Shown here piece by piece: positions 1-64,000 of a DNA stretch of 64,000 nucleotides. The notes beneath the pieces were generated by a model. It searched no databases. It saw only the letters and a list, made by a program, of their open reading frames with translations, and was not told where the DNA came from. Numbering within the stretch: position 1 is the first letter of the stretch; each line of letters opens with the position of its first letter. Source of the DNA: a virus; the IMG/VR virus record IMGVR_UViG_3300030104_006433, positions 96,545 to 160,544 of that record. One strand, given 5' to 3'. Position numbers and translations under genes: made by a program.

Positions 1-2139
1 GTATTATCAGCTAAAGACAATTTAGAGTCTAGGGCAGCAAGTGATGAACTTACTATCATTGAATTCGCTTCTTACCCAGCTATCCTAATGGTATCAGGTA
101 AAGAATTGATTTCTGCTAAAGAAATGTTGAAGAAACAACAAGAACATTTAGCTAAGTTAGGAGAAGTTAAAGGTAATCTTCAAGACCAGATAGATTCTAC
201 TGAAGGAGATATAGATCCAGAACTTCAAGGAGAATTTGATAGAATCTCAAACGAATATGATAAAGTTTCTGAAGAAACTGATTTATTTGTATCAAATGTA
301 GATGCATATGATAGTGATGTAAAAGTAGCAGATAATAATGCTTATGTATATCATTTAGATTCTGATGAGGATGGTATTGCAGATCATTTAGATGGTGATA
401 AAGATGGTGATGGTGTAGATAATGAATTAGATGCATTCCCAATGGACGCAGACGAATCAGTTGATACTGATGGTGATGGTATAGGTAACAATGCTGATAC
501 TGATGCTGATAATGATGGTATTTCTAATGCGAATGAAATAATATTAGGAACAGATCCGTTAGATGCAGCAGATACACCTGAGTTAAACGCTATGATGAAA
601 TTAGGTCAGGAAGTTGGCGCATACTTAACTCAAAATCACCAAGATAAAAAATCACAGATTGAAGATCACTATACAGCAATGACAAATGATTTATCTGCTG
701 TAACTACTTCAAGAACAAAAGCGTTTAATCAAGAAAAAGAAGAATTAGCAGCAGAAAAAGATAAACAACAAACTAAATTAGCCACTGACAACAAAACTAA
801 AGTATTTAAAGCATTAGATTTTGTTGTAATGGAAGATGGAGACAGTGTTGATATCCCAGCAGCTATTCAATCTTTAAACTTAAATTCAGATGTTAAGCAA
901 CAGTTAATGGATTTAATCACTAGAACAAATGATACTCAAGAGACTAATTTTGAATCATTTACTCAAGATGTACAAGCATTCTTAGACTTAGTTGGAAATT
1001 TATCTACTGATGATACAGTTATAGCTGATAACAATTCCAAGTCTTTAGATCTATTAAGTGAGAAAATGACTGAAGTTATGGCTCAACTTCTAGAAAGACA
1101 TGATCAAACTAAATCTTCATTAGAACAATTAATTATTAAGATAGATAAAATAGTGGATTTAAGAGGAATGGGAGAAATGGAGGAATATTACTATGCAGAT
1201 GGCTATGCTTTAACTGATGAAGCTTATTTAGCAGAAAGAATCAAATTAAAAGCAGCTGTTGATAGTGGAGAGTTAGATTTAGCTAAATGGGCTGAAGAAG
1301 CTACACTATTACAATATAGACATATTGGTAATCCAGCAGTAAGAAATGATGTTGAAAGAAGATTCAGTATATTTATTGATCATGATTTCAGTGATTCTAT
1401 ATCTAAAGCAGCTAAAGTAGCTTCTTCATTAGCTAAAGCAGCAATGATTAAAGTTCAACTAGAAGACAATAAAGCTAATAGTGAATCTGAAGCTGAAAAA
1501 ATCAAAGGACTATTGGATGCAGGTGCAGAAGAATTAACAGGCCTTGAAACTAAGTATGCTGCTGAAACAGCTAAATATGCTGAAGAAAAAGCTAAAGCAG
1601 AACAAGCATTAAAAGAAGCTGAAAAAGCTTCAGAAGATGCGTGGAAAATTTATCAAGATGAAACTGATGCTGCAAAAATAGCACCAAAATTCCAAGATTA
1701 TTTAGATAAAAGATCTAAAGAAATGGATGCTAGAATAGCACATTCTAGAATAGTATATAGTTGGGCAGCAAGATCAATGGGATTTGAAAGAAATATTGAT
1801 AGACTGAAACAAGCTATCCCTGGGTATGACTCAGCATTTAAATCTTTATCAAAAACAGTAGATAAAGGAGCAAAAATGATAGCAATGCTTCAACATTCAA
1901 TTAGTCAAATTGTACAAGACGCAGTATCTGGAAATGTAAGTGAACTTACAGCATTATTGGCTAAAAAAGATGGACAATGGGCATCTGGAGCTGATATGGT
2001 TGAATCAGGAGAATGGTCAAATGCAGCTAGAGAATTTCATGCTAATTTCTTTATAAGAAATGATGAAGGTAGTTTAGTTGACCCAAAAATAATAGAACGT
2101 ATTAAGGGATATTATGAAGCGGCAGCAATAGGATCTTAA
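1..2139 (+). CDS. Large virion-associated protein with calcium-binding DxDGD repeats (5' end cut off)
   Basis: The reading frame is open from base 1, so the gene starts upstream of the window; the first internal ATG is at 88. A run of aspartate-rich repeats (DSDEDG, DKDGDG, DTDGDG, DADNDG; about nt 358-560) matches thrombospondin type-3-like calcium-binding repeats. The rest is mostly helical, with an Ala/Glu/Lys-rich probable coiled coil around nt 1480-1660. It lies just before small helical proteins and the tail genes, so a structural or adhesion role is likely but inferred. TSP3-like repeats in bacterial and phage proteins usually form rigid Ca-loaded linkers. Exact function unknown. Confidence 0.75.
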   Translation, partial: VLSAKDNLESRAASDELTIIEFASYPAILMVSGKELISAKEMLKKQQEHLAKLGEVKGNLQDQIDSTEGDIDPELQGEFDRISNEYDKVSEETDLFVSNVDAYDSDVKVADNNAYVYHLDSDEDGIADHLDGDKDGDGVDNELDAFPMDADESVDTDGDGIGNNADTDADNDGISNANEIILGTDPLDAADTPELNAMMKLGQEVGAYLTQNHQDKKSQIEDHYTAMTNDLSAVTTSRTKAFNQEKEELAAEKDKQQTKLATDNKTKVFKALDFVVMEDGDSVDIPAAIQSLNLNSDVKQQLMDLITRTNDTQETNFESFTQDVQAFLDLVGNLSTDDTVIADNNSKSLDLLSEKMTEVMAQLLERHDQTKSSLEQLIIKIDKIVDLRGMGEMEEYYYADGYALTDEAYLAERIKLKAAVDSGELDLAKWAEEATLLQYRHIGNPAVRNDVERRFSIFIDHDFSDSISKAAKVASSLAKAAMIKVQLEDNKANSESEAEKIKGLLDAGAEELTGLETKYAAETAKYAEEKAKAEQALKEAEKASEDAWKIYQDETDAAKIAPKFQDYLDKRSKEMDARIAHSRIVYSWAARSMGFERNIDRLKQAIPGYDSAFKSLSKTVDKGAKMIAMLQHSISQIVQDAVSGNVSELTALLAKKDGQWASGADMVESGEWSNAAREFHANFFIRNDEGSLVDPKIIERIKGYYEAAAIGS

Positions 2140-2167
2140 TAATATTAACATTAAAAATAAATAAAAA

Positions 2168-2686
2168 ATGGAAAATCAATTTGAAAGATTAGGCAAAGCG
2201 GTTCAAGACCAACAACACAGTAACAATCAAGTAGTGACTACTCAATATCAGTCAACTGAAGTAGATACTGTAGAAGCTGGTCGTGAAGCTATTCAAGATG
2301 TAGATAGATTATCACATATGGTGATAGCTGAATTCTCAAAACTAGGTAGTGAAACAACTGCTATGCTTTATCAAACTACTGATGATTTAGAAGTAGAATT
2401 ATCAGAACAAGAAAAAGCAGATGGAAAAGCAAACTTAGTATCAATAGCTACTGCTGTAGATAATTTAGATGAGACGCAAGCTAAGGAATTAGCTGACTGG
2501 TCAAATGCATCAACTACTAGTTTAAATAATGTTAAATCTGCACTTGGAACAACACAAAATTTCCTAGCAAATTTCAATCCAGAATACGGAGAAACAAATA
2601 TAGAAGGAGCTCAACAAGCGATATTTCAAAATATAGAATCTCTTCTTTCTGATGATAAAATGGAAATGAGAAAAGTGGCTGGATAA
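2168..2686 (+). CDS. Hypothetical helical protein, probable structural
   Basis: A 172-aa acidic, helix-rich protein with no motif I recognise. It follows the repeat protein by 28 bases of A/T-rich sequence ending aaaaaATG, a typical start context here without a Shine-Dalgarno. Position between a large virion-like protein and the tail operon suggests a head or neck component or a scaffold, but that is inference from location only. Confidence 0.7.
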   Translation: MENQFERLGKAVQDQQHSNNQVVTTQYQSTEVDTVEAGREAIQDVDRLSHMVIAEFSKLGSETTAMLYQTTDDLEVELSEQEKADGKANLVSIATAVDNLDETQAKELADWSNASTTSLNNVKSALGTTQNFLANFNPEYGETNIEGAQQAIFQNIESLLSDDKMEMRKVAG

Positions 2687-2735
2687 CTTAAATATAAGGC
2701 TTATTTAATTAATAACATTTAAAAACATTATAAAA

Positions 2736-3158
2736 ATGAACCCAAATAATCAAATACAGACAATAGCAGAAGCAATTAAAAATTCTCAAACTTTAGGTTT
2801 AGCAGCTCATACTGATCATGTAAATGAACAAACTGATCAATATAAAGAGACAGCTAAAGAAGTTAATGATAGCTTTAAGCAAGCTGCTGAAAATAAAATA
2901 GCAGAAACTATGGCTTATATTGCTGAACAAAAAGCTCTTCAAGAGTCTTTTCGTAAGCAATTTAAAGAAGAAATAGTTCAATTAATGGATGGATCTCATG
3001 GTAAAGACGGATTCGCCCAATTAGTAACAGAGATGAACTCAGCAGAATCTAACTTTAAAGATTATATTAAAGCAGAAAAAGAAATAATCCAATCGGCTAT
3101 GGAAAAAATAGCAAAAGAGATAGGAACAGATTATTCTTTTGGTGATGGTCAAAAATAA
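2736..3158 (+). CDS. Hypothetical helical protein, probable structural
   Basis: A 140-aa, strongly helical, Lys/Glu/Ala-rich protein with no recognised domain. It shares composition and likely transcript with the preceding 172-aa gene and is followed by a strong intrinsic terminator, so it is the last gene of this unit. Function unknown. Confidence 0.7.
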   Translation: MNPNNQIQTIAEAIKNSQTLGLAAHTDHVNEQTDQYKETAKEVNDSFKQAAENKIAETMAYIAEQKALQESFRKQFKEEIVQLMDGSHGKDGFAQLVTEMNSAESNFKDYIKAEKEIIQSAMEKIAKEIGTDYSFGDGQK

Positions 3159-3196
3159 TAAATTGTAAACAGTATAAATACAATTAAATTAATACA

Positions 3197-3226
3197 GGGG
3201 AGACTTAGGTCTCCCCTTTTTTTTTT
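3197..3226 (+). terminator. Intrinsic terminator
   Basis: Perfect 8-bp stem ggggagac/gtctcccc with a ttag loop, followed by ten T residues. It closes the transcript of the upstream structural genes. Confidence 0.93.
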
Positions 3227-3240
3227 CATATTTCCCTGAA

Positions 3241-3248
3241 TATTTATA
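3241..3248 (+). promoter_or_regulatory. Putative late promoter box TATTTATA
   Basis: TATTTATA lies 38 bases before the ATG at 3279 and directly after a terminator. It recurs upstream of most tail genes; by position and shape it resembles the single-box late promoters of T4-like phages (T4: TATAAATA). Confidence 0.55.
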
Positions 3249-3278
3249 CGTAATAATGTTACATTTTTAAAGGGTATT

Positions 3279-3635
3279 ATGAGTATATTATCTGATCTGG
3301 GAACGTTCCTGGGGGAAAAATTTAGTTTAGTAAATCAAAACATTCAAGAAAACAAAGAAAGCTTAAGTTCTCTTGAAAATGAAATTACTGACCTAAAATT
3401 AGAGATAGAAAATCTTAAAATATTACATAATGAATATAAAGTAAAAGGAACAAATATTCCTGTAGACTTAAATATAGTGGCTTCTAATAAAGGAGTCACC
3501 TTTATGACTGAAAATGGCAACCAATATAGAATTCGTATTAATGATAATAAAAAACTTATAGTAGATGATATATTAAATAATGAAAATAATATAGCCGAAA
3601 TTCAATTAACAACAACTTCAAATGAAGAAGCTTAA
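3279..3635 (+). CDS. Small coiled-coil protein, probable structural
   Basis: 118 aa. Residues about 15-55 form a heptad-like coiled coil (Leu/Ile at regular spacing among Glu/Lys/Asn), followed by a small probably beta-rich C-terminal domain. It is a single-gene unit: own TATTTATA box upstream and own bipartite terminator downstream. No family recognised. Confidence 0.72.
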   Translation: MSILSDLGTFLGEKFSLVNQNIQENKESLSSLENEITDLKLEIENLKILHNEYKVKGTNIPVDLNIVASNKGVTFMTENGNQYRIRINDNKKLIVDDILNNENNIAEIQLTTTSNEEA

Positions 3636-3701
3636 AGCAGTTTAAAATTGAGGGGGTTTTCTCCATATAGATAATATACTCGCCCCCTCAAACTGCTTTT
3701 T
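3636..3701 (+). terminator. Bipartite intrinsic terminator hairpin
   Basis: Two stacked perfect stems, agcagttt/aaactgct (3636-3643 with 3690-3697) and gaggggg/ccccctc (3650-3656 with 3683-3689), separated by a 6-base bulge (3644-3649) on the 5' arm only, with a 26-base loop and a T run at the end. Confidence 0.85.
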
Positions 3702-3754
3702 CAAAAAAAATTGGATTTCCTAAATTTCTTATTTACTTTGACATAAACATTTAA

Positions 3755-3762
3755 TATTTATA
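3755..3762 (+). promoter_or_regulatory. Putative late promoter box TATTTATA
   Basis: TATTTATA only 11 bases before the ATG at 3766. If it is a -10 element the transcript would be nearly leaderless. Confidence 0.5.
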
Positions 3763-3765
3763 ATC

Positions 3766-4014
3766 ATGGAGAAAATAGTTTTATCAAAAGAAGAGTTAGA
3801 TAATTTAACTCAGTTACAAAAAGAACAAAATGAATTTGTACTTAAATTAGGTCAAATAGAGTATCAAATAAGTACATTAGAAAAATTTAAAAGAGATTTA
3901 AAAAACAACATAGAAAATTTTGAAGACAAACAAGTTAAGGTAGGTAATGAACTTAATGAAAAATATGGTGAAGGAACTATAAATTTAGAAAATGGTGAAT
4001 TCATTAAATCTTAA
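3766..4014 (+). CDS. Small coiled-coil protein upstream of tail sheath
   Basis: 82 aa. Nearly the whole chain is a Leu/Lys/Glu-rich coiled coil (residues about 8-68) with a short C-terminal segment ending GEGTINLENGEF. From memory, similar short coiled-coil proteins occur in marine T4-like phages; their function is not known to me. It sits directly upstream of the sheath gene, consistent with a late morphogenesis role. Confidence 0.7.
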   Translation: MEKIVLSKEELDNLTQLQKEQNEFVLKLGQIEYQISTLEKFKRDLKNNIENFEDKQVKVGNELNEKYGEGTINLENGEFIKS

Positions 4015-4038
4015 CCGCACTTTCGAAAATTTCTATAA

Positions 4039-4046
4039 TATTTATA
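4039..4046 (+). promoter_or_regulatory. Putative late promoter box TATTTATA
   Basis: TATTTATA 30 bases upstream of the tail sheath ATG, the same offset as at the tail tube gene. Confidence 0.6.
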
Positions 4047-4068
4047 AACAAAATTAATTTTGTAGAAA

Positions 4069-6213
4069 ATGGCAGAAGTATTATTATCCCCAGGTGTATT
4101 AGCTAGTGAAACAGACCAATCTTTCCTATCAGCACAACCAGTACAAGCAGGAGCAGCAATATTAGGACCCACAGTTAAAGGTCCAGTTGGTCTTCCAACA
4201 TTAGTTACCACATATAGTGAGTATCAAAATAAATTTGGTGCTGTAGTAGAAAGTGGAAGTGCAGAGTATACTTACTTTACATCAATAGCAGCTTATAATT
4301 ATTTCCAACAAGGAGGAGATTCATTATTAGTAACTAGAATAGTAAGTGGTTCTTACACAACAGCTACTAGTTCAAAAGTTGAAAATGGAAACACAGCTAC
4401 ACCAGGAGCCACAGCTAGTGGAGATTACACTTATAATGTAACAGAACCAGGAACATCTGTAGAAGGAATTAGCATAGAAGGATTACAAGGAAACCCAATT
4501 GATGGAAATGCAGGAACAAAAATCTTTTTATCAGCCTCATCTAATAATGCTTTCATAGCAGCTGGTATATATTATTATACAGGAGCAGGACAAGGATTAG
4601 TAGATTCAATTAACACTAATTTAGGTGGAGTAGGAATATTTAATTATGGTATATCAGCATCATGGGATAATGTTGGTGGGGTAGTTACATTAAAAACTAA
4701 AAATGTAGGTGTAGTAGGAAATGATATTGATTTAAATGCAGGTTCTCAAGTCCAACTATACGCTGGAACAGCTACAAAAGAATTAGATTTATCTGGAGGT
4801 GTAGATGCTACTTTTAGCAACACATTTACTTTAGAAACAATATCAGAAGGAACAGATCAAAATAGTACAGGCTCAGAAGGAGCAGCTGGTAATTTAGCTA
4901 ATGGTACTAGAGATAATATTAGATGGGAAGTTGTTTCACCAAATACAGCCTCAGGTACATTTAGTTTATTAATTAGAAGAGGTGACGATATAACAACCTC
5001 AAAAACAGTATTAGAAACTTGGGCAGATTTATCATTAGACCCAAATGCTCCAAATTATATTGAAAAAGCAATTGGTAATTCAAAACAAACAGTCACTCAA
5101 GATGCTGGAACTGGTGAATACTATGTAAAAAATGAAGGAACTTATAACACATTAAGTAATTATGTAAGAGTAAAATCAGTAGAATCAAAAACATTAAATT
5201 ATTTTGATAATGCTGGAAACCCAAGACCAGAATATGTTGATTCTATCCCATTAGCCCAGTCAGGTACATTAGGTGATGCTGAAGGAACTGCTTTTGATGG
5301 AATTACAGCTAATTTTTATGAAAATATAGATGGTGGTGTTACAGGTAATACACAAGGATTAGTTGATGACAACTATACAATTTCAATTAATTTATTATCT
5401 AATAGAGATGAATACCAATATAACTTGATAGTAGCGCCAGGATTAACAATGCAAAGTCATTCATCACCATTAGCATCAATGATTGATATATCTCAACAAA
5501 GAGGAGATAATTTATCAATTGTAGATTTAAGAGATTGGGGATCAGGAATTAACTCAGTAACAGCTGGAGCTTCAGCTATAGATTCTTCATATGCTGCTAC
5601 ATATTGGCCTTGGTTACAAACAATAGATCCAGATTTAGGTCAACAAGTATGGGTACCAGCTTCAACAATGATGCCTGGAGTATTCGCTTTTAATGACACA
5701 GCAGGAGAAGCATGGTTTGCCCCAGCAGGTTTAAGTAGAGGTGGAATGTCTACAGTATTAAGAGCTGAAAGAAAATTAACAAATGGTAATAGAGATACTT
5801 TATACCAAGCTAATGTAAACCCAATAGCTACATTCCCTAACACAGGGGTAGTAGTATTTGGTCAGAAAACATTACAATCTAAAGCATCAGCCTTAGATAG
5901 AGTAAATGTAAGAAGATTATTAATAGCACTTAAAAATTACATTTCACAAATTGCTAATAATTTAGTATTTGAACAAAATACAATAGCTACAAGAAATAAC
6001 TTCTTAAGTCAAGTTAATCCATATCTATCAAGTGTACAACAAAGACAAGGTTTATATGCCTTTAAAGTAGTAATGGATGATAGTAACAATACACCGGATG
6101 TTATTGATAGAAATCAGTTAATAGGTCAAATATATATTCAACCAACTAAAACAGCTGAATTTATCTACCTAGATTTCAACATATTACCAACTGGAGCTAC
6201 TTTTCCAGCATAA
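4069..6213 (+). CDS. Contractile tail sheath protein (gp18-like)
   Basis: A 714-aa protein forming the contractile sheath around the tail tube. Evidence is the characteristic sheath C-terminus: a conserved helical stretch (VNVRRLLIALKNYI) and a final segment with MDDSNNT...GQIYIQPTKTAEFIYLDF, the handshake/core domain of the myovirus sheath family. The N-terminus (LLSPGVLASETD) is also typical. The middle (about residues 100-420) is variable and Gly/Thr/Asn-rich, as expected for surface-exposed sheath insertions. Length is close to T4 gp18 (659 aa). It is followed by the tail tube gene, the usual order. Confidence 0.95.
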   Translation: MAEVLLSPGVLASETDQSFLSAQPVQAGAAILGPTVKGPVGLPTLVTTYSEYQNKFGAVVESGSAEYTYFTSIAAYNYFQQGGDSLLVTRIVSGSYTTATSSKVENGNTATPGATASGDYTYNVTEPGTSVEGISIEGLQGNPIDGNAGTKIFLSASSNNAFIAAGIYYYTGAGQGLVDSINTNLGGVGIFNYGISASWDNVGGVVTLKTKNVGVVGNDIDLNAGSQVQLYAGTATKELDLSGGVDATFSNTFTLETISEGTDQNSTGSEGAAGNLANGTRDNIRWEVVSPNTASGTFSLLIRRGDDITTSKTVLETWADLSLDPNAPNYIEKAIGNSKQTVTQDAGTGEYYVKNEGTYNTLSNYVRVKSVESKTLNYFDNAGNPRPEYVDSIPLAQSGTLGDAEGTAFDGITANFYENIDGGVTGNTQGLVDDNYTISINLLSNRDEYQYNLIVAPGLTMQSHSSPLASMIDISQQRGDNLSIVDLRDWGSGINSVTAGASAIDSSYAATYWPWLQTIDPDLGQQVWVPASTMMPGVFAFNDTAGEAWFAPAGLSRGGMSTVLRAERKLTNGNRDTLYQANVNPIATFPNTGVVVFGQKTLQSKASALDRVNVRRLLIALKNYISQIANNLVFEQNTIATRNNFLSQVNPYLSSVQQRQGLYAFKVVMDDSNNTPDVIDRNQLIGQIYIQPTKTAEFIYLDFNILPTGATFPA

Positions 6214-6229
6214 AAATTAAAAAATTAGA

Positions 6230-6237
6230 TATTTATA
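6230..6237 (+). promoter_or_regulatory. Putative late promoter box TATTTATA
   Basis: TATTTATA 30 bases upstream of the tail tube ATG. Confidence 0.6.
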
Positions 6238-6259
6238 ATTGAAAATAAATTAGAACAAA

Positions 6260-6748
6260 ATGGCAGTATTAGATCCCAATGAAATATTTTTCACCGCTTT
6301 TGAACCAAAGCAAGCTAACAGATTTATCCTTTATATGGATGGTATACCAAGTTTTATCATCAAAGGAGTTAGTGCTATATCATTAACACAAGGTGAGGTA
6401 ATATTAAACCACATTAACATTCTTAGAAAAGTTAAAGGAAAAACAGTATGGAATGATGTTACAATGACATTATTTGATCCTATCACTCCATCAGGTGCTC
6501 AGGCAGTTATGGAATGGGTAAGATTACATCACGAATCGGTAACAGGTAGAGATGGATATTCTGATTTTTATAAAAAGAATTTAACTGTAAATGTTTTAGG
6601 ACCAGTAGGTGATATAGTATCAGAATGGATATTACAAGGAGCATTTATTAAAGAAGCTACATTTGGTGAATATAGTTGGGACACTGAAAATGAAGCTAAA
6701 CAAATTGAATTAACACTTGGATTAGATTACGCAGTATTAAATTTCTAA
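6260..6748 (+). CDS. Tail tube protein (gp19-like)
   Basis: 162 aa, almost the same length as T4 gp19 (163 aa), and directly downstream of the sheath. It shows the features of the T4-type tube family: an N-terminal FEPKQANRFILYMDGIPSF segment, a central region on tail-tube beta strands (KGKTVWNDVTMTLFDPI), and a C-terminal EIELTLGLDY-like strand. Subunits stack as hexameric rings to form the DNA conduit. A strong terminator follows, so the tube can be transcribed as a high-level single-gene unit. Confidence 0.95.
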   Translation: MAVLDPNEIFFTAFEPKQANRFILYMDGIPSFIIKGVSAISLTQGEVILNHINILRKVKGKTVWNDVTMTLFDPITPSGAQAVMEWVRLHHESVTGRDGYSDFYKKNLTVNVLGPVGDIVSEWILQGAFIKEATFGEYSWDTENEAKQIELTLGLDYAVLNF

Positions 6749-6770
6749 TAAAAGAAATTAAAATCTCTAA

Positions 6771-6802
6771 AAGGGAGCTTGGCTATGTCAAGCTCCTTTT
6801 TT
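6771..6802 (+). terminator. Intrinsic terminator after tail tube gene
   Basis: 8-bp stem ggagcttg/caagctcc with loop gctatgt, extended by A-T pairs and followed by six T residues. Confidence 0.93.
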
Positions 6803-6809
6803 ATATTCA

Positions 6810-6817
6810 TATTTATA
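6810..6817 (+). promoter_or_regulatory. Putative late promoter box TATTTATA
   Basis: TATTTATA 37 bases upstream of the ATG at 6847 and immediately after the tail-tube terminator, so it restarts transcription. Confidence 0.6.
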
Positions 6818-6846
6818 TTAAACAAGTTATTAACAAATAAAAGATT

Positions 6847-7587
6847 ATGGCAGAATTTAAGTTACCTACAGAGACAATAGATCTTCCCTCTAAAGGTTTA
6901 ATGTACCCTAAAGAAAATCCACTTTCTTCAGGTAAAATTGAAATGAAATATATGACCGCTAAGGAAGAAGATATTTTAACAAATCAAAATTATATAAAAC
7001 AAGGTATAGTAATTGATAAATTATTAAAATCATTAATTGTAAATAAAGATATCAATTACAATGATTTATTAATAGGAGATAAAAATGCTATTATGGTAGC
7101 AGCTCGAATTTTATCTTATGGAAAAAATTATGAGTTTTCATATGAAGGTGAATCTCAAAATATAGACTTATCTAAAATTGATCCTAAAGAATTAGAATTG
7201 GATTTATATAAAGATGGTAAAAATGAATTTGGATTTACTTTACCACATACAGAAAATAAAGTAACATTTAAAATTTTAACTCACGGTGATGAACAAAAAA
7301 TAGAATCTGAAGTAAAGAGTTTAAAGAAAATAAATAAACAATCATCAAGTGAAGTAACAACTAGATTTTCTCATATTATTACATCTGTAAATGGTAGTTC
7401 AGAAACAAAAGATATTAGAGAATTTGTTAATAATTATCTTTTAGCTAAAGATGCTAGAGAATTAAGAAAATATTATCAAGAAGTATCACCTGATTTAGAT
7501 ATGAAAGTATATCTAAACACACCTACAGGCGAAGAGGAGGTCGCGGACCTACCTATAGGTCTTAACTTTTTTTGGCCTGACTCCTGA
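6847..7587 (+). CDS. Tail assembly chaperone / baseplate hub assembly protein (gp26-like), short form
   Basis: 246 aa. The N-terminus (IDLPSKGLMYPKENPLSSG) and the following all-helical region match the T4 gp26/gp51-type assembly proteins of T4-like phages. It lies between the tube and the tape-measure candidate, the classic place of tail assembly chaperones. The frame ends LNFFWPDS-stop, just after a run of seven T. The +1 frame continues at once with an open, protein-like extension (see 7574-7864), so I read this as the short, unshifted product of a two-product frameshifting gene. Confidence 0.75.
   Translation: MAEFKLPTETIDLPSKGLMYPKENPLSSGKIEMKYMTAKEEDILTNQNYIKQGIVIDKLLKSLIVNKDINYNDLLIGDKNAIMVAARILSYGKNYEFSYEGESQNIDLSKIDPKELELDLYKDGKNEFGFTLPHTENKVTFKILTHGDEQKIESEVKSLKKINKQSSSEVTTRFSHIITSVNGSSETKDIREFVNNYLLAKDARELRKYYQEVSPDLDMKVYLNTPTGEEEVADLPIGLNFFWPDS
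7567..7574 (+). promoter_or_regulatory. Putative ribosomal frameshift slippery site (T7 run)
   Basis: Seven consecutive T (7567-7573) are read as TTT TTT T in the 0 frame, nine codons before the end of the short form. A +1 slip joins the 0 frame to the open downstream frame. Just upstream is an unusually GC-rich, foldable patch (aggtc-gcg-gacct at 7538-7550, then accta/taggt). A sequencing error in the homopolymer is the main alternative. Confidence 0.5.
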
Positions 7588-7864
7588 TTATAGGGAATTT
7601 GTTTTTACAACTATTCATGAAATAGTTTTTCATGGTAAAGGGGGATATGATTGGAATACTGTCTATAATATGCCCATATGGTTAAGGAATTTAACTTTTA
7701 AAAAAATTCAAGAGTTTTATGAAAAAGAAAGTAAAACTAGGGCAGGCAATCCAGAAAAAAGTTGGGTAGATCCTAAAATGAAAAACCAAGCTAAAAGAGA
7801 AAAAAAGACAGTATCTCCACCTAGTTTTGTAAGACCTCAACAATCAAAAACTTCATATAAATAA
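7574..7864 (+). CDS. C-terminal frameshift extension of the tail assembly chaperone
   Basis: This frame is open from 7559 and encodes GLTPDYREFVFTTIHEIVFH onward before its first ATG at 7670. The pre-ATG stretch looks like real protein, and the first ATG has no special start context, so independent initiation is unlikely. Joined by a +1 (or -2) shift at the T7 run, the product would be about 338 aa. The extension is helical, with an IWLRNLTFKKIQEFY segment and a basic, disordered tail, as in the long forms of tail assembly chaperones that bind the tape measure. If no frameshift occurs, a 64-aa protein from 7670 is the alternative. Confidence 0.6.
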   Translation, partial: GLTPDYREFVFTTIHEIVFHGKGGYDWNTVYNMPIWLRNLTFKKIQEFYEKESKTRAGNPEKSWVDPKMKNQAKREKKTVSPPSFVRPQQSKTSYK

Positions 7865-7877
7865 TATTAATTTTATA

Positions 7878-7885
7878 TATTTATA
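7878..7885 (+). promoter_or_regulatory. Putative late promoter box TATTTATA
   Basis: TATTTATA 24 bases upstream of the ATG at 7902. Confidence 0.55.
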
Positions 7886-7901
7886 ATAAACTAATGTTAT
7901 A

Positions 7902-10337
7902 ATGTTATCAAAGGACGATTTTAAAGAATTAAATAGACTTGGAGAAGAATTTAAATCCAATTTAAATGATATCACATCCCAACTCCAACAAAGTGCTAGA
8001 GCTGGAGGAGATATGTCGGGATCTATTAAAGAGGCAGCTTCAAATCTTTCAAGCTATAGAAGTTTAGCAAATGACTTATCACAGTCTAGTAAATCAACCC
8101 TTAAATCCAAAAAAGAATTAGCTAAAATTGATAAAAGAGTTTATGACATTACTCAAAGGCAGTATCGAATTCAATCTAAAATAAAAGAATTAGATGATAA
8201 GAAAAAACAAGCTGGTGAGAAAGAACAAAAACAGATTGAAAAATCAATTACTTTATTACAAGATGCAGGCTATGAACTTAATGAAATTAAAAAAGGATAT
8301 GAAAAGATAGCATCTGAATCTAAAAAAATATCTGAATCTAACCCTTTTAAAGGATTATCTGACTTAGTATCAGATGTACCTATATTAAATAAATTATTTA
8401 AAGATATGGTCTCAGCTTCTGATAAGTTTCGTGAGACTATGGTAGATACAAATAATAAAGTTTTACCATCTTTAGCAGCGGGAATGAAGGAATACTTAAA
8501 GTTAGCTTCTAAAGCAGCTCGAGTCTTTCTAGTAAGATCAGCTATAAAATCTATTAAAATGTTAGATGACTCTTCAGTTAATCTAGCCAACCAAATGAAT
8601 ATCGGTAAGATGGAAGCTGCTGATATGAAAGAAATGTTTACAGCTGCTGCTCAAGCTAATGATGAATTATTACAATCATCATATGATTTAATAAAAGCAC
8701 AAGCAACATTAGGTACTATGTTTGGTACAACAGCTAAACTTAATGATGATACATTACGTACATTTAATATATTAACTGAAAGAATGGGAATAGCAGCTGA
8801 AGCAGCTGGATCTTTAGTTAATTTCTCAGCGGCTACAGGCCAAAACTTCATGGATTTTACAACAGAAATTCAAGGTACTGTTGTAGCAGAGACAGCACTT
8901 TCAGGTATTATGATTGATCAAAGAGCAGTTATTAATGATATTGCTAATTTAAGTAGTGCTACTAAAATGTCAATGCAAGCTCAGGGTCAAAGTTTAGGTA
9001 AAGCAGCTTTTGAAGCTAGAAAATTAGGTCTTAATCTAGCTGATATGGAAAAAATTGGAAATTCTTTATTGGATTTTGAACAATCTATAGCAAATGAGCT
9101 TGAAGCAGAACTTATAACAGGAAAAGAATTAAATCTTGAAAGAGCTAGATCAGCATATCTAAATAATGATATGGTTACTTTTACAGCTGAAATAGCTAAA
9201 AATGTAGGAACAGCTGCTGATTTTGCTAACATGAATAAAATAGCACAAGATTCTATAGCAGCCTCCTTTGGAATGCAAAGAGATGAGTTTGCTGATATGT
9301 TAATTAATCAAGAAGCTTTAAAAAAGTTCTCCAAAGAAGGACTTGAAACTGAGTCTGAAGTAGTTGAAGAAATGAGAAGAAGATTATTAGCTGGAGAATC
9401 TTATGACAAATTAGTAAAAAAATTCGGAAAAAGTGAAATGCTAAATAGAGCTAAAAACCTATCTATGCAGGATAAAATGAACAAAATGATCGAGAAAATG
9501 TATGATGTTCTTGATAAATATGTTAAACCTGTTTTCAAAGTAATAGATGGTTTACTTGAAAAAATGGGTGGTTCAGCTGGTATCTTAATGGGTGGTTTAG
9601 CTGCTTTAGCAATAGGAGGTCCTATTATTAGAGGAGTAATGATGATGGCTCGTTTATTTAGAGGTATGAGAGGACCAATGATGGGGGCACCAGGAATGGG
9701 AATGCCTTTTTACGGTCCGGCTGGAGGACCTGGTGGTGGTGGTATGGGTGGACCTATGTTTATGGGTGGCCCTACAGGTGGTTCTAATGCTTTACCAAAA
9801 GGTGTAAAAGCAGGTACAGACAAATTAGGTAGAAAATTTCATTATGATGCTAAAACAGGAAGAAGAGTTAGTGTGGGTAATATGGCTAGTAAAGCTAGTA
9901 CTTTAAGTAAAGTAGGTAAATTTGGTAAATTTGCTGGAAGAGCAAGTCTACCTGCTATGATTTTAGGTTTAGGTTTAGATTATGGATCAGATAAATTGAA
10001 AGAATCAGGTTATGAAGAGGCTGGTAAAGCAACTAGTGTGTTAGGAGGAGCATTAGGTGGAGCGGGTACAGGAGCTATGTTAGGTTCATTTCTTGGTCCA
10101 ATTGGAACAGCTGTAGGAGGAGTAGTAGGAGGTTTAATAGGTGGTGGAATGGCCGCTTTTTCAGAATATGGAGAAGATACAGAAAAAGCCACAGAACAAG
10201 GATCAGAAGGTGTTCAACAAGCAATTGATAATCAAACAAGACAATTAACAGCAGTATTACGTACAACAAGAAATGTTAATTTCAACCAAAACGCATTTAT
10301 AAGAGAACAAAGTATAAATTATAGTGGAATGAACTAA
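7902..10337 (+). CDS. Putative tail tape measure protein
   Basis: 811 aa. N-terminal half is long amphipathic helix/coiled coil rich in Lys, Glu and Ser. Hydrophobic segments follow at about residues 557-583 (AGILMGGLAALAIGGPII) and a very Gly/Ala-rich membrane-like stretch at about 710-752. Between them is a Gly/Met/Pro-rich linker (about 585-630). Length, helix content, hydrophobic patches and position right after the tail assembly chaperone are what define tape measure proteins, which set tail length and help DNA cross the inner membrane. No sequence-specific family motif is visible, so the call rests on architecture and synteny. Confidence 0.7.
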   Translation: MLSKDDFKELNRLGEEFKSNLNDITSQLQQSARAGGDMSGSIKEAASNLSSYRSLANDLSQSSKSTLKSKKELAKIDKRVYDITQRQYRIQSKIKELDDKKKQAGEKEQKQIEKSITLLQDAGYELNEIKKGYEKIASESKKISESNPFKGLSDLVSDVPILNKLFKDMVSASDKFRETMVDTNNKVLPSLAAGMKEYLKLASKAARVFLVRSAIKSIKMLDDSSVNLANQMNIGKMEAADMKEMFTAAAQANDELLQSSYDLIKAQATLGTMFGTTAKLNDDTLRTFNILTERMGIAAEAAGSLVNFSAATGQNFMDFTTEIQGTVVAETALSGIMIDQRAVINDIANLSSATKMSMQAQGQSLGKAAFEARKLGLNLADMEKIGNSLLDFEQSIANELEAELITGKELNLERARSAYLNNDMVTFTAEIAKNVGTAADFANMNKIAQDSIAASFGMQRDEFADMLINQEALKKFSKEGLETESEVVEEMRRRLLAGESYDKLVKKFGKSEMLNRAKNLSMQDKMNKMIEKMYDVLDKYVKPVFKVIDGLLEKMGGSAGILMGGLAALAIGGPIIRGVMMMARLFRGMRGPMMGAPGMGMPFYGPAGGPGGGGMGGPMFMGGPTGGSNALPKGVKAGTDKLGRKFHYDAKTGRRVSVGNMASKASTLSKVGKFGKFAGRASLPAMILGLGLDYGSDKLKESGYEEAGKATSVLGGALGGAGTGAMLGSFLGPIGTAVGGVVGGLIGGGMAAFSEYGEDTEKATEQGSEGVQQAIDNQTRQLTAVLRTTRNVNFNQNAFIREQSINYSGMN

Positions 10338-10345
10338 TATTTATA
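10338..10345 (+). promoter_or_regulatory. Putative late promoter box TATTTATA
   Basis: TATTTATA 32 bases upstream of the ATG at 10370; it would start the baseplate operon 10370-17891. Confidence 0.55.
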
Positions 10346-10369
10346 ATAAACAAATTAAAAACAAACATT

Positions 10370-10690
10370 ATGTCAGGATTAAAAGATAAATTAATAAATG
10401 GAGCGGGATCACCACTATCAAAAGGTAATGGTACAACTCCTGCAACACCAATAGGTGCTACTCCATCTTCAAAACTTCAATATGAATATTCAATTAATGG
10501 TGTACCAAATATACCAATGAATGGATATTTTACACACTATCAAAATAAACCACTACCATCAGAAATGGATTTAGATGGAGTTAACCCAGTATCACCTTTA
10601 GCACCAGCTAATAAACCACAATTTGGGGCAGGATTTGCTAATGGTACTTATAAACTTAGTTGCCCAACAGAGGGAGTAGGAAATATATAA
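10370..10690 (+). CDS. Hypothetical protein, probable baseplate component
   Basis: 106 aa, rich in Pro, Gly, Asn and Ser with low helix propensity and a single Cys near the C-terminus. It is first in a run of closely spaced baseplate genes (7 bases to the next ATG), so a small structural or assembly role is likely. No family recognised. Confidence 0.65.
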   Translation: MSGLKDKLINGAGSPLSKGNGTTPATPIGATPSSKLQYEYSINGVPNIPMNGYFTHYQNKPLPSEMDLDGVNPVSPLAPANKPQFGAGFANGTYKLSCPTEGVGNI

Positions 10691-10697
10691 TAATTAA

Positions 10698-12638
10698 ATG
10701 CCATTAGTTAACCTTCAAACTAATTTAAAAGATTTAAAGTTTGGGAAAGATAGACCTGGACTTAGGGATAGCGAACAACCTTATATAGTAGCTCCTATAC
10801 CAGGCCCTAATGAACAAATAGAACCAACCTACCCTGATTTTTTATTAAGAGGAGGTACAACCGGTGTAACTGGAGAAACTGCTGAAGATTTAGTTAGATT
10901 ATCTAAATTTTTAAATGATAGAACATCACCTTTAGGAGCTCAATTTGTTCTTAAACAAGAAATGCTATCTAGAATAGGAGTCAGAACCCAGGCTAGTGGT
11001 TTTCTTTTAAATGAAGGTGTTTATAATCCCCTTAACACTTTAGCACAAGCAGGAATTAGTATAGAAGGAGGACATATTCCTAAACAAGGTTTAATAACTT
11101 TTAGAGGGCCAAATAAGTATTTAAATACTTTACAAGATCAAATTAATGAGAATAAAGAAATTGCACCAAAAGGAATTACAATAACTTCTTCAACTCTAGG
11201 AGATATAGGTTCTTTTGGTAATGGAGTATCATCTGATTTGTCTTTTATAAAAGATCCTCCCCCACCCCCTCCATTACCATCACAACCTATTTTTAATAAT
11301 AGATTGATCCAATTAAATGAGGTAAAAAGAAAAGGTGAACCTTGGAATATAAAATATAAAAGAAATAATCAAGTTTCAAAATTACCTACTGAATTATTAT
11401 CATATGGAGGTGGCCCTGATTCTATATTAGGTATAGGTGGTACACAAATAAAAATAGCTAATGGTAGATTAGGAGCCCCATTAACAACAGGATTAGCAAA
11501 TCTTAAATTATATGGAGGTAATATAGGTTTTAGTGGAGGTAAACAAGTACCACCAAAATATAAAGATTTTGTTGAATGGAAAAATCCAGTCATACAAGAT
11601 TTTAGAAGAGAAAAATTAAAAGATGCTGATAAGGTATCTATCATAATGGGGGTAGCACCTTCTTATGATCCTGCTAATAATCAAACTATAGATAATAGTA
11701 CAGGAACATCAAGAATAAATTATACAAATCCAGGCCAAAGAGGAAATGTTATAGATTATACTCAAGGAAAGTTAAGTGAAACAGGGGAAAAATTAGGCCC
11801 TGTTGATAGAATAAATGCATTACCAATATATAGAAGTGGTTATGTTATAGCTGATCCTGTTAAAAATGATTTAATAAAATTCAGAATAGGGGCTATAGAT
11901 AATGATAATCCTAATGTTAGAGAATTTATTCATTTTAGAGCTTATATTGATTCATTTTCAGATAATTATAATGCTAATTGGATGAATCAAAAATATATGG
12001 GAAGAGGTGAAATATTTCACAAATATGATAGTTTTACAAGAGATATAAACATGGGATTCACAGTAGCTGCTCAATCAAGAGAAGAAATGATGATAATGTA
12101 TAAAAAACTTAATTTTTTAGTTTCTAATCTAGCTCCAGACTATACAAAATCAGGTTATATGGCAGGCCCATTAGTTCAATTAACTCTTGGAGGATGGTGT
12201 TATGAATTACCTGGTTTTATTAAAAGTATGACTTTAGATGTTCCAGAAGAATCACCTTGGGAAATAGGTATACCAAATTTAAATGAAGAAGATGAGCATG
12301 GTGGTATAAAATTTAGAGATTCTGAAGTTAAAGAAATGCCTATGATATGCAAAGTATCAGGATTTGTATTTACTCCAATACATAGATTTAACCCATCTAA
12401 ACAGAAAAATTTATTCGGGGATAAAGGAGCATTTGGAATTGATTTTAAAGATAAAGAGGGTGTTAGAGATGGTAAATATACTAAATGGAAAGATCAGGAA
12501 ATAAGAACAGTTACAGAATATGGTAAACAAAGATTTATTCAATTAGATGATGGTGGTAAAAATAATGCTTATGATAACCAAAAAGCTGATCCTATTGAAA
12601 TTATAAATGATGATAGAAAATTAAATATAGATACATAA
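10698..12638 (+). CDS. Putative baseplate / tail-tube junction protein (gp48/gp54-like)
   Basis: 646 aa. The N-terminal half is Pro/Gly-rich, including a polyproline tract near residue 190. The C-terminal part (about residues 395-560) carries a segment with FIHFRAYIDSFSDNYNANW and LGGWCYELPGFIKSMTLDVP, reminiscent of tail-tube-like domains in the baseplate tube-initiator proteins of T4-like phages. Such proteins cap the hub and nucleate tube polymerisation. The family match is from memory of similar marine T4-like proteins and is moderate. Confidence 0.5.
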   Translation: MPLVNLQTNLKDLKFGKDRPGLRDSEQPYIVAPIPGPNEQIEPTYPDFLLRGGTTGVTGETAEDLVRLSKFLNDRTSPLGAQFVLKQEMLSRIGVRTQASGFLLNEGVYNPLNTLAQAGISIEGGHIPKQGLITFRGPNKYLNTLQDQINENKEIAPKGITITSSTLGDIGSFGNGVSSDLSFIKDPPPPPPLPSQPIFNNRLIQLNEVKRKGEPWNIKYKRNNQVSKLPTELLSYGGGPDSILGIGGTQIKIANGRLGAPLTTGLANLKLYGGNIGFSGGKQVPPKYKDFVEWKNPVIQDFRREKLKDADKVSIIMGVAPSYDPANNQTIDNSTGTSRINYTNPGQRGNVIDYTQGKLSETGEKLGPVDRINALPIYRSGYVIADPVKNDLIKFRIGAIDNDNPNVREFIHFRAYIDSFSDNYNANWMNQKYMGRGEIFHKYDSFTRDINMGFTVAAQSREEMMIMYKKLNFLVSNLAPDYTKSGYMAGPLVQLTLGGWCYELPGFIKSMTLDVPEESPWEIGIPNLNEEDEHGGIKFRDSEVKEMPMICKVSGFVFTPIHRFNPSKQKNLFGDKGAFGIDFKDKEGVRDGKYTKWKDQEIRTVTEYGKQRFIQLDDGGKNNAYDNQKADPIEIINDDRKLNIDT

Positions 12639-12642
12639 AATA

Positions 12643-12942
12643 ATGAGCCGTTATAGTAATACAGAAATATTAAAATCACCAAATGACAAAAGGATGTATG
12701 CCACAGTACGTTATCCTGAAATTCCAAGGTCATCAAATGATACTTATATTTTCACAACAGTAGGTGATAGATTTGATACTTTAGCTCAACAATTTTACAA
12801 TGATTCTTCATTATGGTGGATTATATCAATAGCAAATGAAACTTTATTACAAAACTCATTAACCCCGGCTATAGGATCACAGATAAGAATACCTTCAAAT
12901 CCAGTACCTATAATAGCTGAATTTAAAGAAATAAATGAATAG
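12643..12942 (+). CDS. LysM-like baseplate wedge protein (gp53-like)
   Basis: 99 aa. The core reads GDRFDTLAQQFYNDSSLWW then IANE and GSQIRIP, which is the LysM / tail-protein-X pattern (G-D-t-l...A..fY.d..lWw.Ia..N). In T4, gp53 has such a LysM-like fold and joins baseplate wedges around the hub. It overlaps neither neighbour but sits 2 bases before the hub gene, in the same unit. Confidence 0.6.
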   Translation: MSRYSNTEILKSPNDKRMYATVRYPEIPRSSNDTYIFTTVGDRFDTLAQQFYNDSSLWWIISIANETLLQNSLTPAIGSQIRIPSNPVPIIAEFKEINE

Positions 12943-12944
12943 TT

Positions 12945-15900
12945 ATGGCAAACCTTTTAGGAGATGGGTTTTCTAATTATGTTAGAAAACAAATAATAAA
13001 AAGACAAGAGGTTCATGGTAAGCAAAATAGATCCCAAAAAGAATTAGCTTACTTAAACTCTCGTACAGCTTGGATAAAACTAGTATCTGGGGTGTCTATA
13101 GATAATTCTAGACTTAAAATGTTAGGATTACAAGGGGTGTTTTCTGAAGGTCTTTCTTTAGCAAAAGAATTTGTTTTATTTAATGGAACATCAAAGGTTA
13201 AAACCAAGAGTAATGGATCTAATGGCAAAATAACACAAAGAGAAGGAATTTTTAAAGGCCCCTTATCTAATAGAAATAGTTTCAAAAATAATTTTGCTTA
13301 TGGATTAGGGGGTGTTGAATTTGGCCCCTCCCCTATGCCAGGTATAGTAGATATGCAAATCAATCATGCAGGTACTAGAGGATCATTAAGAAAAGCTCAA
13401 ATTACAATAAAAGCTTATAACCGACAACAATTAGATTTAATAGATGTATTATATTTAAGGTTAGGATATACTTTAATGATAGAATTTGGTCATAGTGAAT
13501 ATATTAATAATAAAGGAAAAGTAGTAAATTTAGAATCAACCTTATTAGAAGAAAAATTTTTCAACCAAACTATAGCTAAAAAATCATATCTTGAACTTTT
13601 ACCATTAATTGAGAAAAAAAGATTTGAAACTTGTGGAAATTACGATGCTTTATTTGGTAGAATAACAAACTTTCATTGGAGTTTTGAAAACGATGGGACA
13701 TATAACATCAGAATTGACTTATATAGTTTAGGAGATTTAGCAGAATCTTTAACAATATCCCATCCAGGTTCAAGAAGTTCAAGTGATTTAAGTAATGCAG
13801 GAACATCAGACCCAACATATACTCGTAATGTTGTTAGTGAGTATTTAGAAGATATTAAAAATTTCCACAAATATAGATTTACACCAGGAGCAGAGGCTGA
13901 TGTCTTACCTCCTGAAACAAAAGAAGAACAAAACCCAGAAACAGCCCCAGATGCTCCAACACCATCAACTGAATATACTGAAACAACATTAGAAGGATTA
14001 TTAGCATTACCCGCTTTAAATAAAACATTAAAGAAAAAGGGATATAAAACTATAGCAATCCCTCATGATTATTTAACTACTAACACAACTTACAATGAGC
14101 CTTATTTACATGATAAGGATGACCTTTCAGGCTCCGGATTAATTTTCCCTCCTCAAGAATATGTTCAATATGAAGGATCATGGTTTTTAAAAAAGAACAT
14201 GATAGAATATTTTGAACAAGTTAAAATATCATACACACCACCCAAAGATCCAAATTCTGACAATGTATTTGATAAATTTGGTAGATGGAAAGCAACAAAA
14301 CTTACAAAATTTGAAAATCAATATAAATTAAATAGAGAATTACAAATATTAATAGCTGACGTGAATCAGCCAAATTCAACATTTTTAAATCCTTTTGAAG
14401 ATGATAAGAATAATTGGAACACACATTTAGGTGGTAAAAAAAATTCTTTAATATTGGCATATGAAAATTTTGTAGTAACTGGGAAAGATGAGAATGGCGA
14501 GGAAGCATTTAAATTAGCAGTACTAGAATCACAAGTAAATTCAATTATTATAGACGATCAAGGGTTAGGACAGCATGCTGGAGTAAATGTTTTAATTGGA
14601 GCTGACACTAGATATGATATACAAGCAGCTCAAGAAGCTGGAACCCTTAATACTTTTGAAGATTTACAAGAAATAGAAGATGAAAATAACATTCAATTTA
14701 CAGCGGGTTCTGAAGCCCAATCTATGGCAGCTGGAATTGCAGACTATAACTTAGCACTTGATGTTAAAAATGCACAACAAGCCTTAGAAGATGCAATCGG
14801 AAAACCTGATATTCATTTTCAAATTGGTTTAGATACAGATATTGATTCAGTATATCAACCTTTTGGTAAATGTCTTAATTTATGGGAATCATGGCAAGGA
14901 ATACAACCTAGCGGGGATTATTTATACCCACAAGGAAAATTATCTTGTGAAATAGCTAAATTAGATTATATTGATAATAACGCTGAACACCCAGATGATT
15001 ATGGATTTTTTATAAGATTTGGATGTTTGTTAGATTTTATTAGAGAAAAAGTTTTGTATAAAATTGGGGATACACCTAATGAAAAAGATAAAAATGATAT
15101 TCCTAATACTCCTATACTGGATATAGATACTGACATGTTATCTAATGTTATGTACACATTACCAAATCATATCTCATTAAATCAGAAAGTATGTATTGTT
15201 AATAATCAATTTAAATTTAAAAAACTATTTGTTCAAACTTTTGATGGGATGAATAGATTTCAAAGTACAGACCCATATTATGGGATGGTAATGAATATAT
15301 ATTTAAATTTTGCTTTAGTTCAAGAAGTAATGGATAGTTGTACAACTGCTGATGATTCTAAAAAAGTTTATTTATATGAAGCTTTAAGTGGTATTTGTAA
15401 TGCAGTTAATGAAGCTATGGGTGGTATAAATAATTTAGAACCTGTAATAGATGAAAAAACAAATTGTTTAAAAATTATAGATTCATCAAGATTACCTAAT
15501 ATCAAAGAAATAACTGACTTTTTACATAAGACAGATCCTAAAAAATATAATTATCCAAAAGATTTAAAAAGCTTTAATTATAATAAATTTACTTTAGCTG
15601 ATGGATCTATAAAATATGATCTTAATTTATATGGTTATAATCCTAAAGATGATTCATCAAATTTTATACATAATATAGATTTATCAACTAGTGTTACTAA
15701 AAATATGTCAACAATGTTGGCAATAGGAGCAGCGGCTCAAGGTGGGTATGTTGTTGGTGAAGAATCTACAATGTTTTCAAAATGGAATGAAGGAATAACA
15801 GATAGATTTATGTCACCTGTTTTAAATGCTGATGGAACTGAGGCTAATTCTTCAAGTTCCTTTGCTAAACAGTGGGATAATGTTAGAATAGATTATGGTA

Positions 15901-17228
15901 ATTTTATAATTGATAATTTTTATAGTGTAGGTAAAGACAATTACTATCCATATTGGGGTGAGACTTTACCACCACCAACTCAAGATGGAGCTGTAGGATA
16001 TACCTTTAATGTTCCTGGTAATTTAAATGATGAACAAATCTTAAAAAATTTATCAATAGGAACTGAATTTTACAAAATGCTAATGGCATCAGCTTCAATA
16101 GCTAATGATCATTCTTTATCAGCACAACCTGGTTTTTTACCTATTAATTTACAAGTAGACATGGATGGATTATCTGGTATAAAAATTTATGAAAAAGCTA
16201 ATATAGATATCTCATTTTTACCAACAAATTATCCTCAAACTTTAGATTTTTTATCAACAGGTTTAAAACATTTTGTAAAAGATAACAAATGGCAAACTAC
16301 TTTAACAACACAAGCCACAACAATAGGTACATTTAAACGTAATGCTCCACTACCATCAATATTTTCAATAGATGCCGCTTTAGAAGAATTAGAATTAACA
16401 GATTTAACAAGCCAAAATCTAGGTTATGATGATGAATCAGGGTGGGATATATATGTGGGATGTTCTCCATATAATCCACAAAAGTACAATTTTGTCTTAC
16501 AAAATCAATTTAATACGTACGCAGATACTAGTAAAAATCCAAACTATTATAAAGCTTTAAAATTATTAAGTCATATATGGTCTACTTTAGAGGGTAATGA
16601 AGACTCTTCTGGTTATTGTTCTAGATTTGTTAAGAGTTTAGCAACAAAATTTTGGACAGAATGGAATCAATATGATACTTCACCATATAAAGCTAATGGA
16701 GGACCAACATGGCAAGCTACACCAGGAACATTTACCCCAGAGGAATTTCCAGGAGCCATATATGGAACACAAGATGCTAAATCAAAATTAACATCTCAAA
16801 ATTTATCCAATTTATATGGTTATAAAATATATCCAATAGGAACAGGAATAGCCCCAGGTGATAATTATGCTAGTGCTTTAAGAAAATATATAAAGGCTAT
16901 TGACTTCTTTCCAGGAGATATAATAATATATTGGGATTCATCAGGATTAGATGGTGGTGATAGAGGTTATCAAAAATATGGACATATTCAAATGTATTTA
17001 GGAGGAGTAAAACCTTTTATATCAGATTTTGCCCATTCAGAGTTTGTATATGGTGGTTGGTCTAAAAAATATAAAAGATGGTCAATTAATACAAATAATT
17101 GTTTTAATATGGTTTACTTAAGATCAAAACTTAACCCAATTACTATGTTTGGAAAACCAGATCCAGTTATGGTTAATATAGGTGAACGAGCTGAAGCCAA
17201 CCCATTTTCCCCTATAAACAAATTATAA
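12945..17228 (+). CDS. Baseplate hub protein with C-terminal NlpC/P60- or CHAP-like peptidoglycan hydrolase
   Basis: 1427 aa, the largest gene here. The N-terminal part (about 1-280; GGVEFGPSPMPGIVDMQI) looks like a hub/tail-tube-like domain of gp27 type. The C-terminal 220 residues carry a cysteine-peptidase pattern: GYCSRFVK (Cys1225), PGDIIIYW (about 1325), YGHIQMYLG (His1347) and FISDF (Asp1361), the Cys/His/polar triad order of the NlpC/P60-CHAP fold. This would be the virion-borne murein hydrolase that opens the cell wall during infection, in place of the T4 gp5 lysozyme. The middle region is unassigned. Triad residues are inferred from spacing. Confidence 0.7.
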   Translation: MANLLGDGFSNYVRKQIIKRQEVHGKQNRSQKELAYLNSRTAWIKLVSGVSIDNSRLKMLGLQGVFSEGLSLAKEFVLFNGTSKVKTKSNGSNGKITQREGIFKGPLSNRNSFKNNFAYGLGGVEFGPSPMPGIVDMQINHAGTRGSLRKAQITIKAYNRQQLDLIDVLYLRLGYTLMIEFGHSEYINNKGKVVNLESTLLEEKFFNQTIAKKSYLELLPLIEKKRFETCGNYDALFGRITNFHWSFENDGTYNIRIDLYSLGDLAESLTISHPGSRSSSDLSNAGTSDPTYTRNVVSEYLEDIKNFHKYRFTPGAEADVLPPETKEEQNPETAPDAPTPSTEYTETTLEGLLALPALNKTLKKKGYKTIAIPHDYLTTNTTYNEPYLHDKDDLSGSGLIFPPQEYVQYEGSWFLKKNMIEYFEQVKISYTPPKDPNSDNVFDKFGRWKATKLTKFENQYKLNRELQILIADVNQPNSTFLNPFEDDKNNWNTHLGGKKNSLILAYENFVVTGKDENGEEAFKLAVLESQVNSIIIDDQGLGQHAGVNVLIGADTRYDIQAAQEAGTLNTFEDLQEIEDENNIQFTAGSEAQSMAAGIADYNLALDVKNAQQALEDAIGKPDIHFQIGLDTDIDSVYQPFGKCLNLWESWQGIQPSGDYLYPQGKLSCEIAKLDYIDNNAEHPDDYGFFIRFGCLLDFIREKVLYKIGDTPNEKDKNDIPNTPILDIDTDMLSNVMYTLPNHISLNQKVCIVNNQFKFKKLFVQTFDGMNRFQSTDPYYGMVMNIYLNFALVQEVMDSCTTADDSKKVYLYEALSGICNAVNEAMGGINNLEPVIDEKTNCLKIIDSSRLPNIKEITDFLHKTDPKKYNYPKDLKSFNYNKFTLADGSIKYDLNLYGYNPKDDSSNFIHNIDLSTSVTKNMSTMLAIGAAAQGGYVVGEESTMFSKWNEGITDRFMSPVLNADGTEANSSSSFAKQWDNVRIDYGNFIIDNFYSVGKDNYYPYWGETLPPPTQDGAVGYTFNVPGNLNDEQILKNLSIGTEFYKMLMASASIANDHSLSAQPGFLPINLQVDMDGLSGIKIYEKANIDISFLPTNYPQTLDFLSTGLKHFVKDNKWQTTLTTQATTIGTFKRNAPLPSIFSIDAALEELELTDLTSQNLGYDDESGWDIYVGCSPYNPQKYNFVLQNQFNTYADTSKNPNYYKALKLLSHIWSTLEGNEDSSGYCSRFVKSLATKFWTEWNQYDTSPYKANGGPTWQATPGTFTPEEFPGAIYGTQDAKSKLTSQNLSNLYGYKIYPIGTGIAPGDNYASALRKYIKAIDFFPGDIIIYWDSSGLDGGDRGYQKYGHIQMYLGGVKPFISDFAHSEFVYGGWSKKYKRWSINTNNCFNMVYLRSKLNPITMFGKPDPVMVNIGERAEANPFSPINKL

Positions 17229-17231
17229 AAT

Positions 17232-17891
17232 ATGGCTGAATATTATCCCAAATCACAAATAAAAAAAGACCAATATACTGAGGGCTCAGAGTATCGAATT
17301 AAAGCTACACAAGTCCCATATAAAGGATATTATTATTGTATATCAAATGGAAATAAATATACAGGCAGATTCCCAGGAGATGGTCCTAATCAGGTATTAG
17401 AACCTACTTTTAATACTGATCCTGCAAATCCTACACAGGCTTCAACACAGACACCCCTTCAAGAAATACTAATAACTGACCAAGAAAAATACCCATATGA
17501 TTTTACTGATTTTGATTCTGGGACTTATAATAGAATAAAAAATGTAAAACCTATATCAAGATTTATACCATCACCCAATATAACCTTCCCAACAGATAAG
17601 GATATGAAAAAGGGATCTTTTGTTAGATATTTTTGTAAAAAAAATAATGAATTAATATTTTTTGAAATTGATAAATCTACATATAATAAATTAATTGAGA
17701 AAAAGAAGGATATAGTATGGGAATTATACACAGCAACAAAAATAACATGGAATTTAACTTCCGCAAGTAGGGCATCTTTATTTATTGTCAATAGAAATAG
17801 AGTTATTTCAAAAGAAAGAGAATTACAGTGGTTTGGCTTTTCTTCTTGGTTTAATGATAAATTTGTTCGATATTCTAGATATAGTATTTAA
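17232..17891 (+). CDS. Hypothetical protein at end of tail operon
   Basis: 219 aa, Tyr/Lys/Asn-rich, no recognised domain. It starts 3 bases after the hub gene and is the last gene before an early-type promoter, so it is probably a baseplate or tail-tip component co-transcribed with the hub. Confidence 0.65.
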   Translation: MAEYYPKSQIKKDQYTEGSEYRIKATQVPYKGYYYCISNGNKYTGRFPGDGPNQVLEPTFNTDPANPTQASTQTPLQEILITDQEKYPYDFTDFDSGTYNRIKNVKPISRFIPSPNITFPTDKDMKKGSFVRYFCKKNNELIFFEIDKSTYNKLIEKKKDIVWELYTATKITWNLTSASRASLFIVNRNRVISKERELQWFGFSSWFNDKFVRYSRYSI

Positions 17892-17894
17892 AAT

Positions 17895-17924
17895 TTGGCT
17901 ATCCAAAATAAAATTGTTATATTC
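17895..17924 (+). promoter_or_regulatory. Promoter TTTGGCT-N16-TTATATT
   Basis: TTTGGCT (17895-17901), 16-base spacer, TTATATT (17918-17924). Only 5 bases separate it from the ATG at 17930, so the mRNA is expected to be leaderless or nearly so. It switches the region from late tail genes to the replication operon. Confidence 0.8.
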
Positions 17925-17929
17925 AATTA

Positions 17930-19192
17930 ATGTTTTGGCTAGTAGAAAATAGTGAACAATTCTGGAATTTACACCAGAATGAAGAATATCATAAGGAGGC
18001 TTATATAGAAGTTATTCCCTACTCATACAAAACTCATCCAACAATTACTAAAGTATCTCTTGTATACTTACGTCCTTTAAATGCAAGTAAAGGATACATG
18101 ATATCAATAAACCATAGTGAATCTATGCCGTTAAACAACGAGTATATTGTAAATTTAATTAATAATTATGATATATTGCATGTTTGGGGAAAAAAAGAGT
18201 TTTTGCATTATTTTACGTGTAGAAATGTAAATGACATTTCTTTACTTTGTCCTGAATATGAAATGGAAACTACCAAAGCCCATCAAATTTTACAACAAAG
18301 AACTAAAAATAAGTTGGATATTAACAGAATTATTCCTATCGTTAAACATTATGAGACGTGTGAAAAAAATTATAATAATTTAAAACAATATTTTAATGAA
18401 CCAAACAACACATTTTACAACAACAGAGTACCATTGGTATTCAATGCCATTGAAAGGAATGGAATACAAGTGGATAGAGAACTCTTCAAAGAATATTTCA
18501 ACCAAGATTGGGGAGATAAAGTCTATACACAATATAATTACAGAACAACAACAACAAGACCCTCAAATAGATTTGGAGGAATAAATTTTGCTGCGTTAAA
18601 TAAAGAAAATGGAATACGTAAAACATTTATACCAAAAAATGATAAACTTGTTGAAATCGACATTTCAGCTTATCATCCTACTCTTGCTAGCTCCCTTATT
18701 GATTATAGCTTTGATGATAGAGATATTCATGCCTCATTTGCAAAAATGTATGGGGTGGATTACAAAAAATCTAAAGAATTAACATTTAAACAACTATATG
18801 GTGGGGTATTTGATCAATATAAACATTTAGAATTTTTTCAAAAGATACAAAATTTTATTGACAACTTATGGGATGATTTTCAAACTAAAGGATTTATTGA
18901 ATGTCCTATTTCAAAATATAAATTTGAAAAATCTAAGTTAGATAACATGAATCCACAAAAATTATTCAATTATCTATTACAGAATTTGGAGACAGCTAAA
19001 AATGTTCATATATTATGGGACATAATTAAAATATTAAAAAACAAAGATACAAAATTAGTATTATACACTTATGATGCTTTTCTACTAGATTTTAAACTCA
19101 CAGAAAGAACCACATTAGAACGCATATTAGATGTATTTAAAAAATATAAATTAAAAACAAAAATTACACATGGAACCAGTTATGACTTTTGA
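17930..19192 (+). CDS. Diminutive family A DNA polymerase-like protein
   Basis: 420 aa. The C-terminal half shows degenerate but ordered PolA motifs. RPSNRFGGINFAALN followed by IRKTFIP resembles the T-G-R-l-S-s...N-P-N-l-Q-n-I...R.aF.p block. EIDISAYHPTLASSL is motif A (Asp244 as metal ligand). KKSKELTFKQLYGGV is motif B. LYTYDAFLLDF is motif C (Asp382). The N-terminal ~170 residues show no exonuclease motifs. E. coli Pol I is 928 aa, so this is a minimal form. Expressed first in the replication operon. It could be a true polymerase, a primase/translesion-like enzyme, or an inactive relative. Confidence 0.65.
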   Translation: MFWLVENSEQFWNLHQNEEYHKEAYIEVIPYSYKTHPTITKVSLVYLRPLNASKGYMISINHSESMPLNNEYIVNLINNYDILHVWGKKEFLHYFTCRNVNDISLLCPEYEMETTKAHQILQQRTKNKLDINRIIPIVKHYETCEKNYNNLKQYFNEPNNTFYNNRVPLVFNAIERNGIQVDRELFKEYFNQDWGDKVYTQYNYRTTTTRPSNRFGGINFAALNKENGIRKTFIPKNDKLVEIDISAYHPTLASSLIDYSFDDRDIHASFAKMYGVDYKKSKELTFKQLYGGVFDQYKHLEFFQKIQNFIDNLWDDFQTKGFIECPISKYKFEKSKLDNMNPQKLFNYLLQNLETAKNVHILWDIIKILKNKDTKLVLYTYDAFLLDFKLTERTTLERILDVFKKYKLKTKITHGTSYDF

Positions 19193-19643
19193 ACAAACAT
19201 TTGATATTTATACCATAGAATATGACAATGATAAATTTATAAATTTAAGTGACTTGAATAACAAATTATTTTGCACCTTTGTAAAATCAGAAGAGATTGA
19301 TTCCAAAGTTAAAGAACTCTCCACTACCTATAATATAATGTACAACAAAATGTTTGTACTTTATATTAAAAATAATGATGAGTATGTAATAACTTATAAT
19401 GTGGATCAAGGTAATGTTAGTGAAATACCTGATAATACTATTTTAGTGCATAGAAAAAAAGAAACAAATACCTTATACACTATTAATGCTTTAAATGAAT
19501 TAATTAAAAAGCTTAATGGTGGTGTTGTTGACACTAAGTTTCCAATTAATTGGCAACATTATAGAAATTGTGTTTTACTGACTCAACATGGAGATTTAAA
19601 ACAGTTAAATACAAAGATTCACGATATAATTGACCTCTCATAG
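19170..19643 (+). CDS. Hypothetical protein of the replication operon
   Basis: 157 aa, overlapping the polymerase-like gene by 23 bases; a second ATG at 19182 in the common AGTTATG context may be the true start. No domain recognised. In T4 the genes just upstream of gp32 are gp33 and gp59; this protein resembles neither by eye, but a replication or late-transcription accessory role would fit the location. Confidence 0.65.
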   Translation: MEPVMTFEQTFDIYTIEYDNDKFINLSDLNNKLFCTFVKSEEIDSKVKELSTTYNIMYNKMFVLYIKNNDEYVITYNVDQGNVSEIPDNTILVHRKKETNTLYTINALNELIKKLNGGVVDTKFPINWQHYRNCVLLTQHGDLKQLNTKIHDIIDLS

Positions 19644-19650
19644 GCCATAG

Positions 19651-19680
19651 TTTGGCTATCAGTCAAACCTTTATTATATT
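19651..19680 (+). promoter_or_regulatory. Promoter TTTGGCT-N16-TTATATT
   Basis: TTTGGCT (19651-19657), 16-base spacer, TTATATT (19674-19680), 31 bases before the SSB start. It gives the SSB-recombinase-helicase operon its own promoter. Confidence 0.8.
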
Positions 19681-19710
19681 TAAGTATTATTATTTAAAAA
19701 GTTATAAAAC

Positions 19711-20556
19711 ATGGATTTAAACGCGATTAAAAGTCGTTTGTCATCTTTAAATCAGGATGCCAAACCAAGAACAGGTGAGAAAAAAGATTATACATTAGTC
19801 TATTGGAAGCCAAGACAAGAAGGGAAATATCAAATCAGATTTGTACCTTCTTTAATAAATAAAAATAACCCATTTCAAGAAGTTTATATGCATTATGGAG
19901 TTGGAAAATATCCAATAGTAGCATTAACAAACTGGGGTGAACAAGATCCAGTAGTGGATTTTACTAAAAAATTAAGAACAACAAGTGATTCTGAAAATTG
20001 GAGATTAGCTAAGAAATTAGATCCAAAATTGAGAGTATTTGCACCTGTTATTGTTAGAGGTGAAGAAGATAAAGGAGTTAGATTATTTGAATTTAGCAAA
20101 ACTATCTATATGGAATTACTATCAATTGCAGACGATGAGGATTATGGTGATTTTACAGATGTAGCAGAAGGTTTTGACTTTGTTGTTAATGCCTCTAAGG
20201 TAGTTGATAGACCAGGATTTGCTCTTAGTTTAAGACCAAAACCAAAACAAACACCATTAAGTAAAGATGCTTCACAAGTAACAACATGGTTAGAAAATCA
20301 ACCAAAATTGTTAGAAGAAAGATACAAATACACTTATGAGAAATTAAAAGAAGAATTACAAAACTTTATTTCTGGAGGTGAAGAAAAAGAAGATACAATA
20401 GTATCAGAACCAGCATCTGAATTTGATAATGACAATGTAGAAACTAAAGCTGAAGATAAATCTAAAAAAGCATTTAGTTTAGCAACACAAGGTAAACCTA
20501 AAAAAGCAAAATCAGAAGAATTTGATTCACTTTTTGAGGATGATTTACCATTTTAA
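19711..20556 (+). CDS. Single-stranded DNA-binding protein (gp32-like)
   Basis: 281 aa, close to T4 gp32 (301 aa). It coats ssDNA in replication and recombination. Visible features: N-terminal cooperative-binding segment with basic IKSRLSSL, the OB core beginning YWKPRQEGKYQIRFVPS, and a long acidic tail ending in FDSLFEDDLPF that recruits partner proteins. The HYGVGKYPI segment aligns with the zinc-finger region of gp32, but the protein contains no cysteine at all, so the zinc site is lost. It heads the gp32-UvsX-nuclease-gp41 operon. Confidence 0.9.
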   Translation: MDLNAIKSRLSSLNQDAKPRTGEKKDYTLVYWKPRQEGKYQIRFVPSLINKNNPFQEVYMHYGVGKYPIVALTNWGEQDPVVDFTKKLRTTSDSENWRLAKKLDPKLRVFAPVIVRGEEDKGVRLFEFSKTIYMELLSIADDEDYGDFTDVAEGFDFVVNASKVVDRPGFALSLRPKPKQTPLSKDASQVTTWLENQPKLLEERYKYTYEKLKEELQNFISGGEEKEDTIVSEPASEFDNDNVETKAEDKSKKAFSLATQGKPKKAKSEEFDSLFEDDLPF

Positions 20557-20567
20557 ATTAAAATTAT

Positions 20568-21644
20568 ATGCCAAGAGTTAAAAAATCGTTACAGGAAGCA
20601 GTCTCTGCTGAAATAAAATCCAAATTTGATTTAAGTTCCTTCAAAGAAAAGAAGGGACTTAAACAAAATGTTAAATTTAAAGATCAATCATGGATTCCTC
20701 TTTCACAAGCATTTCAAGATGTAACATCAATTCCAGGCATTCCTATGGGTCATATAGTTTTACTTAGAGGCCACTCAGATACAGGTAAAACAACAGCATT
20801 ATTAGAAGCAGCAGTTTCAGCTCAAAAGAGAGGAATACTGCCTGTTTTTATTATTACTGAAATGAAATGGAACTGGGAACATGCTAAACAAATGGGATTA
20901 GATGTTAAAGAAGTAGTAGATGAAGAAACTGGAGAAATCGTAAATTATGAAGGTGAATTCATTTATACTGATAGAGAAACTATTAATTCAATTGAAGATG
21001 TAGCTGGATTTATTTTAGATCTAATAGATGAACAAAAGAAAGGTAACTTACCTTATGATTTATTATTCCTATGGGATAGTATAGGATCAGTACCTTGTGA
21101 AATGTCTATCAAATCAAATAAAAACAATAATGAATGGAATGCTGGTGCAATGTCTACTCAATTTGGAAATAATGTTAATCAGAGAATTACATTATCAAGA
21201 AAAGAATCATCGCCATTTACTAATACATTAGTTTGTATTAATAAAGTATGGACAGCAAAAGCAGAATCACCAATGGGTAAACCTAAATTAATGAATAAAG
21301 GTGGATTTGCTATGTGGTTTGATTCTACATTTGTAGTTACATTTGGTAATATTTCAAATGCTGGAACATCTAAAATTAAAGCAATTAAAGATGGTAAACA
21401 AGTAGAATTTGCTAAACGTGTTAATTTACAGATTGATAAAAATCACATTAATGGGGTCACTACAAGAGGTAGAATAGTTATGACACCTCATGGGTTTATT
21501 AATGATAATGATAAAGAATTAAAAAACTATAAAGATGAAAATGGTAAAGCTTGGAAAGATATTTTAGGTGGAACTGATTTTCAAATAGTTGAAGAGGAGC
21601 AAGATTATAATGATGTAACTTCTTATATAGAAGAACCACAATAA
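20568..21644 (+). CDS. uvsX: UvsX-like RecA family recombinase
   Basis: 358 aa (T4 UvsX 391 aa). ATP-dependent strand-exchange protein for recombination-dependent replication. Walker A is GHSDTGKTT (about residues 68-76), Walker B is DLLFLWDSIGS, and a RecA-type L1/L2 region follows (MSTQFGNNVNQR). Twelve bases after the SSB gene, as expected for functional partners. No UvsY was recognised in the window. Confidence 0.92.
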   Translation: MPRVKKSLQEAVSAEIKSKFDLSSFKEKKGLKQNVKFKDQSWIPLSQAFQDVTSIPGIPMGHIVLLRGHSDTGKTTALLEAAVSAQKRGILPVFIITEMKWNWEHAKQMGLDVKEVVDEETGEIVNYEGEFIYTDRETINSIEDVAGFILDLIDEQKKGNLPYDLLFLWDSIGSVPCEMSIKSNKNNNEWNAGAMSTQFGNNVNQRITLSRKESSPFTNTLVCINKVWTAKAESPMGKPKLMNKGGFAMWFDSTFVVTFGNISNAGTSKIKAIKDGKQVEFAKRVNLQIDKNHINGVTTRGRIVMTPHGFINDNDKELKNYKDENGKAWKDILGGTDFQIVEEEQDYNDVTSYIEEPQ

Positions 21645-21648
21645 AATT

Positions 21649-22680
21649 ATGAAAAAGAAAGAATTACTTGAACTTCTGGGTGATACTCAGGAGAATGATA
21701 AAAGTCTGACTGAGGGTAACAGAATATTGTTATTAGATGGTCTAAATTTATTTTTTAGAAACTTTGCAATGCTTAATATGGTTAATCCTGATGGAGTTCA
21801 TATTGGAGGTTTAGGTGGATTTTTTCGATCATTAGGAGCTATGATTCGTCAAACTCAACCAGATCAGGTTTATGTTGTATTTGATGGAGCGGGATCAGCA
21901 GCTAATCGTAAAAATTTAATACCAGAATATAAATCAGGTAGAAATTTACAAAGAATTACTAATTGGGAGGTGTTTGAAAATTTAGAAGATGAAGATGATT
22001 CTAAAATAGATCAAATGGTTAGAGTTATACAATATTTAAAAACACTCCCAGTTAAAACATTAACTTTAGATAAGGCTGAAGCAGATGATATTATTGCATA
22101 TTTAAGTAATAAATTACCAAATCACAAAGATGATCAAGTATTTATAGTATCTAGTGATAAAGATTTCTTACAATTGATTTCCAAAAATGTTGTAGTATAT
22201 AGACCTATAGAAAAAAAATATTATACTGAAAAAGTAATGAAAGAAAAGTATAATATGCCAGCTCAAAATTTTATTTTATATAAAACCCTATTAGGAGATA
22301 ACTCTGATAAAATTAAAGGAGTTAAAGGATTAGGTGAAAAAGGTATATTTAAAAAATTTCCTGAGTTAACAGAAGGTATTTTAACTTTTGATGATATATT
22401 TAAAATATGTGAAAATAAATTTAAAGACCATGTAGTATATGCTCGTATAATACAGAGTGTTGAAGATCTAGAAAAAAATTATAAAGTAATGGATCTAAGT
22501 AATCCAATGTTAGGAACAAATGATAAAGAATATTTAGATAGGATTGTAGAATCAAAAGATTTAAATTATATTCCTGACCAATTTATAGCATTATATAATG
22601 AAGATAAATTAGGTGGGATGATTAGAAATTTAGATTTTTGGTTAGATGATGTTTTTGAAAAATTAGTTACAAATAAATAA
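21649..22680 (+). CDS. 5'-3' exonuclease / RNase H (FEN-like)
   Basis: 343 aa, similar to T4 RNase H (305 aa). It has the 5'-nuclease order of acidic motifs: LLLDGLNLFFR, VYVVFDGAGSAANRK, KAEADDIIAYL, FIVSSDKDFLQLI and GDNSDKIKGVKGLGEKG (helix-hairpin-helix). It would remove RNA primers from lagging-strand fragments. Expressed between the recombinase and the helicase. Confidence 0.9.
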   Translation: MKKKELLELLGDTQENDKSLTEGNRILLLDGLNLFFRNFAMLNMVNPDGVHIGGLGGFFRSLGAMIRQTQPDQVYVVFDGAGSAANRKNLIPEYKSGRNLQRITNWEVFENLEDEDDSKIDQMVRVIQYLKTLPVKTLTLDKAEADDIIAYLSNKLPNHKDDQVFIVSSDKDFLQLISKNVVVYRPIEKKYYTEKVMKEKYNMPAQNFILYKTLLGDNSDKIKGVKGLGEKGIFKKFPELTEGILTFDDIFKICENKFKDHVVYARIIQSVEDLEKNYKVMDLSNPMLGTNDKEYLDRIVESKDLNYIPDQFIALYNEDKLGGMIRNLDFWLDDVFEKLVTNK

Positions 22681-22685
22681 GTTAT

Positions 22686-24062
22686 ATGACATTAAAAAGT
22701 ATTCAAGAGTACGGAAAAGAATTTCAAATAAAGGTTTTATCTTCTTTATTAACACATAAAGAATTTTTAACAAACATATATGATATTTTAAATGAAGAAG
22801 ATTTTAATAATCAAGCCCATAGATGGATTATTAAAGAAATACTAAAATACTATGACAAATACCATACAGTTCCCTCTTTAGATATTTTAAAAGTTGAAAT
22901 TAAAAAAATTGAAAATGAAGTATTACAAATATCAGTTCAAGAACAATTAAGAGAAGCTTATATAGCAAGTGATGATGATTTAGAGTATGTACAAGAAGAA
23001 TTTTCTGCTTTTTGCAAAAACCAACAACTCAAAAAAGCACTATTATCTTCAGTTGATTTATTAAAAGCCGGAGATTATGATTCTATAAAATTATTAGTAG
23101 AAAATGCTTTAAGAGCAGGAAATGACAAAAATATAGGTCATGAATATAATTTAGATATTGAAACTAGATATAGAGAAGATACAAGAAATCCAATACCCAC
23201 ACCTTGGGATAGAATAAATGAATTATTACAAGGTGGATTAGGACAGGGAGATTTTGGTTTAATATTTGGAAATCCAGGAGGAGGAAAAAGTTGGTCTTTA
23301 GTGGCATTAGGAGGATTTGCCGTTAGAGCAGGTTATAATGTTTTACATTATACTTTAGAATTAGGTGAAGATTATGTAGGTAGAAGATATGATGCGTTTT
23401 TCACTCAAATTCCTGTAAACCATATAATGCAAAATAAAGATAAAGTAGAAGAAGTAATACCTCAAATACCAGGTAAATTAGTTATAAAAGAATTTCCAAT
23501 GGGGAAGGCAACTATACATACTGTAGAATCACATATTAGAAAATGTCATGATTTAGATATTAAACCTGATTTAGTGATAATAGATTATGTTGATCTTCTA
23601 GCAACAAGAAAAAGAACAAATGACCGTAAGGGAGAAATAGATGATATTTATACAAGCACTAAAGGACTTGCCCGAGAATTAAAAGTACCAATCTGGTCAG
23701 TTTCTCAAGTTAATAGAGCAGGTGCTAAAGATGATGTTATAGAAGGAGATAAAGCAGCAGGAAGTTATGATAAAATTATGATAACTGATTTTTGTTTATC
23801 ATTATCTAGAAAAGCAAAAGACAAAGTAAATGGCACCGGTAGGTTTCATGTAATGAAAAATAGATACGGAATGGATGGTTTAACATTTGGAGTAAAAGCT
23901 AATACATCAACTGGACATTTTTCAGTTCATGATTATAATGAGGATGATGAATTAGTATCTAATTTACAAACAGAATCTCTTTCAACATCTGATTTTAATA
24001 ATTATGATAAAGACCATTTAAAAGGTCAAAATATAACAGAGAATTTTTTTATGAATCAATAA
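22686..24062 (+). CDS. Replicative DNA helicase (DnaB/gp41-like)
   Basis: 458 aa (T4 gp41 475 aa). N-terminal helical domain (LSSLLTHKEFLTNIYDI) followed by a RecA-like motor with Walker A GNPGGGKS at about residue 195, Walker B DLVIIDYVDLL and a WSVSQVNRAG sensor segment. It unwinds DNA 5'-3' ahead of the polymerase. No separate primase is recognisable in the window. Confidence 0.92.
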   Translation: MTLKSIQEYGKEFQIKVLSSLLTHKEFLTNIYDILNEEDFNNQAHRWIIKEILKYYDKYHTVPSLDILKVEIKKIENEVLQISVQEQLREAYIASDDDLEYVQEEFSAFCKNQQLKKALLSSVDLLKAGDYDSIKLLVENALRAGNDKNIGHEYNLDIETRYREDTRNPIPTPWDRINELLQGGLGQGDFGLIFGNPGGGKSWSLVALGGFAVRAGYNVLHYTLELGEDYVGRRYDAFFTQIPVNHIMQNKDKVEEVIPQIPGKLVIKEFPMGKATIHTVESHIRKCHDLDIKPDLVIIDYVDLLATRKRTNDRKGEIDDIYTSTKGLARELKVPIWSVSQVNRAGAKDDVIEGDKAAGSYDKIMITDFCLSLSRKAKDKVNGTGRFHVMKNRYGMDGLTFGVKANTSTGHFSVHDYNEDDELVSNLQTESLSTSDFNNYDKDHLKGQNITENFFMNQ

Positions 24063-24074
24063 ACCTTAACACAT

Positions 24075-25061
24075 ATGGCAAAATCAAGATTACTTCAGGA
24101 AAGAATAGTTTATAAACCATTTGAATATCAAGCAGCAGCTGATTACTGGTTAAAACAACAACAAGCTCATTGGTTACATACTGAAGTACCAATGATGTCT
24201 GATATAAATGATTGGAAACAAAATCTATCAGAAACAGAAAAAAATATAGTAGGAACTATTTTAAAAGGATTTGCACAAACTGAAACAGTAGTAAATGATT
24301 ACTGGTCAGGATTAGTAACAAAATGGTTTCGAAAACCTGAAATAATAATGATGGCCACAACATTTGGAGCTTTTGAAACAATACATGCTGAAGCTTATTC
24401 TTTACTTAATGAGGAATTAGGATTGGATGATTTTAGTGAATTTTTAGAGGATGAAACTACAATGGCCAAGATTGAAAATTTAATGAATGTGAGAGATAAT
24501 TTTAATGGGGAAAAAGATTGGCATGAGATAGCCAAATCATTAGCTGTATTTTCAGCTTTCACAGAAGGAGTAAATTTATTTTCTTCATTTGCAGTTTTAT
24601 TATCTTTTAAAATGCAAAATAAACTTAAAGGTGTAGGCCAAATAGTAGAATGGAGTATTAGAGATGAATCATTACATTCAGAAGCAGGATGTTGGTTATT
24701 TAGAACATTAATAAAAGAAAACCCAGATTTAAATACACCAGAATTAGAAGCAGCAATTAATGAGGCAGCTTTATTATCACTACAATTAGAACTTAATTTC
24801 ATAGAAAAAGTTTATGAATTAGGAGATTTAGAAGGTTGTTCTAAATACAACTTAACTAACTTTATAAAAAACAGAGTTAATACAAAATTAGCTGATTTAG
24901 GTTACACTCCTATTTTAACTGATATAGATATGAAAGCAGTTAATGAAATGAAATGGTTTGATTCTTTAAGCGCAGGAAAACAACATACAGATTTCTTTGC
25001 AAATAGAGTAACAAATTATAGTAAGGGACACTTAGAATGGGACGCAGCATCAATATTTTAA
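24075..25061 (+). CDS. nrdB: Ribonucleotide reductase class I, beta subunit
   Basis: 328 aa. Di-iron/radical subunit: FAQTETVV and FETIHAEAY carry Glu/His ligands, and IRDESLHSEAGCWLF the second E..H pair. It generates the tyrosyl radical used by NrdA. It is translated just before nrdA (3-base gap), the reverse of the usual nrdA-nrdB order. Confidence 0.94.
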   Translation: MAKSRLLQERIVYKPFEYQAAADYWLKQQQAHWLHTEVPMMSDINDWKQNLSETEKNIVGTILKGFAQTETVVNDYWSGLVTKWFRKPEIIMMATTFGAFETIHAEAYSLLNEELGLDDFSEFLEDETTMAKIENLMNVRDNFNGEKDWHEIAKSLAVFSAFTEGVNLFSSFAVLLSFKMQNKLKGVGQIVEWSIRDESLHSEAGCWLFRTLIKENPDLNTPELEAAINEAALLSLQLELNFIEKVYELGDLEGCSKYNLTNFIKNRVNTKLADLGYTPILTDIDMKAVNEMKWFDSLSAGKQHTDFFANRVTNYSKGHLEWDAASIF

Positions 25062-25064
25062 TTT

Positions 25065-26774
25065 ATGGATAACAATTTAATATCAGATTACAAACAATGG
25101 GAAAAAGGTAGAGACTATCCCGAATGGATGGATGAAGTAGCTTTATCTACAATCTCAAAAGGTTATTTAATGCCAGGTGAAACACCTAAAAAAGCATATA
25201 GAAGAGTAGCATCAGCAGTAGCTATGAGACTAAATAGACCAGATTTAGAAATAAAATTCTTTAAATATATTTGGAATGGTTGGATAGGATTAGCTTCACC
25301 TGTTTTATCAAATACAGGAACAGATAGAGGATTACCAATTTCATGTTTTGGAATTGATACCCCTGACTCTATTAGAGGTATAGGTTTAACAAATGCAGAA
25401 TTAATGCGTTTAACTTCTTATGGAGGAGGAGTTGGAATTGGTTTAAATAGAATTAGACCTAGAGGAACAACTATTAAAGGAAATGGAAAATCAGAAGGAA
25501 TAGTTCCTTGGTCAAAAATTTATGATTCAACTATAATAGCTACAAATCAGGGTAGTGTACGAAGAGGAGCAGCTAGTGTTAATTTAGATGTAACTCACCC
25601 TGATATTAAGGAATATCTTCAAATAAGACGACCAAAAGGTGATCCAAACAGACAATGTTTAAATTTACATCAATGTGTAGTTGTAGAGGATTCTTTTATG
25701 AGAAAATTGAATGATAGAGATCAAGAAGCTATGGAATTATGGTTAGAAATTCTAAAATCAAGAATGGAAACTGGTGAACCTTATATAATGTTTAAAGATA
25801 ATGTTAATAAAGATAATCCAATGGCTTATCTAATGAACAATTTAGATGTTTCCATGACTAATATATGTTCAGAAATAACATTACACACAGATGAAGAACA
25901 TAGTTTTATATGTTGTTTATCATCTTTAAACTTAGCTAAATATGATGAATGGAAAAATACAGATGTTGTAGAAACTGCTATATATTTTCTAGATGGTGTA
26001 ATGCAAGAATTTATAGATAAAACAGAAGGTAAAGCCTCTATGAAACGTACTAATAGACATGCAGTTAAAGGAAGAGCTTTAGGATTAGGTGTAATGGGTT
26101 GGCATACATTCTTACAACAAAAAGATTTACCATTTAATTCTATTTCATCAACAGCTTGGACCCATACAGTTTTCTCACAGATAAAATTAAAAGCAGAAAC
26201 CGCTTCACGTCAATTAGCTGAGGAATATGGAGAACCTTTATGGTGTAAAGGTACAGGTATGAGAAACACTCACCTATTAGCTGTAGCACCTACAGTATCT
26301 AATTCTAGAATATCAGGATGTTCAGCAGGAATTGAACCACAACCCGCTAATGTTTATACATTCAATGGTGCAAAAGGTACTTTTATTGTTAAAAATAAAG
26401 AATTAGTTAATAAATTAAAAGAAACAAAATCAAACACAGAAAAAGTATGGGATCAAATTTTAGCAGATAATGGGTCTGTACAAAATTTACCTGAAGAAAT
26501 ATTATCAGCTGAAGATAAAGAAGTGTTCTTAACATTTCCAGAAATAAACCAATTAGGCTTAGTTCAACAAGCAGCTATTAGGCAAAAATATATAGACCAA
26601 ACACAATCTTTAAATTTATCATTTGACCCAACAGATTCTCCAAGATGGATAAATCAAGTACATATAGAAGCTTGGAAATTAGGAGTAAAAACATTATATT
26701 ATCTAAGAACTGATTCTGTTATTAAAGGTGACTTAGGGTCTAGAATGGCTGAATGTACATCTTGTGATGGATAG
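25065..26774 (+). CDS. nrdA: Ribonucleotide reductase class I, alpha subunit (short, no ATP cone)
   Basis: 569 aa, against about 750 for typical NrdA. It starts near the alpha-barrel fold without an N-terminal ATP-cone domain, so dATP feedback inhibition through that domain should be absent. Active-site residues are present: LPISCFG (redox Cys), NICSE (Asn266, Cys268, Glu270) and CCLSSLN; the C-terminal shuttle pair is ECTSCDG. It makes deoxynucleotides from host ribonucleotides for phage replication. No glutaredoxin or thioredoxin gene is seen nearby. Confidence 0.94.
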   Translation: MDNNLISDYKQWEKGRDYPEWMDEVALSTISKGYLMPGETPKKAYRRVASAVAMRLNRPDLEIKFFKYIWNGWIGLASPVLSNTGTDRGLPISCFGIDTPDSIRGIGLTNAELMRLTSYGGGVGIGLNRIRPRGTTIKGNGKSEGIVPWSKIYDSTIIATNQGSVRRGAASVNLDVTHPDIKEYLQIRRPKGDPNRQCLNLHQCVVVEDSFMRKLNDRDQEAMELWLEILKSRMETGEPYIMFKDNVNKDNPMAYLMNNLDVSMTNICSEITLHTDEEHSFICCLSSLNLAKYDEWKNTDVVETAIYFLDGVMQEFIDKTEGKASMKRTNRHAVKGRALGLGVMGWHTFLQQKDLPFNSISSTAWTHTVFSQIKLKAETASRQLAEEYGEPLWCKGTGMRNTHLLAVAPTVSNSRISGCSAGIEPQPANVYTFNGAKGTFIVKNKELVNKLKETKSNTEKVWDQILADNGSVQNLPEEILSAEDKEVFLTFPEINQLGLVQQAAIRQKYIDQTQSLNLSFDPTDSPRWINQVHIEAWKLGVKTLYYLRTDSVIKGDLGSRMAECTSCDG

Positions 26775-26777
26775 TAA

Positions 26778-26785
26778 TATTTATA
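26778..26785 (+). promoter_or_regulatory. Putative late promoter box TATTTATA
   Basis: TATTTATA 35 bases upstream of the holin candidate; a late box here fits late timing of lysis genes inside an otherwise early/middle region. Confidence 0.6.
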
Positions 26786-26812
26786 ATAAACCAAGTTTTA
26801 AAAAATAGTTTT

Positions 26813-27091
26813 ATGGGATTAATTAAAAATATAAAACAAAAACTTATGGCTTTTAGAGATATGTTCAAAGATGAAAATGACATTAATGAAAAAAATGTTG
26901 TTGGATTCGCTTCATTTGCTGTTATGGCATTATTTGCTATTGTAGACCTTGCAACAGGTGTATATGGTAAGGAAATTGCTATTTCAGAATATATTTACAA
27001 TTCTTTTGTAATAATTACTTTAGGTTGTTTTGGTATATCTGAAGTAGGAAAAATGTTTGGTAAAAAAGAAGATAAAACAGATAAAAAATAA
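26813..27091 (+). CDS. Holin candidate (two-TM small membrane protein)
   Basis: 92 aa with two hydrophobic segments (about residues 29-52 and 60-82), a basic/acidic N-terminal cytoplasmic stretch and a Lys/Asp-rich C-terminal tail. This is the class II holin layout. It is directly upstream (3 bases) of the endolysin and under a late box. Function is inferred from topology and neighbours. Confidence 0.65.
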   Translation: MGLIKNIKQKLMAFRDMFKDENDINEKNVVGFASFAVMALFAIVDLATGVYGKEIAISEYIYNSFVIITLGCFGISEVGKMFGKKEDKTDKK

Positions 27092-27094
27092 AAT

Positions 27095-27922
27095 ATGGTT
27101 TTAAAAATAGGTGATAAAGGTGATAATGTAAAAAAACTCCAAGAATTACTTCAAATTAAAGCAGATGGGAATTTTGGCCCAGCTACACAATTATCAGTAA
27201 TGAAATTCCAGGGTCAAAGGGGTTTAAAAGTTGATGGCATTGTTGGTCCAAAAACTTGGAAAATTCTTCAACCTTCAACTCCTACAAAAGGAGAATATGT
27301 TTGGATTTTAGACAATGGTCATGGTGGTATAATAGATGGAGAATATCAAACACCAGGTAAAAGATCACCAAAATGGGAAGATGGTACACAATTATTTGAA
27401 GGTGAATTTAACAGAGCTGTTGTAAAAAGAATAATTAAACTTTGTGATGAAGCTGGTATAGAATGTATTAATTTAGTTGACACTGAAAAAGATTTATCTT
27501 TAAGGTGGAGAACTGATAAAGCAAATGACATTTTTAGAGAAAGACAACAAAGTGATGGGAAAAAATGTATTTATGTTTCTGTACATGCTAATGGCTTTAC
27601 AAAAGAATCAGCCCATGGTTGGTCAGTTTATACTACAGTAGGGGAAACTAAATCAGATAAAATAGCTCAAATATTACATGAAAAAGCAAAAGCTGAATTT
27701 CCTACACATAAAATGAGAATGGATTCAAGGGATGGAGATGCTGATAAAGAAGCTAATTTTTGGGTGTTAAGAAAAGTAGTAATGCCATCAATTTTATCAG
27801 AAAATTTCTTTATGACTAATAGAGAAGAATCTAAATTATTATTAAGTGAAGAAGGCAGAGATAGAATAGCCAAAATTCACTTTGAAATGATCCAAGAAGT
27901 AGAGGATAAAAAATTAGTTTAG
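27095..27922 (+). CDS. Endolysin: peptidoglycan-binding domain plus N-acetylmuramoyl-L-alanine amidase
   Basis: 275 aa. Residues about 3-62 form a PG_binding_1 domain (GDKGDNVKKLQELL, DGNFGPATQ, VDGIVGPKTW). Residues about 70-265 form an Amidase_3 domain with zinc ligands and catalytic Glu in order: LDNGHGG, FEGEFN, VSVHANG and LSENFFM. It cleaves the amide bond between MurNAc and L-Ala. No signal peptide, so release should depend on the upstream holin candidate. Confidence 0.92.
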   Translation: MVLKIGDKGDNVKKLQELLQIKADGNFGPATQLSVMKFQGQRGLKVDGIVGPKTWKILQPSTPTKGEYVWILDNGHGGIIDGEYQTPGKRSPKWEDGTQLFEGEFNRAVVKRIIKLCDEAGIECINLVDTEKDLSLRWRTDKANDIFRERQQSDGKKCIYVSVHANGFTKESAHGWSVYTTVGETKSDKIAQILHEKAKAEFPTHKMRMDSRDGDADKEANFWVLRKVVMPSILSENFFMTNREESKLLLSEEGRDRIAKIHFEMIQEVEDKKLV

Positions 27923-27923
27923 T

Positions 27924-29027
27924 ATGTTAAAGAAAATCTCAGAAAGAATATTTCCCTTTCTGATAGCTCTTTCCGCGCTATCAGTCTCTGCTTCAGCAGC
28001 ATTTTACTCAATTAGTGGATTAAGTAAATTATTTGCAGGAGCAGCATTTGCAGTTATAGTAATGGCAGCTTCATTAGAAGTAGCTAAATTAGTAATAGCA
28101 TCTTTACTTTACCAATACAGAAAAACATTACCATTTTTACTTAAAGCTTATTTATCTATTGCTTGTATTGTATTAATATTAATTACTTCAATGGGAATAT
28201 ATGGATTTTTATCTGCTGCTTACCAAGATACAGCGAATAAAGAAGGTAATGTTGAAGCTCGAATAGTGTTAATAGAAACTAAAAGAGATAATGTTAAAGA
28301 ACAATTAGAAGTTTATACTGAAGAAAAAACATCTATAAATGAAGCAGTAGCTGAACTTAGAAAGGGTTTATCTAACAATAAAGTACAGTGGAGAGATAAA
28401 GAAACTAATCAAATTATTACCTCAACATCATCATCAACACGTAAGGCATTAACTAGACAATTAGATCAAGCTATAGAAAGACAAACTGAGGTAAATGCTA
28501 AAGTAGATGAATTAAATGAAAAAATATTTAATTTTGAAACAGAAATAGTAGAAACTCGAATAGAAGAAGGAGCAACAAGTGAATTAGGCCCTTTAAAATA
28601 CCTATCAGGTTTAACAGGTTTACCTATGGATAAGATTATAAACTATTTACTTTTAGTTATAATATTTGTATTTGATCCTTTAGCAATAGCATTAGTTATA
28701 GCTGCTAATTTTGCATTTGCTAGATTAAGAAAACCAACAAAGGAAAACTTATATGGTGAAGTAGTTGAGATAGATGGGGCAGAGGGTATAGAAGTAGAAC
28801 TTTCTGTACCTGAAGGTAAAGAATTTAACACTCCTTATGACATAGATGATTTAAAAAATGATATTTCTAAAGAAACAAATTTAGAAAAAGAAATTGATAA
28901 TTTAGAAAAACAAAAAGAAAGAGTTATTAAAAATGATAGTACTGTTAAAAGAACAGAAGAAGGTATAAAGGAAATAGACGAGAAAATTAAAAAATTAAAA
29001 GACGAAGATAACACAATCACTTACTAA
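27924..29027 (+). CDS. Multi-pass membrane protein with periplasmic-size coiled coil
   Basis: 367 aa. Three N-terminal membrane segments (about 11-34, 36-62, 70-100), a long charged coiled coil (about 105-220), a fourth membrane segment (about 238-265) and a charged coiled-coil tail (about 300-367). It begins 1 base after the endolysin stop and ends its operon. Similar proteins exist in marine T4-like phages (from memory) without known function. A role in lysis (spanin-like envelope disruption or holin control) or membrane remodelling is possible. Confidence 0.7.
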   Translation: MLKKISERIFPFLIALSALSVSASAAFYSISGLSKLFAGAAFAVIVMAASLEVAKLVIASLLYQYRKTLPFLLKAYLSIACIVLILITSMGIYGFLSAAYQDTANKEGNVEARIVLIETKRDNVKEQLEVYTEEKTSINEAVAELRKGLSNNKVQWRDKETNQIITSTSSSTRKALTRQLDQAIERQTEVNAKVDELNEKIFNFETEIVETRIEEGATSELGPLKYLSGLTGLPMDKIINYLLLVIIFVFDPLAIALVIAANFAFARLRKPTKENLYGEVVEIDGAEGIEVELSVPEGKEFNTPYDIDDLKNDISKETNLEKEIDNLEKQKERVIKNDSTVKRTEEGIKEIDEKIKKLKDEDNTITY

Positions 29028-29032
29028 ATTCG

Positions 29033-29062
29033 TTTGGCTCTCAGAATTTTTTTTATTATATT
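29033..29062 (+). promoter_or_regulatory. Promoter TTTGGCT-N16-TTATATT
   Basis: TTTGGCT (29033-29039), 16-base spacer, TTATATT (29056-29062), 5 bases before the ATG at 29068. It should drive a leaderless transcript of the deazaguanine operon. Confidence 0.8.
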
Positions 29063-29067
29063 TAGGT

Positions 29068-29571
29068 ATGTCTTTATATAATGTTAATGAGAAAGTAGTT
29101 TTAAAAGAAATCAAAAAATTACAACCTTTAAATTACAATCAATTCCGATGGTGGAGAAGATTTGATAGTCCAAATAAATCACTCCATAAAAATACAGATT
29201 TACTTAGGAAAATTCAAAATGGTGATTATGATTTTTCTCACTTTTTTTGGCAAGCTAAATATACTGAATTAGAGATAAATAAAATATATGATGAATGTTA
29301 TCCTGATTTTACTTTATTTAATGAGAAAAATGCTTTAAATGGGGCTAGAAGAAAACGTTTATGGAATGATTTTGAAAAAGATGAAAAAGATAAATTATTA
29401 CAAATTCAAAAAGAATTCTATTTAACATTTGTTATGACAAAAGAAGAAGTAAAATTAGAAATGGAAAGGTTTGGCAATTCACTAGAGAAATTTTATATTC
29501 ACTGTGAAAACAAGTTCGGAAAAAGAAACAAAAAGATGTCCACTCGTGGACGTCCTAAAAAAAATAAATAA
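29068..29571 (+). CDS. Hypothetical protein with C-terminal AT-hook-like motif
   Basis: 167 aa, charged, with many Trp/Phe/Tyr in the first half (NQFRWWRRFD, FSHFFWQAKY). The C-terminus STRGRPKKNK contains an RGRP core typical of AT-hooks that bind the minor groove of AT-rich DNA. It is the first gene after a strong promoter and abuts the next gene without a gap. It may link the base-modifying enzyme to DNA or act as a regulator; function unknown. Confidence 0.65.
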   Translation: MSLYNVNEKVVLKEIKKLQPLNYNQFRWWRRFDSPNKSLHKNTDLLRKIQNGDYDFSHFFWQAKYTELEINKIYDECYPDFTLFNEKNALNGARRKRLWNDFEKDEKDKLLQIQKEFYLTFVMTKEEVKLEMERFGNSLEKFYIHCENKFGKRNKKMSTRGRPKKNK

Positions 29572-30360
29572 ATGAAGGTATCACATGAAGCACCTATTCC
29601 CTATATGAAACAAGTTAGGGGACTAATTGATTATGATTATTGTTTACCCCATCTATTAGATGAAAGTGATGAATATTTAGATTACTTTCAAGAATCTAAA
29701 GAAATGGGACGTTATATTATTATGGATAACTCCTTACATGAATTGGGAGAACCATATAAAGAAGAACGTTTATGGCATTGGCTAAATTATCTAAAACCTG
29801 ATGAATTTATAGTGCCTGATTATTGGCAAGATAAAATAGCTACTCTAGTATCAGCTAAATCATGGTTAAAAAGAAATTATCCTGAAGAAACAACTCCTGT
29901 AGCTGTAGTTCAAGGTAAAAATGAAATGGAAGCTAGAGAATGTTATAGAATATTAAAATATCAAGGATATCAAAAAATAGCATTCAGTTATGGAGCTGAT
30001 TGGTATAAATCTTATGGTGAACAATATATTGAAGATGCTAATGAAGCAGTGACAAAAGCTTATGGTAGATATAATTTTATAAAAGAATTACATGAAGATA
30101 GAACCATTAATAGAACTGATAGTCTTCATTTATTAGGCTGTAATATACCACAAGAATTTAGTTGGTATAAAGATATGCCTTTTATTAAATCAATAGATAC
30201 ATCAAACCCAGTTATACATGGTTTAGCAGGAATAAAATATAATGATTGGGGATTAGATGAAAAAATATCAACAAAAGTAGATAAATTTAAAGGGAAAGAT
30301 GAACATTGGGATAAAGCAGTTTATAATATACAAAAATTTAAAGAATTTTTACCAAAATAA
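29572..30360 (+). CDS. TGT-superfamily transglycosylase candidate (DpdA-like)
   Basis: 262 aa. The order of motifs recalls a tRNA-guanine transglycosylase-like TIM barrel: IIMDNSLHELGE, FIVPDYWQDKIATLVSA, VAVVQGKNEMEARECYR, KIAFSYG, LHLLGCN and IKSIDTSNP (candidate nucleophile Asp). The C-terminal zinc-binding cysteine cluster of tRNA TGT is absent. DpdA proteins are TGT paralogues that exchange guanine in DNA for a 7-deazaguanine. The neighbours are preQ0 synthesis genes (QueC, QueD, QueE, FolE2), which supports this. Substrate (DNA or RNA) is inferred. Confidence 0.6.
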   Translation: MKVSHEAPIPYMKQVRGLIDYDYCLPHLLDESDEYLDYFQESKEMGRYIIMDNSLHELGEPYKEERLWHWLNYLKPDEFIVPDYWQDKIATLVSAKSWLKRNYPEETTPVAVVQGKNEMEARECYRILKYQGYQKIAFSYGADWYKSYGEQYIEDANEAVTKAYGRYNFIKELHEDRTINRTDSLHLLGCNIPQEFSWYKDMPFIKSIDTSNPVIHGLAGIKYNDWGLDEKISTKVDKFKGKDEHWDKAVYNIQKFKEFLPK

Positions 30361-30369
30361 TAAATAGTT

Positions 30370-30594
30370 ATGCAAATAAAAAACGGAATAGAATATCACT
30401 CATTATATGAATACCTAGGTTATGCTGCGGGGCCAGAATTAGGTGATGCGGTAAATAAAGCAGCAATGAAAGAAAATCACAAGTATGTAACACAAAAGGT
30501 TAATCAAGGAGGTTACAAAGGAGAAGTATTTTGTTATACAAAAAACTTTTTAAATGAATTTTTTGCAAATCAATATAAATTATTAAGTCAATGA
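30370..30594 (+). CDS. Conserved small hypothetical protein
   Basis: 74 aa (IEYHSLYEYLGYAAGPELG at the start). Resembles, from memory, a small protein found in T4-like cyanophages; no function known to me. Its stop codon overlaps the queC start (ATGA), so the two are translationally coupled. Confidence 0.7.
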   Translation: MQIKNGIEYHSLYEYLGYAAGPELGDAVNKAAMKENHKYVTQKVNQGGYKGEVFCYTKNFLNEFFANQYKLLSQ

Positions 30595-31463
30595 AACAAG
30601 CAGTATTAAGTTTAAGTGGTGGAATGGATAGTAGTACACTATTACTTCACCTATTAGCAAATGATTATAAAGTAACAGCTCTTAGTTTTGATTATGGTCA
30701 AAAACATAGGGTTGAATTAGAAAGAGCACAAGAATTAGTAGATTATTTAAATAGTAAATCAGATGTAACTTTAGTTAAAAATGATTTAGGAGAAGTTATT
30801 AAACATCTTTTTGAACCTATTACATATCAAACTATTAAATTAGATGGTCTATCTCAATTATTAAACTCAGCTTTAGTAGATGGAGGAGATGAAGTTCCTG
30901 AAGGTCATTATGAAGAAGATAATATGAAGGCAACAGTAGTTCCAAATAGAAATAAAATATTTTCTTCAATTATACAATCAGTAGCACTATCAATAGCAAA
31001 TGAAACAGAATCACCTGTTAAAATAGCAATGGGTATTCACGCTGGTGATCACGCCATTTATCCTGATTGTAGACAAGAATTTAGAGATGCTGATTATAAA
31101 GCATTTTATGAAGGTAATTGGGAAGCTTATAGAGTATCAACTTATACACCTTATTTAGAAGGAGATAAATTTGATATTTTAAAAGATGGAGAATCATGTT
31201 GTGAGTGTTTAGGGATTGACTTTGATGAAGTTTATAAAAGAACAAATACAAGTTATAAACCAATTAAACATTACTATAGACCAGAAACAAATGCATTCAA
31301 ATGGTATTCAGATTTTAAATCAGCATCATCAGTAGAAAGAATAGAAGCATTTATGAAATTGGGAAGACCTGATCCTGTAGAATATGCAGATGAAAATGGT
31401 CCTGTAGAATATAAAGTAGCTAAAAAACACGTAGAACAAATATTAGAAAGTCATGGCGTATAA
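30591..31463 (+). CDS. queC: 7-cyano-7-deazaguanine (preQ0) synthase QueC
   Basis: 290 aa. Converts 7-carboxy-7-deazaguanine to preQ0 with ATP and ammonia. N-terminal PP-loop SLSGGMDSSTLL, then FDYGQKHRVEL, a VPNRNKIFSSI segment, MGIHAGDHAIYPDCR and a C-terminal zinc-site cysteine cluster (ESCCECLG). Somewhat longer than the ~230-aa bacterial enzyme, with an insertion around residues 85-110. Start overlaps the previous stop. Confidence 0.93.
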   Translation: MKQAVLSLSGGMDSSTLLLHLLANDYKVTALSFDYGQKHRVELERAQELVDYLNSKSDVTLVKNDLGEVIKHLFEPITYQTIKLDGLSQLLNSALVDGGDEVPEGHYEEDNMKATVVPNRNKIFSSIIQSVALSIANETESPVKIAMGIHAGDHAIYPDCRQEFRDADYKAFYEGNWEAYRVSTYTPYLEGDKFDILKDGESCCECLGIDFDEVYKRTNTSYKPIKHYYRPETNAFKWYSDFKSASSVERIEAFMKLGRPDPVEYADENGPVEYKVAKKHVEQILESHGV

Positions 31464-31701
31464 ACCAAAGAAAAAACAAAAAGATCAAATAAAAAAAGAA
31501 ATTGAGGTAACTCTAAATGATATAGGTGAAAAAATAACCCAATTAGAAAAATTACCTGATGCCAAACTTCACCAATCAGTAAGTTTTATTAAATCAGGTA
31601 TGAGAATAATAGGATATTGTTTTATTCCTTATAATTTAGGAATAGCAACAGCAATTTTAGTATTAAGTGAAATAATAGGAATAATAGAAGAATTAGTATA
31701 A
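31453..31701 (+). CDS. Small single-pass membrane protein
   Basis: 82 aa: a very basic N-terminus (KPKKKQKDQIKK), a short helix, then a hydrophobic segment at about residues 50-80. It overlaps the end of queC by 11 bases and precedes queD by 1 base, so it belongs to the operon. Function unknown. Confidence 0.6.
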   Translation: MAYKPKKKQKDQIKKEIEVTLNDIGEKITQLEKLPDAKLHQSVSFIKSGMRIIGYCFIPYNLGIATAILVLSEIIGIIEELV

Positions 31702-31702
31702 T

Positions 31703-32185
31703 ATGGCAAAGTATCAATCAACAAAAATATTTGACAACTACTCAGTTGCAATAAGACAATGGAAAGCACAACATTCACATTGTCAGTTATTACATGGATA
31801 TGCTTTAAAATTTAAAGTATGGTTTGAATCTAATACCCCAGATGATGAAAATGATGGATTAGATGATATGAATTGGATAGTAGATTATGGTGGGTTTAAA
31901 GATAAACCTGTTGGAAATGGTTTAAAATCATGGATGAACCATATGTGGGACCATACAACATTAATTCAAAAAGATGACCCATATGCAGACATATTTGAAC
32001 AAATGGGTCAAATGGGATTAGCTAAAGTCCATTTTTTAGATAAAATGGGAGCTGAATCTTGCGCTAGAATAGTATATGAACATTTTAATGAAGTTTTATC
32101 TAAAACAGATGCTGGAAGATGTAAAGTAGTAAAAGTAGAATGTTTTGAGAATGATAAAAATTCTTCTATTTACTATGAAGATTAA
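31703..32185 (+). CDS. queD: 6-carboxytetrahydropterin synthase QueD
   Basis: 160 aa (E. coli QueD 121 aa). It forms 6-carboxytetrahydropterin from dihydroneopterin triphosphate, the second step to preQ0. The catalytic cysteine and zinc region is HSHCQLLHGYALKF, with Cys27 and His31 in place. The canonical C-x3-H-G-H third ligand is Tyr33 here, so one zinc ligand is substituted or supplied by His24/His26. WDHTTLI and VECFEN match the remaining active-site segments. Confidence 0.85.
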   Translation: MAKYQSTKIFDNYSVAIRQWKAQHSHCQLLHGYALKFKVWFESNTPDDENDGLDDMNWIVDYGGFKDKPVGNGLKSWMNHMWDHTTLIQKDDPYADIFEQMGQMGLAKVHFLDKMGAESCARIVYEHFNEVLSKTDAGRCKVVKVECFENDKNSSIYYED

Positions 32186-32200
32186 TATTTATTAGTATAA

Positions 32201-32271
32201 TGTCAGGTCGTCTAGAGGCAGGACTCCTGGTTTTGGTCCAGGCAACGGAGGTTCGAATCCTTCCCTGACAA
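32201..32271 (+). tRNA. tRNA-Gln (anticodon TTG)
   Basis: Full cloverleaf: acceptor tgtcagg/cctgaca (U1-A72 as usual for Gln), anticodon stem cctgg/ccagg with loop ttTTGgt, T loop ttcgaat. No encoded CCA. First of three tandem tRNAs. Confidence 0.95.
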
Positions 32272-32289
32272 CAAAATTCTTTACATAAT

Positions 32290-32361
32290 GCTCCCTTCGT
32301 CTAGGGGTTAGGACGTCAGGTTTTCATCCTGGAAACAGGGGTTCGATTCCCCTAGGGAGTA
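32290..32361 (+). tRNA. tRNA-Glu (anticodon TTC)
   Basis: Acceptor gctccct/agggagt (terminal G-U pair), anticodon loop ttTTCat, T arm ggggttcgattcccc. No encoded CCA. Confidence 0.95.
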
Positions 32362-32374
32362 CAATTATTAATTG

Positions 32375-32448
32375 GGGGGATTAGCTCAGCTGGCTAGAGC
32401 GCCTGCCTTGCACGCAGGAGGTCATCGGTTCGACTCCGATATCCTCCA
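32375..32448 (+). tRNA. tRNA-Ala (anticodon TGC)
   Basis: Acceptor gggggat/atcctcc (one G-U pair), D arm agctcagctggctagagc, anticodon stem cctgc/gcagg with loop ctTGCac, T loop ttcgact. No encoded CCA. Confidence 0.95.
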
Positions 32449-32464
32449 CTAAAAATTATAAATT

Positions 32465-32764
32465 ATGAAAAAATCAAAAACACCAAAAAATTATATCCAT
32501 TGGGTATTCACAGACCACTATTTTAAAAACGGAAGAGGTATAGGAAAATTTATAGGTATGTTATATGGTATATTTCAAGTTATTTATGTTCCACCCCTAG
32601 TTTTAGAAGAATATTATGGAGGATGGATTCCACTATTCCCAGTTATTTTAATGTATATGACCATATGGGGATTTTTAATAGGTATAACTTGGCAACCCTA
32701 TAATATTTATAAAAAGTTAAAAAGAATGAATTGGTGGGATAGGATAGAAAATGATTTAAAATAA
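32465..32764 (+). CDS. Small two-pass membrane protein
   Basis: 99 aa with two hydrophobic stretches (about residues 28-46 and 51-75) flanked by basic, aromatic termini. It follows the tRNA genes by 16 bases and precedes the queE promoter. No family recognised. Confidence 0.65.
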   Translation: MKKSKTPKNYIHWVFTDHYFKNGRGIGKFIGMLYGIFQVIYVPPLVLEEYYGGWIPLFPVILMYMTIWGFLIGITWQPYNIYKKLKRMNWWDRIENDLK

Positions 32765-32765
32765 G

Positions 32766-32795
32766 TTTGTATTCCCCTAAAATAAATGTTATATT
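32766..32795 (+). promoter_or_regulatory. Promoter variant TTTGTAT-N16-TTATATT upstream of queE
   Basis: TTTGTAT (32766-32772), 16-base spacer, TTATATT (32789-32795): same spacing as the consensus with two mismatches in the upstream box. Start of transcription is expected near 32801. Confidence 0.65.
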
Positions 32796-32800
32796 AACCG

Positions 32801-32833
32801 CAGTGAATGAAAAACCACTATAAAAAATTTACA
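32801..32833 (+). promoter_or_regulatory. Weak candidate preQ1-I-like aptamer in the queE leader
   Basis: The 5' leader can form a short stem AGTG/CACT (32802-32805 with 32816-32819), has a C (32815) just before the 3' strand, and continues with an A-rich tail ATAAAAAA then TTT. This order matches the minimal preQ1-I riboswitch layout, but the pseudoknot would be only A-U pairs and the genome is AT-rich, so chance is quite possible. Confidence 0.2.
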
Positions 32834-32835
32834 AT

Positions 32836-33609
32836 ATGTTAAAAAGAATAAAGGATTACAATAAAGTACTCCCTGTATTAGAATTATATAGGTGTGTACA
32901 ATCAGAAGGGTCAAGATTTGGAAGGCCCACAATAGCAGTAAGAACAACAGGATGTACACATAGATGCTACTTTGGAGAAGGTGGATGGTGTGATTCTTGG
33001 TATACAAGTATTCATCCTGAAAAAGGCACATTTACATTTAATGATATTATCAAAATATATGATGATAATCCTCATGTGAATGAAATGATGCTAACAGGTG
33101 GGTCACCTACTATGCATCCAGCTTTAGTTAATGAATTAACACATTTTGCAAATGAAAGAGATATTCTTATTACAATCGAAACTGAAGGTTCTCATTTTCT
33201 TGAAACTGACCACCCCTTGGATCTTATTAGTCTTAGCCCTAAGTTTTCTAATTCAGTTCCTATGCCCGGGACTACCACTCCTAATGGTGCGTTGGTTGAT
33301 GAAAGGATGGTCAAAGTCCACAACCGACTTAGATTAAATAAAGATGCTATTAGAAAAACACTAGATTATCATAAAGATTATCATTTCAAACCAGTATGGG
33401 ATGGTACAGATGAAAATTTAGAAGAAATAGAAGCTTTTAGAATTGAAATGGAAATTCCAAAATATAAAACTTTTATGATGCCAGCTGGAGATACTAGAGA
33501 AACATTAATTAAAATGTACCCTAAGGTATTTAGATTATGTGAGGAAAAAGGATACAATATGACTGGTAGGGATCATATAATAGCATTTGATACAGAACGA
33601 GGAGTATGA
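32836..33609 (+). CDS. queE: 7-carboxy-7-deazaguanine synthase QueE (radical SAM)
   Basis: 257 aa. Radical-SAM enzyme making the 7-deazapurine ring from 6-carboxytetrahydropterin. The N-terminus (LYRCVQSEGSRFGRPTIAVR) matches QueE, and the Fe-S ligands are in GCTHRCYFGEGGWCDSW: Cys40, Cys44, Cys52, a CX3CX7C spacing longer than the usual CX3CX2C. LTGGSPTMHP is the GGEP-like SAM site, and IETEGS and LSPKF also fit. Codon use changes between about 33165 and 33335 (ctt, gtc, ccc, cga) relative to flanks. Confidence 0.9.
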   Translation: MLKRIKDYNKVLPVLELYRCVQSEGSRFGRPTIAVRTTGCTHRCYFGEGGWCDSWYTSIHPEKGTFTFNDIIKIYDDNPHVNEMMLTGGSPTMHPALVNELTHFANERDILITIETEGSHFLETDHPLDLISLSPKFSNSVPMPGTTTPNGALVDERMVKVHNRLRLNKDAIRKTLDYHKDYHFKPVWDGTDENLEEIEAFRIEMEIPKYKTFMMPAGDTRETLIKMYPKVFRLCEEKGYNMTGRDHIIAFDTERGV

Positions 33610-33746
33610 TAGAGGAAGCTTTAGAGATACTAGAAGAAATAGAAAGTAATGTTAGTATTTGTTGTGCCATAACTATGGACCCAGAAGAAGTAGAAGATTT
33701 AATTTTTAAATTAAAAGAAATATTACAAGAATTAAATAATAACTAA
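33606..33746 (+). CDS. Small acidic protein coupled to queE
   Basis: 46 aa, starting inside the queE stop (ATGA). Glu/Leu/Ile-rich helix with a CC pair near residue 19; resembles a small helical accessory subunit. Unknown function; reality is supported by the exact stop/start overlap. Confidence 0.55.
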   Translation: MIEEALEILEEIESNVSICCAITMDPEEVEDLIFKLKEILQELNNN

Positions 33747-33758
33747 TTTTAATATTTG

Positions 33759-33788
33759 TTTGGCTATTAAATAAATAGATGTTATATT
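33759..33788 (+). promoter_or_regulatory. Promoter TTTGGCT-N16-TTATATT
   Basis: TTTGGCT (33759-33765), 16-base spacer, TTATATT (33782-33788), 18 bases before the ATG at 33806. Confidence 0.8.
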
Positions 33789-33805
33789 TAAGCAAAATTA
33801 AATAA

Positions 33806-34249
33806 ATGAATAAACATTATGTAGATTGGAGTGAAATAAATGCTTTAGTTTTTAGGCTATGTCATAGAATAAAAACATCAGAACTAAAATTTAAAAACAT
33901 ATATGGATTACCAAGAGGAGGATTAATACCTGCTGTTATGTTATCTCATAGATTAGAAATTCCTTTAGTTAAAGGTGATATAGGCCCTGATACTTTAATT
34001 GTAGATGACATATGTGATAGTGGAGAAACATTAGATAAGTTTATAATAAAATATCAAACTTTATATTCATTTCCATTTAATCTTAAAACAGCGGTTTTAC
34101 ATTACAAACCTCATACTTCATGTTTTGAACCTACTTTTAATGCTAAAAAATGGGATAAAGATGATTGGTTAGTATATCCTTGGGAAACAGAAAACTCAGA
34201 ACCTATACAAGATTATAAAGTAAAGATTGGCCAAGTTGAAAATTATTAA
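33806..34249 (+). CDS. Phosphoribosyltransferase
   Basis: 147 aa. Type I PRTase fold: YGLPRGGLIPAVMLSHRL near the start and the PRPP-binding motif TLIVDDICDSGETL (about residues 66-79). Such enzymes join a base to PRPP. It is small, with a short hood domain, resembling purine/xanthine-type PRTases. It lies between queE and folE2, so the substrate may be a deazaguanine precursor or a guanine salvage base; this is inference. Confidence 0.85.
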   Translation: MNKHYVDWSEINALVFRLCHRIKTSELKFKNIYGLPRGGLIPAVMLSHRLEIPLVKGDIGPDTLIVDDICDSGETLDKFIIKYQTLYSFPFNLKTAVLHYKPHTSCFEPTFNAKKWDKDDWLVYPWETENSEPIQDYKVKIGQVENY

Positions 34250-34274
34250 TATATTTAAATAAAATTAAAACAAT

Positions 34275-35315
34275 ATGAGTGTAAAAAGTACAATAAAAAC
34301 AAAATTTGTTAAAAAATATGAATGGGTAGGAGATGTAGACTCTTATGTAGAACCAGATTCAAATGAACATTCAGAAAAATACAATGAACCAAATAGGGAT
34401 TATGATTCAAAGTATAAACCAACTAAGGATGACATCAAAACATTCCCTGATTTACAGAATGGCCCTTCATCATTAATACAGGGTTCTCCTGTAGAAATAC
34501 AACAAGTAGGGATTCATAATTTTAGATTACCTTTAAGATATAAAACAAGAGATAATGGTGATATAGAATTAGAAACTAAAGTAACAGGAACTGTATCACT
34601 TGAAGCACATAAAAAAGGAATAAATATGTCTCGTATTATGAGATCATTTTATGAATTTAAAAATGATACTTTTAGTATAGATAAATTAGAAACAGTTTTA
34701 TCTGCTTATCAAGATAAATTAAAATCATTTGATTCTAAAATAGCACTCAAATTCTCATATCCTATAATTCAAAAATCACTAAGATCAGATAATGAGGGAT
34801 ATCAATATTATGATGTTACTTTAGAGGGTGATTTAAATAAACAAGGTGAATTAAGAAAAATAATTCATTTTGATTTTGTATATTCATCAGCTTGTCCATG
34901 TTCTTATGAATTAGCTGAATTTGCTAGGAAATATAGAAACAAAGCAACAGTATCCCATTCACAAAGATCAGTAACTAGAGTATCAATTGAATTTGATGAA
35001 ATGGTTTGGATAGAAGAATTACAAGAAATGTGTGCTAAAGCATTACAAACAGAAACACAAGTAGTTGTTAAAAGAGAAGATGAAATGGCATTTGCTGAAT
35101 TAAATGGATCATATTTAAAATTTGTTGAAGACGCAGCTAGATTGTTATATGAACAATTAATTGAAGATAAAAGAATTAAAGATTTTAGAGTAATATGTTC
35201 ACATCAAGAATCATTACATTCACATGATGCTGTATCAGTTATATTAGCTCCAAATAGTAAATTTTGTGGAGATGTACCTCATGAATTATGGTCAAGTTTA
35301 ATACATATTTCTTGA
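34275..35315 (+). CDS. folE2: GTP cyclohydrolase type IB (FolE2)
   Basis: 346 aa. Converts GTP to dihydroneopterin triphosphate, first step of the preQ0 pathway. Typical FolE2 motifs: VQQ-VGIHNFRLPLRY-like segment (VGIHNFRLPL, about 78-87), KGINMSRIMRSF, SSACPCSYE (Cys207 and Cys209) and SHSQRS (about 227-232). An N-terminal charged extension (about 1-55) is longer than in many bacterial enzymes. FolE2 can use several metals and needs no zinc, useful when zinc is short. Confidence 0.9.
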   Translation: MSVKSTIKTKFVKKYEWVGDVDSYVEPDSNEHSEKYNEPNRDYDSKYKPTKDDIKTFPDLQNGPSSLIQGSPVEIQQVGIHNFRLPLRYKTRDNGDIELETKVTGTVSLEAHKKGINMSRIMRSFYEFKNDTFSIDKLETVLSAYQDKLKSFDSKIALKFSYPIIQKSLRSDNEGYQYYDVTLEGDLNKQGELRKIIHFDFVYSSACPCSYELAEFARKYRNKATVSHSQRSVTRVSIEFDEMVWIEELQEMCAKALQTETQVVVKREDEMAFAELNGSYLKFVEDAARLLYEQLIEDKRIKDFRVICSHQESLHSHDAVSVILAPNSKFCGDVPHELWSSLIHIS

Positions 35316-35341
35316 AACCTATAAAAAAAATAAAGGCTACA

Positions 35342-35443
35342 ATGAAAGAAATTTATGATGCGATGCGTCCAAATGTTTATCGTAACCGAAAAAAATACAC
35401 AAGAAAAAATAAACATAAAAATAAAAGTTATGACAAAAGTTAA
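35342..35443 (+). CDS. Tiny basic protein
   Basis: 33 aa, very rich in Lys/Arg/Asn/Tyr (start MKEIYDAMRPNVYRNRKKY). It occupies the gap between folE2 and mazG and overlaps the preferred mazG start at 35430. Its local sequence is more GC-rich than surroundings and reads as protein in this frame, unlike the alternative N-terminal extension of mazG. Possible nucleic-acid-binding peptide. Confidence 0.45.
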   Translation: MKEIYDAMRPNVYRNRKKYTRKNKHKNKSYDKS

Positions 35444-36125
35444 AAAAAGAACATTAAATGAGTATAGACAAGTAAAAGATGCTTCTTATACCCCACCAAA
35501 AAAAGGACAAAAATTTGAAATACCAAAATTTGATCCCCAAACAGGAGAACTAAATCCTTATTATTTAGAATTAACAGGAAAAGATAGTTTCAATCAATTA
35601 GAAATACCTTTTGAATTCCAAACTGATAATGTAGACTTTGTAAATGAAGTAGAAGAATTTAATAGAACTTTTGGTAAACCGAATAATTATAAACCAACAA
35701 TACCAGCCAAAAAAGAATGGCAATTTGTATATGATTTTATACTCGAAGAACTTGAAGAATATAAAGAAGCATGCGAGCGAGGTGACATCGTGGAAGTTTT
35801 GGATGCTTTGTGTGATATTACTTACGTTTCCCTTGGGAACGGTGTTATGTTACATGGCCTTAAGGATAAGATTTGGCCCGCGTATCAAGAAGTACAAGAT
35901 TCAAATATGTCAAAATCTTGTAAAACTAAAGAAGAAGCAATCAAAACTGTCTATAAAAGAAGTGAGGAACAAGGTGAGGAATGTCATTTTGAAAAAGTAG
36001 GAGATAGATATGTTGTTTATAGAACAAGAGATAGAAAAGTAATGAAATCAATAAATTACTTTAGACCTGATTTACATCAATTTTTCACACCAGAAGAAAC
36101 TGAAGGAGCAATTAAGAATGTATAA
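35430..36125 (+). CDS. MazG-like nucleotide pyrophosphohydrolase
   Basis: 231 aa from the ATG at 35430 (context aaaagttATG, typical here); an in-frame ATG at 35355 would add 25 unlikely residues. The central part has the all-alpha NTP-PPase pattern EELEEYKEACERGDIVEVLD and ALCDITYVSLG (E-x-x-E...E-x-x-D metal ligands), then KIWPAYQEVQDSNMSK. Likely removes or trims dNTPs or (p)ppGpp. Codon use shifts to GC-richer codons at about 35770-35885. The end overlaps the polymerase start by 8 bases. Confidence 0.82.
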   Translation: MTKVKKRTLNEYRQVKDASYTPPKKGQKFEIPKFDPQTGELNPYYLELTGKDSFNQLEIPFEFQTDNVDFVNEVEEFNRTFGKPNNYKPTIPAKKEWQFVYDFILEELEEYKEACERGDIVEVLDALCDITYVSLGNGVMLHGLKDKIWPAYQEVQDSNMSKSCKTKEEAIKTVYKRSEEQGEECHFEKVGDRYVVYRTRDRKVMKSINYFRPDLHQFFTPEETEGAIKNV

Positions 36126-37911
36126 AAAATGTTATGCTAAAAAAATAAAGGGTAGTCTAAATCAATTTGAAATAGATTTGTGGACAGACTCAGGACATGA
36201 AAAATTAGAATGGACTAATTATGCTTATAAAGAATGTCATGAAGCAGATGCTACCCATATAGGTTTAAATGGTCACCCCTTGATAAAAACTCAAAAATGG
36301 AAAAGAGGTGATGATAAAATCCACTTCAATGATATGAAACCTTATCAGAAGTTCCTGATAGAAAAATATGGAACAAATGATGAGGTTTCTACAACTCACA
36401 ATGAAATGTTTTTTGATATTGAAACTGAAATGGGGGATGCCTTAACAGTTGAATATATAGAATCTGCGCCTAAGAAAGTAACATCTATTGCTTGGTATGA
36501 TAAAAGGGTTGACCAATGGGGAATACTAATTTTAGACCCTAAAAAACAATTAGAACATACTAAAGCTAGAAATAAAGAAATAACACCAGTACTTACAGAA
36601 CATGATTTACTAATGAAATTTTTAGGTAAATTAGAAGAAATTGAACCTGATATTTTAGTAGGATATAATAGTGATTATTTTGATATACCTTATCTATATT
36701 ACAGAATGTGTAATGTATTAGGCCCAGAATTAGCTAGAAGAATATCACCTTTAGGTAGAGTAAAATGTAGAAAAGGAAATGAATATTGGTTTAAAAAAGA
36801 TACATTTGTGACTATTGAAGGAATTGAATCTTTGGATTATATTAGAATGCATAGAAAATATAGTTGGGCAGATGAACCAAGTTGGAAATTAGATGCTATT
36901 GGAGAAAAATATGCTGGTGTAAATAAAATTGAATATGAGGGCTCATTAGATAGATTATTTGAAACTGATATTCATAAATTTATAGAGTATAACTTTATGG
37001 ATGTTAAAATCTTAGTTGAACTAGATAAAAAATTAGAATACTTAGCCCTAACAAAAAATCTATCCCATAAAGGTAAACATAATTATAGTGAAGTATATGC
37101 TAATACTAACACACAAGATGGCGCAATTTCAGCTTACTTATTAGGTAAAGGAATTATACCACCAAACAAAGATCCACATATCAATTACAAAGATAGTTAT
37201 GCTGGTGGTTATTTATTTTGTCCTAAAGCAGGAATCTATAATTATATGTTTGATGAGGATTTAACATCACTATATCCTTCAATTATCATGTCTTTAAACA
37301 TAGGTAAAGAAACATTAATGGCTCGTATAATAGATGCTGATGATAGAAATAATAGATTAGGATTAAATGATTTGATTCAAAAAGATCCAAATGAAACCGT
37401 TCTTATAAGAAATAATAAAGATCAAAGAGCTGAATTAACAATAGGTCAATTGCTAAAATTTATTAAAGAAAAAAGATGGACAATATCAGCAAATGGTACA
37501 ATGTATGCTACAAATAGACAATCAGTTTTATCTACAATTTTAGCTAAATGGTTTAATGAAAGAGTAAAATATAAAAAAGCTAAGAAGAAAGCAGCTAAAG
37601 CTAAGGATAAAGATTTAGAGGCTTCATTTCATATGAAACAATATACAATGAAAATTTTGCTAAATAGTTTATATGGTGCCACAGCTTTAAGTAGTTTTAG
37701 ATATGGTAATAGAGTATTATCAAAATCAATCACATTAGCAGGACAAAGAATTATTCAAGAAAGCGCTTTATGTGCTAATAGACATATGAATAAAGTTATA
37801 AAAGGTGAAATTGAATTAAATTTAAATCAAAAATCAAAACCAAATAAAAAAGAAAGAACTAACGATCCTAAAATTGAAAGAAATATAAGCCCAAGACCTT
37901 ATGGAATTTAA
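36118..37911 (+). CDS. DNA polymerase family B, N-terminal part (gp43A-like)
   Basis: 597 aa. It holds the 3'-5' exonuclease (FFDIETEMGDAL; GYNSDYFDIPYLYYR; YNFMDVKILVEL) and polymerase motif A (EDLTSLYPSIIMSLN, Asp381) and motif B (KILLNSLYGA, about 512-521). It stops after the motif-B helix region, before motif C. The missing catalytic YxDTDS is in the gene at 38180. T4 gp43 is one 898-aa chain, so this is a split polymerase whose halves must associate. Confidence 0.92.
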   Translation: MYKKCYAKKIKGSLNQFEIDLWTDSGHEKLEWTNYAYKECHEADATHIGLNGHPLIKTQKWKRGDDKIHFNDMKPYQKFLIEKYGTNDEVSTTHNEMFFDIETEMGDALTVEYIESAPKKVTSIAWYDKRVDQWGILILDPKKQLEHTKARNKEITPVLTEHDLLMKFLGKLEEIEPDILVGYNSDYFDIPYLYYRMCNVLGPELARRISPLGRVKCRKGNEYWFKKDTFVTIEGIESLDYIRMHRKYSWADEPSWKLDAIGEKYAGVNKIEYEGSLDRLFETDIHKFIEYNFMDVKILVELDKKLEYLALTKNLSHKGKHNYSEVYANTNTQDGAISAYLLGKGIIPPNKDPHINYKDSYAGGYLFCPKAGIYNYMFDEDLTSLYPSIIMSLNIGKETLMARIIDADDRNNRLGLNDLIQKDPNETVLIRNNKDQRAELTIGQLLKFIKEKRWTISANGTMYATNRQSVLSTILAKWFNERVKYKKAKKKAAKAKDKDLEASFHMKQYTMKILLNSLYGATALSSFRYGNRVLSKSITLAGQRIIQESALCANRHMNKVIKGEIELNLNQKSKPNKKERTNDPKIERNISPRPYGI

Positions 37912-37922
37912 AACTAAAATAT

Positions 37923-38183
37923 ATGCTGAGTAAACAATCAATTAGAAAAGAACATACCATTTATTTAAATAATGTTCAAATGACTAAAGAAGAAATTATT
38001 GAAATATCAAAAGATTTTAATGAGAAAGAAGAGTTACATTTTAGAAAGATGTTAAAGCAGGGTGGAACACTTAAAATCAAAGAATTAGTGTTTGATATTA
38101 AAAGATATGAATATAAACAAAGGAATAGCAAAGGTGAATTTGATGAACCAGCTAGACCACACAGACCAGAAGATTGGGAATGA
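37923..38183 (+). CDS. Small protein between the two DNA polymerase halves
   Basis: 86 aa, charged (Lys/Glu-rich), ending in a Pro/Arg/Glu/Trp tail. It lies in a third reading frame exactly at the polymerase split and its stop overlaps the gp43B start (ATGA), so it is translated with it. No HNH, GIY-YIG or LAGLIDADG motif. It may derive from a polymerase insertion and help join the halves; unknown. Confidence 0.65.
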   Translation: MLSKQSIRKEHTIYLNNVQMTKEEIIEISKDFNEKEELHFRKMLKQGGTLKIKELVFDIKRYEYKQRNSKGEFDEPARPHRPEDWE

Positions 38184-39139
38184 AACATTTAGAAGACACA
38201 CCATGGTGGATTTGCGATCCTGAAGACGAAAATTATTGTGCTTATGTAGATACAGATAGTAATTATTTTCACGCTGAACCTGTACTTAGACATTTATATC
38301 CTAATTTAGATGAAATGTCTGATCAAGAAAAAGACAATAAATTAGAAGAAATAGCTTTAGCTTATCAAGATATTATAACAGACCATTATGATATTTTAGC
38401 TAAGGAGACATTTAACGTTCATAAATTTCCTTGGTTTAAAGATAGAGAAAAAGACCATTGGTTAGAAATGAAAACTGAATGTATAATAAGATCAGGTTAT
38501 TTTAGAGCCACTAGAAGATATGCTCAATGGATTACTAAACAAGAGGGTGTTGAGAAAGAAACACTTGATATTAAAGGACTAGAATTTAAAAAAGCTAATT
38601 TTCCTCCTATATTAGGTAAATTTTTTAAAAGTGCTTTAATTGATGTTCTAAAAGGAACACAACAAGAAGAAATTGACCAAAGAGTAAAAGCATTTAAAAA
38701 AGAAATATTAGAAGGTAAAATACCTTTAACACAATTGGGTAACCCAACATCAGTAAAAACATTAAACAAATACACAGAAAGAAAAGCTAGGGCTGGAGAA
38801 ATGTTTTCTGTGATAGCTAAAGGAGCACCTGCTTCTGTTAAAGCAACAATAGCCTATAATGATTTAATTAGGTTTTGGAATTTAAGTGGAAAGCACAGTT
38901 ATATAGCACAAGGTGATAAGGTTAAATGGATTTATTTAAAACCAAACACCTACCAAATTGAGGCCCTAGCTTTTTTAGAATTTGATTTACCTAAAAAAAT
39001 AAAAGATTTTTTAGAAGAATATGCTGATAGAAAAAAAGTATTTGAAAGTATATTATTAAATAAATTAGAAGGATTCTATTCAGATTTAGGATGGAATTTA
39101 AATTTAAACCCTTATATTAATAAGTTTTTTGAATTATGA
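38180..39139 (+). CDS. DNA polymerase family B, C-terminal part (gp43B-like)
   Basis: 319 aa from the ATG at 38180, inside the previous stop (ATGA). Motif C CAYVDTDSNYF (Asp24, Asp26) supplies the missing catalytic aspartates. RSGYFRATRRYAQWI and LDIKGLEFKKANFP match the palm/thumb region after motif C in T4-type polymerases. The C-terminus (LNPYINKFFEL) resembles the hydrophobic clamp-binding tail. The next gene is the sliding clamp. Confidence 0.9.
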   Translation: MKHLEDTPWWICDPEDENYCAYVDTDSNYFHAEPVLRHLYPNLDEMSDQEKDNKLEEIALAYQDIITDHYDILAKETFNVHKFPWFKDREKDHWLEMKTECIIRSGYFRATRRYAQWITKQEGVEKETLDIKGLEFKKANFPPILGKFFKSALIDVLKGTQQEEIDQRVKAFKKEILEGKIPLTQLGNPTSVKTLNKYTERKARAGEMFSVIAKGAPASVKATIAYNDLIRFWNLSGKHSYIAQGDKVKWIYLKPNTYQIEALAFLEFDLPKKIKDFLEEYADRKKVFESILLNKLEGFYSDLGWNLNLNPYINKFFEL

Positions 39140-39873
39140 TAAATAAAAATATATTACAAAATGTTATCTCTAAATATTATTTAGGTGAGATAGAAAGAGT
39201 AAAATGGGAAATTGAAGATAACCAATTAACAGTTAATTTTATAACTCCAAGCAGAATGGTGTTAGGTAGTGTGAAATGTAATGATTTTCCATTAGAAAAC
39301 GCTGATTTAGCTATATATCATACTAAAAAATTATCAAACCTTATTTCAATATGTAACGGAGATTTACTATTAGAGTTAGAAAAACAAAAGGAAATGTTAT
39401 TAAAACTTAATATATCTGATTCTAACTTTAATTTATCTTATGCATTATCAGATCCATTATTAATTAAAAGTACAGGTAAAGCAAAACCAGTAGAAGGTTG
39501 GGACATTGAATTAGAAATGACAAGAAATGAAATAGGTAACATATTAAAAGCTAAAAGCGCTTTATCTGAAATTGATAATATGTTAGTTACATCTACAAAA
39601 GATTTAGATGGAGAAGATGTTTGTGAGTTTGTGTTTGGAGATGAAGCAGGACATAATAATAAAATAACTTACCAATTGAAAGGTAAAATAGACAAAGAAA
39701 ATATTAAAATTAGATACAACTCAGATATGTTAAAAACAATATTAAATGCTAATAAAGATGTAGATGATGGAGTATTTAAAATATCCAAAGAAGGATTAAT
39801 GCATTTATCATTTAAAAATGATGAAATTGAAAGTGAATATTACATGGTTCCACAAGAAGATGGAGTTTTGTAA
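39136..39873 (+). CDS. DNA polymerase sliding clamp (gp45-like)
   Basis: 245 aa (T4 gp45 228 aa), starting within the gp43B stop (ATGA). The sequence has repeated beta-rich half domains with the typical acidic/hydrophobic alternation and KLSNLISICNGDLLLEL; the trimeric ring tethers polymerase to DNA and in T4 also activates late transcription. Identification rests on size, strand pattern and tight coupling to the polymerase. Confidence 0.8.
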   Translation: MINKNILQNVISKYYLGEIERVKWEIEDNQLTVNFITPSRMVLGSVKCNDFPLENADLAIYHTKKLSNLISICNGDLLLELEKQKEMLLKLNISDSNFNLSYALSDPLLIKSTGKAKPVEGWDIELEMTRNEIGNILKAKSALSEIDNMLVTSTKDLDGEDVCEFVFGDEAGHNNKITYQLKGKIDKENIKIRYNSDMLKTILNANKDVDDGVFKISKEGLMHLSFKNDEIESEYYMVPQEDGVL

Positions 39874-39903
39874 ATAGAAAATTTTTTATATATATTTATT
39901 AAT

Positions 39904-39919
39904 GCAAAACTTAGGATGC
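39904..39919 (+). repeat. Left arm of inverted repeat flanking hsp20
   Basis: gcaaaacttaggatgc is the reverse complement, with one mismatch, of gcatcctaggttttgc at 40428-40443. The arms bracket the Hsp20 gene. Confidence 0.75.
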
Positions 39920-39925
39920 AAAACC

Positions 39926-39950
39926 GGCTCACCAAAATGGGAGCTATTTT
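39926..39950 (+). terminator. Hairpin with short T run, possible weak terminator after clamp gene
   Basis: ggctc-a-cc pairs with gg-gagct around an aaaat loop (7 bp with one bulged A), followed by atttt. It could end the polymerase-clamp transcript or structure the hsp20 leader. Confidence 0.45.
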
Positions 39951-39976
39951 ATTAACAAAACATAAATTTAAGAATT

Positions 39977-40420
39977 ATGACTTATCTAAGAGAAATAGAA
40001 CAAGGCCTAGCGCCAAGAATAACATCACCTTTTGACATACTTGTTAGAAATTTCTTCAACACCGAAGAACCTTTTCACCCTTTACAATCAATTAAACTTA
40101 AACATCCAGTTGATGTTTATGAAGATAATGATGGTCTTCATTTGGAAGTAGCTTGTACTGGGTTGACTAAAGAAGATGTAAACCTTGATATCGAGGGAGA
40201 CATTTTAAAAGTTAGCTATACAAAACCTGAAAATGAGGATATTAATAGAGAATATCACTACTCAGGTATAGCTAAAAGATCATTCAATTTTGGTTACAAA
40301 GTAGCTAATAAATTTAGATTATCTGAAGCTGAAGCTAAAATGGAGAATGGATTATTAACAGTTACAGTTCCATATTCTCCTCATGTAGTAACAAAACCAC
40401 TATCAATAAAAATTAAGTAA
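39977..40420 (+). CDS. Hsp20 family small heat-shock protein
   Basis: 147 aa. Alpha-crystallin domain from about residue 43 (HPVDVYEDNDGLHLEVACTG...DVNLDIEGDILKVSY) to AEAKMENGLLTVTVPY, plus a C-terminal LSIKI tail of the I-x-I type that links dimers. Small ATP-independent chaperone; Hsp20 genes are common in marine T4-like phages and are thought to help virion protein folding. It is bracketed by an inverted repeat and lies just upstream of groES-groEL. Confidence 0.9.
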   Translation: MTYLREIEQGLAPRITSPFDILVRNFFNTEEPFHPLQSIKLKHPVDVYEDNDGLHLEVACTGLTKEDVNLDIEGDILKVSYTKPENEDINREYHYSGIAKRSFNFGYKVANKFRLSEAEAKMENGLLTVTVPYSPHVVTKPLSIKIK

Positions 40421-40427
40421 GAAAATC

Positions 40428-40443
40428 GCATCCTAGGTTTTGC
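40428..40443 (+). repeat. Right arm of inverted repeat flanking hsp20
   Basis: gcatcctaggttttgc, partner of 39904-39919. Its 3' part (ttttgc) overlaps the upstream box of the groES promoter. Confidence 0.75.
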
Positions 40444-40467
40444 TTATTAAGATATTTTTATTATATT
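40438..40467 (+). promoter_or_regulatory. Promoter variant TTTTGCT-N16-TTATATT upstream of groES
   Basis: TTTTGCT (40438-40444), 16-base spacer, TTATATT (40461-40467), 25 bases before the groES ATG. One mismatch to the consensus upstream box; it overlaps the right arm of the hsp20 inverted repeat. Confidence 0.65.
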
Positions 40468-40492
40468 CATTTAAACATTATAAAACAACGTT

Positions 40493-40870
40493 ATGACAGA
40501 ATTAGAAGCATTATTTGATGCAGTTATAGTTAAACCTCAAGAAGAAGAGGAAACTCAATATGGCTCAATAGTAGTACCTGATCTAGGTAAAGATAGAAAT
40601 GAACATGGCACAGTAGTAGCTGTGGGGCCTGGAAGACATGTAGGTGGAGTAGGTTTTGTAGAAACTGAAATTAAAATAGGAGACAATGTTATTTTACCTA
40701 CCATAGGATTCACTAAATTAGAACACAAAGGAGAAGAATATTATATTGGCCAAGAAAATCAAATCTTAGCCAGAGTTAAAAAAGAGGTTAATGTTGAAGA
40801 TATTTTAGCAGAAACAGAAGTTACACCAGAAGAAATAAAAGAAATAAAAGAAAGATTAGAAAATGAGTAA
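40493..40870 (+). CDS. groES: Co-chaperonin GroES-like protein (gp31 analogue)
   Basis: 125 aa, longer than GroES (97) and T4 gp31 (111). Recognisable Cpn10 pattern: LFDAVIVKPQEEEETQYGSIVVP (start of the fold and mobile loop), HGTVVAVGPG, EIKIGDNVILP and ENQILARV. The C-terminal 30 residues are an extra acidic helix. It caps the chaperonin encoded immediately downstream, with an 8-base overlap. Confidence 0.9.
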   Translation: MTELEALFDAVIVKPQEEEETQYGSIVVPDLGKDRNEHGTVVAVGPGRHVGGVGFVETEIKIGDNVILPTIGFTKLEHKGEEYYIGQENQILARVKKEVNVEDILAETEVTPEEIKEIKERLENE

Positions 40871-42491
40871 AATTATAGAATTTGGCCCTGAAGCCAGAAA
40901 AAAACTAGTAAAAGGAATAGACCAAATAGCGGATGCTGTAGTATCTACATTAGGTCCAAATGGTAGAAATGTTATTATTTCAAAACAAAATGAAACTCCA
41001 CAATCAACAAAAGATGGAGTAACAGTAGCTAAAAATATATCATTAGAAGATCCAACTGAAGAATTAGGTGTTCAAATGCTTAAACAAGCAGCTATTAAAA
41101 CAGCTGATAATGCAGGAGATGGTACAACTACTTCTACTTTATTAGCTAGAGAAATAGTTAAAGAAGGTTTAAGTGCTTTAGATAAAAAAGCTAATGCTGT
41201 TGATATTAAAAGAGGAATAGATGCCGCTGTAAAGCAAGTTGTAAAACAATTAAGAACAATTAATGAAGATATTTCATCACCAGAACAATTAGAACAAGTA
41301 GCTACAATTTCAGCTAACAATGATGAAAAAGTAGGAAAACTTATTTCTAGAGCTATGGAAAAAGTAGGCAGAGAAGGTGTTGTTCATATTGAAGAATCTA
41401 AAACCGGAGAAACATATCTTGAAACAGTTGAAGGGATGCAATTCAATAGAGGATTTAAATCACCTTATTTTGTTACAAATAATAATAATATGACATCTAC
41501 TTTAAATGATTGTTATGTTTTAATTGCTGATCATACTTTTACACAAGTAAAAGAATTACTACCAATATTAGAAAGTGTATCAAATACAAATAAATCACTT
41601 TTAATCATTGCTAAAGATATAGATAATGAAGCATTAGCTACTCTTATAGTAAATAAAATGAGAGGTACATTAAAAGTATGTGCTGTTAAAGCTCCTGAAT
41701 TTGGAGATAGACAAAAATTAGTTTTAGATGATATAGCTGTATTAACTGGGGGTCAAGTATTTTCTAAAGAAAAAGGAATGAAACTTGAAAAATTTAGTTG
41801 GGAATGGTTTGGTGAAGCTAGAGTTGCTACAATCACTAAAGAAAAAACAACTATTGTAGATGGTAAAGGTAAAGAAGAAGATATTAATAATAGAGTAGAA
41901 GAACTATCAAACCAAATTGAACACTCAGAAACACCATTTGAAATGGAGAGTTTACAAAATAGAATGTCTAAATTTGTAGGTGGGGTAGCTATAGTTCATG
42001 TAGGTGGAAATACTGAAACTGAAATGAATGAGAAGAAAGATAGAGTTGATGATGCTTTAAATGCTACAAAAGCCGCAATTGAGGAAGGAATATTACCTGG
42101 AGGTGGAGTTGCCTTATTAGGAGCTTCATTAAAAGTAGAATGCACAGGTAACCCAGATTTTTTGTTTGGTGTTGATATTGTTAAAAAAGCATGTAAAAAA
42201 CCATTTTTTCAAATTTTATTTAATGCTGGTTTTGATTATGAAGATGCTAGAGAAATATCATTAGAAGTAGAAGATTTAGATTGGGTTGGATATGATATTA
42301 AAAATTATGAAAATGTTAACTTAAAAGATGCGGGAATTATTGATCCATTTAAAGTAACAAGAAATGCTTTAGAAAATGCAGCTTCAATAGCAGGAACAAT
42401 TCTATTAACAGAGGCAACAATAGTTGACAAACCGAAAGAAAATAATATGCCAGAAATTGATCCCGCTGCAATGATGGGAGGAATGATGTAA
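40863..42491 (+). CDS. groEL: GroEL chaperonin
   Basis: 542 aa, essentially full length (E. coli 548). ATP-binding GDGTTTSTLLAREIV and the early TLGPNGRNVIIS segment are intact, the apical domain (EGMQFNRGFKSPYFVTN) is present, and the C-terminus is Met/Gly-rich (MMGGMM). Most phages carry only a GroES analogue and use host GroEL; a complete phage chaperonin is less common. Likely folds capsid or other phage proteins. Confidence 0.95.
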   Translation: MSKIIEFGPEARKKLVKGIDQIADAVVSTLGPNGRNVIISKQNETPQSTKDGVTVAKNISLEDPTEELGVQMLKQAAIKTADNAGDGTTTSTLLAREIVKEGLSALDKKANAVDIKRGIDAAVKQVVKQLRTINEDISSPEQLEQVATISANNDEKVGKLISRAMEKVGREGVVHIEESKTGETYLETVEGMQFNRGFKSPYFVTNNNNMTSTLNDCYVLIADHTFTQVKELLPILESVSNTNKSLLIIAKDIDNEALATLIVNKMRGTLKVCAVKAPEFGDRQKLVLDDIAVLTGGQVFSKEKGMKLEKFSWEWFGEARVATITKEKTTIVDGKGKEEDINNRVEELSNQIEHSETPFEMESLQNRMSKFVGGVAIVHVGGNTETEMNEKKDRVDDALNATKAAIEEGILPGGGVALLGASLKVECTGNPDFLFGVDIVKKACKKPFFQILFNAGFDYEDAREISLEVEDLDWVGYDIKNYENVNLKDAGIIDPFKVTRNALENAASIAGTILLTEATIVDKPKENNMPEIDPAAMMGGMM

Positions 42492-42492
42492 T

Positions 42493-42558
42493 ATGGTTTT
42501 AGAATTAATATTTTTAATAAGTTGTTTTATATTGACAATCCTTAAAGACGAAATATGA
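42493..42558 (+). CDS. Hydrophobic micropeptide ORF
   Basis: 21 codons encoding a single hydrophobic segment (MVLELIFLISCFILTIL...) with a charged C-terminal end. It starts 1 base after the groEL stop and its own stop overlaps the next ATG (ATGA), which is the pattern of genuine coupled genes here. Could be a membrane micropeptide or only a coupling device. Confidence 0.4.
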   Translation: MVLELIFLISCFILTILKDEI

Positions 42559-42818
42559 AAACAAAAGTTATAGAAAGAAATGAATTAATAGCTACTAGAG
42601 TACCACCTGGAGACAGATGGACTCTAGTAGATGATTCAAAAAAAGTAATTCATAAATCCTTAACAGATACTTTGGAATCCTACTTAGGGATCACTAACTT
42701 TAAAGGTGAATATAGGCTAGACCCTATTGGAAGTAAATTATACGCTATTAAAACTTCTGAGGAAGAGGTCAAACCTGAACCAATAAAAAAGTATAACATT
42801 TATGGAGATGAATATTAA
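42555..42818 (+). CDS. Hypothetical protein
   Basis: 87 aa, mixed charge, no motif recognised (VPPGDRWTLVDDSKK near the start). It begins in the stop of the micropeptide ORF and ends at the left arm of the second inverted repeat. Confidence 0.6.
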   Translation: MKTKVIERNELIATRVPPGDRWTLVDDSKKVIHKSLTDTLESYLGITNFKGEYRLDPIGSKLYAIKTSEEEVKPEPIKKYNIYGDEY

Positions 42819-42837
42819 AATTAATGAGTCCTAAATT
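42817..42837 (+). repeat. Left arm of inverted repeat flanking a small membrane gene
   Basis: Core gagtcctaaatt (42826-42837) is a perfect reverse complement of aatttaggactc at 43133-43144; the match extends outward to 42817 and 43152 with a single-base gap. Confidence 0.75.
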
Positions 42838-42849
42838 ACCTAAAAAATA

Positions 42850-43125
42850 ATGCTTATGGAAAATTTAGATATAATTATAGGAACCCTGATTGGATCAGGT
42901 TTAACTGCTTTAGTGGCAATTTTTGTTACTAGGGTTTCAAATCGATTTAAACAGGTAAATGAAGACTTACAAAGTGTAAGTAGAGATCACTCAACTAGTT
43001 TGGATGCTGTGTATGATAGTAATTCAAGAGAAGTTGAGAATATATATAGAGAAATTGATTCTCAAATTAATAAACTAGAATCTAGATTGGTAAAACAATT
43101 TAAAGATTATAATTACAATAAATAA
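42850..43125 (+). CDS. Small N-terminally anchored coiled-coil protein
   Basis: 91 aa (89 aa if the ATG at 42856 is used). One membrane segment at about residues 6-27 (IIIGTLIGSGLTALVAIFV), then a charged coiled coil to the end. It is a lone gene bracketed by the inverted-repeat arms 42817-42837 and 43133-43152, just upstream of the clamp loader. Function unknown. Confidence 0.6.
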   Translation: MLMENLDIIIGTLIGSGLTALVAIFVTRVSNRFKQVNEDLQSVSRDHSTSLDAVYDSNSREVENIYREIDSQINKLESRLVKQFKDYNYNK

Positions 43126-43132
43126 TTAACCC

Positions 43133-43152
43133 AATTTAGGACTCTTAATTTT
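43133..43152 (+). repeat. Right arm of inverted repeat, ending at clamp loader start
   Basis: Partner of 42817-42837; the arm ends directly before the ATG at 43153, so RNA pairing between arms could affect clamp loader translation. Confidence 0.75.
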
Positions 43153-44076
43153 ATGAAAGACCACACATTATTAGTAGAAAAATATCGATCTAACACTCTT
43201 GATGAATATGTAGGTAATAACCATATTAAAACCCAAATACAAAAATACTTAGACCAGGATGATATTCAAAACTTCATTTTTTATGGCCCTGCTGGTACAG
43301 GGAAAACTACTCTCGCTAAACTCATTGTTAATAATTTGGACTGCGATTACTTATACATTAACGCTTCTGATGAACGGGGTATCGAAACTATTAGGGATAA
43401 AGTCACCAACTTCTCAAGTACTGCTTCGTTTCGACAGATCAAAGTTGTCATACTCGATGAGGCAGATTTCCTCACAATTCAAGCGCAAGCATCATTAAGA
43501 AATGTAATAGAAACATTTTCTAGGAATACACGTTTTATTATGACGTGTAATTTTATAGAGAGGATAATAGATCCACTACAATCAAGATGCCAAGTACTAA
43601 AAATAGTACCCCCAAGTAAAAAAGAAGTAGCAAAACATTTAAAAGAAATATTAGATACAGAACAAACAAAATTCAAAGTTGAAGCTCTCGTTAACATAGT
43701 TAACACACATCATCCGGATATACGAAAAATGTTAAACACAATTCAGTTATCTACTAAAGATAATGAGTTAGTACTAGATGAATCAATCATAGTATCATCC
43801 AATTATATAAAACAAGTTATAACAGAATTAAAAAACCCAAAAACAGATTATCGAAAGTTAAGACAAATAATTGCTGACTCGGGAGTTAAAGATTTTGAAG
43901 AATTATATAGATCATTATTTGACCAAGCAGGAGAGTATGCTAAAGGTAGAGAGGGTAGTGTAGCTATGATTTTAAATGAACATCAATATCATTCAAATTT
44001 TAGAATTGATAAGGAAATTAATATAGCAAGTGCTTTAGCAAAAATAATAGAAACCAAAAAACCACAAGTAATATGA
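43153..44076 (+). CDS. Clamp loader large subunit (gp44-like AAA+ ATPase)
   Basis: 307 aa (T4 gp44 319 aa). AAA+ motor that opens the sliding clamp: Walker A GPAGTGKTT (residues 45-53), Walker B VVILDEADFL, sensor 1 FIMTCNF and arginine-finger motif SRCQ. RFC-type box EKYRSNTLDEYVGN at the start. Codons at about 43300-43490 are noticeably GC-richer (ctc, atc, gtc, cgg) than the rest. The end overlaps the GH16 gene by 4 bases. Confidence 0.93.
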   Translation: MKDHTLLVEKYRSNTLDEYVGNNHIKTQIQKYLDQDDIQNFIFYGPAGTGKTTLAKLIVNNLDCDYLYINASDERGIETIRDKVTNFSSTASFRQIKVVILDEADFLTIQAQASLRNVIETFSRNTRFIMTCNFIERIIDPLQSRCQVLKIVPPSKKEVAKHLKEILDTEQTKFKVEALVNIVNTHHPDIRKMLNTIQLSTKDNELVLDESIIVSSNYIKQVITELKNPKTDYRKLRQIIADSGVKDFEELYRSLFDQAGEYAKGREGSVAMILNEHQYHSNFRIDKEINIASALAKIIETKKPQVI

Positions 44077-44789
44077 AAAATATAAAATGGTGTGGGTATG
44101 AATGGCTTCCAAGAGAAAAATGGGGGAAATTTCACCCCATAAAGCCATATTGTCATTATGACCCTGAAGCTATAGATTGTGATGAAGATGAAAATTTAAT
44201 ATTAAAAACTCATGTTAATCCAAAAAGATTAAAACATCCCCATACTAAAAAATTTATTAAGATACCAATAGGAGTAGGATTAATAACTAGTAAAAAAGGA
44301 TTTGATTATGGTTATTTTGAAATAGAAGCTAAATTACCTAAAGGTAAAAATTTATGGCCTGCTTTTTGGATGAGTCCTTTTGAAAGTTGGCCTCCTGAAA
44401 TAGATGTATTTGAAGGTTATACTAAAGAAAAAGATAATTACTTTCATTTTAATTGGAAAAATCCATTTGGTTTCTGGAGAGTAGAAACTAATTTCCATTG
44501 TGGTAAAGAGCCTGAAAATTATAATTTAGGGGCTAAAACACATTGGTTAGGGTTTAAAGACCCAATAAAACATTTTAACAAATATGGATGCCTATGGACA
44601 CCAGATAAAATAGAAATATTCTATAATGGTAGATTAGTTAGAAAATTAACTGATAAAAAATTATTAAAAGAATATCATGATAAATCTATGTGTGTTAAAA
44701 TTAATGCTCATGTAGATAAAAATGTAGATAAAGAAAATCACAAAACAACAAAATATATAATTAAAAATTTCAAATACGAAAAATTATGA
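44073..44789 (+). CDS. Glycoside hydrolase family 16 enzyme
   Basis: 238 aa. Beta-jelly-roll GH16 pattern: GYFEIEAKLPKGKNLWPAFW, then the catalytic signature EIDVFE (Glu109 nucleophile, Asp111, Glu114 acid/base), and later a strand with FHCGKEPENY. GH16 enzymes cut beta-1,3/1,4-glucans, agar or carrageenan. No signal peptide or tail-attachment domain is seen, so it may act in the cell or be released by lysis. It is inserted between the two clamp-loader genes, with ATGA overlaps on both sides, which is an odd place for a polysaccharidase. Confidence 0.85.
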   Translation: MKNIKWCGYEWLPREKWGKFHPIKPYCHYDPEAIDCDEDENLILKTHVNPKRLKHPHTKKFIKIPIGVGLITSKKGFDYGYFEIEAKLPKGKNLWPAFWMSPFESWPPEIDVFEGYTKEKDNYFHFNWKNPFGFWRVETNFHCGKEPENYNLGAKTHWLGFKDPIKHFNKYGCLWTPDKIEIFYNGRLVRKLTDKKLLKEYHDKSMCVKINAHVDKNVDKENHKTTKYIIKNFKYEKL

Positions 44790-45040
44790 ATGCACCACAA
44801 CAACAAGGTCTAAATATAGATTTTAAAAACACAACATCAATAGAAGGATTTAATGGCGGTAAATTATTTGGTCAAGCCTTTGTTTTAAGAAAAGTATCTA
44901 AATTTGTAGTAGGCGGAGATGAAGATGCAATGCTTCCAATCCCAGTATTCTATGATATGGAAACAAAGAAAATTATAACTGATTCATTACCTAAAGAATT
45001 AAGAGAAGAATATAAAGATATAGCTATTGAAAGGGATTAG
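44786..45040 (+). CDS. Conserved small hypothetical protein
   Basis: 84 aa. Start QQQGLNIDFKNTTSIEG recalls a small protein of T4-like cyanophages that has zinc-ribbon cysteines; those cysteines are absent here. Overlaps the GH16 stop (ATGA). Function unknown. Confidence 0.65.
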   Translation: MNAPQQQGLNIDFKNTTSIEGFNGGKLFGQAFVLRKVSKFVVGGDEDAMLPIPVFYDMETKKIITDSLPKELREEYKDIAIERD

Positions 45041-45050
45041 AAAAATAAAT

Positions 45051-45224
45051 ATGAAAACTCAACTATTATTTAATGGTTGGTGGGCTCATTATCACCCTAA
45101 TTGTTGGTTTAAAGACTCAGAGGATACTCAGTACTTAGAAAATGGAATGTTGGTTGGTTTTAGACCTGAAGAAGAAGGATTAACAATGAAAGAAGCATAT
45201 GAAAAGTCCAAAAACAATATTTGA
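45051..45224 (+). CDS. Small hypothetical protein
   Basis: 57 aa from the ATG at 45051 (context aaataaatATG); an earlier in-frame start at 45027 would overlap the previous gene. Trp/His/Asn-rich (FNGWWAHYHPNCWF). It overlaps the clamp-loader small subunit gene by 26 bases. Unknown. Confidence 0.55.
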   Translation: MKTQLLFNGWWAHYHPNCWFKDSEDTQYLENGMLVGFRPEEEGLTMKEAYEKSKNNI

Positions 45225-45624
45225 TTGGCTTCAACATATAACATGGTTGAAAACACCAACTGAAGAATTTTCTGATAAAGACTGGGAAGGTTTCAATTCA
45301 TATATGATCCATAGGTTTATAAGTATGAGCCAATACTACGTTGAAGTCGCTGATTATGCGCAGGGTTTAATGCCAAATAATAAGAAAGAAATATATAATT
45401 TTTATAAGGAAATAATACCTAAACGTAAGGTTTGGTTAAAGTATATTAAATCAAAAAGTAAAACTTATAATAAGGAATTAATAGAAATATTATCTGAGTA
45501 CTTTAAGCTTGGCTCTTCAGAAATTCCTTCATATATTAATATCCTGGGAAATGAAAAAGTAATAGAAATTTTAAGAGAGATGGGAATTGAAGAAAAAGAA
45601 TCAAAAAAATTATTAAAATCATGA
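45199..45624 (+). CDS. Clamp loader small subunit (gp62-like)
   Basis: 141 aa (T4 gp62 187 aa). It has the gp62-like layout: FDWLQHITWLK at the start, FNSYMIHRFISMSQYYVEVA, then IYNFYKEIIPKRKVWLKYIK, followed by helices ending in a Lys-rich tail. It would complete the gp44/gp62 loader. Separated from gp44 by the GH16 gene and two small genes, where T4 has them adjacent. Confidence 0.75.
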   Translation: MKSPKTIFDWLQHITWLKTPTEEFSDKDWEGFNSYMIHRFISMSQYYVEVADYAQGLMPNNKKEIYNFYKEIIPKRKVWLKYIKSKSKTYNKELIEILSEYFKLGSSEIPSYINILGNEKVIEILREMGIEEKESKKLLKS

Positions 45625-45980
45625 CTGAAAAAACATTAAAAAAATTAAATAAAAAATACCCAAATTGGTATAAAAAAATAAGGAGAGTAATTGTTAATTT
45701 ATATAGACCAATCCTTCATGACAAGTCAGAAAGTAAATTCAATCAACATCCTATAGCTTATATTATGTTCACAACATTTATTTGGAGTGCTATTTTAGTT
45801 CATCAAGACAGTCCTAATTATTGGATTCCATTTTTAAGTGGTTGGGTTATTATACCTATTACTTGGATTTATTTAAAGTTATTTCCACAAACATGGGATG
45901 AAATGTATGAATATGAAAAAGTAGCTTTTAGACAAATTTGGAGATTATCTAAAAAATGGAAACCTAAAAAAACAAAATAA
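45621..45980 (+). CDS. Small two-pass membrane protein
   Basis: 119 aa: basic N-terminal 45 residues, two membrane segments (about 46-62 and 68-88) and a basic C-terminal tail. ATGA overlap with the gp62-like gene. Could anchor something at the membrane; unknown. Confidence 0.6.
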   Translation: MTEKTLKKLNKKYPNWYKKIRRVIVNLYRPILHDKSESKFNQHPIAYIMFTTFIWSAILVHQDSPNYWIPFLSGWVIIPITWIYLKLFPQTWDEMYEYEKVAFRQIWRLSKKWKPKKTK

Positions 45981-45983
45981 GTT

Positions 45984-46151
45984 ATGAAAAAGTATAAAGT
46001 AGAATTAATAAATTTTACTCAAGAAGGAAATCCTGTAAGTGGAGTTTCTAGAGTTATAGAAAAAATGAGTTTTAAAAAATTAAGAAAATTCCAAAACCAA
46101 TACCCAGGCAGGGAAGATTTAGTTAGAAAATTAAATATTAAAGAAATATAG
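45984..46151 (+). CDS. Small basic hypothetical protein
   Basis: 55 aa, Lys/Arg/Asn-rich (start MKKYKVELINFTQEGNP). ATG in the common aagttATG context, 3 bases after the previous gene; next gene begins 2 bases after its stop. Unknown. Confidence 0.6.
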   Translation: MKKYKVELINFTQEGNPVSGVSRVIEKMSFKKLRKFQNQYPGREDLVRKLNIKEI

Positions 46152-46153
46152 TT

Positions 46154-46738
46154 ATGGCAAATCACTTAAGAAGTTGGATCAAAGTTAAAGCAAATGAAGA
46201 TACTATAAAATATGTTGATTCTTTAGTTGATAAAATTTCATCAGAAAAATATAATAATGATGATTATGGCATAACAGCATTTGCAAAAACATTTTATAAA
46301 GATGTTGATTGTGGAGATGGTGGGGGTGTAATGTATGATTGGGCAATTGATAATATAGGCCCTAAATGGACTTATTTAGAAGAAATTGAAGATGAAGGAG
46401 AATTTTCAACTACATCAGCTTGGTATCCACCAAAAGAATTTTTTATTCATTTATATAAACTATGTGTTGAATTAGATGAAAATGTAGAAATTGAAGTAAA
46501 ATATGAAGATGAATCATATGACCCAATAGGTGCTATGGTTGTGAAAAAAGATAGAGATGGTGTTCCTTGTATATGGGAAGAAGAAGATACTATAGAAAAC
46601 CCAACTGATGATATGGATTGGGAAGATGAAGGTTATGATGAAGCACAACAAGAGTTTCATGATGAACTTTATAAAACTAAAAAAGAACTTTTAAAAGAAT
46701 GTCACTCATTAGTATTAACTGATGGTGAACCAATTTAA
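46154..46738 (+). CDS. Hypothetical protein, possible Api92/YubB-like ferredoxin-like fold
   Basis: 194 aa, acidic. The block GGGVMYDWAIDNIGPKWTYL and the later acidic tail recall Api92-like ferredoxin-fold proteins encoded by plasmids and phages. The match is by memory of pattern only. Function unknown. Confidence 0.6.
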   Translation: MANHLRSWIKVKANEDTIKYVDSLVDKISSEKYNNDDYGITAFAKTFYKDVDCGDGGGVMYDWAIDNIGPKWTYLEEIEDEGEFSTTSAWYPPKEFFIHLYKLCVELDENVEIEVKYEDESYDPIGAMVVKKDRDGVPCIWEEEDTIENPTDDMDWEDEGYDEAQQEFHDELYKTKKELLKECHSLVLTDGEPI

Positions 46739-46740
46739 TA

Positions 46741-46908
46741 ATGGAGGAAAGTAAAGGATTAGGAGATAGCATTGAAAAATTTACAACAACTACTGGAATT
46801 AAAAAGGTAGTAGATGCTATATCAAAAAAAGTAGGAAAAGATTGTGGATGTAAAAAAAGAAAAGCAGTTTTAAACAAAAAATATCCATATAAAAATAAAA
46901 AAAGTTAA
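46741..46908 (+). CDS. Small conserved protein with CGC motif
   Basis: 55 aa starting ESKGLGDSIEKFTTTTGIKK and containing KDCGCKKRK, then LNKKYPY. Similar short proteins with a GLGD...CGC..R...LN..FPY pattern occur in many T4-like and environmental phages (from memory). Fits exactly between neighbours (stop taa then ATG). Function unknown. Confidence 0.65.
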   Translation: MEESKGLGDSIEKFTTTTGIKKVVDAISKKVGKDCGCKKRKAVLNKKYPYKNKKS

Positions 46909-47331
46909 ATGAAAGATCAAGTTATAGAAGAAGATAAATTTATAGAAGATTTAATAGAGTCAAGAAAAATAAAGGGATATATTGAAGATGAAATAAACCA
47001 AACAATTACTATTTTTGAAGAAGACTATCCTGAATTATCTAAAGAATTTAAAAAAATTCAAGATGAAATGTATGAAACATTTGCTCGTAAACATATGGAT
47101 TATGGTTTACAAAACATCTCATTAGGTGGTGATTTAACTAAAGAAAATGATAAAAAGTTTTCATTAACTGGATTAGCAATTAGGTTAACTGATAAAGTAT
47201 CCAGATTAAGAAATTTATTAGTAAATGGAAAAAGTTTTGTAAAAGGTGAAGGAATGGAAGACACGTTTTTAGATGTAGCTAATTATGGTATAATTGGCTT
47301 ATTAGTTGGACGTGACAAATGGAAAAAATAA
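46909..47331 (+). CDS. Nmad1 / DUF1599 domain protein
   Basis: 140 aa. The conserved part reads FARKHMDYGLQNISL, then LAIRLTDKVSRLRNLL, KGEGMEDTFLDVANYGIIGL, matching the DUF1599 (nucleotide modification associated domain 1) pattern KH.DYG..N...G...R..DK..RL.NL...E...DT..D..NY. Such proteins are linked with phage DNA or nucleotide modification. It may act with MazG or the deazaguanine pathway. Confidence 0.65.
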   Translation: MKDQVIEEDKFIEDLIESRKIKGYIEDEINQTITIFEEDYPELSKEFKKIQDEMYETFARKHMDYGLQNISLGGDLTKENDKKFSLTGLAIRLTDKVSRLRNLLVNGKSFVKGEGMEDTFLDVANYGIIGLLVGRDKWKK

Positions 47332-48279
47332 ATGCCTAAAATCCCCACCATAGTTAAGGAGATTCAACAATTTCCAAAAAGAGAAGTTAATTATGCTTTT
47401 CAAAAAAATATTTCATATTCACAATATTCAATGTGGAAAAAATGTCCTAAACAGTGGGCATTACAATATAGAGATGGTCATAAAATTTATACTCCAAGTG
47501 TTCATACTGTATTTGGAAAAGCACTACATGAGGCATTTCAACATTATATTCAAGTAATGTATGATAAAAGTGGGGCAGCCGCTGATAGAGAAGACATATT
47601 AGAAATATTAAAAGATAAAATTAGAGAGCATTATCAAGATGAATACAAGAAAAATAATAACCAACATTTCTCAGATCCAGGTGAATTAAGTGAATTTTAT
47701 GAAGATGGGGTTGAAATATTAAATTATTTAAAAAAGAATAGAGGCAAATATTTTTCAAAACGAGGTTGGCACTTAGTTGGAATCGAAACCCCTATCACAA
47801 TGCCTCCAATTTCATCAAATCCTAATGTTTTATTTGTAGGTTATTTAGATATTGTGATGTATAATGATCGAGTTAAGAAATTTAAAATAATAGATATTAA
47901 AACATCTACTAATGGTTGGAAGTTAGATTATGTTAAAAAAGATGAGGACAAACAATTTCAACTCATCCTATACAAAAAATTCTTTGCAGAACAGTTTGGT
48001 GTAGATGAAAAAGATATTGATATTGAGTTTTTTATAACAAGAAGAAAAGTATATGAAGGTGGAGATTACCCACAAAAAAGATTTCAAATGTATTCACCTC
48101 CATCAGGAAAAATTAAAATAGGAAGAGCAACTCAAGCAATAAATGAATTTATAAATGAGTGTTTTAACGGAAATAACCATAATGAAAAAGAAATGTTACC
48201 TAACCCTAGCAAATGGAATTGTACTTTTTGTGCTTTTAAAGAAAACGCAAACTTATGCGGACTAGGCGGTAACCTTTAG
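47332..48279 (+). CDS. PD-(D/E)XK family nuclease (RecB/Cas4-like)
   Basis: 315 aa. N-terminal KNISYSQYSMWKKCPKQW, GKALHEAFQHYI, catalytic core VGYLDIVMYNDRVKKFKIID followed by IKTSTNGW (Asp...Asp-x-Lys; E replaced by I-D-I-K order), and a C-terminal pair CTFCAFKENANLC that with Cys in CPK could hold an Fe-S cluster or zinc. DNA exonuclease in recombination or host DNA breakdown. Last gene before a late box. Confidence 0.8.
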   Translation: MPKIPTIVKEIQQFPKREVNYAFQKNISYSQYSMWKKCPKQWALQYRDGHKIYTPSVHTVFGKALHEAFQHYIQVMYDKSGAAADREDILEILKDKIREHYQDEYKKNNNQHFSDPGELSEFYEDGVEILNYLKKNRGKYFSKRGWHLVGIETPITMPPISSNPNVLFVGYLDIVMYNDRVKKFKIIDIKTSTNGWKLDYVKKDEDKQFQLILYKKFFAEQFGVDEKDIDIEFFITRRKVYEGGDYPQKRFQMYSPPSGKIKIGRATQAINEFINECFNGNNHNEKEMLPNPSKWNCTFCAFKENANLCGLGGNL

Positions 48280-48290
48280 GAATATTGATA

Positions 48291-48298
48291 TATTTATA
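48291..48298 (+). promoter_or_regulatory. Putative late promoter box TATTTATA
   Basis: TATTTATA 37 bases upstream of the ATG at 48328; it would start the glycosyltransferase cluster as late genes. Confidence 0.55.
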
Positions 48299-48327
48299 TA
48301 AAATAATTATTAACCAAATAAACCAAA

Positions 48328-48516
48328 ATGGCAGAAAAGAAAAATATGACTCTTACAAGTGTTAAAGTTAAGAGTGATTTATTTGAAAATTTTAAAATAG
48401 AATGTGTTAAGAGAAAATTCTCATTCCAAAAATTATCAGATAGAGCTATTCATCTTTATTTAACAGATGAAGAATTTAGAAAAAAAATAAATAACCACAC
48501 CAATTTAGAACTATAA
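48328..48516 (+). CDS. Small ribbon-helix-helix-like protein
   Basis: 62 aa: TLTSVKVKSDLFENFKIECVK then helix, the strand-helix-helix layout of MetJ/Arc-type DNA-binding proteins. No second domain. It precedes the glycosyltransferases by 1 base; possibly a regulator. Confidence 0.55.
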   Translation: MAEKKNMTLTSVKVKSDLFENFKIECVKRKFSFQKLSDRAIHLYLTDEEFRKKINNHTNLEL

Positions 48517-48517
48517 T

Positions 48518-49957
48518 ATGAATAAAGATTTTAAATATCTACCTAAGGAAAAAAGAAAGAAAATACTGTTAATATGTGATGATATGAGGGTACACTCAGG
48601 GGTAGCTACAGTAGCTAAAGAAATGGTCACAAATACCTGTCAACATTTTAATTGGGTTCAAATAGCTGGAGCAATTCAACATCCTGATATAGGTAAAAAA
48701 ATTGATTTAAGTGAAGAAACTAATAAATTAAGTAAATTAGATGATACTAGTGTTATTTTATATCCAACTAATGGATACGGGGAACCTAATATTGTTAGAA
48801 GTTTAATGAAAATGGAAAAACCAGATGCTATTTTTATTATAACAGATCCAAGATATTTTGATTGGTTATTCCAAATGGAAGGTGAAATTAGAAAACAAAT
48901 ACCTATCATATACCTTAACATTTGGGATGATTACCCTGCTCCTTTATATAATAGTGCTTTTTATGAATCATGTGATGCTTTATTAGCCATATCAAAACAA
49001 ACAAAAAACATAAATGAAATTGTTTTAGGAGATAAGGTTGAGAATAAAATAATTAAATATGTTCCTCATGGATTGAATGAAAATCATTATTTCCCAATTG
49101 ATAAAAATTCTGATAATGTTTTAAATATGAAAAAGAAATTTTTTGGTGATGACGAAGTAGATTTTACTTTGTTTTTCAATTCTAGAAATATTAGAAGAAA
49201 ACAAATCCCAGATACTATGTGGGCGTTTAAAATGTTTTTAGATGGATTACCTAAAGAAAAAGCAGATAAATGTAGATTTTTACTTCATACTGAAATTACT
49301 CATGACGCAGGTACCAATTTAGAAGTTTTAAGAGAATTATTATTTGAAAAAGAATATCCTAATGCTATTAAATTCTCAACAGAAAAATTATCAACAGTAG
49401 ATTTAAATTTATTGTATAATATAACAGATTGTCAAATTCTTTTAACATCAAATGAAGGATGGGGATTAACATTAACTGAAGCAATGTTAGCAGGTAATCC
49501 TATTATAGCTAATGTTACAGGAGGAATGCAAGACCAAATGAGATTTATTGATGAAAATGGAAAATGGTTTACACCTTCTCCTCAAATACCTTCAAATAAT
49601 ACAGGTAAATATAATCTTTGCGGTGAATGGGCATTCCCAGTATATCCAGCTTCAAGATCAATTCAAGGCTCACCTCCAACTCCTTATATTTGGGATGATA
49701 GATGTAAACCTGAAGATGCAGCAGATAGAATAAGAGAAGTATATGACTTAGGATCTGAAGAAAGAAAAGAAATAGGACAGAAAGGTAGAGAATGGGCTCT
49801 AAGTGATGAAGCTGGCTTTACAGCTGAAAAAATGAGTAATAGAGTAATCAATGCAATAGATGAATTATTTGATACTTGGGAGCCAAGAAAAAAATATGAA
49901 ATAATTAACACAAGCAAAAGTTTTAAAAAAACACAAACACATAATTTAGTATATTAA
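48518..49957 (+). CDS. Glycosyltransferase (GT-B fold, GT4-like)
   Basis: 479 aa. Rossmann-like start (ILLICDDMRVHSGVATVAKEM), central NSRNIRRKQ, and the sugar-nucleotide site LTSNEGWGLTLTEAMLAGNP with IIANVTGGMQDQ (E-x7-E type). Transfers a sugar to an unknown acceptor. First of a long modification cluster under a late box. Confidence 0.85.
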   Translation: MNKDFKYLPKEKRKKILLICDDMRVHSGVATVAKEMVTNTCQHFNWVQIAGAIQHPDIGKKIDLSEETNKLSKLDDTSVILYPTNGYGEPNIVRSLMKMEKPDAIFIITDPRYFDWLFQMEGEIRKQIPIIYLNIWDDYPAPLYNSAFYESCDALLAISKQTKNINEIVLGDKVENKIIKYVPHGLNENHYFPIDKNSDNVLNMKKKFFGDDEVDFTLFFNSRNIRRKQIPDTMWAFKMFLDGLPKEKADKCRFLLHTEITHDAGTNLEVLRELLFEKEYPNAIKFSTEKLSTVDLNLLYNITDCQILLTSNEGWGLTLTEAMLAGNPIIANVTGGMQDQMRFIDENGKWFTPSPQIPSNNTGKYNLCGEWAFPVYPASRSIQGSPPTPYIWDDRCKPEDAADRIREVYDLGSEERKEIGQKGREWALSDEAGFTAEKMSNRVINAIDELFDTWEPRKKYEIINTSKSFKKTQTHNLVY

Positions 49958-49958
49958 G

Positions 49959-51272
49959 ATGAGTAAACCAACAGTTATAATAAGTTGTCCAATTGATACC
50001 TACTCAGGTTATGGGGCAAGAGGAAGAGATGTAGTAAAAGCATTTATTGAATTAAATAAATATGATGTGAAAATTATCCCTCAAAGATGGGGAAATACAC
50101 CTTGGGGTTTTATTGAAGATCATCCAGAATGGAATTTTTTAAACCAACATATTTTTAATCCAGAACCTAATAAACAATATCCCAAACCTGATATTTGGGT
50201 GCAAATAACAATTCCAAACGAATTTATGCCTCAAGGACATTATAATATAGGAATAACAGCAGGAATTGAATCAACAGTGGCTGCTGCAGATTGGGTCGAA
50301 GGATGTAATAGAATGGATTTAATTTTAGGTTCTTCTAACCATTCAATACAAGCTCTAAAAACATCAAAGTACCAAAAAAGAGATAATAAAACCCAACAAG
50401 TTATAGCTAATATAGAATTAAATACTAAAACTGATATATTATTTGAAGGTTTAAATTTAAACACCTATAAACCTGTAGAATCAACATTAGACTTATCTGA
50501 TATTAAAGAATCATTTTGTTATCTATTTGTTGGTACTTGGATACAAGGAGATTTTGGGCATGATAGAAAAAATATTGGTTTATTAATCAAATCATTTTTA
50601 GAAACATTCAAAAATAAACAGAAAAAACCAGCTTTAATATTAAAAACAAGTCATAGTGGGGTTTCATATGTTGATAGAGATTTTATATTATCTAAAATTG
50701 AAAAAATAAAAAAGACTGTTAAAGGAAAATTACCAAACATTTATTTACTACATGGAGATTTTTCAAATTCTGAAATTAATGAATTATATAATCATAAAAA
50801 AGTAAAAGCTATGATTAGCTTAACAAAAGGTGAAGGATTTGGAAGACCATTACTTGAATTTACTCAAGTTAAAAAACCAATTATAACATCAGGATGGTCA
50901 GGTCATATAGATTTCTTAAAACCTGATATGAGTATATTATTACCTGGTAACTTAGGCCCAGTACATAAAAGTGCTCAAAATAAATGGTTAATTGAAGGTT
51001 CACAGTGGTTTGATGTTGACCATATGGCTTTAGGTAAAACATTAAAAAATACATATAAAAAATACAAAGATTATATTCCAAATGCTAGACGTCAAGCAAC
51101 ACATGCTAAAGATAATTTTAGCTATGAAAAGATGAAAGAAAAATTAGATATAATCTTAGAGGATAATGTCACTCAAACCCCAAAACAAGTTGATTTAAAA
51201 TTACCAAAGTTAAAAAAATCAAAGAAAAAAGAACTTCCTAAATTAGAATTACCAAAATTACAAAAGATATGA
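49959..51272 (+). CDS. Glycosyltransferase (GT-B fold, GT4-like)
   Basis: 437 aa, starting 1 base after the preceding glycosyltransferase. SCPIDTYSGYGARGRDVVKA at the N-terminus, LTKGEGFGRPLLEFTQVKKP and ITSGWSGHIDFL in the nucleotide-sugar site, and a Lys/Pro/Leu-repeat C-terminal tail (LPKLKKSKKKELPKLELPKL) that may tether it. Probably acts in sequence with the upstream enzyme. Confidence 0.82.
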   Translation: MSKPTVIISCPIDTYSGYGARGRDVVKAFIELNKYDVKIIPQRWGNTPWGFIEDHPEWNFLNQHIFNPEPNKQYPKPDIWVQITIPNEFMPQGHYNIGITAGIESTVAAADWVEGCNRMDLILGSSNHSIQALKTSKYQKRDNKTQQVIANIELNTKTDILFEGLNLNTYKPVESTLDLSDIKESFCYLFVGTWIQGDFGHDRKNIGLLIKSFLETFKNKQKKPALILKTSHSGVSYVDRDFILSKIEKIKKTVKGKLPNIYLLHGDFSNSEINELYNHKKVKAMISLTKGEGFGRPLLEFTQVKKPIITSGWSGHIDFLKPDMSILLPGNLGPVHKSAQNKWLIEGSQWFDVDHMALGKTLKNTYKKYKDYIPNARRQATHAKDNFSYEKMKEKLDIILEDNVTQTPKQVDLKLPKLKKSKKKELPKLELPKLQKI

Positions 51273-51730
51273 ACTCAGATAATTTAATAATATGTCCTAG
51301 ATGTGAGAGTGATGCTTGTTATTCCAGTGAAATAAATGATGAAATAACTAATTACTCTTGCTTCGGATGCGGTTTCCAAAGTAATTCATTAATGAAAAAA
51401 GATGAACCATTTCTAAATGAACAATTAGAAATACTACCAGAATTGTATAAAGATCTTTTATTTGAAGATAAAAATGGTCAAGGATGGCTTCCTCAAACTA
51501 TTAACCTACCTCAAAAAGGTATGGTGTTCGCTAATGGAGCCACAACTAAAAATTGGAAATGGTCAGCTGTAAAAGCAGTCCCTGTTAAAGAAGATGAAAA
51601 ATTAAAATACCCTATCCCAGGTAAAAAAGATGAATATTATGAATTTAGAATGGATATGGGAACTATGAAAATGTTTGAAGAAAAAGATTTTATGGAAGCT
51701 TTAAGTTATATTGAAGTTTTACCTTCATAG
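51269..51730 (+). CDS. Zinc-ribbon protein
   Basis: 153 aa. N-terminal CPRCESDACY ... YSCFGCGF is a four-Cys zinc ribbon (about residues 9-38); the remainder has a Trp/Lys/Pro-rich domain. Overlaps the previous stop (ATGA). Possibly a regulator or protein-binding adaptor; unknown. Confidence 0.65.
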   Translation: MNSDNLIICPRCESDACYSSEINDEITNYSCFGCGFQSNSLMKKDEPFLNEQLEILPELYKDLLFEDKNGQGWLPQTINLPQKGMVFANGATTKNWKWSAVKAVPVKEDEKLKYPIPGKKDEYYEFRMDMGTMKMFEEKDFMEALSYIEVLPS

Positions 51731-51760
51731 TTTGGCTTTCATATATACTTTTATTATATT
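51731..51760 (+). promoter_or_regulatory. Promoter TTTGGCT-N16-TTATATT
   Basis: TTTGGCT (51731-51737), 16-base spacer, TTATATT (51754-51760), 25 bases before the ATG at 51785. Confidence 0.8.
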
Positions 51761-51784
51761 ACATCAAATAAAAAATAAATAATT

Positions 51785-52045
51785 ATGCTAAGATTAACAG
51801 TGCATGTGTCTAATCCTTCTTTCATCACAAAAGAACAAAAACCAATGGGAAAGGATGAAAATAATAAACCTATTATGAAACCCAAAAAAGCTAAATGTAT
51901 AGTGAACACTATAACACTTAGAAATTTAAGGTCAATGAAAAGTGTGGAATCTAAATTATCTTATATTAAATCTAAGTATAAAATAGCTAGATGGAAAGAA
52001 GGTAAAAAGAAAGGTAAAGAAATGATTTATATAGCTTATCATTAA
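51785..52045 (+). CDS. Small basic hypothetical protein
   Basis: 86 aa, Lys/Ser/Ile-rich (TLRNLRSMKSVESKLSYIK). First gene after a strong promoter; overlaps the next start by one base (TAATG). Function unknown. Confidence 0.6.
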   Translation: MLRLTVHVSNPSFITKEQKPMGKDENNKPIMKPKKAKCIVNTITLRNLRSMKSVESKLSYIKSKYKIARWKEGKKKGKEMIYIAYH

Positions 52046-52671
52046 TGAAAATAAGTTATGCAATAACAGTCTGTGATGAGTTTATAGAAATTCAAAGATT
52101 AGTAAATTTTCTATTAAAAAACAAAAGACCAGAAGATGAAATTGTTGTATTATATGACATGAATAAAGGTCATGAAGGAATAGAACAATTTTTAAGAGCA
52201 AAATCTGTTAATAAAGGGCTTTCTTGGGTGTATGGCTCATTTGAAGGACATTTTGCTGATTGGAAAAATAAACTAACATCTTTATGTACTGGGGATTTTA
52301 TATATCAAATTGATGCTGATGAACTTCCAACTAAATCAATACTTGAAGATTTATGGGCAATATTAGAAATGAACAGTACAATAGATGTTTTTCTAGTACC
52401 CAGAATTAATACTGTAGAGGGTATCACCCCAGAACATATTCAAAAATGGAGATGGAATGTTAATAAGAAAGGATGGATCAATTTTCCAGATTACCAATGG
52501 AGGATTTATAGAAATGATGGTAAAATAAAATGGAAAAATAAAGTACATGAAGTATTAGAAGGTTATGAGAATTTTTCACAATTGCCCCCTGAAGAAGAAT
52601 ATTGTTTAATACATAATAAAGATATTAAACGTCAAGAAAAACAAAATGAATATTATAATACTTTACAATAA
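52045..52671 (+). CDS. Glycosyltransferase family 2-like
   Basis: 208 aa. GT-A fold start ISYAITVCDEFIEIQRLV, NKGHEGIEQF, a nucleotide-sugar/metal DxD region at IYQIDADELPTKSIL, then WRIYRNDGKIKWKNKVHEVL typical of small GT2 enzymes. Translationally coupled to its neighbours on both sides. Confidence 0.8.
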   Translation: MKISYAITVCDEFIEIQRLVNFLLKNKRPEDEIVVLYDMNKGHEGIEQFLRAKSVNKGLSWVYGSFEGHFADWKNKLTSLCTGDFIYQIDADELPTKSILEDLWAILEMNSTIDVFLVPRINTVEGITPEHIQKWRWNVNKKGWINFPDYQWRIYRNDGKIKWKNKVHEVLEGYENFSQLPPEEEYCLIHNKDIKRQEKQNEYYNTLQ

Positions 52672-53264
52672 TGGCTCATAAAGAACAAAGAAACTATTTA
52701 GATAGAATTAAAAGTGAACATCCAAAAGCATTTAAAGATTGTAAAGTGCTAGATATTGGTTCATTTGATGTAAATGGAAATGAAGCTCCTTGGTTTGACG
52801 ATTGTGACTTTACAGGACTAGATTTACTCCCAGGACCTGGTGTAGATGTAGCTTGTCCTGCAAATGAATATGATGCTCCTGATGAAACTTTTGATACTAT
52901 TATTTCATGTGAGTGTTGGGAACATAATCCCTTTTATAAAGAAAGTATTTTAAATGCAATTAGAATGTTAAAATCTGGAGGTTATTTTATTTGGACTTGT
53001 GCTACAACTGGGAGACCTATTCATGGAACTGCTTCTCAAGATAAGATTGATAGATCTAAAGGAGTAACATCCCAGGGAAATGAAATTTTAGAATGGAAAA
53101 CTATGCCTAATGTAGCTAAAGAGGATTGGGATAATGAGTATTATAAAAATGTTACTGAAGAAGATATTAGATCTTTTTGTGATATAGAAAAAACATTCAG
53201 TGAATTTAAGTTTGAAATTGAAAAAAATCACTGTGATTTAATGTTTTGGGGGGTTAAAAAATGA
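52671..53264 (+). CDS. SAM-dependent methyltransferase (Methyltransf_11-like)
   Basis: 197 aa. Class I Rossmann motifs: VLDIGSFDVNGNE (motif I), FTGLDLLPGPGVDV, TFDTIISCECWEHNP (motif IV), MLKSGGYFIWTC. Coupled to the glycosyltransferase before it, so it may methylate the same glycan. Substrate unknown. Confidence 0.8.
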   Translation: MAHKEQRNYLDRIKSEHPKAFKDCKVLDIGSFDVNGNEAPWFDDCDFTGLDLLPGPGVDVACPANEYDAPDETFDTIISCECWEHNPFYKESILNAIRMLKSGGYFIWTCATTGRPIHGTASQDKIDRSKGVTSQGNEILEWKTMPNVAKEDWDNEYYKNVTEEDIRSFCDIEKTFSEFKFEIEKNHCDLMFWGVKK

Positions 53265-54052
53265 AGTTTAAATCAGTTTTAAATAATTCTATTTTTGGGC
53301 AAATGGGATTTATAGGCTCCCAATCTGATCTGGATTTATTAGAAAGATATATTTTATATAATTTAGAAGTTTTAAAGGAATCTAAACAAATTATAATTTC
53401 TACTAATTTTGGTTCTCCTCTCCAAAAAGAAAATAAAAATTTATGGAAAAAATATTTTCCTAAATGTATACTATTAGATTTAAAAGTAAATAGAGGGCAT
53501 AACCATGGCTATGTTGATTTAGAAAATCAATTGTTTGATTGGTGTAAAGATAATGGTGAAGAATGGCTTTGTAAAATATCTAATGATATTATTTTATCCC
53601 CTACTTTATTAGATAAAGAAGTTCCTAAATCCGATTTTTATTATTTAAGTAGTATAGGTTATGGAGGAATGATTAAGTATAATTTTAATTTTGAGGATAT
53701 TATTAAAAATGATTTTTTTCCTCAAGGGAATTTTTATGTGATGAATGTTGGAAAGTGTGATTATATAAGTGATAAAAATTTCTTAAATGAAACTTATGAG
53801 TATATTCAGTCTCTACCTGATTATAATGGTAGAATTTGGGAATACATTCCAGGATGGACATGTGAGAGATTTTTAAGAAAATGTGTTCTAAGAAATAATT
53901 TAACAAAACATCATTTGATATCTCCAAAAAATTATCGTATATTATTAGAAACAGTTAAAAATAACCAAATACATGATTGTAGTCATAAAAATATCATGAT
54001 AGAAGGGGTATGTCATTTTCAATATCCTAACCAACAAATTATAAAAATATGA
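53261..54052 (+). CDS. Probable glycosyltransferase-like protein
   Basis: 263 aa. Pattern resembles GT-A enzymes (VNRGHNHGYVDLENQLFDWC; KISNDIILSPTLLD as a possible DxD-like site; GWTCERFLRK). No clear signature, so the call is weak. ATGA coupling to the methyltransferases on both sides. Confidence 0.45.
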   Translation: MKFKSVLNNSIFGQMGFIGSQSDLDLLERYILYNLEVLKESKQIIISTNFGSPLQKENKNLWKKYFPKCILLDLKVNRGHNHGYVDLENQLFDWCKDNGEEWLCKISNDIILSPTLLDKEVPKSDFYYLSSIGYGGMIKYNFNFEDIIKNDFFPQGNFYVMNVGKCDYISDKNFLNETYEYIQSLPDYNGRIWEYIPGWTCERFLRKCVLRNNLTKHHLISPKNYRILLETVKNNQIHDCSHKNIMIEGVCHFQYPNQQIIKI

Positions 54053-54573
54053 GTGAAGTACCAAGTAAGCCATGGATGCATGATTCTGAAATTGATTTAA
54101 TAATTGCATTTCTAAATAAAGAACAAAGTATGTTAGAATGGGGCTGTGGTGGCAGTACTATGCTTTTTTCTAAATATGTTAAAAAATATTATTCCATTGA
54201 ACATAATAAAGAATGGTATGATAAAGTTAATGATAAAATTAAAAAAGATAAAATTAAAAATATACAAAATTACCATATTCCAACAGAGGATGGTGGGTCT
54301 GATTTTCCAAGCACTCCTGATAGATACAAAACATATATAGAATACCCTTCCCAGATTGGAAAGAAATATGATAGAATATTAATAGATGGAAGAGCTAGAC
54401 AATTTTGCTCTGAGTATTGTTTACCTTATCTTAAAGAAGGTGGTTTAGTATTTTTCCATGATTTTTGGATGCCAGGACGTGAAAGATATAGAAATATAGC
54501 TCTAAAATATTTTAATGAAGTAGCTTCAATAGTTCATTCATCCCAAACATTAGCCATTTTACAACCTAAATAA
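54049..54573 (+). CDS. Class I SAM-dependent methyltransferase-like protein
   Basis: 174 aa. MLEWGCGGSTMLFSKYVK (SAM-binding loop), YYSIEHNKEWYDKV, YDRILIDGRARQFCSEYCL and GGLVFFHDFW follow the class I fold. Overlaps the preceding gene by 4 bases. Substrate unknown; position suggests a glycan or protein. Confidence 0.75.
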   Translation: MSEVPSKPWMHDSEIDLIIAFLNKEQSMLEWGCGGSTMLFSKYVKKYYSIEHNKEWYDKVNDKIKKDKIKNIQNYHIPTEDGGSDFPSTPDRYKTYIEYPSQIGKKYDRILIDGRARQFCSEYCLPYLKEGGLVFFHDFWMPGRERYRNIALKYFNEVASIVHSSQTLAILQPK

Positions 54574-54579
54574 TTAAAA

Positions 54580-56628
54580 ATGAATTATACTATAGAAAAC
54601 TTTAATTTAGAAGAGTATAATTTTAAATATGCCCATTGGTCTCATCCTTATATGGGTAAATTTAAGTTTACTTTAGATATGATTAACACCCAAAAAACTT
54701 ACCTATCTAAAGGAGACATAGTAATTGATATAGGAGCCCACTCAGGAGACACACCCATACTATATGCTAATGCTGTGGGTAAAGAAGGAAAAGTAATTTC
54801 CTTTGAAGCAAATCCTCATGCTTGTGAAATTTTAGAGGTCAACTCAAAATTAAATGACCATTTAAATATTATCCCAATAAATAAAGCAATTACTGAAACC
54901 CCTGGAAAATATACTTTCCATTACTCAGATTATGGATTTTGTAATGGGGGTTTTGCTGAAGAAATTGACAAAGGGATAGGAGCAACAGGCCATATAGTAC
55001 CATTAGAAGTAGAAGGTGTAAATTTAACAGATTGGTTAGAAGATAATTTACCTAAAAAAGAATGGAATAAAATAAGTTTTATAAAAATTGATACAGAAGG
55101 ATATGATTATAAAATTTTAAGATCTAACAAAAATTTATTCAACCAAATTAGACCTATTTTAGAAGTTGAACTTTACCCAGATTTATCAATTAGAGAAGTA
55201 ATAGAATTTTATAAAATATTAAAAGAATTAGGATATGAAGTTTTTCAACAAAATAAACGAAGAGATTGTTCCTTAAATTCTTTATCCTTAGGTTTAGAAG
55301 AACAAGACTTTATTAATATATTCAAAAATATAAAATCAGGAGAAGATATAGTTGCTTACCCTAAAGAAAAAGTACCAAAAAATAAATTAAAACAACCTAT
55401 GAAAATATCAATTATCCAACCAAGTAGAAATAATCTTAAATACCTTAAATGGTCATATGATTCAATTCGTAAAAACCAAGGTGACCATGAAGTAGAAATT
55501 TGTGTAGCAGATGACTTTAGTGATAAGGATAATACTTGGGAATGGTGTAAAGAAATGATGGAAAAAGACCCATTATTTAAGGCAATTAGAAATGAAGGAC
55601 CAACACGTTTAGGTCATACTATATTATATGATACTTTAGTAAATGAAGTAGCTACAAATGATATTTGCATGATTTATCATGCTGATATGTACTTATGTCC
55701 TTATGCTTTAGATGCAATTGAGAAACAATTAAAAGAGAAAACAATAGTATCTCTTACCAGAATTGAACCGCCATTACACCCACCAGGACCAGAAAAAATA
55801 TTATTTGATTGTGGAATTGAACCTGAAGAATTTAGTGAAGAAACTTTAATGGCTCATTTACAAACAACAAGTTTAGATAGACTAGATAAAACCACTGAAG
55901 GAATATTTGCACCTTGGGCATTTTATAAAAAAGATTTTCAAGAAATAGGGGGACATGATGCTATATTTGCCCCTCAATCAAAAGAAGATACAGACATATT
56001 TAATCGTTTTCAATTAAATGGTATTAAATTTATTCAAACCTGGGAAGGATGTGTCTACCATATGACTTGTAGAGGATCAAGGTTTGCGGATGGAGCTAAA
56101 CGTAATCCAAATGGTGAGGTGTTTATGAAAAATAGAGAAACAGATGAATGGCTAATACAAAATCAAAAATCAACAAGAGAATTTATTCGTAAGTGGGGTC
56201 ATTATTGTAAACATGATCAATTGATGAAACCAATTATACCTCCTAAATATAATGTAGGTATTAGAGTTAAAAATTGTCATCCTGAATTGTTATATCATTT
56301 AGAACCTTGGTGTGATAGAATATATGTTGATTTAGAGGATTTTGTTTTATATCAAGAAAAAGAACAACCTAACACTTCATTTGATCTAAATAAAAGATTA
56401 CATGGTGCTGAATATGTTGATGAAGCTGAAGACAAATATGATTATGATGATATAATTGTTGAAATAAATGGAACTTCATTTAAACAACAGGATATGCAGT
56501 TAATATCTCAATTATCAGAAATACTACAAGATAGTGGTGAAATAGGATCATTTGAGCTAGGTAATTTAAAAATTACTATTAATAGTTTAGAAACATATGA
56601 AAAAGATTTAATTAAAGTTACAAATTAA
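54580..56628 (+). CDS. Fusion of FkbM-type methyltransferase and glycosyltransferase family 2
   Basis: 682 aa. Residues about 45-215 are an FkbM methyltransferase domain (IVIDIGAHSGDTPILYANA; FIKIDTEGYDYKILR). From about residue 273 a GT-A domain begins (KISIIQPSRNNLKYLKWSY; VCVADDFSDKDNT-like; IYHADMYLCPYAL with an Asp-based site). A C-terminal region after about 520 is variable. The fusion suggests that glycan transfer and O-methylation are done on one chain. Confidence 0.82.
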   Translation: MNYTIENFNLEEYNFKYAHWSHPYMGKFKFTLDMINTQKTYLSKGDIVIDIGAHSGDTPILYANAVGKEGKVISFEANPHACEILEVNSKLNDHLNIIPINKAITETPGKYTFHYSDYGFCNGGFAEEIDKGIGATGHIVPLEVEGVNLTDWLEDNLPKKEWNKISFIKIDTEGYDYKILRSNKNLFNQIRPILEVELYPDLSIREVIEFYKILKELGYEVFQQNKRRDCSLNSLSLGLEEQDFINIFKNIKSGEDIVAYPKEKVPKNKLKQPMKISIIQPSRNNLKYLKWSYDSIRKNQGDHEVEICVADDFSDKDNTWEWCKEMMEKDPLFKAIRNEGPTRLGHTILYDTLVNEVATNDICMIYHADMYLCPYALDAIEKQLKEKTIVSLTRIEPPLHPPGPEKILFDCGIEPEEFSEETLMAHLQTTSLDRLDKTTEGIFAPWAFYKKDFQEIGGHDAIFAPQSKEDTDIFNRFQLNGIKFIQTWEGCVYHMTCRGSRFADGAKRNPNGEVFMKNRETDEWLIQNQKSTREFIRKWGHYCKHDQLMKPIIPPKYNVGIRVKNCHPELLYHLEPWCDRIYVDLEDFVLYQEKEQPNTSFDLNKRLHGAEYVDEAEDKYDYDDIIVEINGTSFKQQDMQLISQLSEILQDSGEIGSFELGNLKITINSLETYEKDLIKVTN

Positions 56629-57029
56629 TGAGAGAGAGTTTAAAAACTGAGTTACGTAAATTAGGAGGAAAAAACCTAACAGTTAAAGAAAATCCTAAAT
56701 CTATTTTAAAAAAACATAAGAAAGTTTTTACAGAAATTGTACTTGATTTAAAAAACCTTCATATGAGAAGTGAAATTTTAGATATTAAATATGGAGTACA
56801 TCTAGTACATTTTGAAGATGAGCATTATAAAATAATAGAGCAACTTCTTATAGAAACATATGGAATAGCAGCTGCTGAGGTAATATTTTGGTGGGTTTAT
56901 AATTTTAACACAGAATCAAAACCTGAAGATTATTATATTGAGGAAGAAAATACTGGAAAGAAATATTATGTTAAAACTGAAAACCAACTATACACCCTAT
57001 TAAAAAAATTAAAATTATTTAAACAATAA
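56628..57029 (+). CDS. Hypothetical protein
   Basis: 133 aa, helical, Lys/Leu/Glu-rich with FWWVYNF near residue 90. One-base overlap with the fusion protein stop (TAATG). No family recognised. Confidence 0.6.
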   Translation: MRESLKTELRKLGGKNLTVKENPKSILKKHKKVFTEIVLDLKNLHMRSEILDIKYGVHLVHFEDEHYKIIEQLLIETYGIAAAEVIFWWVYNFNTESKPEDYYIEEENTGKKYYVKTENQLYTLLKKLKLFKQ

Positions 57030-57042
57030 AAAACTTAATGAT

Positions 57043-57351
57043 ATGTATACAGTAATTGATGAAATAATGAATTGTATTAAATGTAATATTGAAATACCAC
57101 CTAAAAGATTAGAAATCCTTCCAGGAACTAAGACTTGTGTTAACTGTTCTACAGAATCAGCTAAAAGAGGAGTCCCAGTTATGAGAGGAACAGGTGATCA
57201 TACTTGGGTTGATTTAGAAGTAATGACACAAGAACAATATGAGCAATATGAAGAATTAAAAAAACCACCATCTAAAAGAACAAAATCTGACAGTTCTACT
57301 AATAAAGATAATTTAAAAGGACCATTTAATATAATTGATCCTGAAGATTAA
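57043..57351 (+). CDS. DksA/TraR-like zinc-finger protein
   Basis: 102 aa. CIKCNIEIPPKRLEI...CVNC is a four-Cys zinc finger spaced as in DksA/TraR-type proteins (C-x2-C-x16-18-C-x2-C), which act at the RNA polymerase secondary channel. It lacks the long N-terminal coiled coil of DksA. A later ATG (57067) is an alternative start. Could be a transcription modulator. Confidence 0.6.
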   Translation: MYTVIDEIMNCIKCNIEIPPKRLEILPGTKTCVNCSTESAKRGVPVMRGTGDHTWVDLEVMTQEQYEQYEELKKPPSKRTKSDSSTNKDNLKGPFNIIDPED

Positions 57352-57353
57352 AA

Positions 57354-57998
57354 ATGCCAAAAGCTAAACCCATATCAAAAGAAATGTGTTTAGCTGCTAT
57401 GAATAAAACAAAATCAGTAAAAGCAGCAGCTAGATATCTAAATTGTTCTTACCATCATTTAAAGCGTTATATGAAGCTTTACACAGATGAAGAAACAGGT
57501 AAAACCTTGTTTGAATTACATAAAAACCAACAAGGTAAAGGTATACCTAAATTTTTATCATCAAAGGGTAAAGAGCCTGTTTTATTAGATATAATTGAAG
57601 GTAGAGTAGATGTTTCATCATTCACACCAGAGAAAATAAAATATAGACTAATAACTGAGGGTTATTTAGAAGAATGTTGTAGTGAATGTGGTTTTGAAGA
57701 AAGAAGAGTAACAGATTATAAAGTACCTTTAATATTAAATTTTAAAGATAAAAATAAAAAGAACTATAATAAAAATAATATTCATTTTCTTTGTTATAAT
57801 TGTTACTTCCTATATATTGATAATGTATTTACTGAAAAAGATATTGAACAATTAGAAGATCATGTTCCTTTAAATAAAACAACAGAGGCTATTAATTTTG
57901 AATTAGATGATTATCATATGAAAAGACTAAAAGAATTAGGTTTAGATGGTGATAAAAAAGATGATAATGATCCTTATAACCTTGTCAGCTATAAATAG
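57354..57998 (+). CDS. HTH protein with degenerate HNH-like zinc domain
   Basis: 214 aa. N-terminal HTH-like segment (SVKAAARYLNCSYHHLKRYMKL), central CCSECGF, then VPLILNFKDKNKKNYNKNN and FLCYNCYF. This is the HNH layout (C-x2-C ... P-L-x-L-h-H-x-D-G...N...LCxNCH), but the catalytic His positions read Asn-Phe and the last ligand Tyr, so it may bind DNA without cutting. Similar proteins are recalled from other T4-like phages. Confidence 0.6.
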   Translation: MPKAKPISKEMCLAAMNKTKSVKAAARYLNCSYHHLKRYMKLYTDEETGKTLFELHKNQQGKGIPKFLSSKGKEPVLLDIIEGRVDVSSFTPEKIKYRLITEGYLEECCSECGFEERRVTDYKVPLILNFKDKNKKNYNKNNIHFLCYNCYFLYIDNVFTEKDIEQLEDHVPLNKTTEAINFELDDYHMKRLKELGLDGDKKDDNDPYNLVSYK

Positions 57999-58005
57999 AT
58001 TCAAA

Positions 58006-58035
58006 TTTGGCTTTTATTTAATCTTTACTTATATT
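58006..58035 (+). promoter_or_regulatory. Promoter TTTGGCT-N16-TTATATT overlapping a TATTTATA box
   Basis: TTTGGCT (58006-58012), 16-base spacer, TTATATT (58029-58035). The same bases also read TATTTATA (58032-58039), so early and late recognition could overlap. Only 8 bases to the ATG at 58044: leaderless or nearly so. Confidence 0.75.
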
Positions 58036-58043
58036 TATAAGGG

Positions 58044-58226
58044 ATGAGGAAAAAAAGAAAAATACAACCTCTTAAGAAAAAAAAGCATGATAAAATTGTA
58101 AAAGATTTCAAAAATGCTAAACAAAACCACCTAGAAAAATTAGCTACTAAGACTCTTAAGAAAGATGAATTTTTCCAAAAGTTGAAAGGAAAAGAAATTA
58201 ATAATAAATTTTTAGACTTATTTTAA
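58044..58226 (+). CDS. Small very basic protein
   Basis: 60 aa, about half Lys/Arg (MRKKRKIQPLKKKKHDK at the start). Probably binds nucleic acid; unknown. Possibly leaderless translation. Confidence 0.55.
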   Translation: MRKKRKIQPLKKKKHDKIVKDFKNAKQNHLEKLATKTLKKDEFFQKLKGKEINNKFLDLF

Positions 58227-58228
58227 TT

Positions 58229-58540
58229 ATGCCTAGAGAATTTGAAGTAAAAAATGCTGAGGAGTTTGAAATGATGCTTAAGAATGGAGATATAAGAGTC
58301 TCAGAAGCATTAGTATCAACAGTTTTAAAAAATTTAAAAAGTACAAAAAGATATCACCATGCTTTGAGTGTAATATCTCTTGATGAAGATGCTATCTACG
58401 ATATTACTATTCATAAAAAAGATTTTTATCATACTTTATCAGAAAGTTTAATTAAGTATGAGGAAGAAGAAAGATATGAGGATTGTGCTAAAATAAAAGA
58501 AGCTTTAAATTATTTAAAAACAATAGATGATAATAACTAG
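58229..58540 (+). CDS. Small protein with UVR-like helical motif
   Basis: 103 aa. The C-terminal LIKYEEEERYEDCAKIKEAL resembles the UVR (UvrB-UvrC interaction) helix-hairpin. N-terminal half unassigned. Function unknown. Confidence 0.55.
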   Translation: MPREFEVKNAEEFEMMLKNGDIRVSEALVSTVLKNLKSTKRYHHALSVISLDEDAIYDITIHKKDFYHTLSESLIKYEEEERYEDCAKIKEALNYLKTIDDNN

Positions 58541-58676
58541 AGGTCTTAAAGAAATCTTAGAAGATTTTTCTGATAAAGAATTTAGCTTATTAGTCCAATC
58601 AGACCCATATTTTTTATTTGATTTCTGTTATATGTTATCTTTAGAAATCCAGTTAAGTAAAGAAAATAAAAATTAA
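58527..58676 (+). CDS. Small hypothetical protein
   Basis: 49 aa, overlapping the end of the preceding gene by 14 bases and ending 20 bases before a late box. Phe/Leu/Ser-rich with FLFDFCYMLS. Unknown. Confidence 0.5.
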   Translation: MIITRGLKEILEDFSDKEFSLLVQSDPYFLFDFCYMLSLEIQLSKENKN

Positions 58677-58695
58677 ATAAATAATAACTTTTCTA

Positions 58696-58703
58696 TATTT
58701 ATA
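58696..58703 (+). promoter_or_regulatory. Putative late promoter box TATTTATA
   Basis: TATTTATA 22 bases upstream of the ATG at 58718; marks this single gene as late. Confidence 0.55.
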
Positions 58704-58717
58704 ACATATAAAATATT

Positions 58718-59080
58718 ATGGCTACATTAACATTTAATAATCAATCACAAGGCACATCATATGTTGTTATATCAATAATTGCTGACCCTATTACTGGTAA
58801 AATATCAAACACTCCAAAATATATATCAGGTTCAACCTTTACAAGTTTAACAAATATAGATAGAGATATGATTGTTAATGATGATTATAAAGTAGGAATA
58901 ATTGTACCTGAGGGTAATTCATCACTTGTTTACACCCCAGGATTAACAATACCCTCAAATGAATCAATAATTAGAGGAGCTGGAAATTGTAGTGTTACTA
59001 TAACAGGAGCTCCTTCCACTATAAATGTATCATCAGAAGAACTAAATAGTACTGGTGTAACTTTACCACAAATACAATAA
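58718..59080 (+). CDS. Small beta-rich protein, possible virion component
   Basis: 120 aa, Ser/Thr/Ile/Gly-rich with no Lys-rich or helical parts, consistent with an all-beta protein such as a head decoration or fibre accessory. A late box precedes it and an early-type promoter follows, so it forms its own late unit. The structural role is inferred. Confidence 0.6.
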   Translation: MATLTFNNQSQGTSYVVISIIADPITGKISNTPKYISGSTFTSLTNIDRDMIVNDDYKVGIIVPEGNSSLVYTPGLTIPSNESIIRGAGNCSVTITGAPSTINVSSEELNSTGVTLPQIQ

Positions 59081-59108
59081 CATCTATTTTTATTTTTTTC
59101 TGGATTTG

Positions 59109-59138
59109 TTTGGCTTTTGGCTAAATAGATGTTATATT
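59109..59138 (+). promoter_or_regulatory. Promoter TTTGGCT-N16-TTATATT
   Basis: TTTGGCT (59109-59115), 16-base spacer, TTATATT (59132-59138), 23 bases before the ATG at 59161. Confidence 0.8.
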
Positions 59139-59160
59139 TAGGTAATTAAAAATTAGGGTT

Positions 59161-59322
59161 ATGAATAAATACAAATATTACTTTTTATCAGATTCATCAA
59201 AAGAAGCAATTGGTAAAATTAGAGCTTTTAATAGAAAAAAAGCAATTAAAAAAGCAGCTTTAAAAAAGCAGTTAGGCTTAAGACAATTTTTAAAATTATT
59301 TGGAGTGGAGGAAATAAAATGA
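59161..59322 (+). CDS. Small basic protein
   Basis: 53 aa, Lys/Phe/Leu-rich, stop overlapping the next start (ATGA). First gene after a strong promoter. Unknown. Confidence 0.6.
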   Translation: MNKYKYYFLSDSSKEAIGKIRAFNRKKAIKKAALKKQLGLRQFLKLFGVEEIK

Positions 59323-59588
59323 AAAGAGGAAGACCAGTAGAACAACCAACAGAAGTATTAGAAAAATTTACTAGAGTAGTCAAACATTCAGATGGTTCAG
59401 TAACCACTTGGTTTTATGATTATACTAAAACAAAAAATGGACCAATAAAAACAGAAACTAAGTATCCTAAAGGGATGTTAGATTGGGAACAAGTTCAAGA
59501 ATCATTACCTAAAACAAAAAGAAAATATGCTTTAGATGATGGTAGAATAGTTGGTTATACAAGAGCAAGAGAATTAGGAGTTATATAA
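59319..59588 (+). CDS. Small hypothetical protein with AT-hook-like N-terminus
   Basis: 89 aa. Start MKRGRPVEQP holds an RGRP AT-hook core; the middle (DGSVTTWFYDYTKTKNGPI) looks beta-rich; the end (DGRIVGYTRARELG) recalls a small DNA-binding or nuclease-associated motif. Unknown. Confidence 0.6.
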   Translation: MKRGRPVEQPTEVLEKFTRVVKHSDGSVTTWFYDYTKTKNGPIKTETKYPKGMLDWEQVQESLPKTKRKYALDDGRIVGYTRARELGVI

Positions 59589-59600
59589 ATAAAATAAGTT

Positions 59601-59852
59601 ATGAAAATAAAGTCAAAAACAACAAATAAACCGGTTACTAAAACTTGGGAAAATGGATTAAGAGCAATTAAAGAAGGCAGAAGAGATGATGCTAGAGATT
59701 GTTTTGATATGGGTATAGTAATGATAGCAACTTATGCTGATGATGGCCATGTAGAAGATGATTATATGATTGAAGGTGTAAGAAAAGGATTATGGCATAC
59801 TAGATTTTGGAAAGTTGGATTAGAAAATAACAACTTATTATTAGGATCATAA
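59601..59852 (+). CDS. Small hypothetical protein
   Basis: 83 aa, mixed charge, with ARDCFDMGIVMI in the centre. Part of a run of small accessory genes under the 59109 promoter. Unknown. Confidence 0.6.
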   Translation: MKIKSKTTNKPVTKTWENGLRAIKEGRRDDARDCFDMGIVMIATYADDGHVEDDYMIEGVRKGLWHTRFWKVGLENNNLLLGS

Positions 59853-59862
59853 AAAATAAATT

Positions 59863-60102
59863 ATGAGTACAACATTTGGAGTAAATATTAAAAATGGGGA
59901 TATGGATGAAGTTGTTGAGATAGCATTTCGAAGTAATGGAATGAGATTTACAAATGATTTAGCATGGTTATTAGAGGATAATACACCTGTATTCCCTCTA
60001 GATAATACAGCCCAAGGTGTTTATACAGTAGGTGATATTAAAAAAGAAATAGCAAAAACAGATCCAGATGCTCAATACTGGAGAACAGTTGAAGTGAAAT
60101 AA
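59863..60102 (+). CDS. Small hypothetical protein
   Basis: 79 aa, acidic, with a Pro/Asn-containing loop (EDNTPVFPLDNTAQG). Last gene before another promoter. Unknown. Confidence 0.6.
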   Translation: MSTTFGVNIKNGDMDEVVEIAFRSNGMRFTNDLAWLLEDNTPVFPLDNTAQGVYTVGDIKKEIAKTDPDAQYWRTVEVK

Positions 60103-60121
60103 AAACTTTTGTATGTGAATA

Positions 60122-60151
60122 TTTGGCTACCAGAGATATTGATGTTATATT
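60122..60151 (+). promoter_or_regulatory. Promoter TTTGGCT-N16-TTATATT
   Basis: TTTGGCT (60122-60128), 16-base spacer, TTATATT (60145-60151). The leader to the ATG at 60206 is 54 bases, the longest of this promoter family. Confidence 0.8.
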
Positions 60152-60205
60152 TACAAAGTAAGAAAGTTAAAAAATGTTAAATAAAGGTTATAAAAAATAA
60201 AAATT

Positions 60206-60502
60206 ATGAGTAAATATAGAGAATTATCAATAAATCCTCCTAAATTAAAGTTAGAAGGTAAACCAAGAGAAATTAAAATTAACTTAATTAGTTGTATGTG
60301 TGACAATTCATATAGATGGACTATAAAACAAAATGATGAAGGAGATTATAGAATTCACACACATGGTTTTGCTTATAGTAATTGGCAAATACCACATAGA
60401 AAAGATGATATTGAATGGACAGCTGATGAAGGTAATTGGAAAGAAGTATTTAAAATGATAAATACAGGAACAAGTAAAATTGAATCAATTAAATATAGAT
60501 AA
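60206..60502 (+). CDS. Small hypothetical protein
   Basis: 98 aa, with a CMCDNSYRW segment and His/Tyr/Trp-rich C-terminal half (IHTHGFAYSNWQIPH). Possible small metal-binding protein; unknown. Confidence 0.6.
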   Translation: MSKYRELSINPPKLKLEGKPREIKINLISCMCDNSYRWTIKQNDEGDYRIHTHGFAYSNWQIPHRKDDIEWTADEGNWKEVFKMINTGTSKIESIKYR

Positions 60503-60503
60503 A

Positions 60504-60674
60504 ATGAAAAAACAAGTTTTAAAATGGTATCCAGTTGGTATAGCTTTTATATGCTTACTGTATTCAGTAGGTTTAGGATTATATGGTAACACAGCAGAGG
60601 CAATGTATTCAGCTCACTGGCCTGGTACTATATTATTATTTTCAATAGCAATTAATCAAATTAAAAGACAATGA
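60504..60674 (+). CDS. Small two-pass membrane protein
   Basis: 56 aa from the ATG at 60504; an upstream in-frame start would overlap the previous gene. Two hydrophobic stretches (about 8-25, 37-50). Unknown; first of three coupled membrane or small proteins. Confidence 0.55.
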   Translation: MKKQVLKWYPVGIAFICLLYSVGLGLYGNTAEAMYSAHWPGTILLFSIAINQIKRQ

Positions 60675-60889
60675 GTATAATATTTTTTGGAATAGGGTTT
60701 ATTATATTTTCACTTTATCTTATTCTTTTAGTATGGAATATAATTTACAATGGTAATAAACAAGAGGAAGAGAATTATCCAAATCTAATTGTTAATGACC
60801 ATGATGTTATAGATATGGATGGTGTAGGTAATCAAGGTAGAGTGCCTTTAAAAAGTAGAAGAAATAAGAAAAAATCAATAATAAAATGA
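60671..60889 (+). CDS. Small single-pass membrane protein
   Basis: 72 aa: membrane segment at about 1-24 (IIFFGIGFIIFSLYLILLVW) and a basic C-terminal tail. ATGA overlaps on both sides. Unknown. Confidence 0.55.
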   Translation: MSIIFFGIGFIIFSLYLILLVWNIIYNGNKQEEENYPNLIVNDHDVIDMDGVGNQGRVPLKSRRNKKKSIIK

Positions 60890-61029
60890 ATAAAAATTTA
60901 ACCGTGGAAGATGTATGTAGATTCATTTCAACAGCAAAACCTAAAGATTTATATTTTATACAAAAAACTATAGAATTAAAAAGACAAGAAAAAACAAATA
61001 ATATGTTTGAAGGAGCAACTAATTTATGA
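60886..61029 (+). CDS. Small hypothetical protein
   Basis: 47 aa, helical and charged. Starts within the previous stop and ends within the next start (ATGA twice), which supports it as real despite its size. Unknown. Confidence 0.55.
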   Translation: MNKNLTVEDVCRFISTAKPKDLYFIQKTIELKRQEKTNNMFEGATNL

Positions 61030-61367
61030 ATTTATTATACGGAATATTTTATTTTTTATTAGCACACATATGTGCTTTCATTCAACTTAATGGTCAATTT
61101 AAGTGGGAATGGTTTGCAAAACATGAATGGGTGATAGCATTATTTGGGGTTCCAATGTCTTTTTTCTATATATGGGGTACAAAATATACTGTTGCTGGTA
61201 TGGATGGCATGTTATGGCCTACTAGATTTATAGGATTTGGTATTGGGATTATTATATATGCTATTTTGGTTAATTGGTTTTTTGGAGAAGGGTTTAACAC
61301 TAAAACAATAGTTTCAATTCTTCTTTCAATAACTTTAATAGCTATTCAAGCTTTTTGGAAAAATTAA
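61026..61367 (+). CDS. Small four-pass membrane protein
   Basis: 113 aa with four hydrophobic segments (about 1-18, 35-52, 65-86, 95-110), Trp/Phe-rich. No family recognised. Confidence 0.6.
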   Translation: MNLLYGIFYFLLAHICAFIQLNGQFKWEWFAKHEWVIALFGVPMSFFYIWGTKYTVAGMDGMLWPTRFIGFGIGIIIYAILVNWFFGEGFNTKTIVSILLSITLIAIQAFWKN

Positions 61368-61369
61368 CA

Positions 61370-61377
61370 TATTTATA
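61370..61377 (+). promoter_or_regulatory. Possible late promoter box TATTTATA
   Basis: TATTTATA 86 bases upstream of the next ATG, farther than at other sites, so its use is uncertain. Confidence 0.35.
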
Positions 61378-61401
61378 ACCATACACTAGTTTTATCTTTA
61401 A

Positions 61402-61431
61402 TTTGTTTCCTTTAATAAGAGTAATTGTATT
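61402..61431 (+). promoter_or_regulatory. Weak promoter variant TTTGTTT-N16-TTGTATT
   Basis: TTTGTTT (61402-61408), 16-base spacer, TTGTATT (61425-61431): correct spacing with two upstream and one downstream mismatch, 24 bases before the ATG at 61456. Confidence 0.45.
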
Positions 61432-61455
61432 ATTAACCTTATTAAAATATGAAAC

Positions 61456-62241
61456 ATGATACTAGGATTCAACTTAATTGGTTTTTTAATTATAATTTTA
61501 CCACCCTTATTATATGCTTGGATAATTTATTTATCTGCTCCATTCAAATCACTAACCATAAAAAACTCCATTAGTTTTGTTGTTGGAGGTATATTTTCAG
61601 TCGTAATATTAACTTTTATATCATTCTTTTTTCCTTATTGGAATTTTTATTATTTTTTAGATCCATTTTGGCAAAGTTTTTGGGCTGTGGCTCCTAAAGA
61701 AGAATTAGCTAAATTTTTAATGTTTTTAATTATATATAAAGGAATGGATGATGAATCACAACACCACCCAATAACTTATATGTTTTATTTAGGTATGTTA
61801 GGTTTAGGTTTTGCTTTAGTTGAAAATATTCAATATGTGGCTAGATATGGATTTAAAATATTAATTATTAGAGATTTCGGAGCTGTATTTGTTCATATGA
61901 TTTGTGGTTTGTTATTTGGATATTGGCTGGGAATGAGTAAAATTCCTAAAACAAAATCTTCATTAAAAACTATATCTTCTTCTTATTTAAAATCTAGACC
62001 AAAATTAAAATCATTCTTATATATAATAATGGGCTTAATAACGGCCTCAATTTTTCATGGTTTATGGAATTATCATTTATCAGTTTTTGGTATATCTTCA
62101 AAACCTATATCAATTATAATATTAATGATAGGATTTTTAGCGTGTAAACTATTATCAAGGGATTTAATTAATCAATATGAAAAATCAATCCATTATGAAC
62201 CTTTAAAATCAAGATTAGATAATGATTTAGATAATTATTAA
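61456..62241 (+). CDS. PrsW-like intramembrane protease
   Basis: 261 aa, about seven membrane segments. Diagnostic motifs of the PrsW branch of the CPBP/glutamic intramembrane protease family are present in order: APKEELAKF (EExxK-like), GFALVENIQY (E...), FVHMICGLLFGYW (His) and IFHGLWNYHL (FHxxxN). Bacterial PrsW cleaves an anti-sigma factor (site-1 cleavage). In a phage it might release a membrane-held regulator or disable a host protein; inference. Confidence 0.75.
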   Translation: MILGFNLIGFLIIILPPLLYAWIIYLSAPFKSLTIKNSISFVVGGIFSVVILTFISFFFPYWNFYYFLDPFWQSFWAVAPKEELAKFLMFLIIYKGMDDESQHHPITYMFYLGMLGLGFALVENIQYVARYGFKILIIRDFGAVFVHMICGLLFGYWLGMSKIPKTKSSLKTISSSYLKSRPKLKSFLYIIMGLITASIFHGLWNYHLSVFGISSKPISIIILMIGFLACKLLSRDLINQYEKSIHYEPLKSRLDNDLDNY

Positions 62242-62251
62242 AACAAAAACT

Positions 62252-62839
62252 ATGGAAAGTAATAAATTATGCAAAAAATTATATGATACAAGTAATGAAC
62301 CTTATATTATAAACACCACCAAATGGGGAAAATCAATGGGAAATGAATTATACGGAGAAATAACATATGAGGGAACAACATCCCTAATAAAATATTTTAA
62401 CACATACTTCACAAAAAATACAGTTTTTTATGATTTAGGGTCAGGACTAGGGAAAATGGTTATCCATATGGGGAATCTAATCCCAGGTATTAAAAAATCA
62501 ACAGGAATAGAATATAGTAAAGAGAGGTACCAATATTCTCTTGAGGTATTAAATAACAATAAAGACTTAAAAAATAAAACAATAAATTTAATTAATGGTG
62601 ATATTTTTAAAACTGACATATCTGACGCTACTGTTTGTTATATGGATAACACTGTTATGTCCAGTACTGAACATGGTAATGTAATATGGAACTTAATTCC
62701 TCAGGGATGTTTATTTATATTTGCTGTCCCTTTTGGATGGGATAGTATTATAAACAAACATACATCACAATTAAGGGATATTGGTTATAAAAAAACATAT
62801 GGAAAACAAGATTGGGTTAGTTATGCTATAAAAAGTTAA
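62252..62839 (+). CDS. DOT1-like class I SAM methyltransferase
   Basis: 195 aa. Contains LYGEITYEGTTSLIKYF, VFYDLGSGLGKMVIHM, STGIEYSKERYQ and LINGDIFKTDISDATVCY, in the order and spacing of the DOT1 domain (Y-G-E ... f-D-L-G-S-G-v-G ... G-I-E ... G-D). DOT1 methylates a lysine of histone H3 in eukaryotes; bacterial and phage members have unknown substrates. Small molecule, DNA-binding protein or host protein are all possible. Confidence 0.7.
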   Translation: MESNKLCKKLYDTSNEPYIINTTKWGKSMGNELYGEITYEGTTSLIKYFNTYFTKNTVFYDLGSGLGKMVIHMGNLIPGIKKSTGIEYSKERYQYSLEVLNNNKDLKNKTINLINGDIFKTDISDATVCYMDNTVMSSTEHGNVIWNLIPQGCLFIFAVPFGWDSIINKHTSQLRDIGYKKTYGKQDWVSYAIKS

Positions 62840-62880
62840 TTTATTATATTATATTTATTAATGATAATAATAAAATAAAA

Positions 62881-63069
62881 ATGTTTAATCAGTTATATAG
62901 ACATCAAGGTAATCTTTACCAAATTGTAAGAAAAATAAAAATAGAAAGATTTTTAAATCAAGACCAAGTGAAAGAATATAGAGATCATATTGATTCAAAT
63001 CATGTTTTAAAAGATAAAACCCACTATATATTTTGCAGAGTTGTTGAAGATGCTGAAATAATAGAATGA
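62881..63069 (+). CDS. Small hypothetical protein
   Basis: 62 aa, His/Tyr/Arg-rich, beta/alpha mix, stop overlapping the lipoprotein start (ATGA). Coupled expression suggests a shared role. Unknown. Confidence 0.55.
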   Translation: MFNQLYRHQGNLYQIVRKIKIERFLNQDQVKEYRDHIDSNHVLKDKTHYIFCRVVEDAEIIE

Positions 63070-63605
63070 AAAGATTATTTTTAATATTTTTAGCCTTTAT
63101 AGGTTGTTCAAAAATAGATGAAAATGGTTTTAAGACTTTTAAAATAAAAAAAGGCAGACACAGATCAGGATACAGATATAAATCAGACTATAGAAATTAT
63201 ATTGAGTTTGATGTAATATTCGATGAATCAGCTATATATAGTACAAAATCAACAAGTAACCAAGCAGATGTAAATAAATTATATGGTGTAAGTGATTGTG
63301 GTAGAGGCCACATGGAATATTCAATTCGTTTTGGATGGAGATATTATAATGATAGCCTACAAATATTATGGTTTAAGCATACTGCAGGTGAATTTGATTT
63401 TGGTGTAATTAAAGAAATAAATATCAATCAAGTTTACACTTTAGGCTTGGATATAACAGAAGATGAATATATATTATGTGTAGATGATGTTTGTACAGTG
63501 ACTGATAGAACTTGTATGCAAGATTATAAAAGGTATTACTTATACCCTTATTTTGGAGGAGATGAGACAGCCCCCCATGATATTGTGATTAGAATAAAAG
63601 AGTAA
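63066..63605 (+). CDS. Putative lipoprotein
   Basis: 179 aa. Signal peptide MKRLFLIFLAFIGC with a lipobox AFIG-Cys14, followed by a mature part rich in Tyr, Asp, Arg and Gly (probably beta-sandwich; EYSIRFGWRYYN). Phage lipoproteins at the cell surface often block superinfection; here that is inference. Two Cys pairs in the mature part may form disulfides. Confidence 0.65.
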   Translation: MKRLFLIFLAFIGCSKIDENGFKTFKIKKGRHRSGYRYKSDYRNYIEFDVIFDESAIYSTKSTSNQADVNKLYGVSDCGRGHMEYSIRFGWRYYNDSLQILWFKHTAGEFDFGVIKEININQVYTLGLDITEDEYILCVDDVCTVTDRTCMQDYKRYYLYPYFGGDETAPHDIVIRIKE

Positions 63606-63607
63606 CA

Positions 63608-63615
63608 TATTTATA
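63608..63615 (+). promoter_or_regulatory. Putative late promoter box TATTTATA
   Basis: TATTTATA 24 bases upstream of the ATG at 63632. Confidence 0.55.
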
Positions 63616-63631
63616 TTATATAATAAAATCT

Positions 63632-64000
63632 ATGAAAAATTTTAAAAAGTTAATAAAAGAATCTTATTTAGGAAATCCCTTAAATGAAAATTCAATTGAT
63701 GAAAATTTAATGGCAAAATTCCAGGATGCATTAGATGATGACCAATTTGATTTCTTTCAAAGAGCTTTAGATAAAGCAGAAAGAGGTGAAGAATTAAACC
63801 AATCTGAAGAACAAGTTGTTAAGTATTTTGGTATGGTTAAAGCAAAGTATGATGATGCTATTGCCCAAGGTATGTCCCCTGATGAAATAACACTTAACCC
63901 AAATAAGCCAATTGATGAAGGAATAGAAGGTACTCCTCAATATTATGTTAAATACACAACTCAAGATGGTGAAACAGCTAAGTCTGGATTTATGTCTAAA
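63632..64000 (+). CDS. Late protein, 3' end outside window
   Basis: 123 residues are visible, in frame to the last base. Start MKNFKKLIKESYL, then acidic helical segments. Preceded by a late box, so a virion or assembly protein is likely. The KLIKES-like N-terminus recurs in capsid/prohead proteins of marine T4-like phages (from memory), but no function can be assigned. Confidence 0.6.
   Translation, partial: MKNFKKLIKESYLGNPLNENSIDENLMAKFQDALDDDQFDFFQRALDKAERGEELNQSEEQVVKYFGMVKAKYDDAIAQGMSPDEITLNPNKPIDEGIEGTPQYYVKYTTQDGETAKSGFMSK

Follow-up and report, generated by a model that had tools for sequence, protein, structure and literature searches.

The DNA analysed here (the window, 64,000 nucleotides) is the final 64 kb of an IMG/VR virus record of 160,544 bases. 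Between its tail tube and tape measure genes, it carries a 246-aa frame that stops shortly after a run of seven T residues (T7), and a second frame is open across the same junction (Table 1). This arrangement raises the question of whether a single gene gives two proteins by programmed frameshifting, in which direction the ribosome would shift and what would assist the shift.

Table 1. Features of the predicted chaperone locus (positions in the window)
Feature	Position	Strand	Evidence or remark
Tail tube gene	6260..6748	+	phrog_4542, E 9.3e-17
0-frame ORF, putative G-type tail assembly chaperone, 246 aa	6847..7587	+	PF12322, phrog_150
GGAGG	7536..7540	+	26 nt upstream of first T
Candidate 5' hairpin GGACCUA-CCUA-UAGGUCU, loop of 4 nt, located 4 nt upstream of the site	7545..7562	+	-8.0 kcal/mol for 7540-7566
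+1-frame ORF, T domain, accessible through the putative shift alone	7559..7864, stop 7862-7864	+	homologous to cyanophage -1-frame T domain
AAC codon preceding the run, no final T	7564..7566	+	2/206 end in T vs 108.5 expected
Putative shift site TTT TTT TGG CCT	7567..7578	+	identical 12-mer in 161/206 distinct +1 junctions
Tape measure gene	7902..10337	+	phrog_167, E 6.7e-19

The G protein and its surroundings

The 246-aa ORF matches the Pfam family PF12322 (gp26/gp51 family; E 2.7e-7; 30.9 bits, above the cut-off of 24.5) and the baseplate hub family phrog_150 (E 1.9e-13). Judging by the title of Vladimirov et al. (2022), the gp26/gp51 proteins are presumably tail assembly chaperones. An AlphaFold2 model of the G protein built from 30 sequences reaches a mean pLDDT of 91.1. 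When 647 PDB chains were aligned to this model by VIA-align 2, three reached Z 2; among the matches listed, residues 1-93 align modestly (Z below 8) with YqbN (3klu; Z 5.6, rmsd 4.2, 88 aligned residues) and with the HK97 tail assembly chaperone (2ob9; Z 4.8, rmsd 3.5, 79 aligned residues). Foldseek alone gives E 1.2 for 2ob9. Judged from its sequence, this ORF encodes the G-type chaperone for tail assembly in a T4-like phage, the chaperone function being a prediction. The tail tube and tape measure genes, which a first-pass annotation made from the letters alone had placed on either side of it, were both recovered by profile matches, and the G gene thus occupies the position of a G/GT chaperone gene. 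Genome contigs matching G include Flavobacteriales as well as members of other groups, all of them from metagenome bins. Elsewhere in the window, three tRNA genes (Gln, Glu, Ala) are clustered at 32201-32449.

Reading frames at the junction

The T7 run (7567-7573) lies in the context AAC TTT TTT TGG CCT GAC TCC TGA, and the 0 frame ends 14 nt past it, with the residues ...NFFWPDS. In +1, no stop occurs from 7559 until 7862-7864, and the first ATG is at 7670; the first-pass annotation had read both the end of the 246-aa frame just after the run and the open +1 frame ahead of this ATG correctly. The -1 frame of the window closes immediately and does not hold the T domain, which departs from the canonical X_XXY_YYZ shift. 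Read across the junction in +1, the sequence is ...FFGLTPDYREFVFTTIHEIVFHGKGGYDWNTVYNMPIWLRNLTFKKIQEFYEKE..., and the predicted junction peptide of the window's phage is VYLNTPTGEEEVADLPIGLNFFGLTPDYR. The open +1 frame is not due to chance, since 0 stops are found in this frame over the 150 nt past the junction, against 613 in the 0 frame and 258 in the -1 frame (101 of 108 representative relatives, those with enough sequence), and since substitutions per codon position of the T frame amount to 9777/5367/20613 in the representative relatives. This comparison demonstrates that the T frame, as judged from its codons, is under purifying selection.

Comparison of the junction in related phages, which the first-pass annotation had proposed, revealed a fixed +1 relation in 249 of 254 loci from IMG/VR and genome contigs (the best-matching loci of each scan). 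The T domain was in +1 in 80/80 loci in a first scan (best 80 of 596 relatives, 599 stretches), in 78/80 in a second (best 80 of 600 relatives), in 79/80 in a third (best 80 of 598 relatives, 599 stretches, the contigs being partly shared) and in 12 of the 14 relatives found among 39 stretches of genome contigs. The five loci that do not match are L101 (second scan), L351 (third scan) and L213 (genome contigs), which are cut off, L209 (genome contigs), which gives no T-domain match yet has a +1 frame open over 78 codons, and L145 (second scan). The latter (IMGVR_UViG_3300008050_005857, about 3200-3420) holds the sole -1 T domain among the relatives of the +1 group; its junction, AAT TTC TTT TGG, is 7 nt longer and has a T-ending codon ahead of the run. 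Nested among +1 relatives, L145 counts against the +1 reading and represents either a reversion or an assembly error.

A scan with a cyanophage query found the T domain in -1 in 80/80 loci (best 80 of 570 relatives, 600 stretches), and Streptococcus phage GXN1 used as a query retrieved one relative only. Frame reading assigned GXN1 to +1, together with Flavobacterium phage immuto, Microcystis phage Mel-JY01, LR756508, Listeria phage LIS04 and Rhodothermus phage RM378, and assigned XacN1, RAS14, LR756511, Vi01, P-SSM2, S-PM2, HTVC008M, KVP40 and phiM12 to -1. The last five share PF12322 with the window's G, as do T4 gp26 and gp51 (E 8.2e-65 and 1.8e-53), but they carry T in -1 behind NNT TTT TTY, unlike the +1 of the window. 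By hhalign, the +1-group T domains (100 rows) are homologous to those of the -1 group (75 rows, including L197 from phiW-14), with a probability of 92.9 and E 5.3e-8, versus 0.2 for a reversed control.

Conservation of the putative shift site

Merging identical junctions left 300 rows, of which 208 were +1; indexing placed 206 of these and left L085 and L332 unplaced. The site reads TTT TTT TGG in 163 of the 206, TTT CTT TGG in 24, TTT TTT TAC in 14, TTT TTT TAT in 2 and TTC TTT TGG in 2, the remaining row (L202) being AAC TTT TTT TTC. The unplaced junctions read TTT CTA TTC (L085) and TTT CTA TGG (L332). Across 193 sequences, the Phe, Phe and Pro codons of the site stand 0.92, 1.00 and 0.98 above synonymous expectation (gene mean 0.10, sd 0.18). 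A YUU codon in the P site followed by U is present in 205/206 indexed junctions and also in L202; it is absent in L085 and L332. Upstream of the site, UUU_UUU_U was found 0 times in the 49,687 codons of the same 206 ORFs. TGG occurs only 23 times in these upstream codons, yet the run is usually followed by it.

The junctions do not agree on one slip codon: in L085 and L332 (TTT CTA), the second codon offers no YUU_U, so the slip would have to occur at the first, whereas L095 and L159 (TTC TTT) could slip at the second codon only. The expected number of T-ending codons ahead of the run (Table 1) derives from each ORF's own usage and has an sd of 6.0, which understates the uncertainty as the rows share descent. 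The two exceptions to their avoidance are L159, whose run is broken by C, and L202, where the index is offset. Cyanophage -1 junctions are nearly all NNT TTT TTC. Avoidance of a T-ending codon before the run thus means that the -1 heptamer U_UUU_UUU is avoided, and the +1 group is without the heptamer on which the -1 group relies. A second in-frame T7 run (ACT TTT TTT CCC), preceded by a T-ending codon, is present about 45 nt upstream of the site in L033, L056, L059, L060, L061, L068 and L075.

GGAGG and folding upstream of the site

GGAGG occurs between -40 and -20 in 130 of the 206 distinct +1 junctions, against 30 of 6180 control intervals from the same ORFs; in 94 of the 130, it ends 26 nt ahead of the run, and its codon register differs between relatives. 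A GGAGG located 10 nt before the slip site is in the known place for a -1 stimulator. Cyanophages have it exactly there, ahead of T_TTT_TTC, in 49/75 -1 junctions; with its 26-nt spacing, the GGAGG of the +1 group lies too far away to play such a role. The textbook -1 signal (GGAGG, 10 nt, T_TTT_TTC) was observed in the PF12322 gene of the cyanophage relatives L214-L293, L191 and L192.

The GC-rich foldable patch (7530-7561) that had been pointed out upstream of the run is real and family-wide. In 69 sequences, the mean dMFE of the interval -27..-1 relative to synonymous shuffles is -2.55, versus -0.30 to +0.23 for 14 other intervals. Shuffling codons within columns (108 thinned sequences) gives z -6.9 for -27..-1 (0/100 shuffles) and -6.5 for the overlapping -36..-1, the next two intervals having z -2.1 and -2.5 and four further ones -1.0 to +0.6; after thinning to 73 and 32 rows, z for the 5' folding is -6.3 and -5.3. 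The folded region has a GC of 0.49, against 0.28-0.46 for other intervals. An excess of -1.31 (se 0.24; other intervals -0.34 to +0.31) is left when the synonymous shuffles are matched for GC, and this smaller value implies that part of the folding effect is raised GC. Cyanophage -1 junctions have no folding excess (dMFE +0.34, n=75). Downstream intervals of the T frame show mild structure, with a dMFE of -0.79 at +43, -0.71 at +70, -0.43 at +16 and about 0 elsewhere.

Pairing in +1 junctions is most frequent at -17..-14 and -9..-5. In LR756508, a stem of 7 bp stops 3 nt short of the TTT (-13.6 kcal/mol over a 36-nt stretch); the candidate stem of the window also has 7 bp, and folding of the GXN1 junction gave no upstream stem. 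RNAalifold found no consensus pair in 55 junctions and a single-pair covariation test found no pair clear of the rest (top z 2.9), so that the hairpin claim depends on folding energy: the place of the hairpin is kept, its register is not. A competing fold exists in the hairpin region of the window itself and, like the raised GC, the two neighbouring intervals with negative z, the mild downstream structure and the GXN1 junction, speaks against the hairpin. The fold first obtained for the window, in which the slip run pairs with GGC..GAGGAGG, was rejected after inspection by eye, its outer stem not being kept in relatives.

Proposed mechanism and rival explanations

The gene very probably yields a G-T fusion by +1 programmed frameshifting through UUU/CUU re-pairing, with probable help from a 5' hairpin. 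The dual-product chaperone suggested by the first-pass annotation agrees with position, homology and conservation alike. As read from the frames, the +1 direction is nearly certain; frameshifting is supported as far as sequence comparison permits, and from this support we infer the shift, its efficiency and the slipping tRNA. Expression of the gene can be pictured as follows. Most ribosomes would make the 246-aa G protein. At TTT TTT TGG, the Phe peptidyl-tRNA of a minority would re-pair one base forward (a Leu peptidyl-tRNA may be the one that slips where the site is TTT CTT TGG), and translation onward in +1 would give a 338-aa G-T fusion linking tape measure and tail tube in tail assembly. 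The hairpin, by forming again in the wake of the ribosome immediately 5' of the site, would probably favour the forward step and discourage backward slip, doing the job of the Shine-Dalgarno duplex in bacterial release factor 2.

A -2 shift of the phage Mu type would reach the same frame with one more residue inserted; the frame relation alone does not separate it from +1, and T7 itself permits -2 re-pairing in the P site. However, the frame relation is kept in TTT CTT TGG (24/206), TTC TTT TGG (2/206), TTT CTA (L085, L332) and TTC TTT CGT (GXN1), which by codon-anticodon rules would offer no good -2 re-pairing. This makes a -2 shift highly improbable, and of the "+1 or -2" proposed initially, only the first part is retained. 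Interrupted runs (TTTCTTT, TTCTTTT, TTTCTAT) also argue against slippage of RNA polymerase on the T run, or a sequencing error, followed by standard translation. That T7 is a homopolymer speaks for this explanation, but the same frame relation is found in independent contigs and in the complete cultured phage immuto, and a C lies inside the run in 26/206 distinct junctions, leaving it extremely unlikely. Immuto (NC_055915), which infects Flavobacterium sp. LMO8, has the site AGC TTT CTT TGG. Since the relation recurs in independent contigs, some of them C-interrupted, the presence of six or eight T's instead of seven, as read from the relatives, is itself very unlikely.

The T region could instead be a separate protein starting within or after the junction: it is annotated as a separate hypothetical protein in two records, and GGAGG is present upstream of it. 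This appears very unlikely, as the first ATG of the T frame mostly comes 33 codons after the site and 11/108 have none, constrained sequence precedes it, and no conserved start is seen by eye after GGAGG. An appreciable chance, though somewhat below even, must be given to a real shift accompanied by an incidental upstream folding that reflects GC-rich codons or a blocking or insulating role. GC matching accounts for about half of the folding-energy effect and no hairpin register is conserved, but the folding excess survives both GC matching and column shuffling and is absent in the -1 relatives.

Comparison with known systems

In lambda-type systems, too, the G/GT gene separates the tail tube gene from the tape measure gene, and a small amount of recoding where G ends adds a long G-T to the short G; lambda and most of its relatives shift -1, whereas the window's gene would shift +1 at UUU_UUU_UGG. 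According to Atkins et al. (2016, PMC5009743), -1, -2 and +1 shifts all occur among tailed-phage chaperones (that of HSTV-2 being very likely +1), and the G-T frameshift is widely conserved, with T4 as the exception. PMC12846349 mentions, second-hand, polyT -1 signals in T4-like chaperone genes. Among the papers listed in a literature search, none was seen to describe a +1 case in the T4-like chaperone family or a phage in which a hairpin naturally present upstream promotes +1. Frameshifts of phage chaperones, +1 included, are already known; a +1 form in the T4 family, built in this way, looks new.

The +1 shift of release factor 2 (prfB) relies on a YUU_U P site and forward re-pairing, as would be the case at the window's site. 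The A-site codon of the family's +1 site is a sense codon (UGG, UAC, UAU), unlike that of prfB. In prfB, a Shine-Dalgarno lies about 3 nt before the P-site codon. No Shine-Dalgarno was found at this distance in the +1 group, whose GGAGG is about 26 nt before the run; the candidate hairpin stands where prfB has its Shine-Dalgarno. Release factor 2 uses CUU_U, with UUU_U in a minority, and +1 may "perhaps" be stimulated by 5' mRNA structure (Atkins et al. 2016, PMC5009743). The same review reports that in E. coli UUU_U shifts far less than CUU_U, which speaks against the proposed re-pairing. Huang, Cho and Chang (2018, PMC6321510) report that, on 70S ribosomes, a hairpin that refolds upstream and adjoins the E site promotes +1, reaching about 60% of the effect of an internal Shine-Dalgarno, and attenuates -1. 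The attenuation of -1 works best with a spacer of about 2 nt and is about halved when the spacer goes from 2 to 5 nt (Cho et al. 2013, PMC3639245). Because its anatomy matches that of these hairpins, the window's hairpin is a putative stimulator; theirs are constructs or eukaryotic viral attenuators, whereas the window's is natural and phage-borne, with a presumed action.

Evolution of the predicted shift direction

A tree of 71 G proteins (53 +1, 16 -1 and 2 from T4, which were left unscored for direction) implies at least 4 changes between +1 and -1; no shuffle is as low, and the starred branches force 2 to 3. This supports a clustering of the predicted shift directions on the G tree, not a dated switch, the tree having long branches and open forks. 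It is conceivable, with a chance not far below even, that a large group of T4-like phages flipped the direction of its shift relative to its cousins: the -1 heptamer would have been removed and a hairpin refolding against the E site would push the ribosome forward, its pairs evolving freely while its place is kept, and the cousins, with the same Phe-Phe site, would use GGAGG and U_UUU_UUC to slip back. If so, this would be a natural +1 shift, on bacterial ribosomes, in which a 5' hairpin takes the place of the Shine-Dalgarno duplex.

With the +1 sites described here, T4-like phages, cited as lacking the chaperone frameshift, would be represented among both shift directions. Matched natural -1 and +1 sites within one gene family offer a test of what decides direction, and a 5' hairpin acting as proposed would give an in vitro finding its counterpart in a natural gene. 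The annotation of deposited genomes, in which the T part is missed or split, would also be corrected. In T4 and Campylobacter phage CP220, duplication of PF12322 may replace the frameshift. T4 gp51 has extra C-terminal sequence, in frame. Two PF12322 genes are found in T4 (L092, 503-1129 and 1180-1929) and in CP220 (L198, L199).

Follow-up and report, generated by a model that had tools for sequence, protein, structure and literature searches.

A guanine-type phosphoribosyltransferase in a phage 7-deazaguanine DNA-modification operon and its possible role in guanine recycling

Background

The question raised by the locus described here is what a phosphoribosyltransferase (PRTase) does in the middle of a phage operon for 7-deazaguanine DNA modification. 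In Escherichia phages 9g and CAjan, the preQ0 pathway and the transglycosylase DpdA modify the phage DNA (PMC6884629), and in the Campylobacter phages CP220 and CPt10 the dG is reported to be 100% replaced by dADG (PMC8306585). In the literature examined, we did not find the question raised of what becomes of the guanine that DpdA frees, nor of what enables very high guanine replacement in some phages, and a search for PRTase, 7-deazaguanine and phage together returned nothing relevant. The locus lies in a stretch of 64,000 nucleotides of a viral record (IMG/VR IMGVR_UViG_3300030104_006433, positions 96,545 to 160,544), which is called the window below.

Results and discussion

Gene content of the operon

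On the + strand of the window, positions 29068-36125 encode DpdA, QueC, QueD, QueE, PRTase, FolE2 and MazG, with the following features in order:

29068..29571, + strand: unassigned 167-aa protein, directly upstream of DpdA, no Pfam or PHROG match
29572..30360, + strand: predicted DpdA (DpdA3-type) DNA guanine transglycosylase, from homology, model fold and invariant residues
30591..31463, + strand: QueC (Pfam PF06508, E 4.5e-36; alignment to E. coli QueC)
31453..31701, + strand: unassigned 82-aa protein between QueC and QueD, without confident family
31703..32185, + strand: QueD/PTPS, 6-carboxytetrahydropterin synthase (PF01242 6e-11; phrog_2389 1.6e-33)
32201..32449, + strand: tRNA-Gln(ttg), tRNA-Glu(ttc) and tRNA-Ala(tgc) (ARAGORN)
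32836..33609, + strand: QueE radical SAM (phrog_2076 QueE-like, 4e-48)
33806..34249, + strand: predicted 6-oxopurine PRTase, Gpt/HGXPRT-type (PF00156 Pribosyltran 1.9e-7)
34275..35315, + strand: FolE2/GCHY-1, GTP cyclohydrolase IB (PF02649 3.6e-71)
35355..36125, + strand: MazG/PRA-PH-like nucleotide pyrophosphohydrolase (PF01503 2.3e-11; phrog_671 8.5e-31)
46909-47331: Nmad1 domain (PF07659), 11 kb from the operon

The Pfam and PHROG matches agree with a sequence-only reading made earlier, which had placed FolE2, QueD, QueE, QueC, a PRTase and MazG together here. FolE2, QueD, QueE and QueC are joined by a DpdA transglycosylase, the gene set of a preQ0 and DpdA system, and as far as sequences and structure models can tell, from which all functions are predicted, the operon is a phage 7-deazaguanine DNA-modification system. 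It adjoins replication and ribonucleotide reductase (RNR) genes of the same phage. That reading was also right that the three tRNAs, with the anticodons TTG, TTC and TGC, lack a GUN anticodon and are not queuosine substrates; the Nmad1 domain that it called nearby is real, but stands at the distance given above.

Flavobacterium phage vB_FspM_immuto_2-6A shares with the window phage QueC, QueD, QueE, a PRTase adjoining a GTP cyclohydrolase, MazG and DpdA, the PRTases being 53% and the DpdA proteins 38% identical. It differs in that its QueC lies far away, its cyclohydrolase is FolE type I, as in most relatives in the same slot, instead of the FolE2 found here, and it carries QueF and a formyltransferase, so that a preQ1-type product is likely in immuto. 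Neither QueF nor a formyltransferase was found in the whole 160.5 kb record of the window phage.

The transglycosylase and the modified base

The gene at 29572-30360 has no Pfam match, and its assignment comes from several other sides. Its product matches the annotated DpdA of immuto, and by sequence it groups with the DpdA of CP220 and CPt10 (34% identity to a CP220 protein over 98%, E 8e-36), which relates it to the DpdA3 subfamily; the 9g and CAjan DpdA was not matched by it in the phage search. The AlphaFold model (pLDDT 95) has as its best Foldseek match in the PDB the DNA preQ0 insertase DpdA, 7ui4 (prob 1.00), and D52, D83, Q114 and D209 are invariant, with Q114 and D209 aligning to Q187 and D264 of E. 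coli Tgt. Since hhalign against one Tgt sequence gave a low probability, though the motifs align, the fold search is the main evidence. PF01702 (TGT) is a poor test for phage DpdA, as it missed the proteins of Stenotrophomonas phage Bhz54, Sphingomonas phage MMDA13 and CP220, and PHROG and purpose-built HMMs were therefore used. The name DpdA3, and the association of this subfamily with complete replacement, are attributed to Cui et al. 2023. What had been suggested of this gene, namely that it would act after DNA synthesis and with DNA as its target, is supported jointly by its homology, the fold of its model and its active-site motifs.

For the synthesis of the base, all four genes of the proposed GTP-to-preQ0 route are present, but the last step to preQ0 is uncertain because QueC has no zinc site. 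The catalytic motifs SGGxDS, YxQxHxxE, VPxRN, YPDC and Y189 are all in the window protein, and of the 115 relatives aligned, no fewer than 113 keep the key positions. The canonical zinc site is C(x)8CxxCxxC (PMC13329287); in the alignment to E. coli QueC its four cysteines are replaced here by S, D, S and S, and all four are replaced also in about 105 of the 115 relatives, unlike in CP21, a relative of CP220 and CPt10, whose QueC keeps them. Either dPreQ0 or dADG is a candidate for the final base. The idea that a zinc-less QueC goes along with the PRTase was ruled out, since several loci with a PRTase-FolE fusion have a zinc-type QueC.

Identity of the phosphoribosyltransferase

A profile of the PRTase matched 1vdm (9.5e-25), 4z1o (2.7e-23) and E. 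coli Gpt (2.5e-13) in the PDB, hhalign against E. coli Gpt gave 98.8% (5e-17), and the structure model (pLDDT 90) found 1vdm and S. solfataricus HGXPRT as top Foldseek matches. The protein has the type I PRTase fold with the PRPP loop, DDxxDxGxT; D67, D68, D71 and W121 are invariant and K101 is also present, a position less uniform in distant relatives, and D71, K101 and W121 align with D92 (Asp92), K115 (Lys115) and W134 (Trp134) of Gpt. With E. coli Gpt, P. horikoshii 1vdm and S. solfataricus HGXPRT it shares the fold, the PRPP loop, the N7 Asp and a WxxxPW motif, and it differs from them by about 20 missing residues before the PRPP loop and by residing in a DNA-modification operon. These features identify it, by sequence and model, as a 6-oxopurine enzyme of the Gpt/HGXPRT type with guanine, hypoxanthine and xanthine as predicted substrates.

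The sequence-only reading had allowed another use, in which the PRTase would turn preQ0 or ADG into a nucleotide, which kinases and RNR would bring to the dNTP for the phage polymerase, alone or beside DpdA. The phage does encode RNR, a MazG-like enzyme and an Nmad1 protein, though neither of the latter two, taken as signs of such a route, gives it direct support, and for the Campylobacter phages a route through modified dGTP has been put forward in the past (PMC6884629). Those phages, however, have a DpdA homologue and no PRTase (no PF00156 PRTase in the whole CP220 record, and none in CP21), and DpdA, which is present here, is sufficient in known systems (PMC6884629). Moreover, the fusion partner of the PRTase in other phages is FolE, while a PRTase-QueC fusion never occurred in the loci examined. 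7-Deazaguanines have no N7 and carry a substituent at that position, whereas the Asp that contacts N7 is kept in both PRTase families of these phages, the Gpt-type and the HGPRT-type, and for this reason the nucleotide-level route is disfavoured and we hold it to be improbable. In HGPRT structures the corresponding Asp137 and Lys165 contact N7 and O6 (PMC2228302 Table 2). A PRTase of changed specificity that would also make 7-deazaguanine nucleotides for dNTPs, so that DpdA would provide only the post-replicative one of two insertion routes, is likewise improbable. The PRTase could plausibly be mistaken for an enzyme that forms nucleotides of deazaguanine; its assignment to the guanine type corrects this.

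A guanine-recycling arm

We propose, as the probable role of the PRTase, that it recycles the guanine freed by the DpdA exchange. FolE2, QueD, QueE and QueC would make preQ0 or ADG from GTP, and DpdA would swap it for guanine in the phage DNA after replication, each swap setting one guanine free. With PRPP, the PRTase, which is Gpt-type in the window phage and HGPRT-type in sister phages, would convert this guanine to GMP, which kinases would return to GTP and so to FolE, and the removal of guanine would drive the reversible exchange to high substitution, as it may do in the window phage. The genome contains 47,055 guanines over both strands (27,276 G and 19,779 C), and by arithmetic about 5 million would be freed per 100 progeny if replacement were complete.

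Modification does not strictly depend on a phage PRTase, which is not universally required, since CP220, with DpdA3 and the complete replacement reported above, and CP21 do without it; 9g and the CAjan relative Seurat likewise differ from the window phage in having none. The presence of the PRTase as a predictor of complete replacement is accordingly unsupported in view of CP220, and the gene is also absent from Seurat, Ares, HVTV-2 and 9g, which are related to phages whose partial replacement has been measured. Host guanine salvage may already be enough, which would count against a need for recycling.

Linkage, slot and fusion across phages

The significance given earlier to a PRTase within this pathway is strongly supported by its recurrent linkage. 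FolE and QueE are present in 38 of 38 viral loci with at least 5 kb flanks, which were picked by PRTase sequence only. Of 80 loci selected by the PRTase, 72 have a MazG gene. In turn, 36 of 37 DpdA3 loci with at least 4.5 kb of downstream sequence have a PRTase. The 37th (L172) was dropped as an exception, its PRTase being located elsewhere on the same contig, and the PRTases of L210-L212 were dropped as pathway-unrelated cases, their contigs encoding DpdA3. The PRTase is thus not a stray gene but recurs in this cluster across many phages, and it is likely to be an additional component of phage 7-deazaguanine systems. Some contigs (MIJ3, L188, L193, L197-L199) have the PRTase and pathway genes but no clear DpdA.

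The same enzyme could serve general purine salvage, making GMP, IMP or XMP from the bases of host DNA and RNA breakdown in support of nucleotide pools and the GTP demand of FolE, with no special use of the guanine from DpdA. Its chemistry would be identical to that of recycling, the operon's replication and RNR neighbours suit it, and the adjacency of PRTase and FolE fits simple GTP supply. Yet the phage PRTase is largely confined to 7-deazaguanine phages: all but one of the 26 phage records matched belong to lineages whose representative carries pathway genes. In one PRTase-bearing phage record, L216, the part that was covered has no pathway gene. Besides, contigs G010 and G011 have PRTase, DpdA3, QueF and formyltransferase where FolE, QueD and QueC were not found, so the PRTase accompanies DpdA also where preQ0 would not be made. 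General salvage therefore appears rather unlikely, though it deserves serious weight. Many of the phage records with HGPRT-type matches are short or unannotated and possibly of bacterial origin.

Two distinct PRTase families take turns in the slot next to FolE, the Gpt-type with 9 cases and the HGPRT-type with 27, which are cleanly separated by HMM scores, the HGPRT-type being confirmed against the PDB. PRTase and FolE form a single fused protein in 14 viral loci, and also in Bhz54 and MMDA13, where a DpdA-type gene adjoins. The operons of these two phages share with the window QueE, QueC, QueD, a Gpt-type PRTase, FolE and the DpdA-type gene alongside, and differ in having PRTase and FolE in one polypeptide and a DpdA of another type (phrog_887 in Bhz54). 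In the MMDA13 paper, FolE alone is annotated.

The fused PRTase domain is shortened (about 115 aa) and has no insertion of the kind present in MaInes, a form that would suit a regulatory or binding protein, such as a sensor of PRPP or GTP attached to FolE, instead of a catalyst. Some proteins of the PRTase fold are indeed regulators. The PRPP loop and the base-contacting Trp are nevertheless invariant, and the two families that alternate in the slot are full-size enzymes, so that a regulatory role has little likelihood. Under the recycling proposal, a recurrent guanine PRTase, drawn from two families for one slot and fused to a GTP-consuming enzyme, makes the fate of the freed guanine testable.

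Two small genes of the operon

The 167-aa protein ends in RGRPKK, which is AT-hook-like, and the RGRP tail is kept in the consensus of its family, which sits immediately upstream of DpdA3, at a median gap of 4 nt, in 63 of the 115 loci that could be tested; it is possibly a DNA-binding partner of DpdA. The 82-aa protein in the gap between QueC and QueD has relatives in 46-72 loci, depending on the method.

Gene content of the operon

The window covers bases 96545-160544 of G000, a phage record of 160.5 kb. Modification of phage DNA with preQ0-derived bases by DpdA-type enzymes is a known kind of system (PMC6884629), and the family searches bore out the earlier claim that QueC, QueD, QueE, a phosphoribosyltransferase (PRTase), FolE2 and MazG are all encoded in the present operon (window 29068-36125, + strand). 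The nearest annotated relative of this phage (G000) at the operon locus is Flavobacterium phage vB_FspM_immuto_2-6A (immuto). The genes discussed below are:

29068-29571, + strand, 167-aa protein whose C terminus carries an AT-hook-like RGRPKK tail, directly upstream of DpdA3
29572-30360, + strand, DpdA candidate of subfamily DpdA3
30591-31463, + strand, QueC
33806-34249, + strand, PRTase

The TGT/DpdA-like protein proposed in the sequence-only reading finds no match in Pfam, and is supported as a DpdA by its homology to the protein annotated DpdA in immuto (38% identity) and to a protein of Campylobacter phage CP220 (34%), by its predicted fold (pLDDT 95), whose best PDB match is the DNA preQ0 insertase DpdA (7ui4), and by residues D52, D83, Q114 and D209, which are invariant across 37 relatives; the last two correspond in alignment to Q187 and D264 of E. 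coli Tgt. In 63 of 115 testable loci a member of the 167-aa protein's family lies immediately 5' of DpdA3, with a median gap of 4 nt, and the protein may be a DNA-binding partner of DpdA. An Nmad1 protein had also been placed nearby; the domain is indeed present (Nmad1/DUF1599, 46909-47331), but 11 kb from the operon. The three window tRNAs decode Gln, Glu and Ala codons.

In the window QueC all catalytic residues and motifs are kept, and all four zinc-binding cysteines are replaced, by S, D, S and S. About 105 of 115 relatives share this loss, in contrast to CP21, Seurat, Ares, HVTV-2 and 9g, in which the QueC cysteines are retained. The remainder of the G000 record yielded no QueF, no formyltransferase and no second copy of the pathway. 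Since QueF was not found and no amidotransferase domain is fused to the window QueC, the final base is expected from gene content to be dPreQ0 or dADG.

Linkage of the PRTase to the pathway

A search of viral contigs used the PRTase sequence as sole query, ignoring neighbours, and the counts cover the 38 loci flanked by 5 kb or more at each end. FolE was found in all 38 (36 type I, 2 FolE2), QueE in 38, QueD in 36 and DpdA3 in 29; the PRTase-FolE distance is usually at most 300 nt, and both gene orders are seen. Conversely, among 37 DpdA3-selected loci whose downstream sequence extends for 4.5 kb or more, 36 contain a PRTase and the 37th has one elsewhere on its contig. As a yardstick, about 270-320 of 50,697 phage records contain a QueC-like match. 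Because the loci are mutually related and their counts are not independent events, the weight rests on the separate PRTase-bearing lineages, namely the window type, immuto, Brevundimonas MaInes, Bhz54/MMDA13 and PA5oct-like MIJ3.

The PRTases of the 36 DpdA3 loci comprise 27 of HGPRT type, whose best matches are solved HGPRTs, and 9 of Gpt type. As the HMM scores of the two types do not overlap, the slot by FolE holds, on profile assignment, a member of one or the other of two distinct 6-oxopurine PRTase families; FolE and FolE2 likewise alternate at this site.

Two other phage contigs (loci L244-L254), G010 of 121 kb and G011 of 66 kb, carry PRTase, DpdA3, formyltransferase and QueF, while FolE, QueD and QueC were not found on either; both may be fragments. 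If this absence is real, these phages possibly use host preQ0, and retention of the PRTase without preQ0 synthesis ties it to DpdA.

The PRTase forms the N-terminal domain of FolE in Bhz54, in MMDA13 and in 14 viral loci, and a DpdA-type gene adjoins; in the MMDA13 paper the fused gene is called simply FolE. None of the examined loci showed the PRTase fused to QueC or DpdA. With the GTP-using FolE as fusion partner, a route from guanine through GMP and GTP to FolE fits better than action of the PRTase on the product of QueC. The literature searched, which did not extend to Cui et al. 2023, reportedly the main later survey, links no guanine PRTase to phage 7-deazaguanine modification; prior notice is therefore possible.

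Substrate and proposed role of the PRTase

The phage PRTase profile matches the archaeal purine PRTase 1vdm (9.5e-25), S. solfataricus HGXPRT and E. coli Gpt, and the first two are also the top fold matches of the window model (pLDDT 90). D92, K115 and W134 of E. coli Gpt align with D71, K101 and W121. In 7-deazaguanines a carbon bearing a nitrile or amide takes the place of N7. Asp137 and Lys165 of human HGPRT lie 3.6 and 3.4 A from purine N7, and Lys165 also touches O6 (PMC2228302 Table 2). These two residues are the counterparts of the conserved base-contact Asp and Lys in the phage PRTase, and retention of N7-contacting residues argues, short of proof, for guanine over 7-deazaguanines as the substrate.

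TGT-type exchange releases guanine. With 47,055 guanines in the G000 genome, full replacement in 100 progeny would, by simple arithmetic, release about 5 million guanines, an estimated millimolar concentration in a bacterial cell. The PRTase would turn this guanine into GMP, returning the purine to FolE, and its removal would keep the reversible DpdA exchange going forward. Host salvage can suffice, since no PRTase was found in CP220, for which 100% dADG was reported (PMC8306585); none was found either in relatives of phages with measured partial replacement.

Other features

In Pseudomonas phage MIJ3, a gene some 2 kb upstream of that for the PRTase (L013:3044-4666) encodes a 540-aa protein with weak DpdA3 similarity (E 5e-5), and the record has two QueD-like genes. 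In the window, two genes (36118-37911 and 38174-39139, the second with the YVDTDS motif) together make up a family B DNA polymerase, with an 86-aa ORF between them (37923-38183); most relatives are interrupted at this point too, by inserts that vary in length, and others look intact. In immuto (L001, L008), a family A polymerase instead stands between the deazaguanine cluster and GroES/GroEL, where the window phage has family B (36118-39139). GroES and GroEL are phage-encoded here (40493-42491). A glycosyltransferase/methyltransferase cluster including an FkbM-GT2 fusion (48518-56628) may serve surface or virion glycosylation, and a PrsW-like membrane protease adjoins a DOT1-like methyltransferase at 61456-62839.
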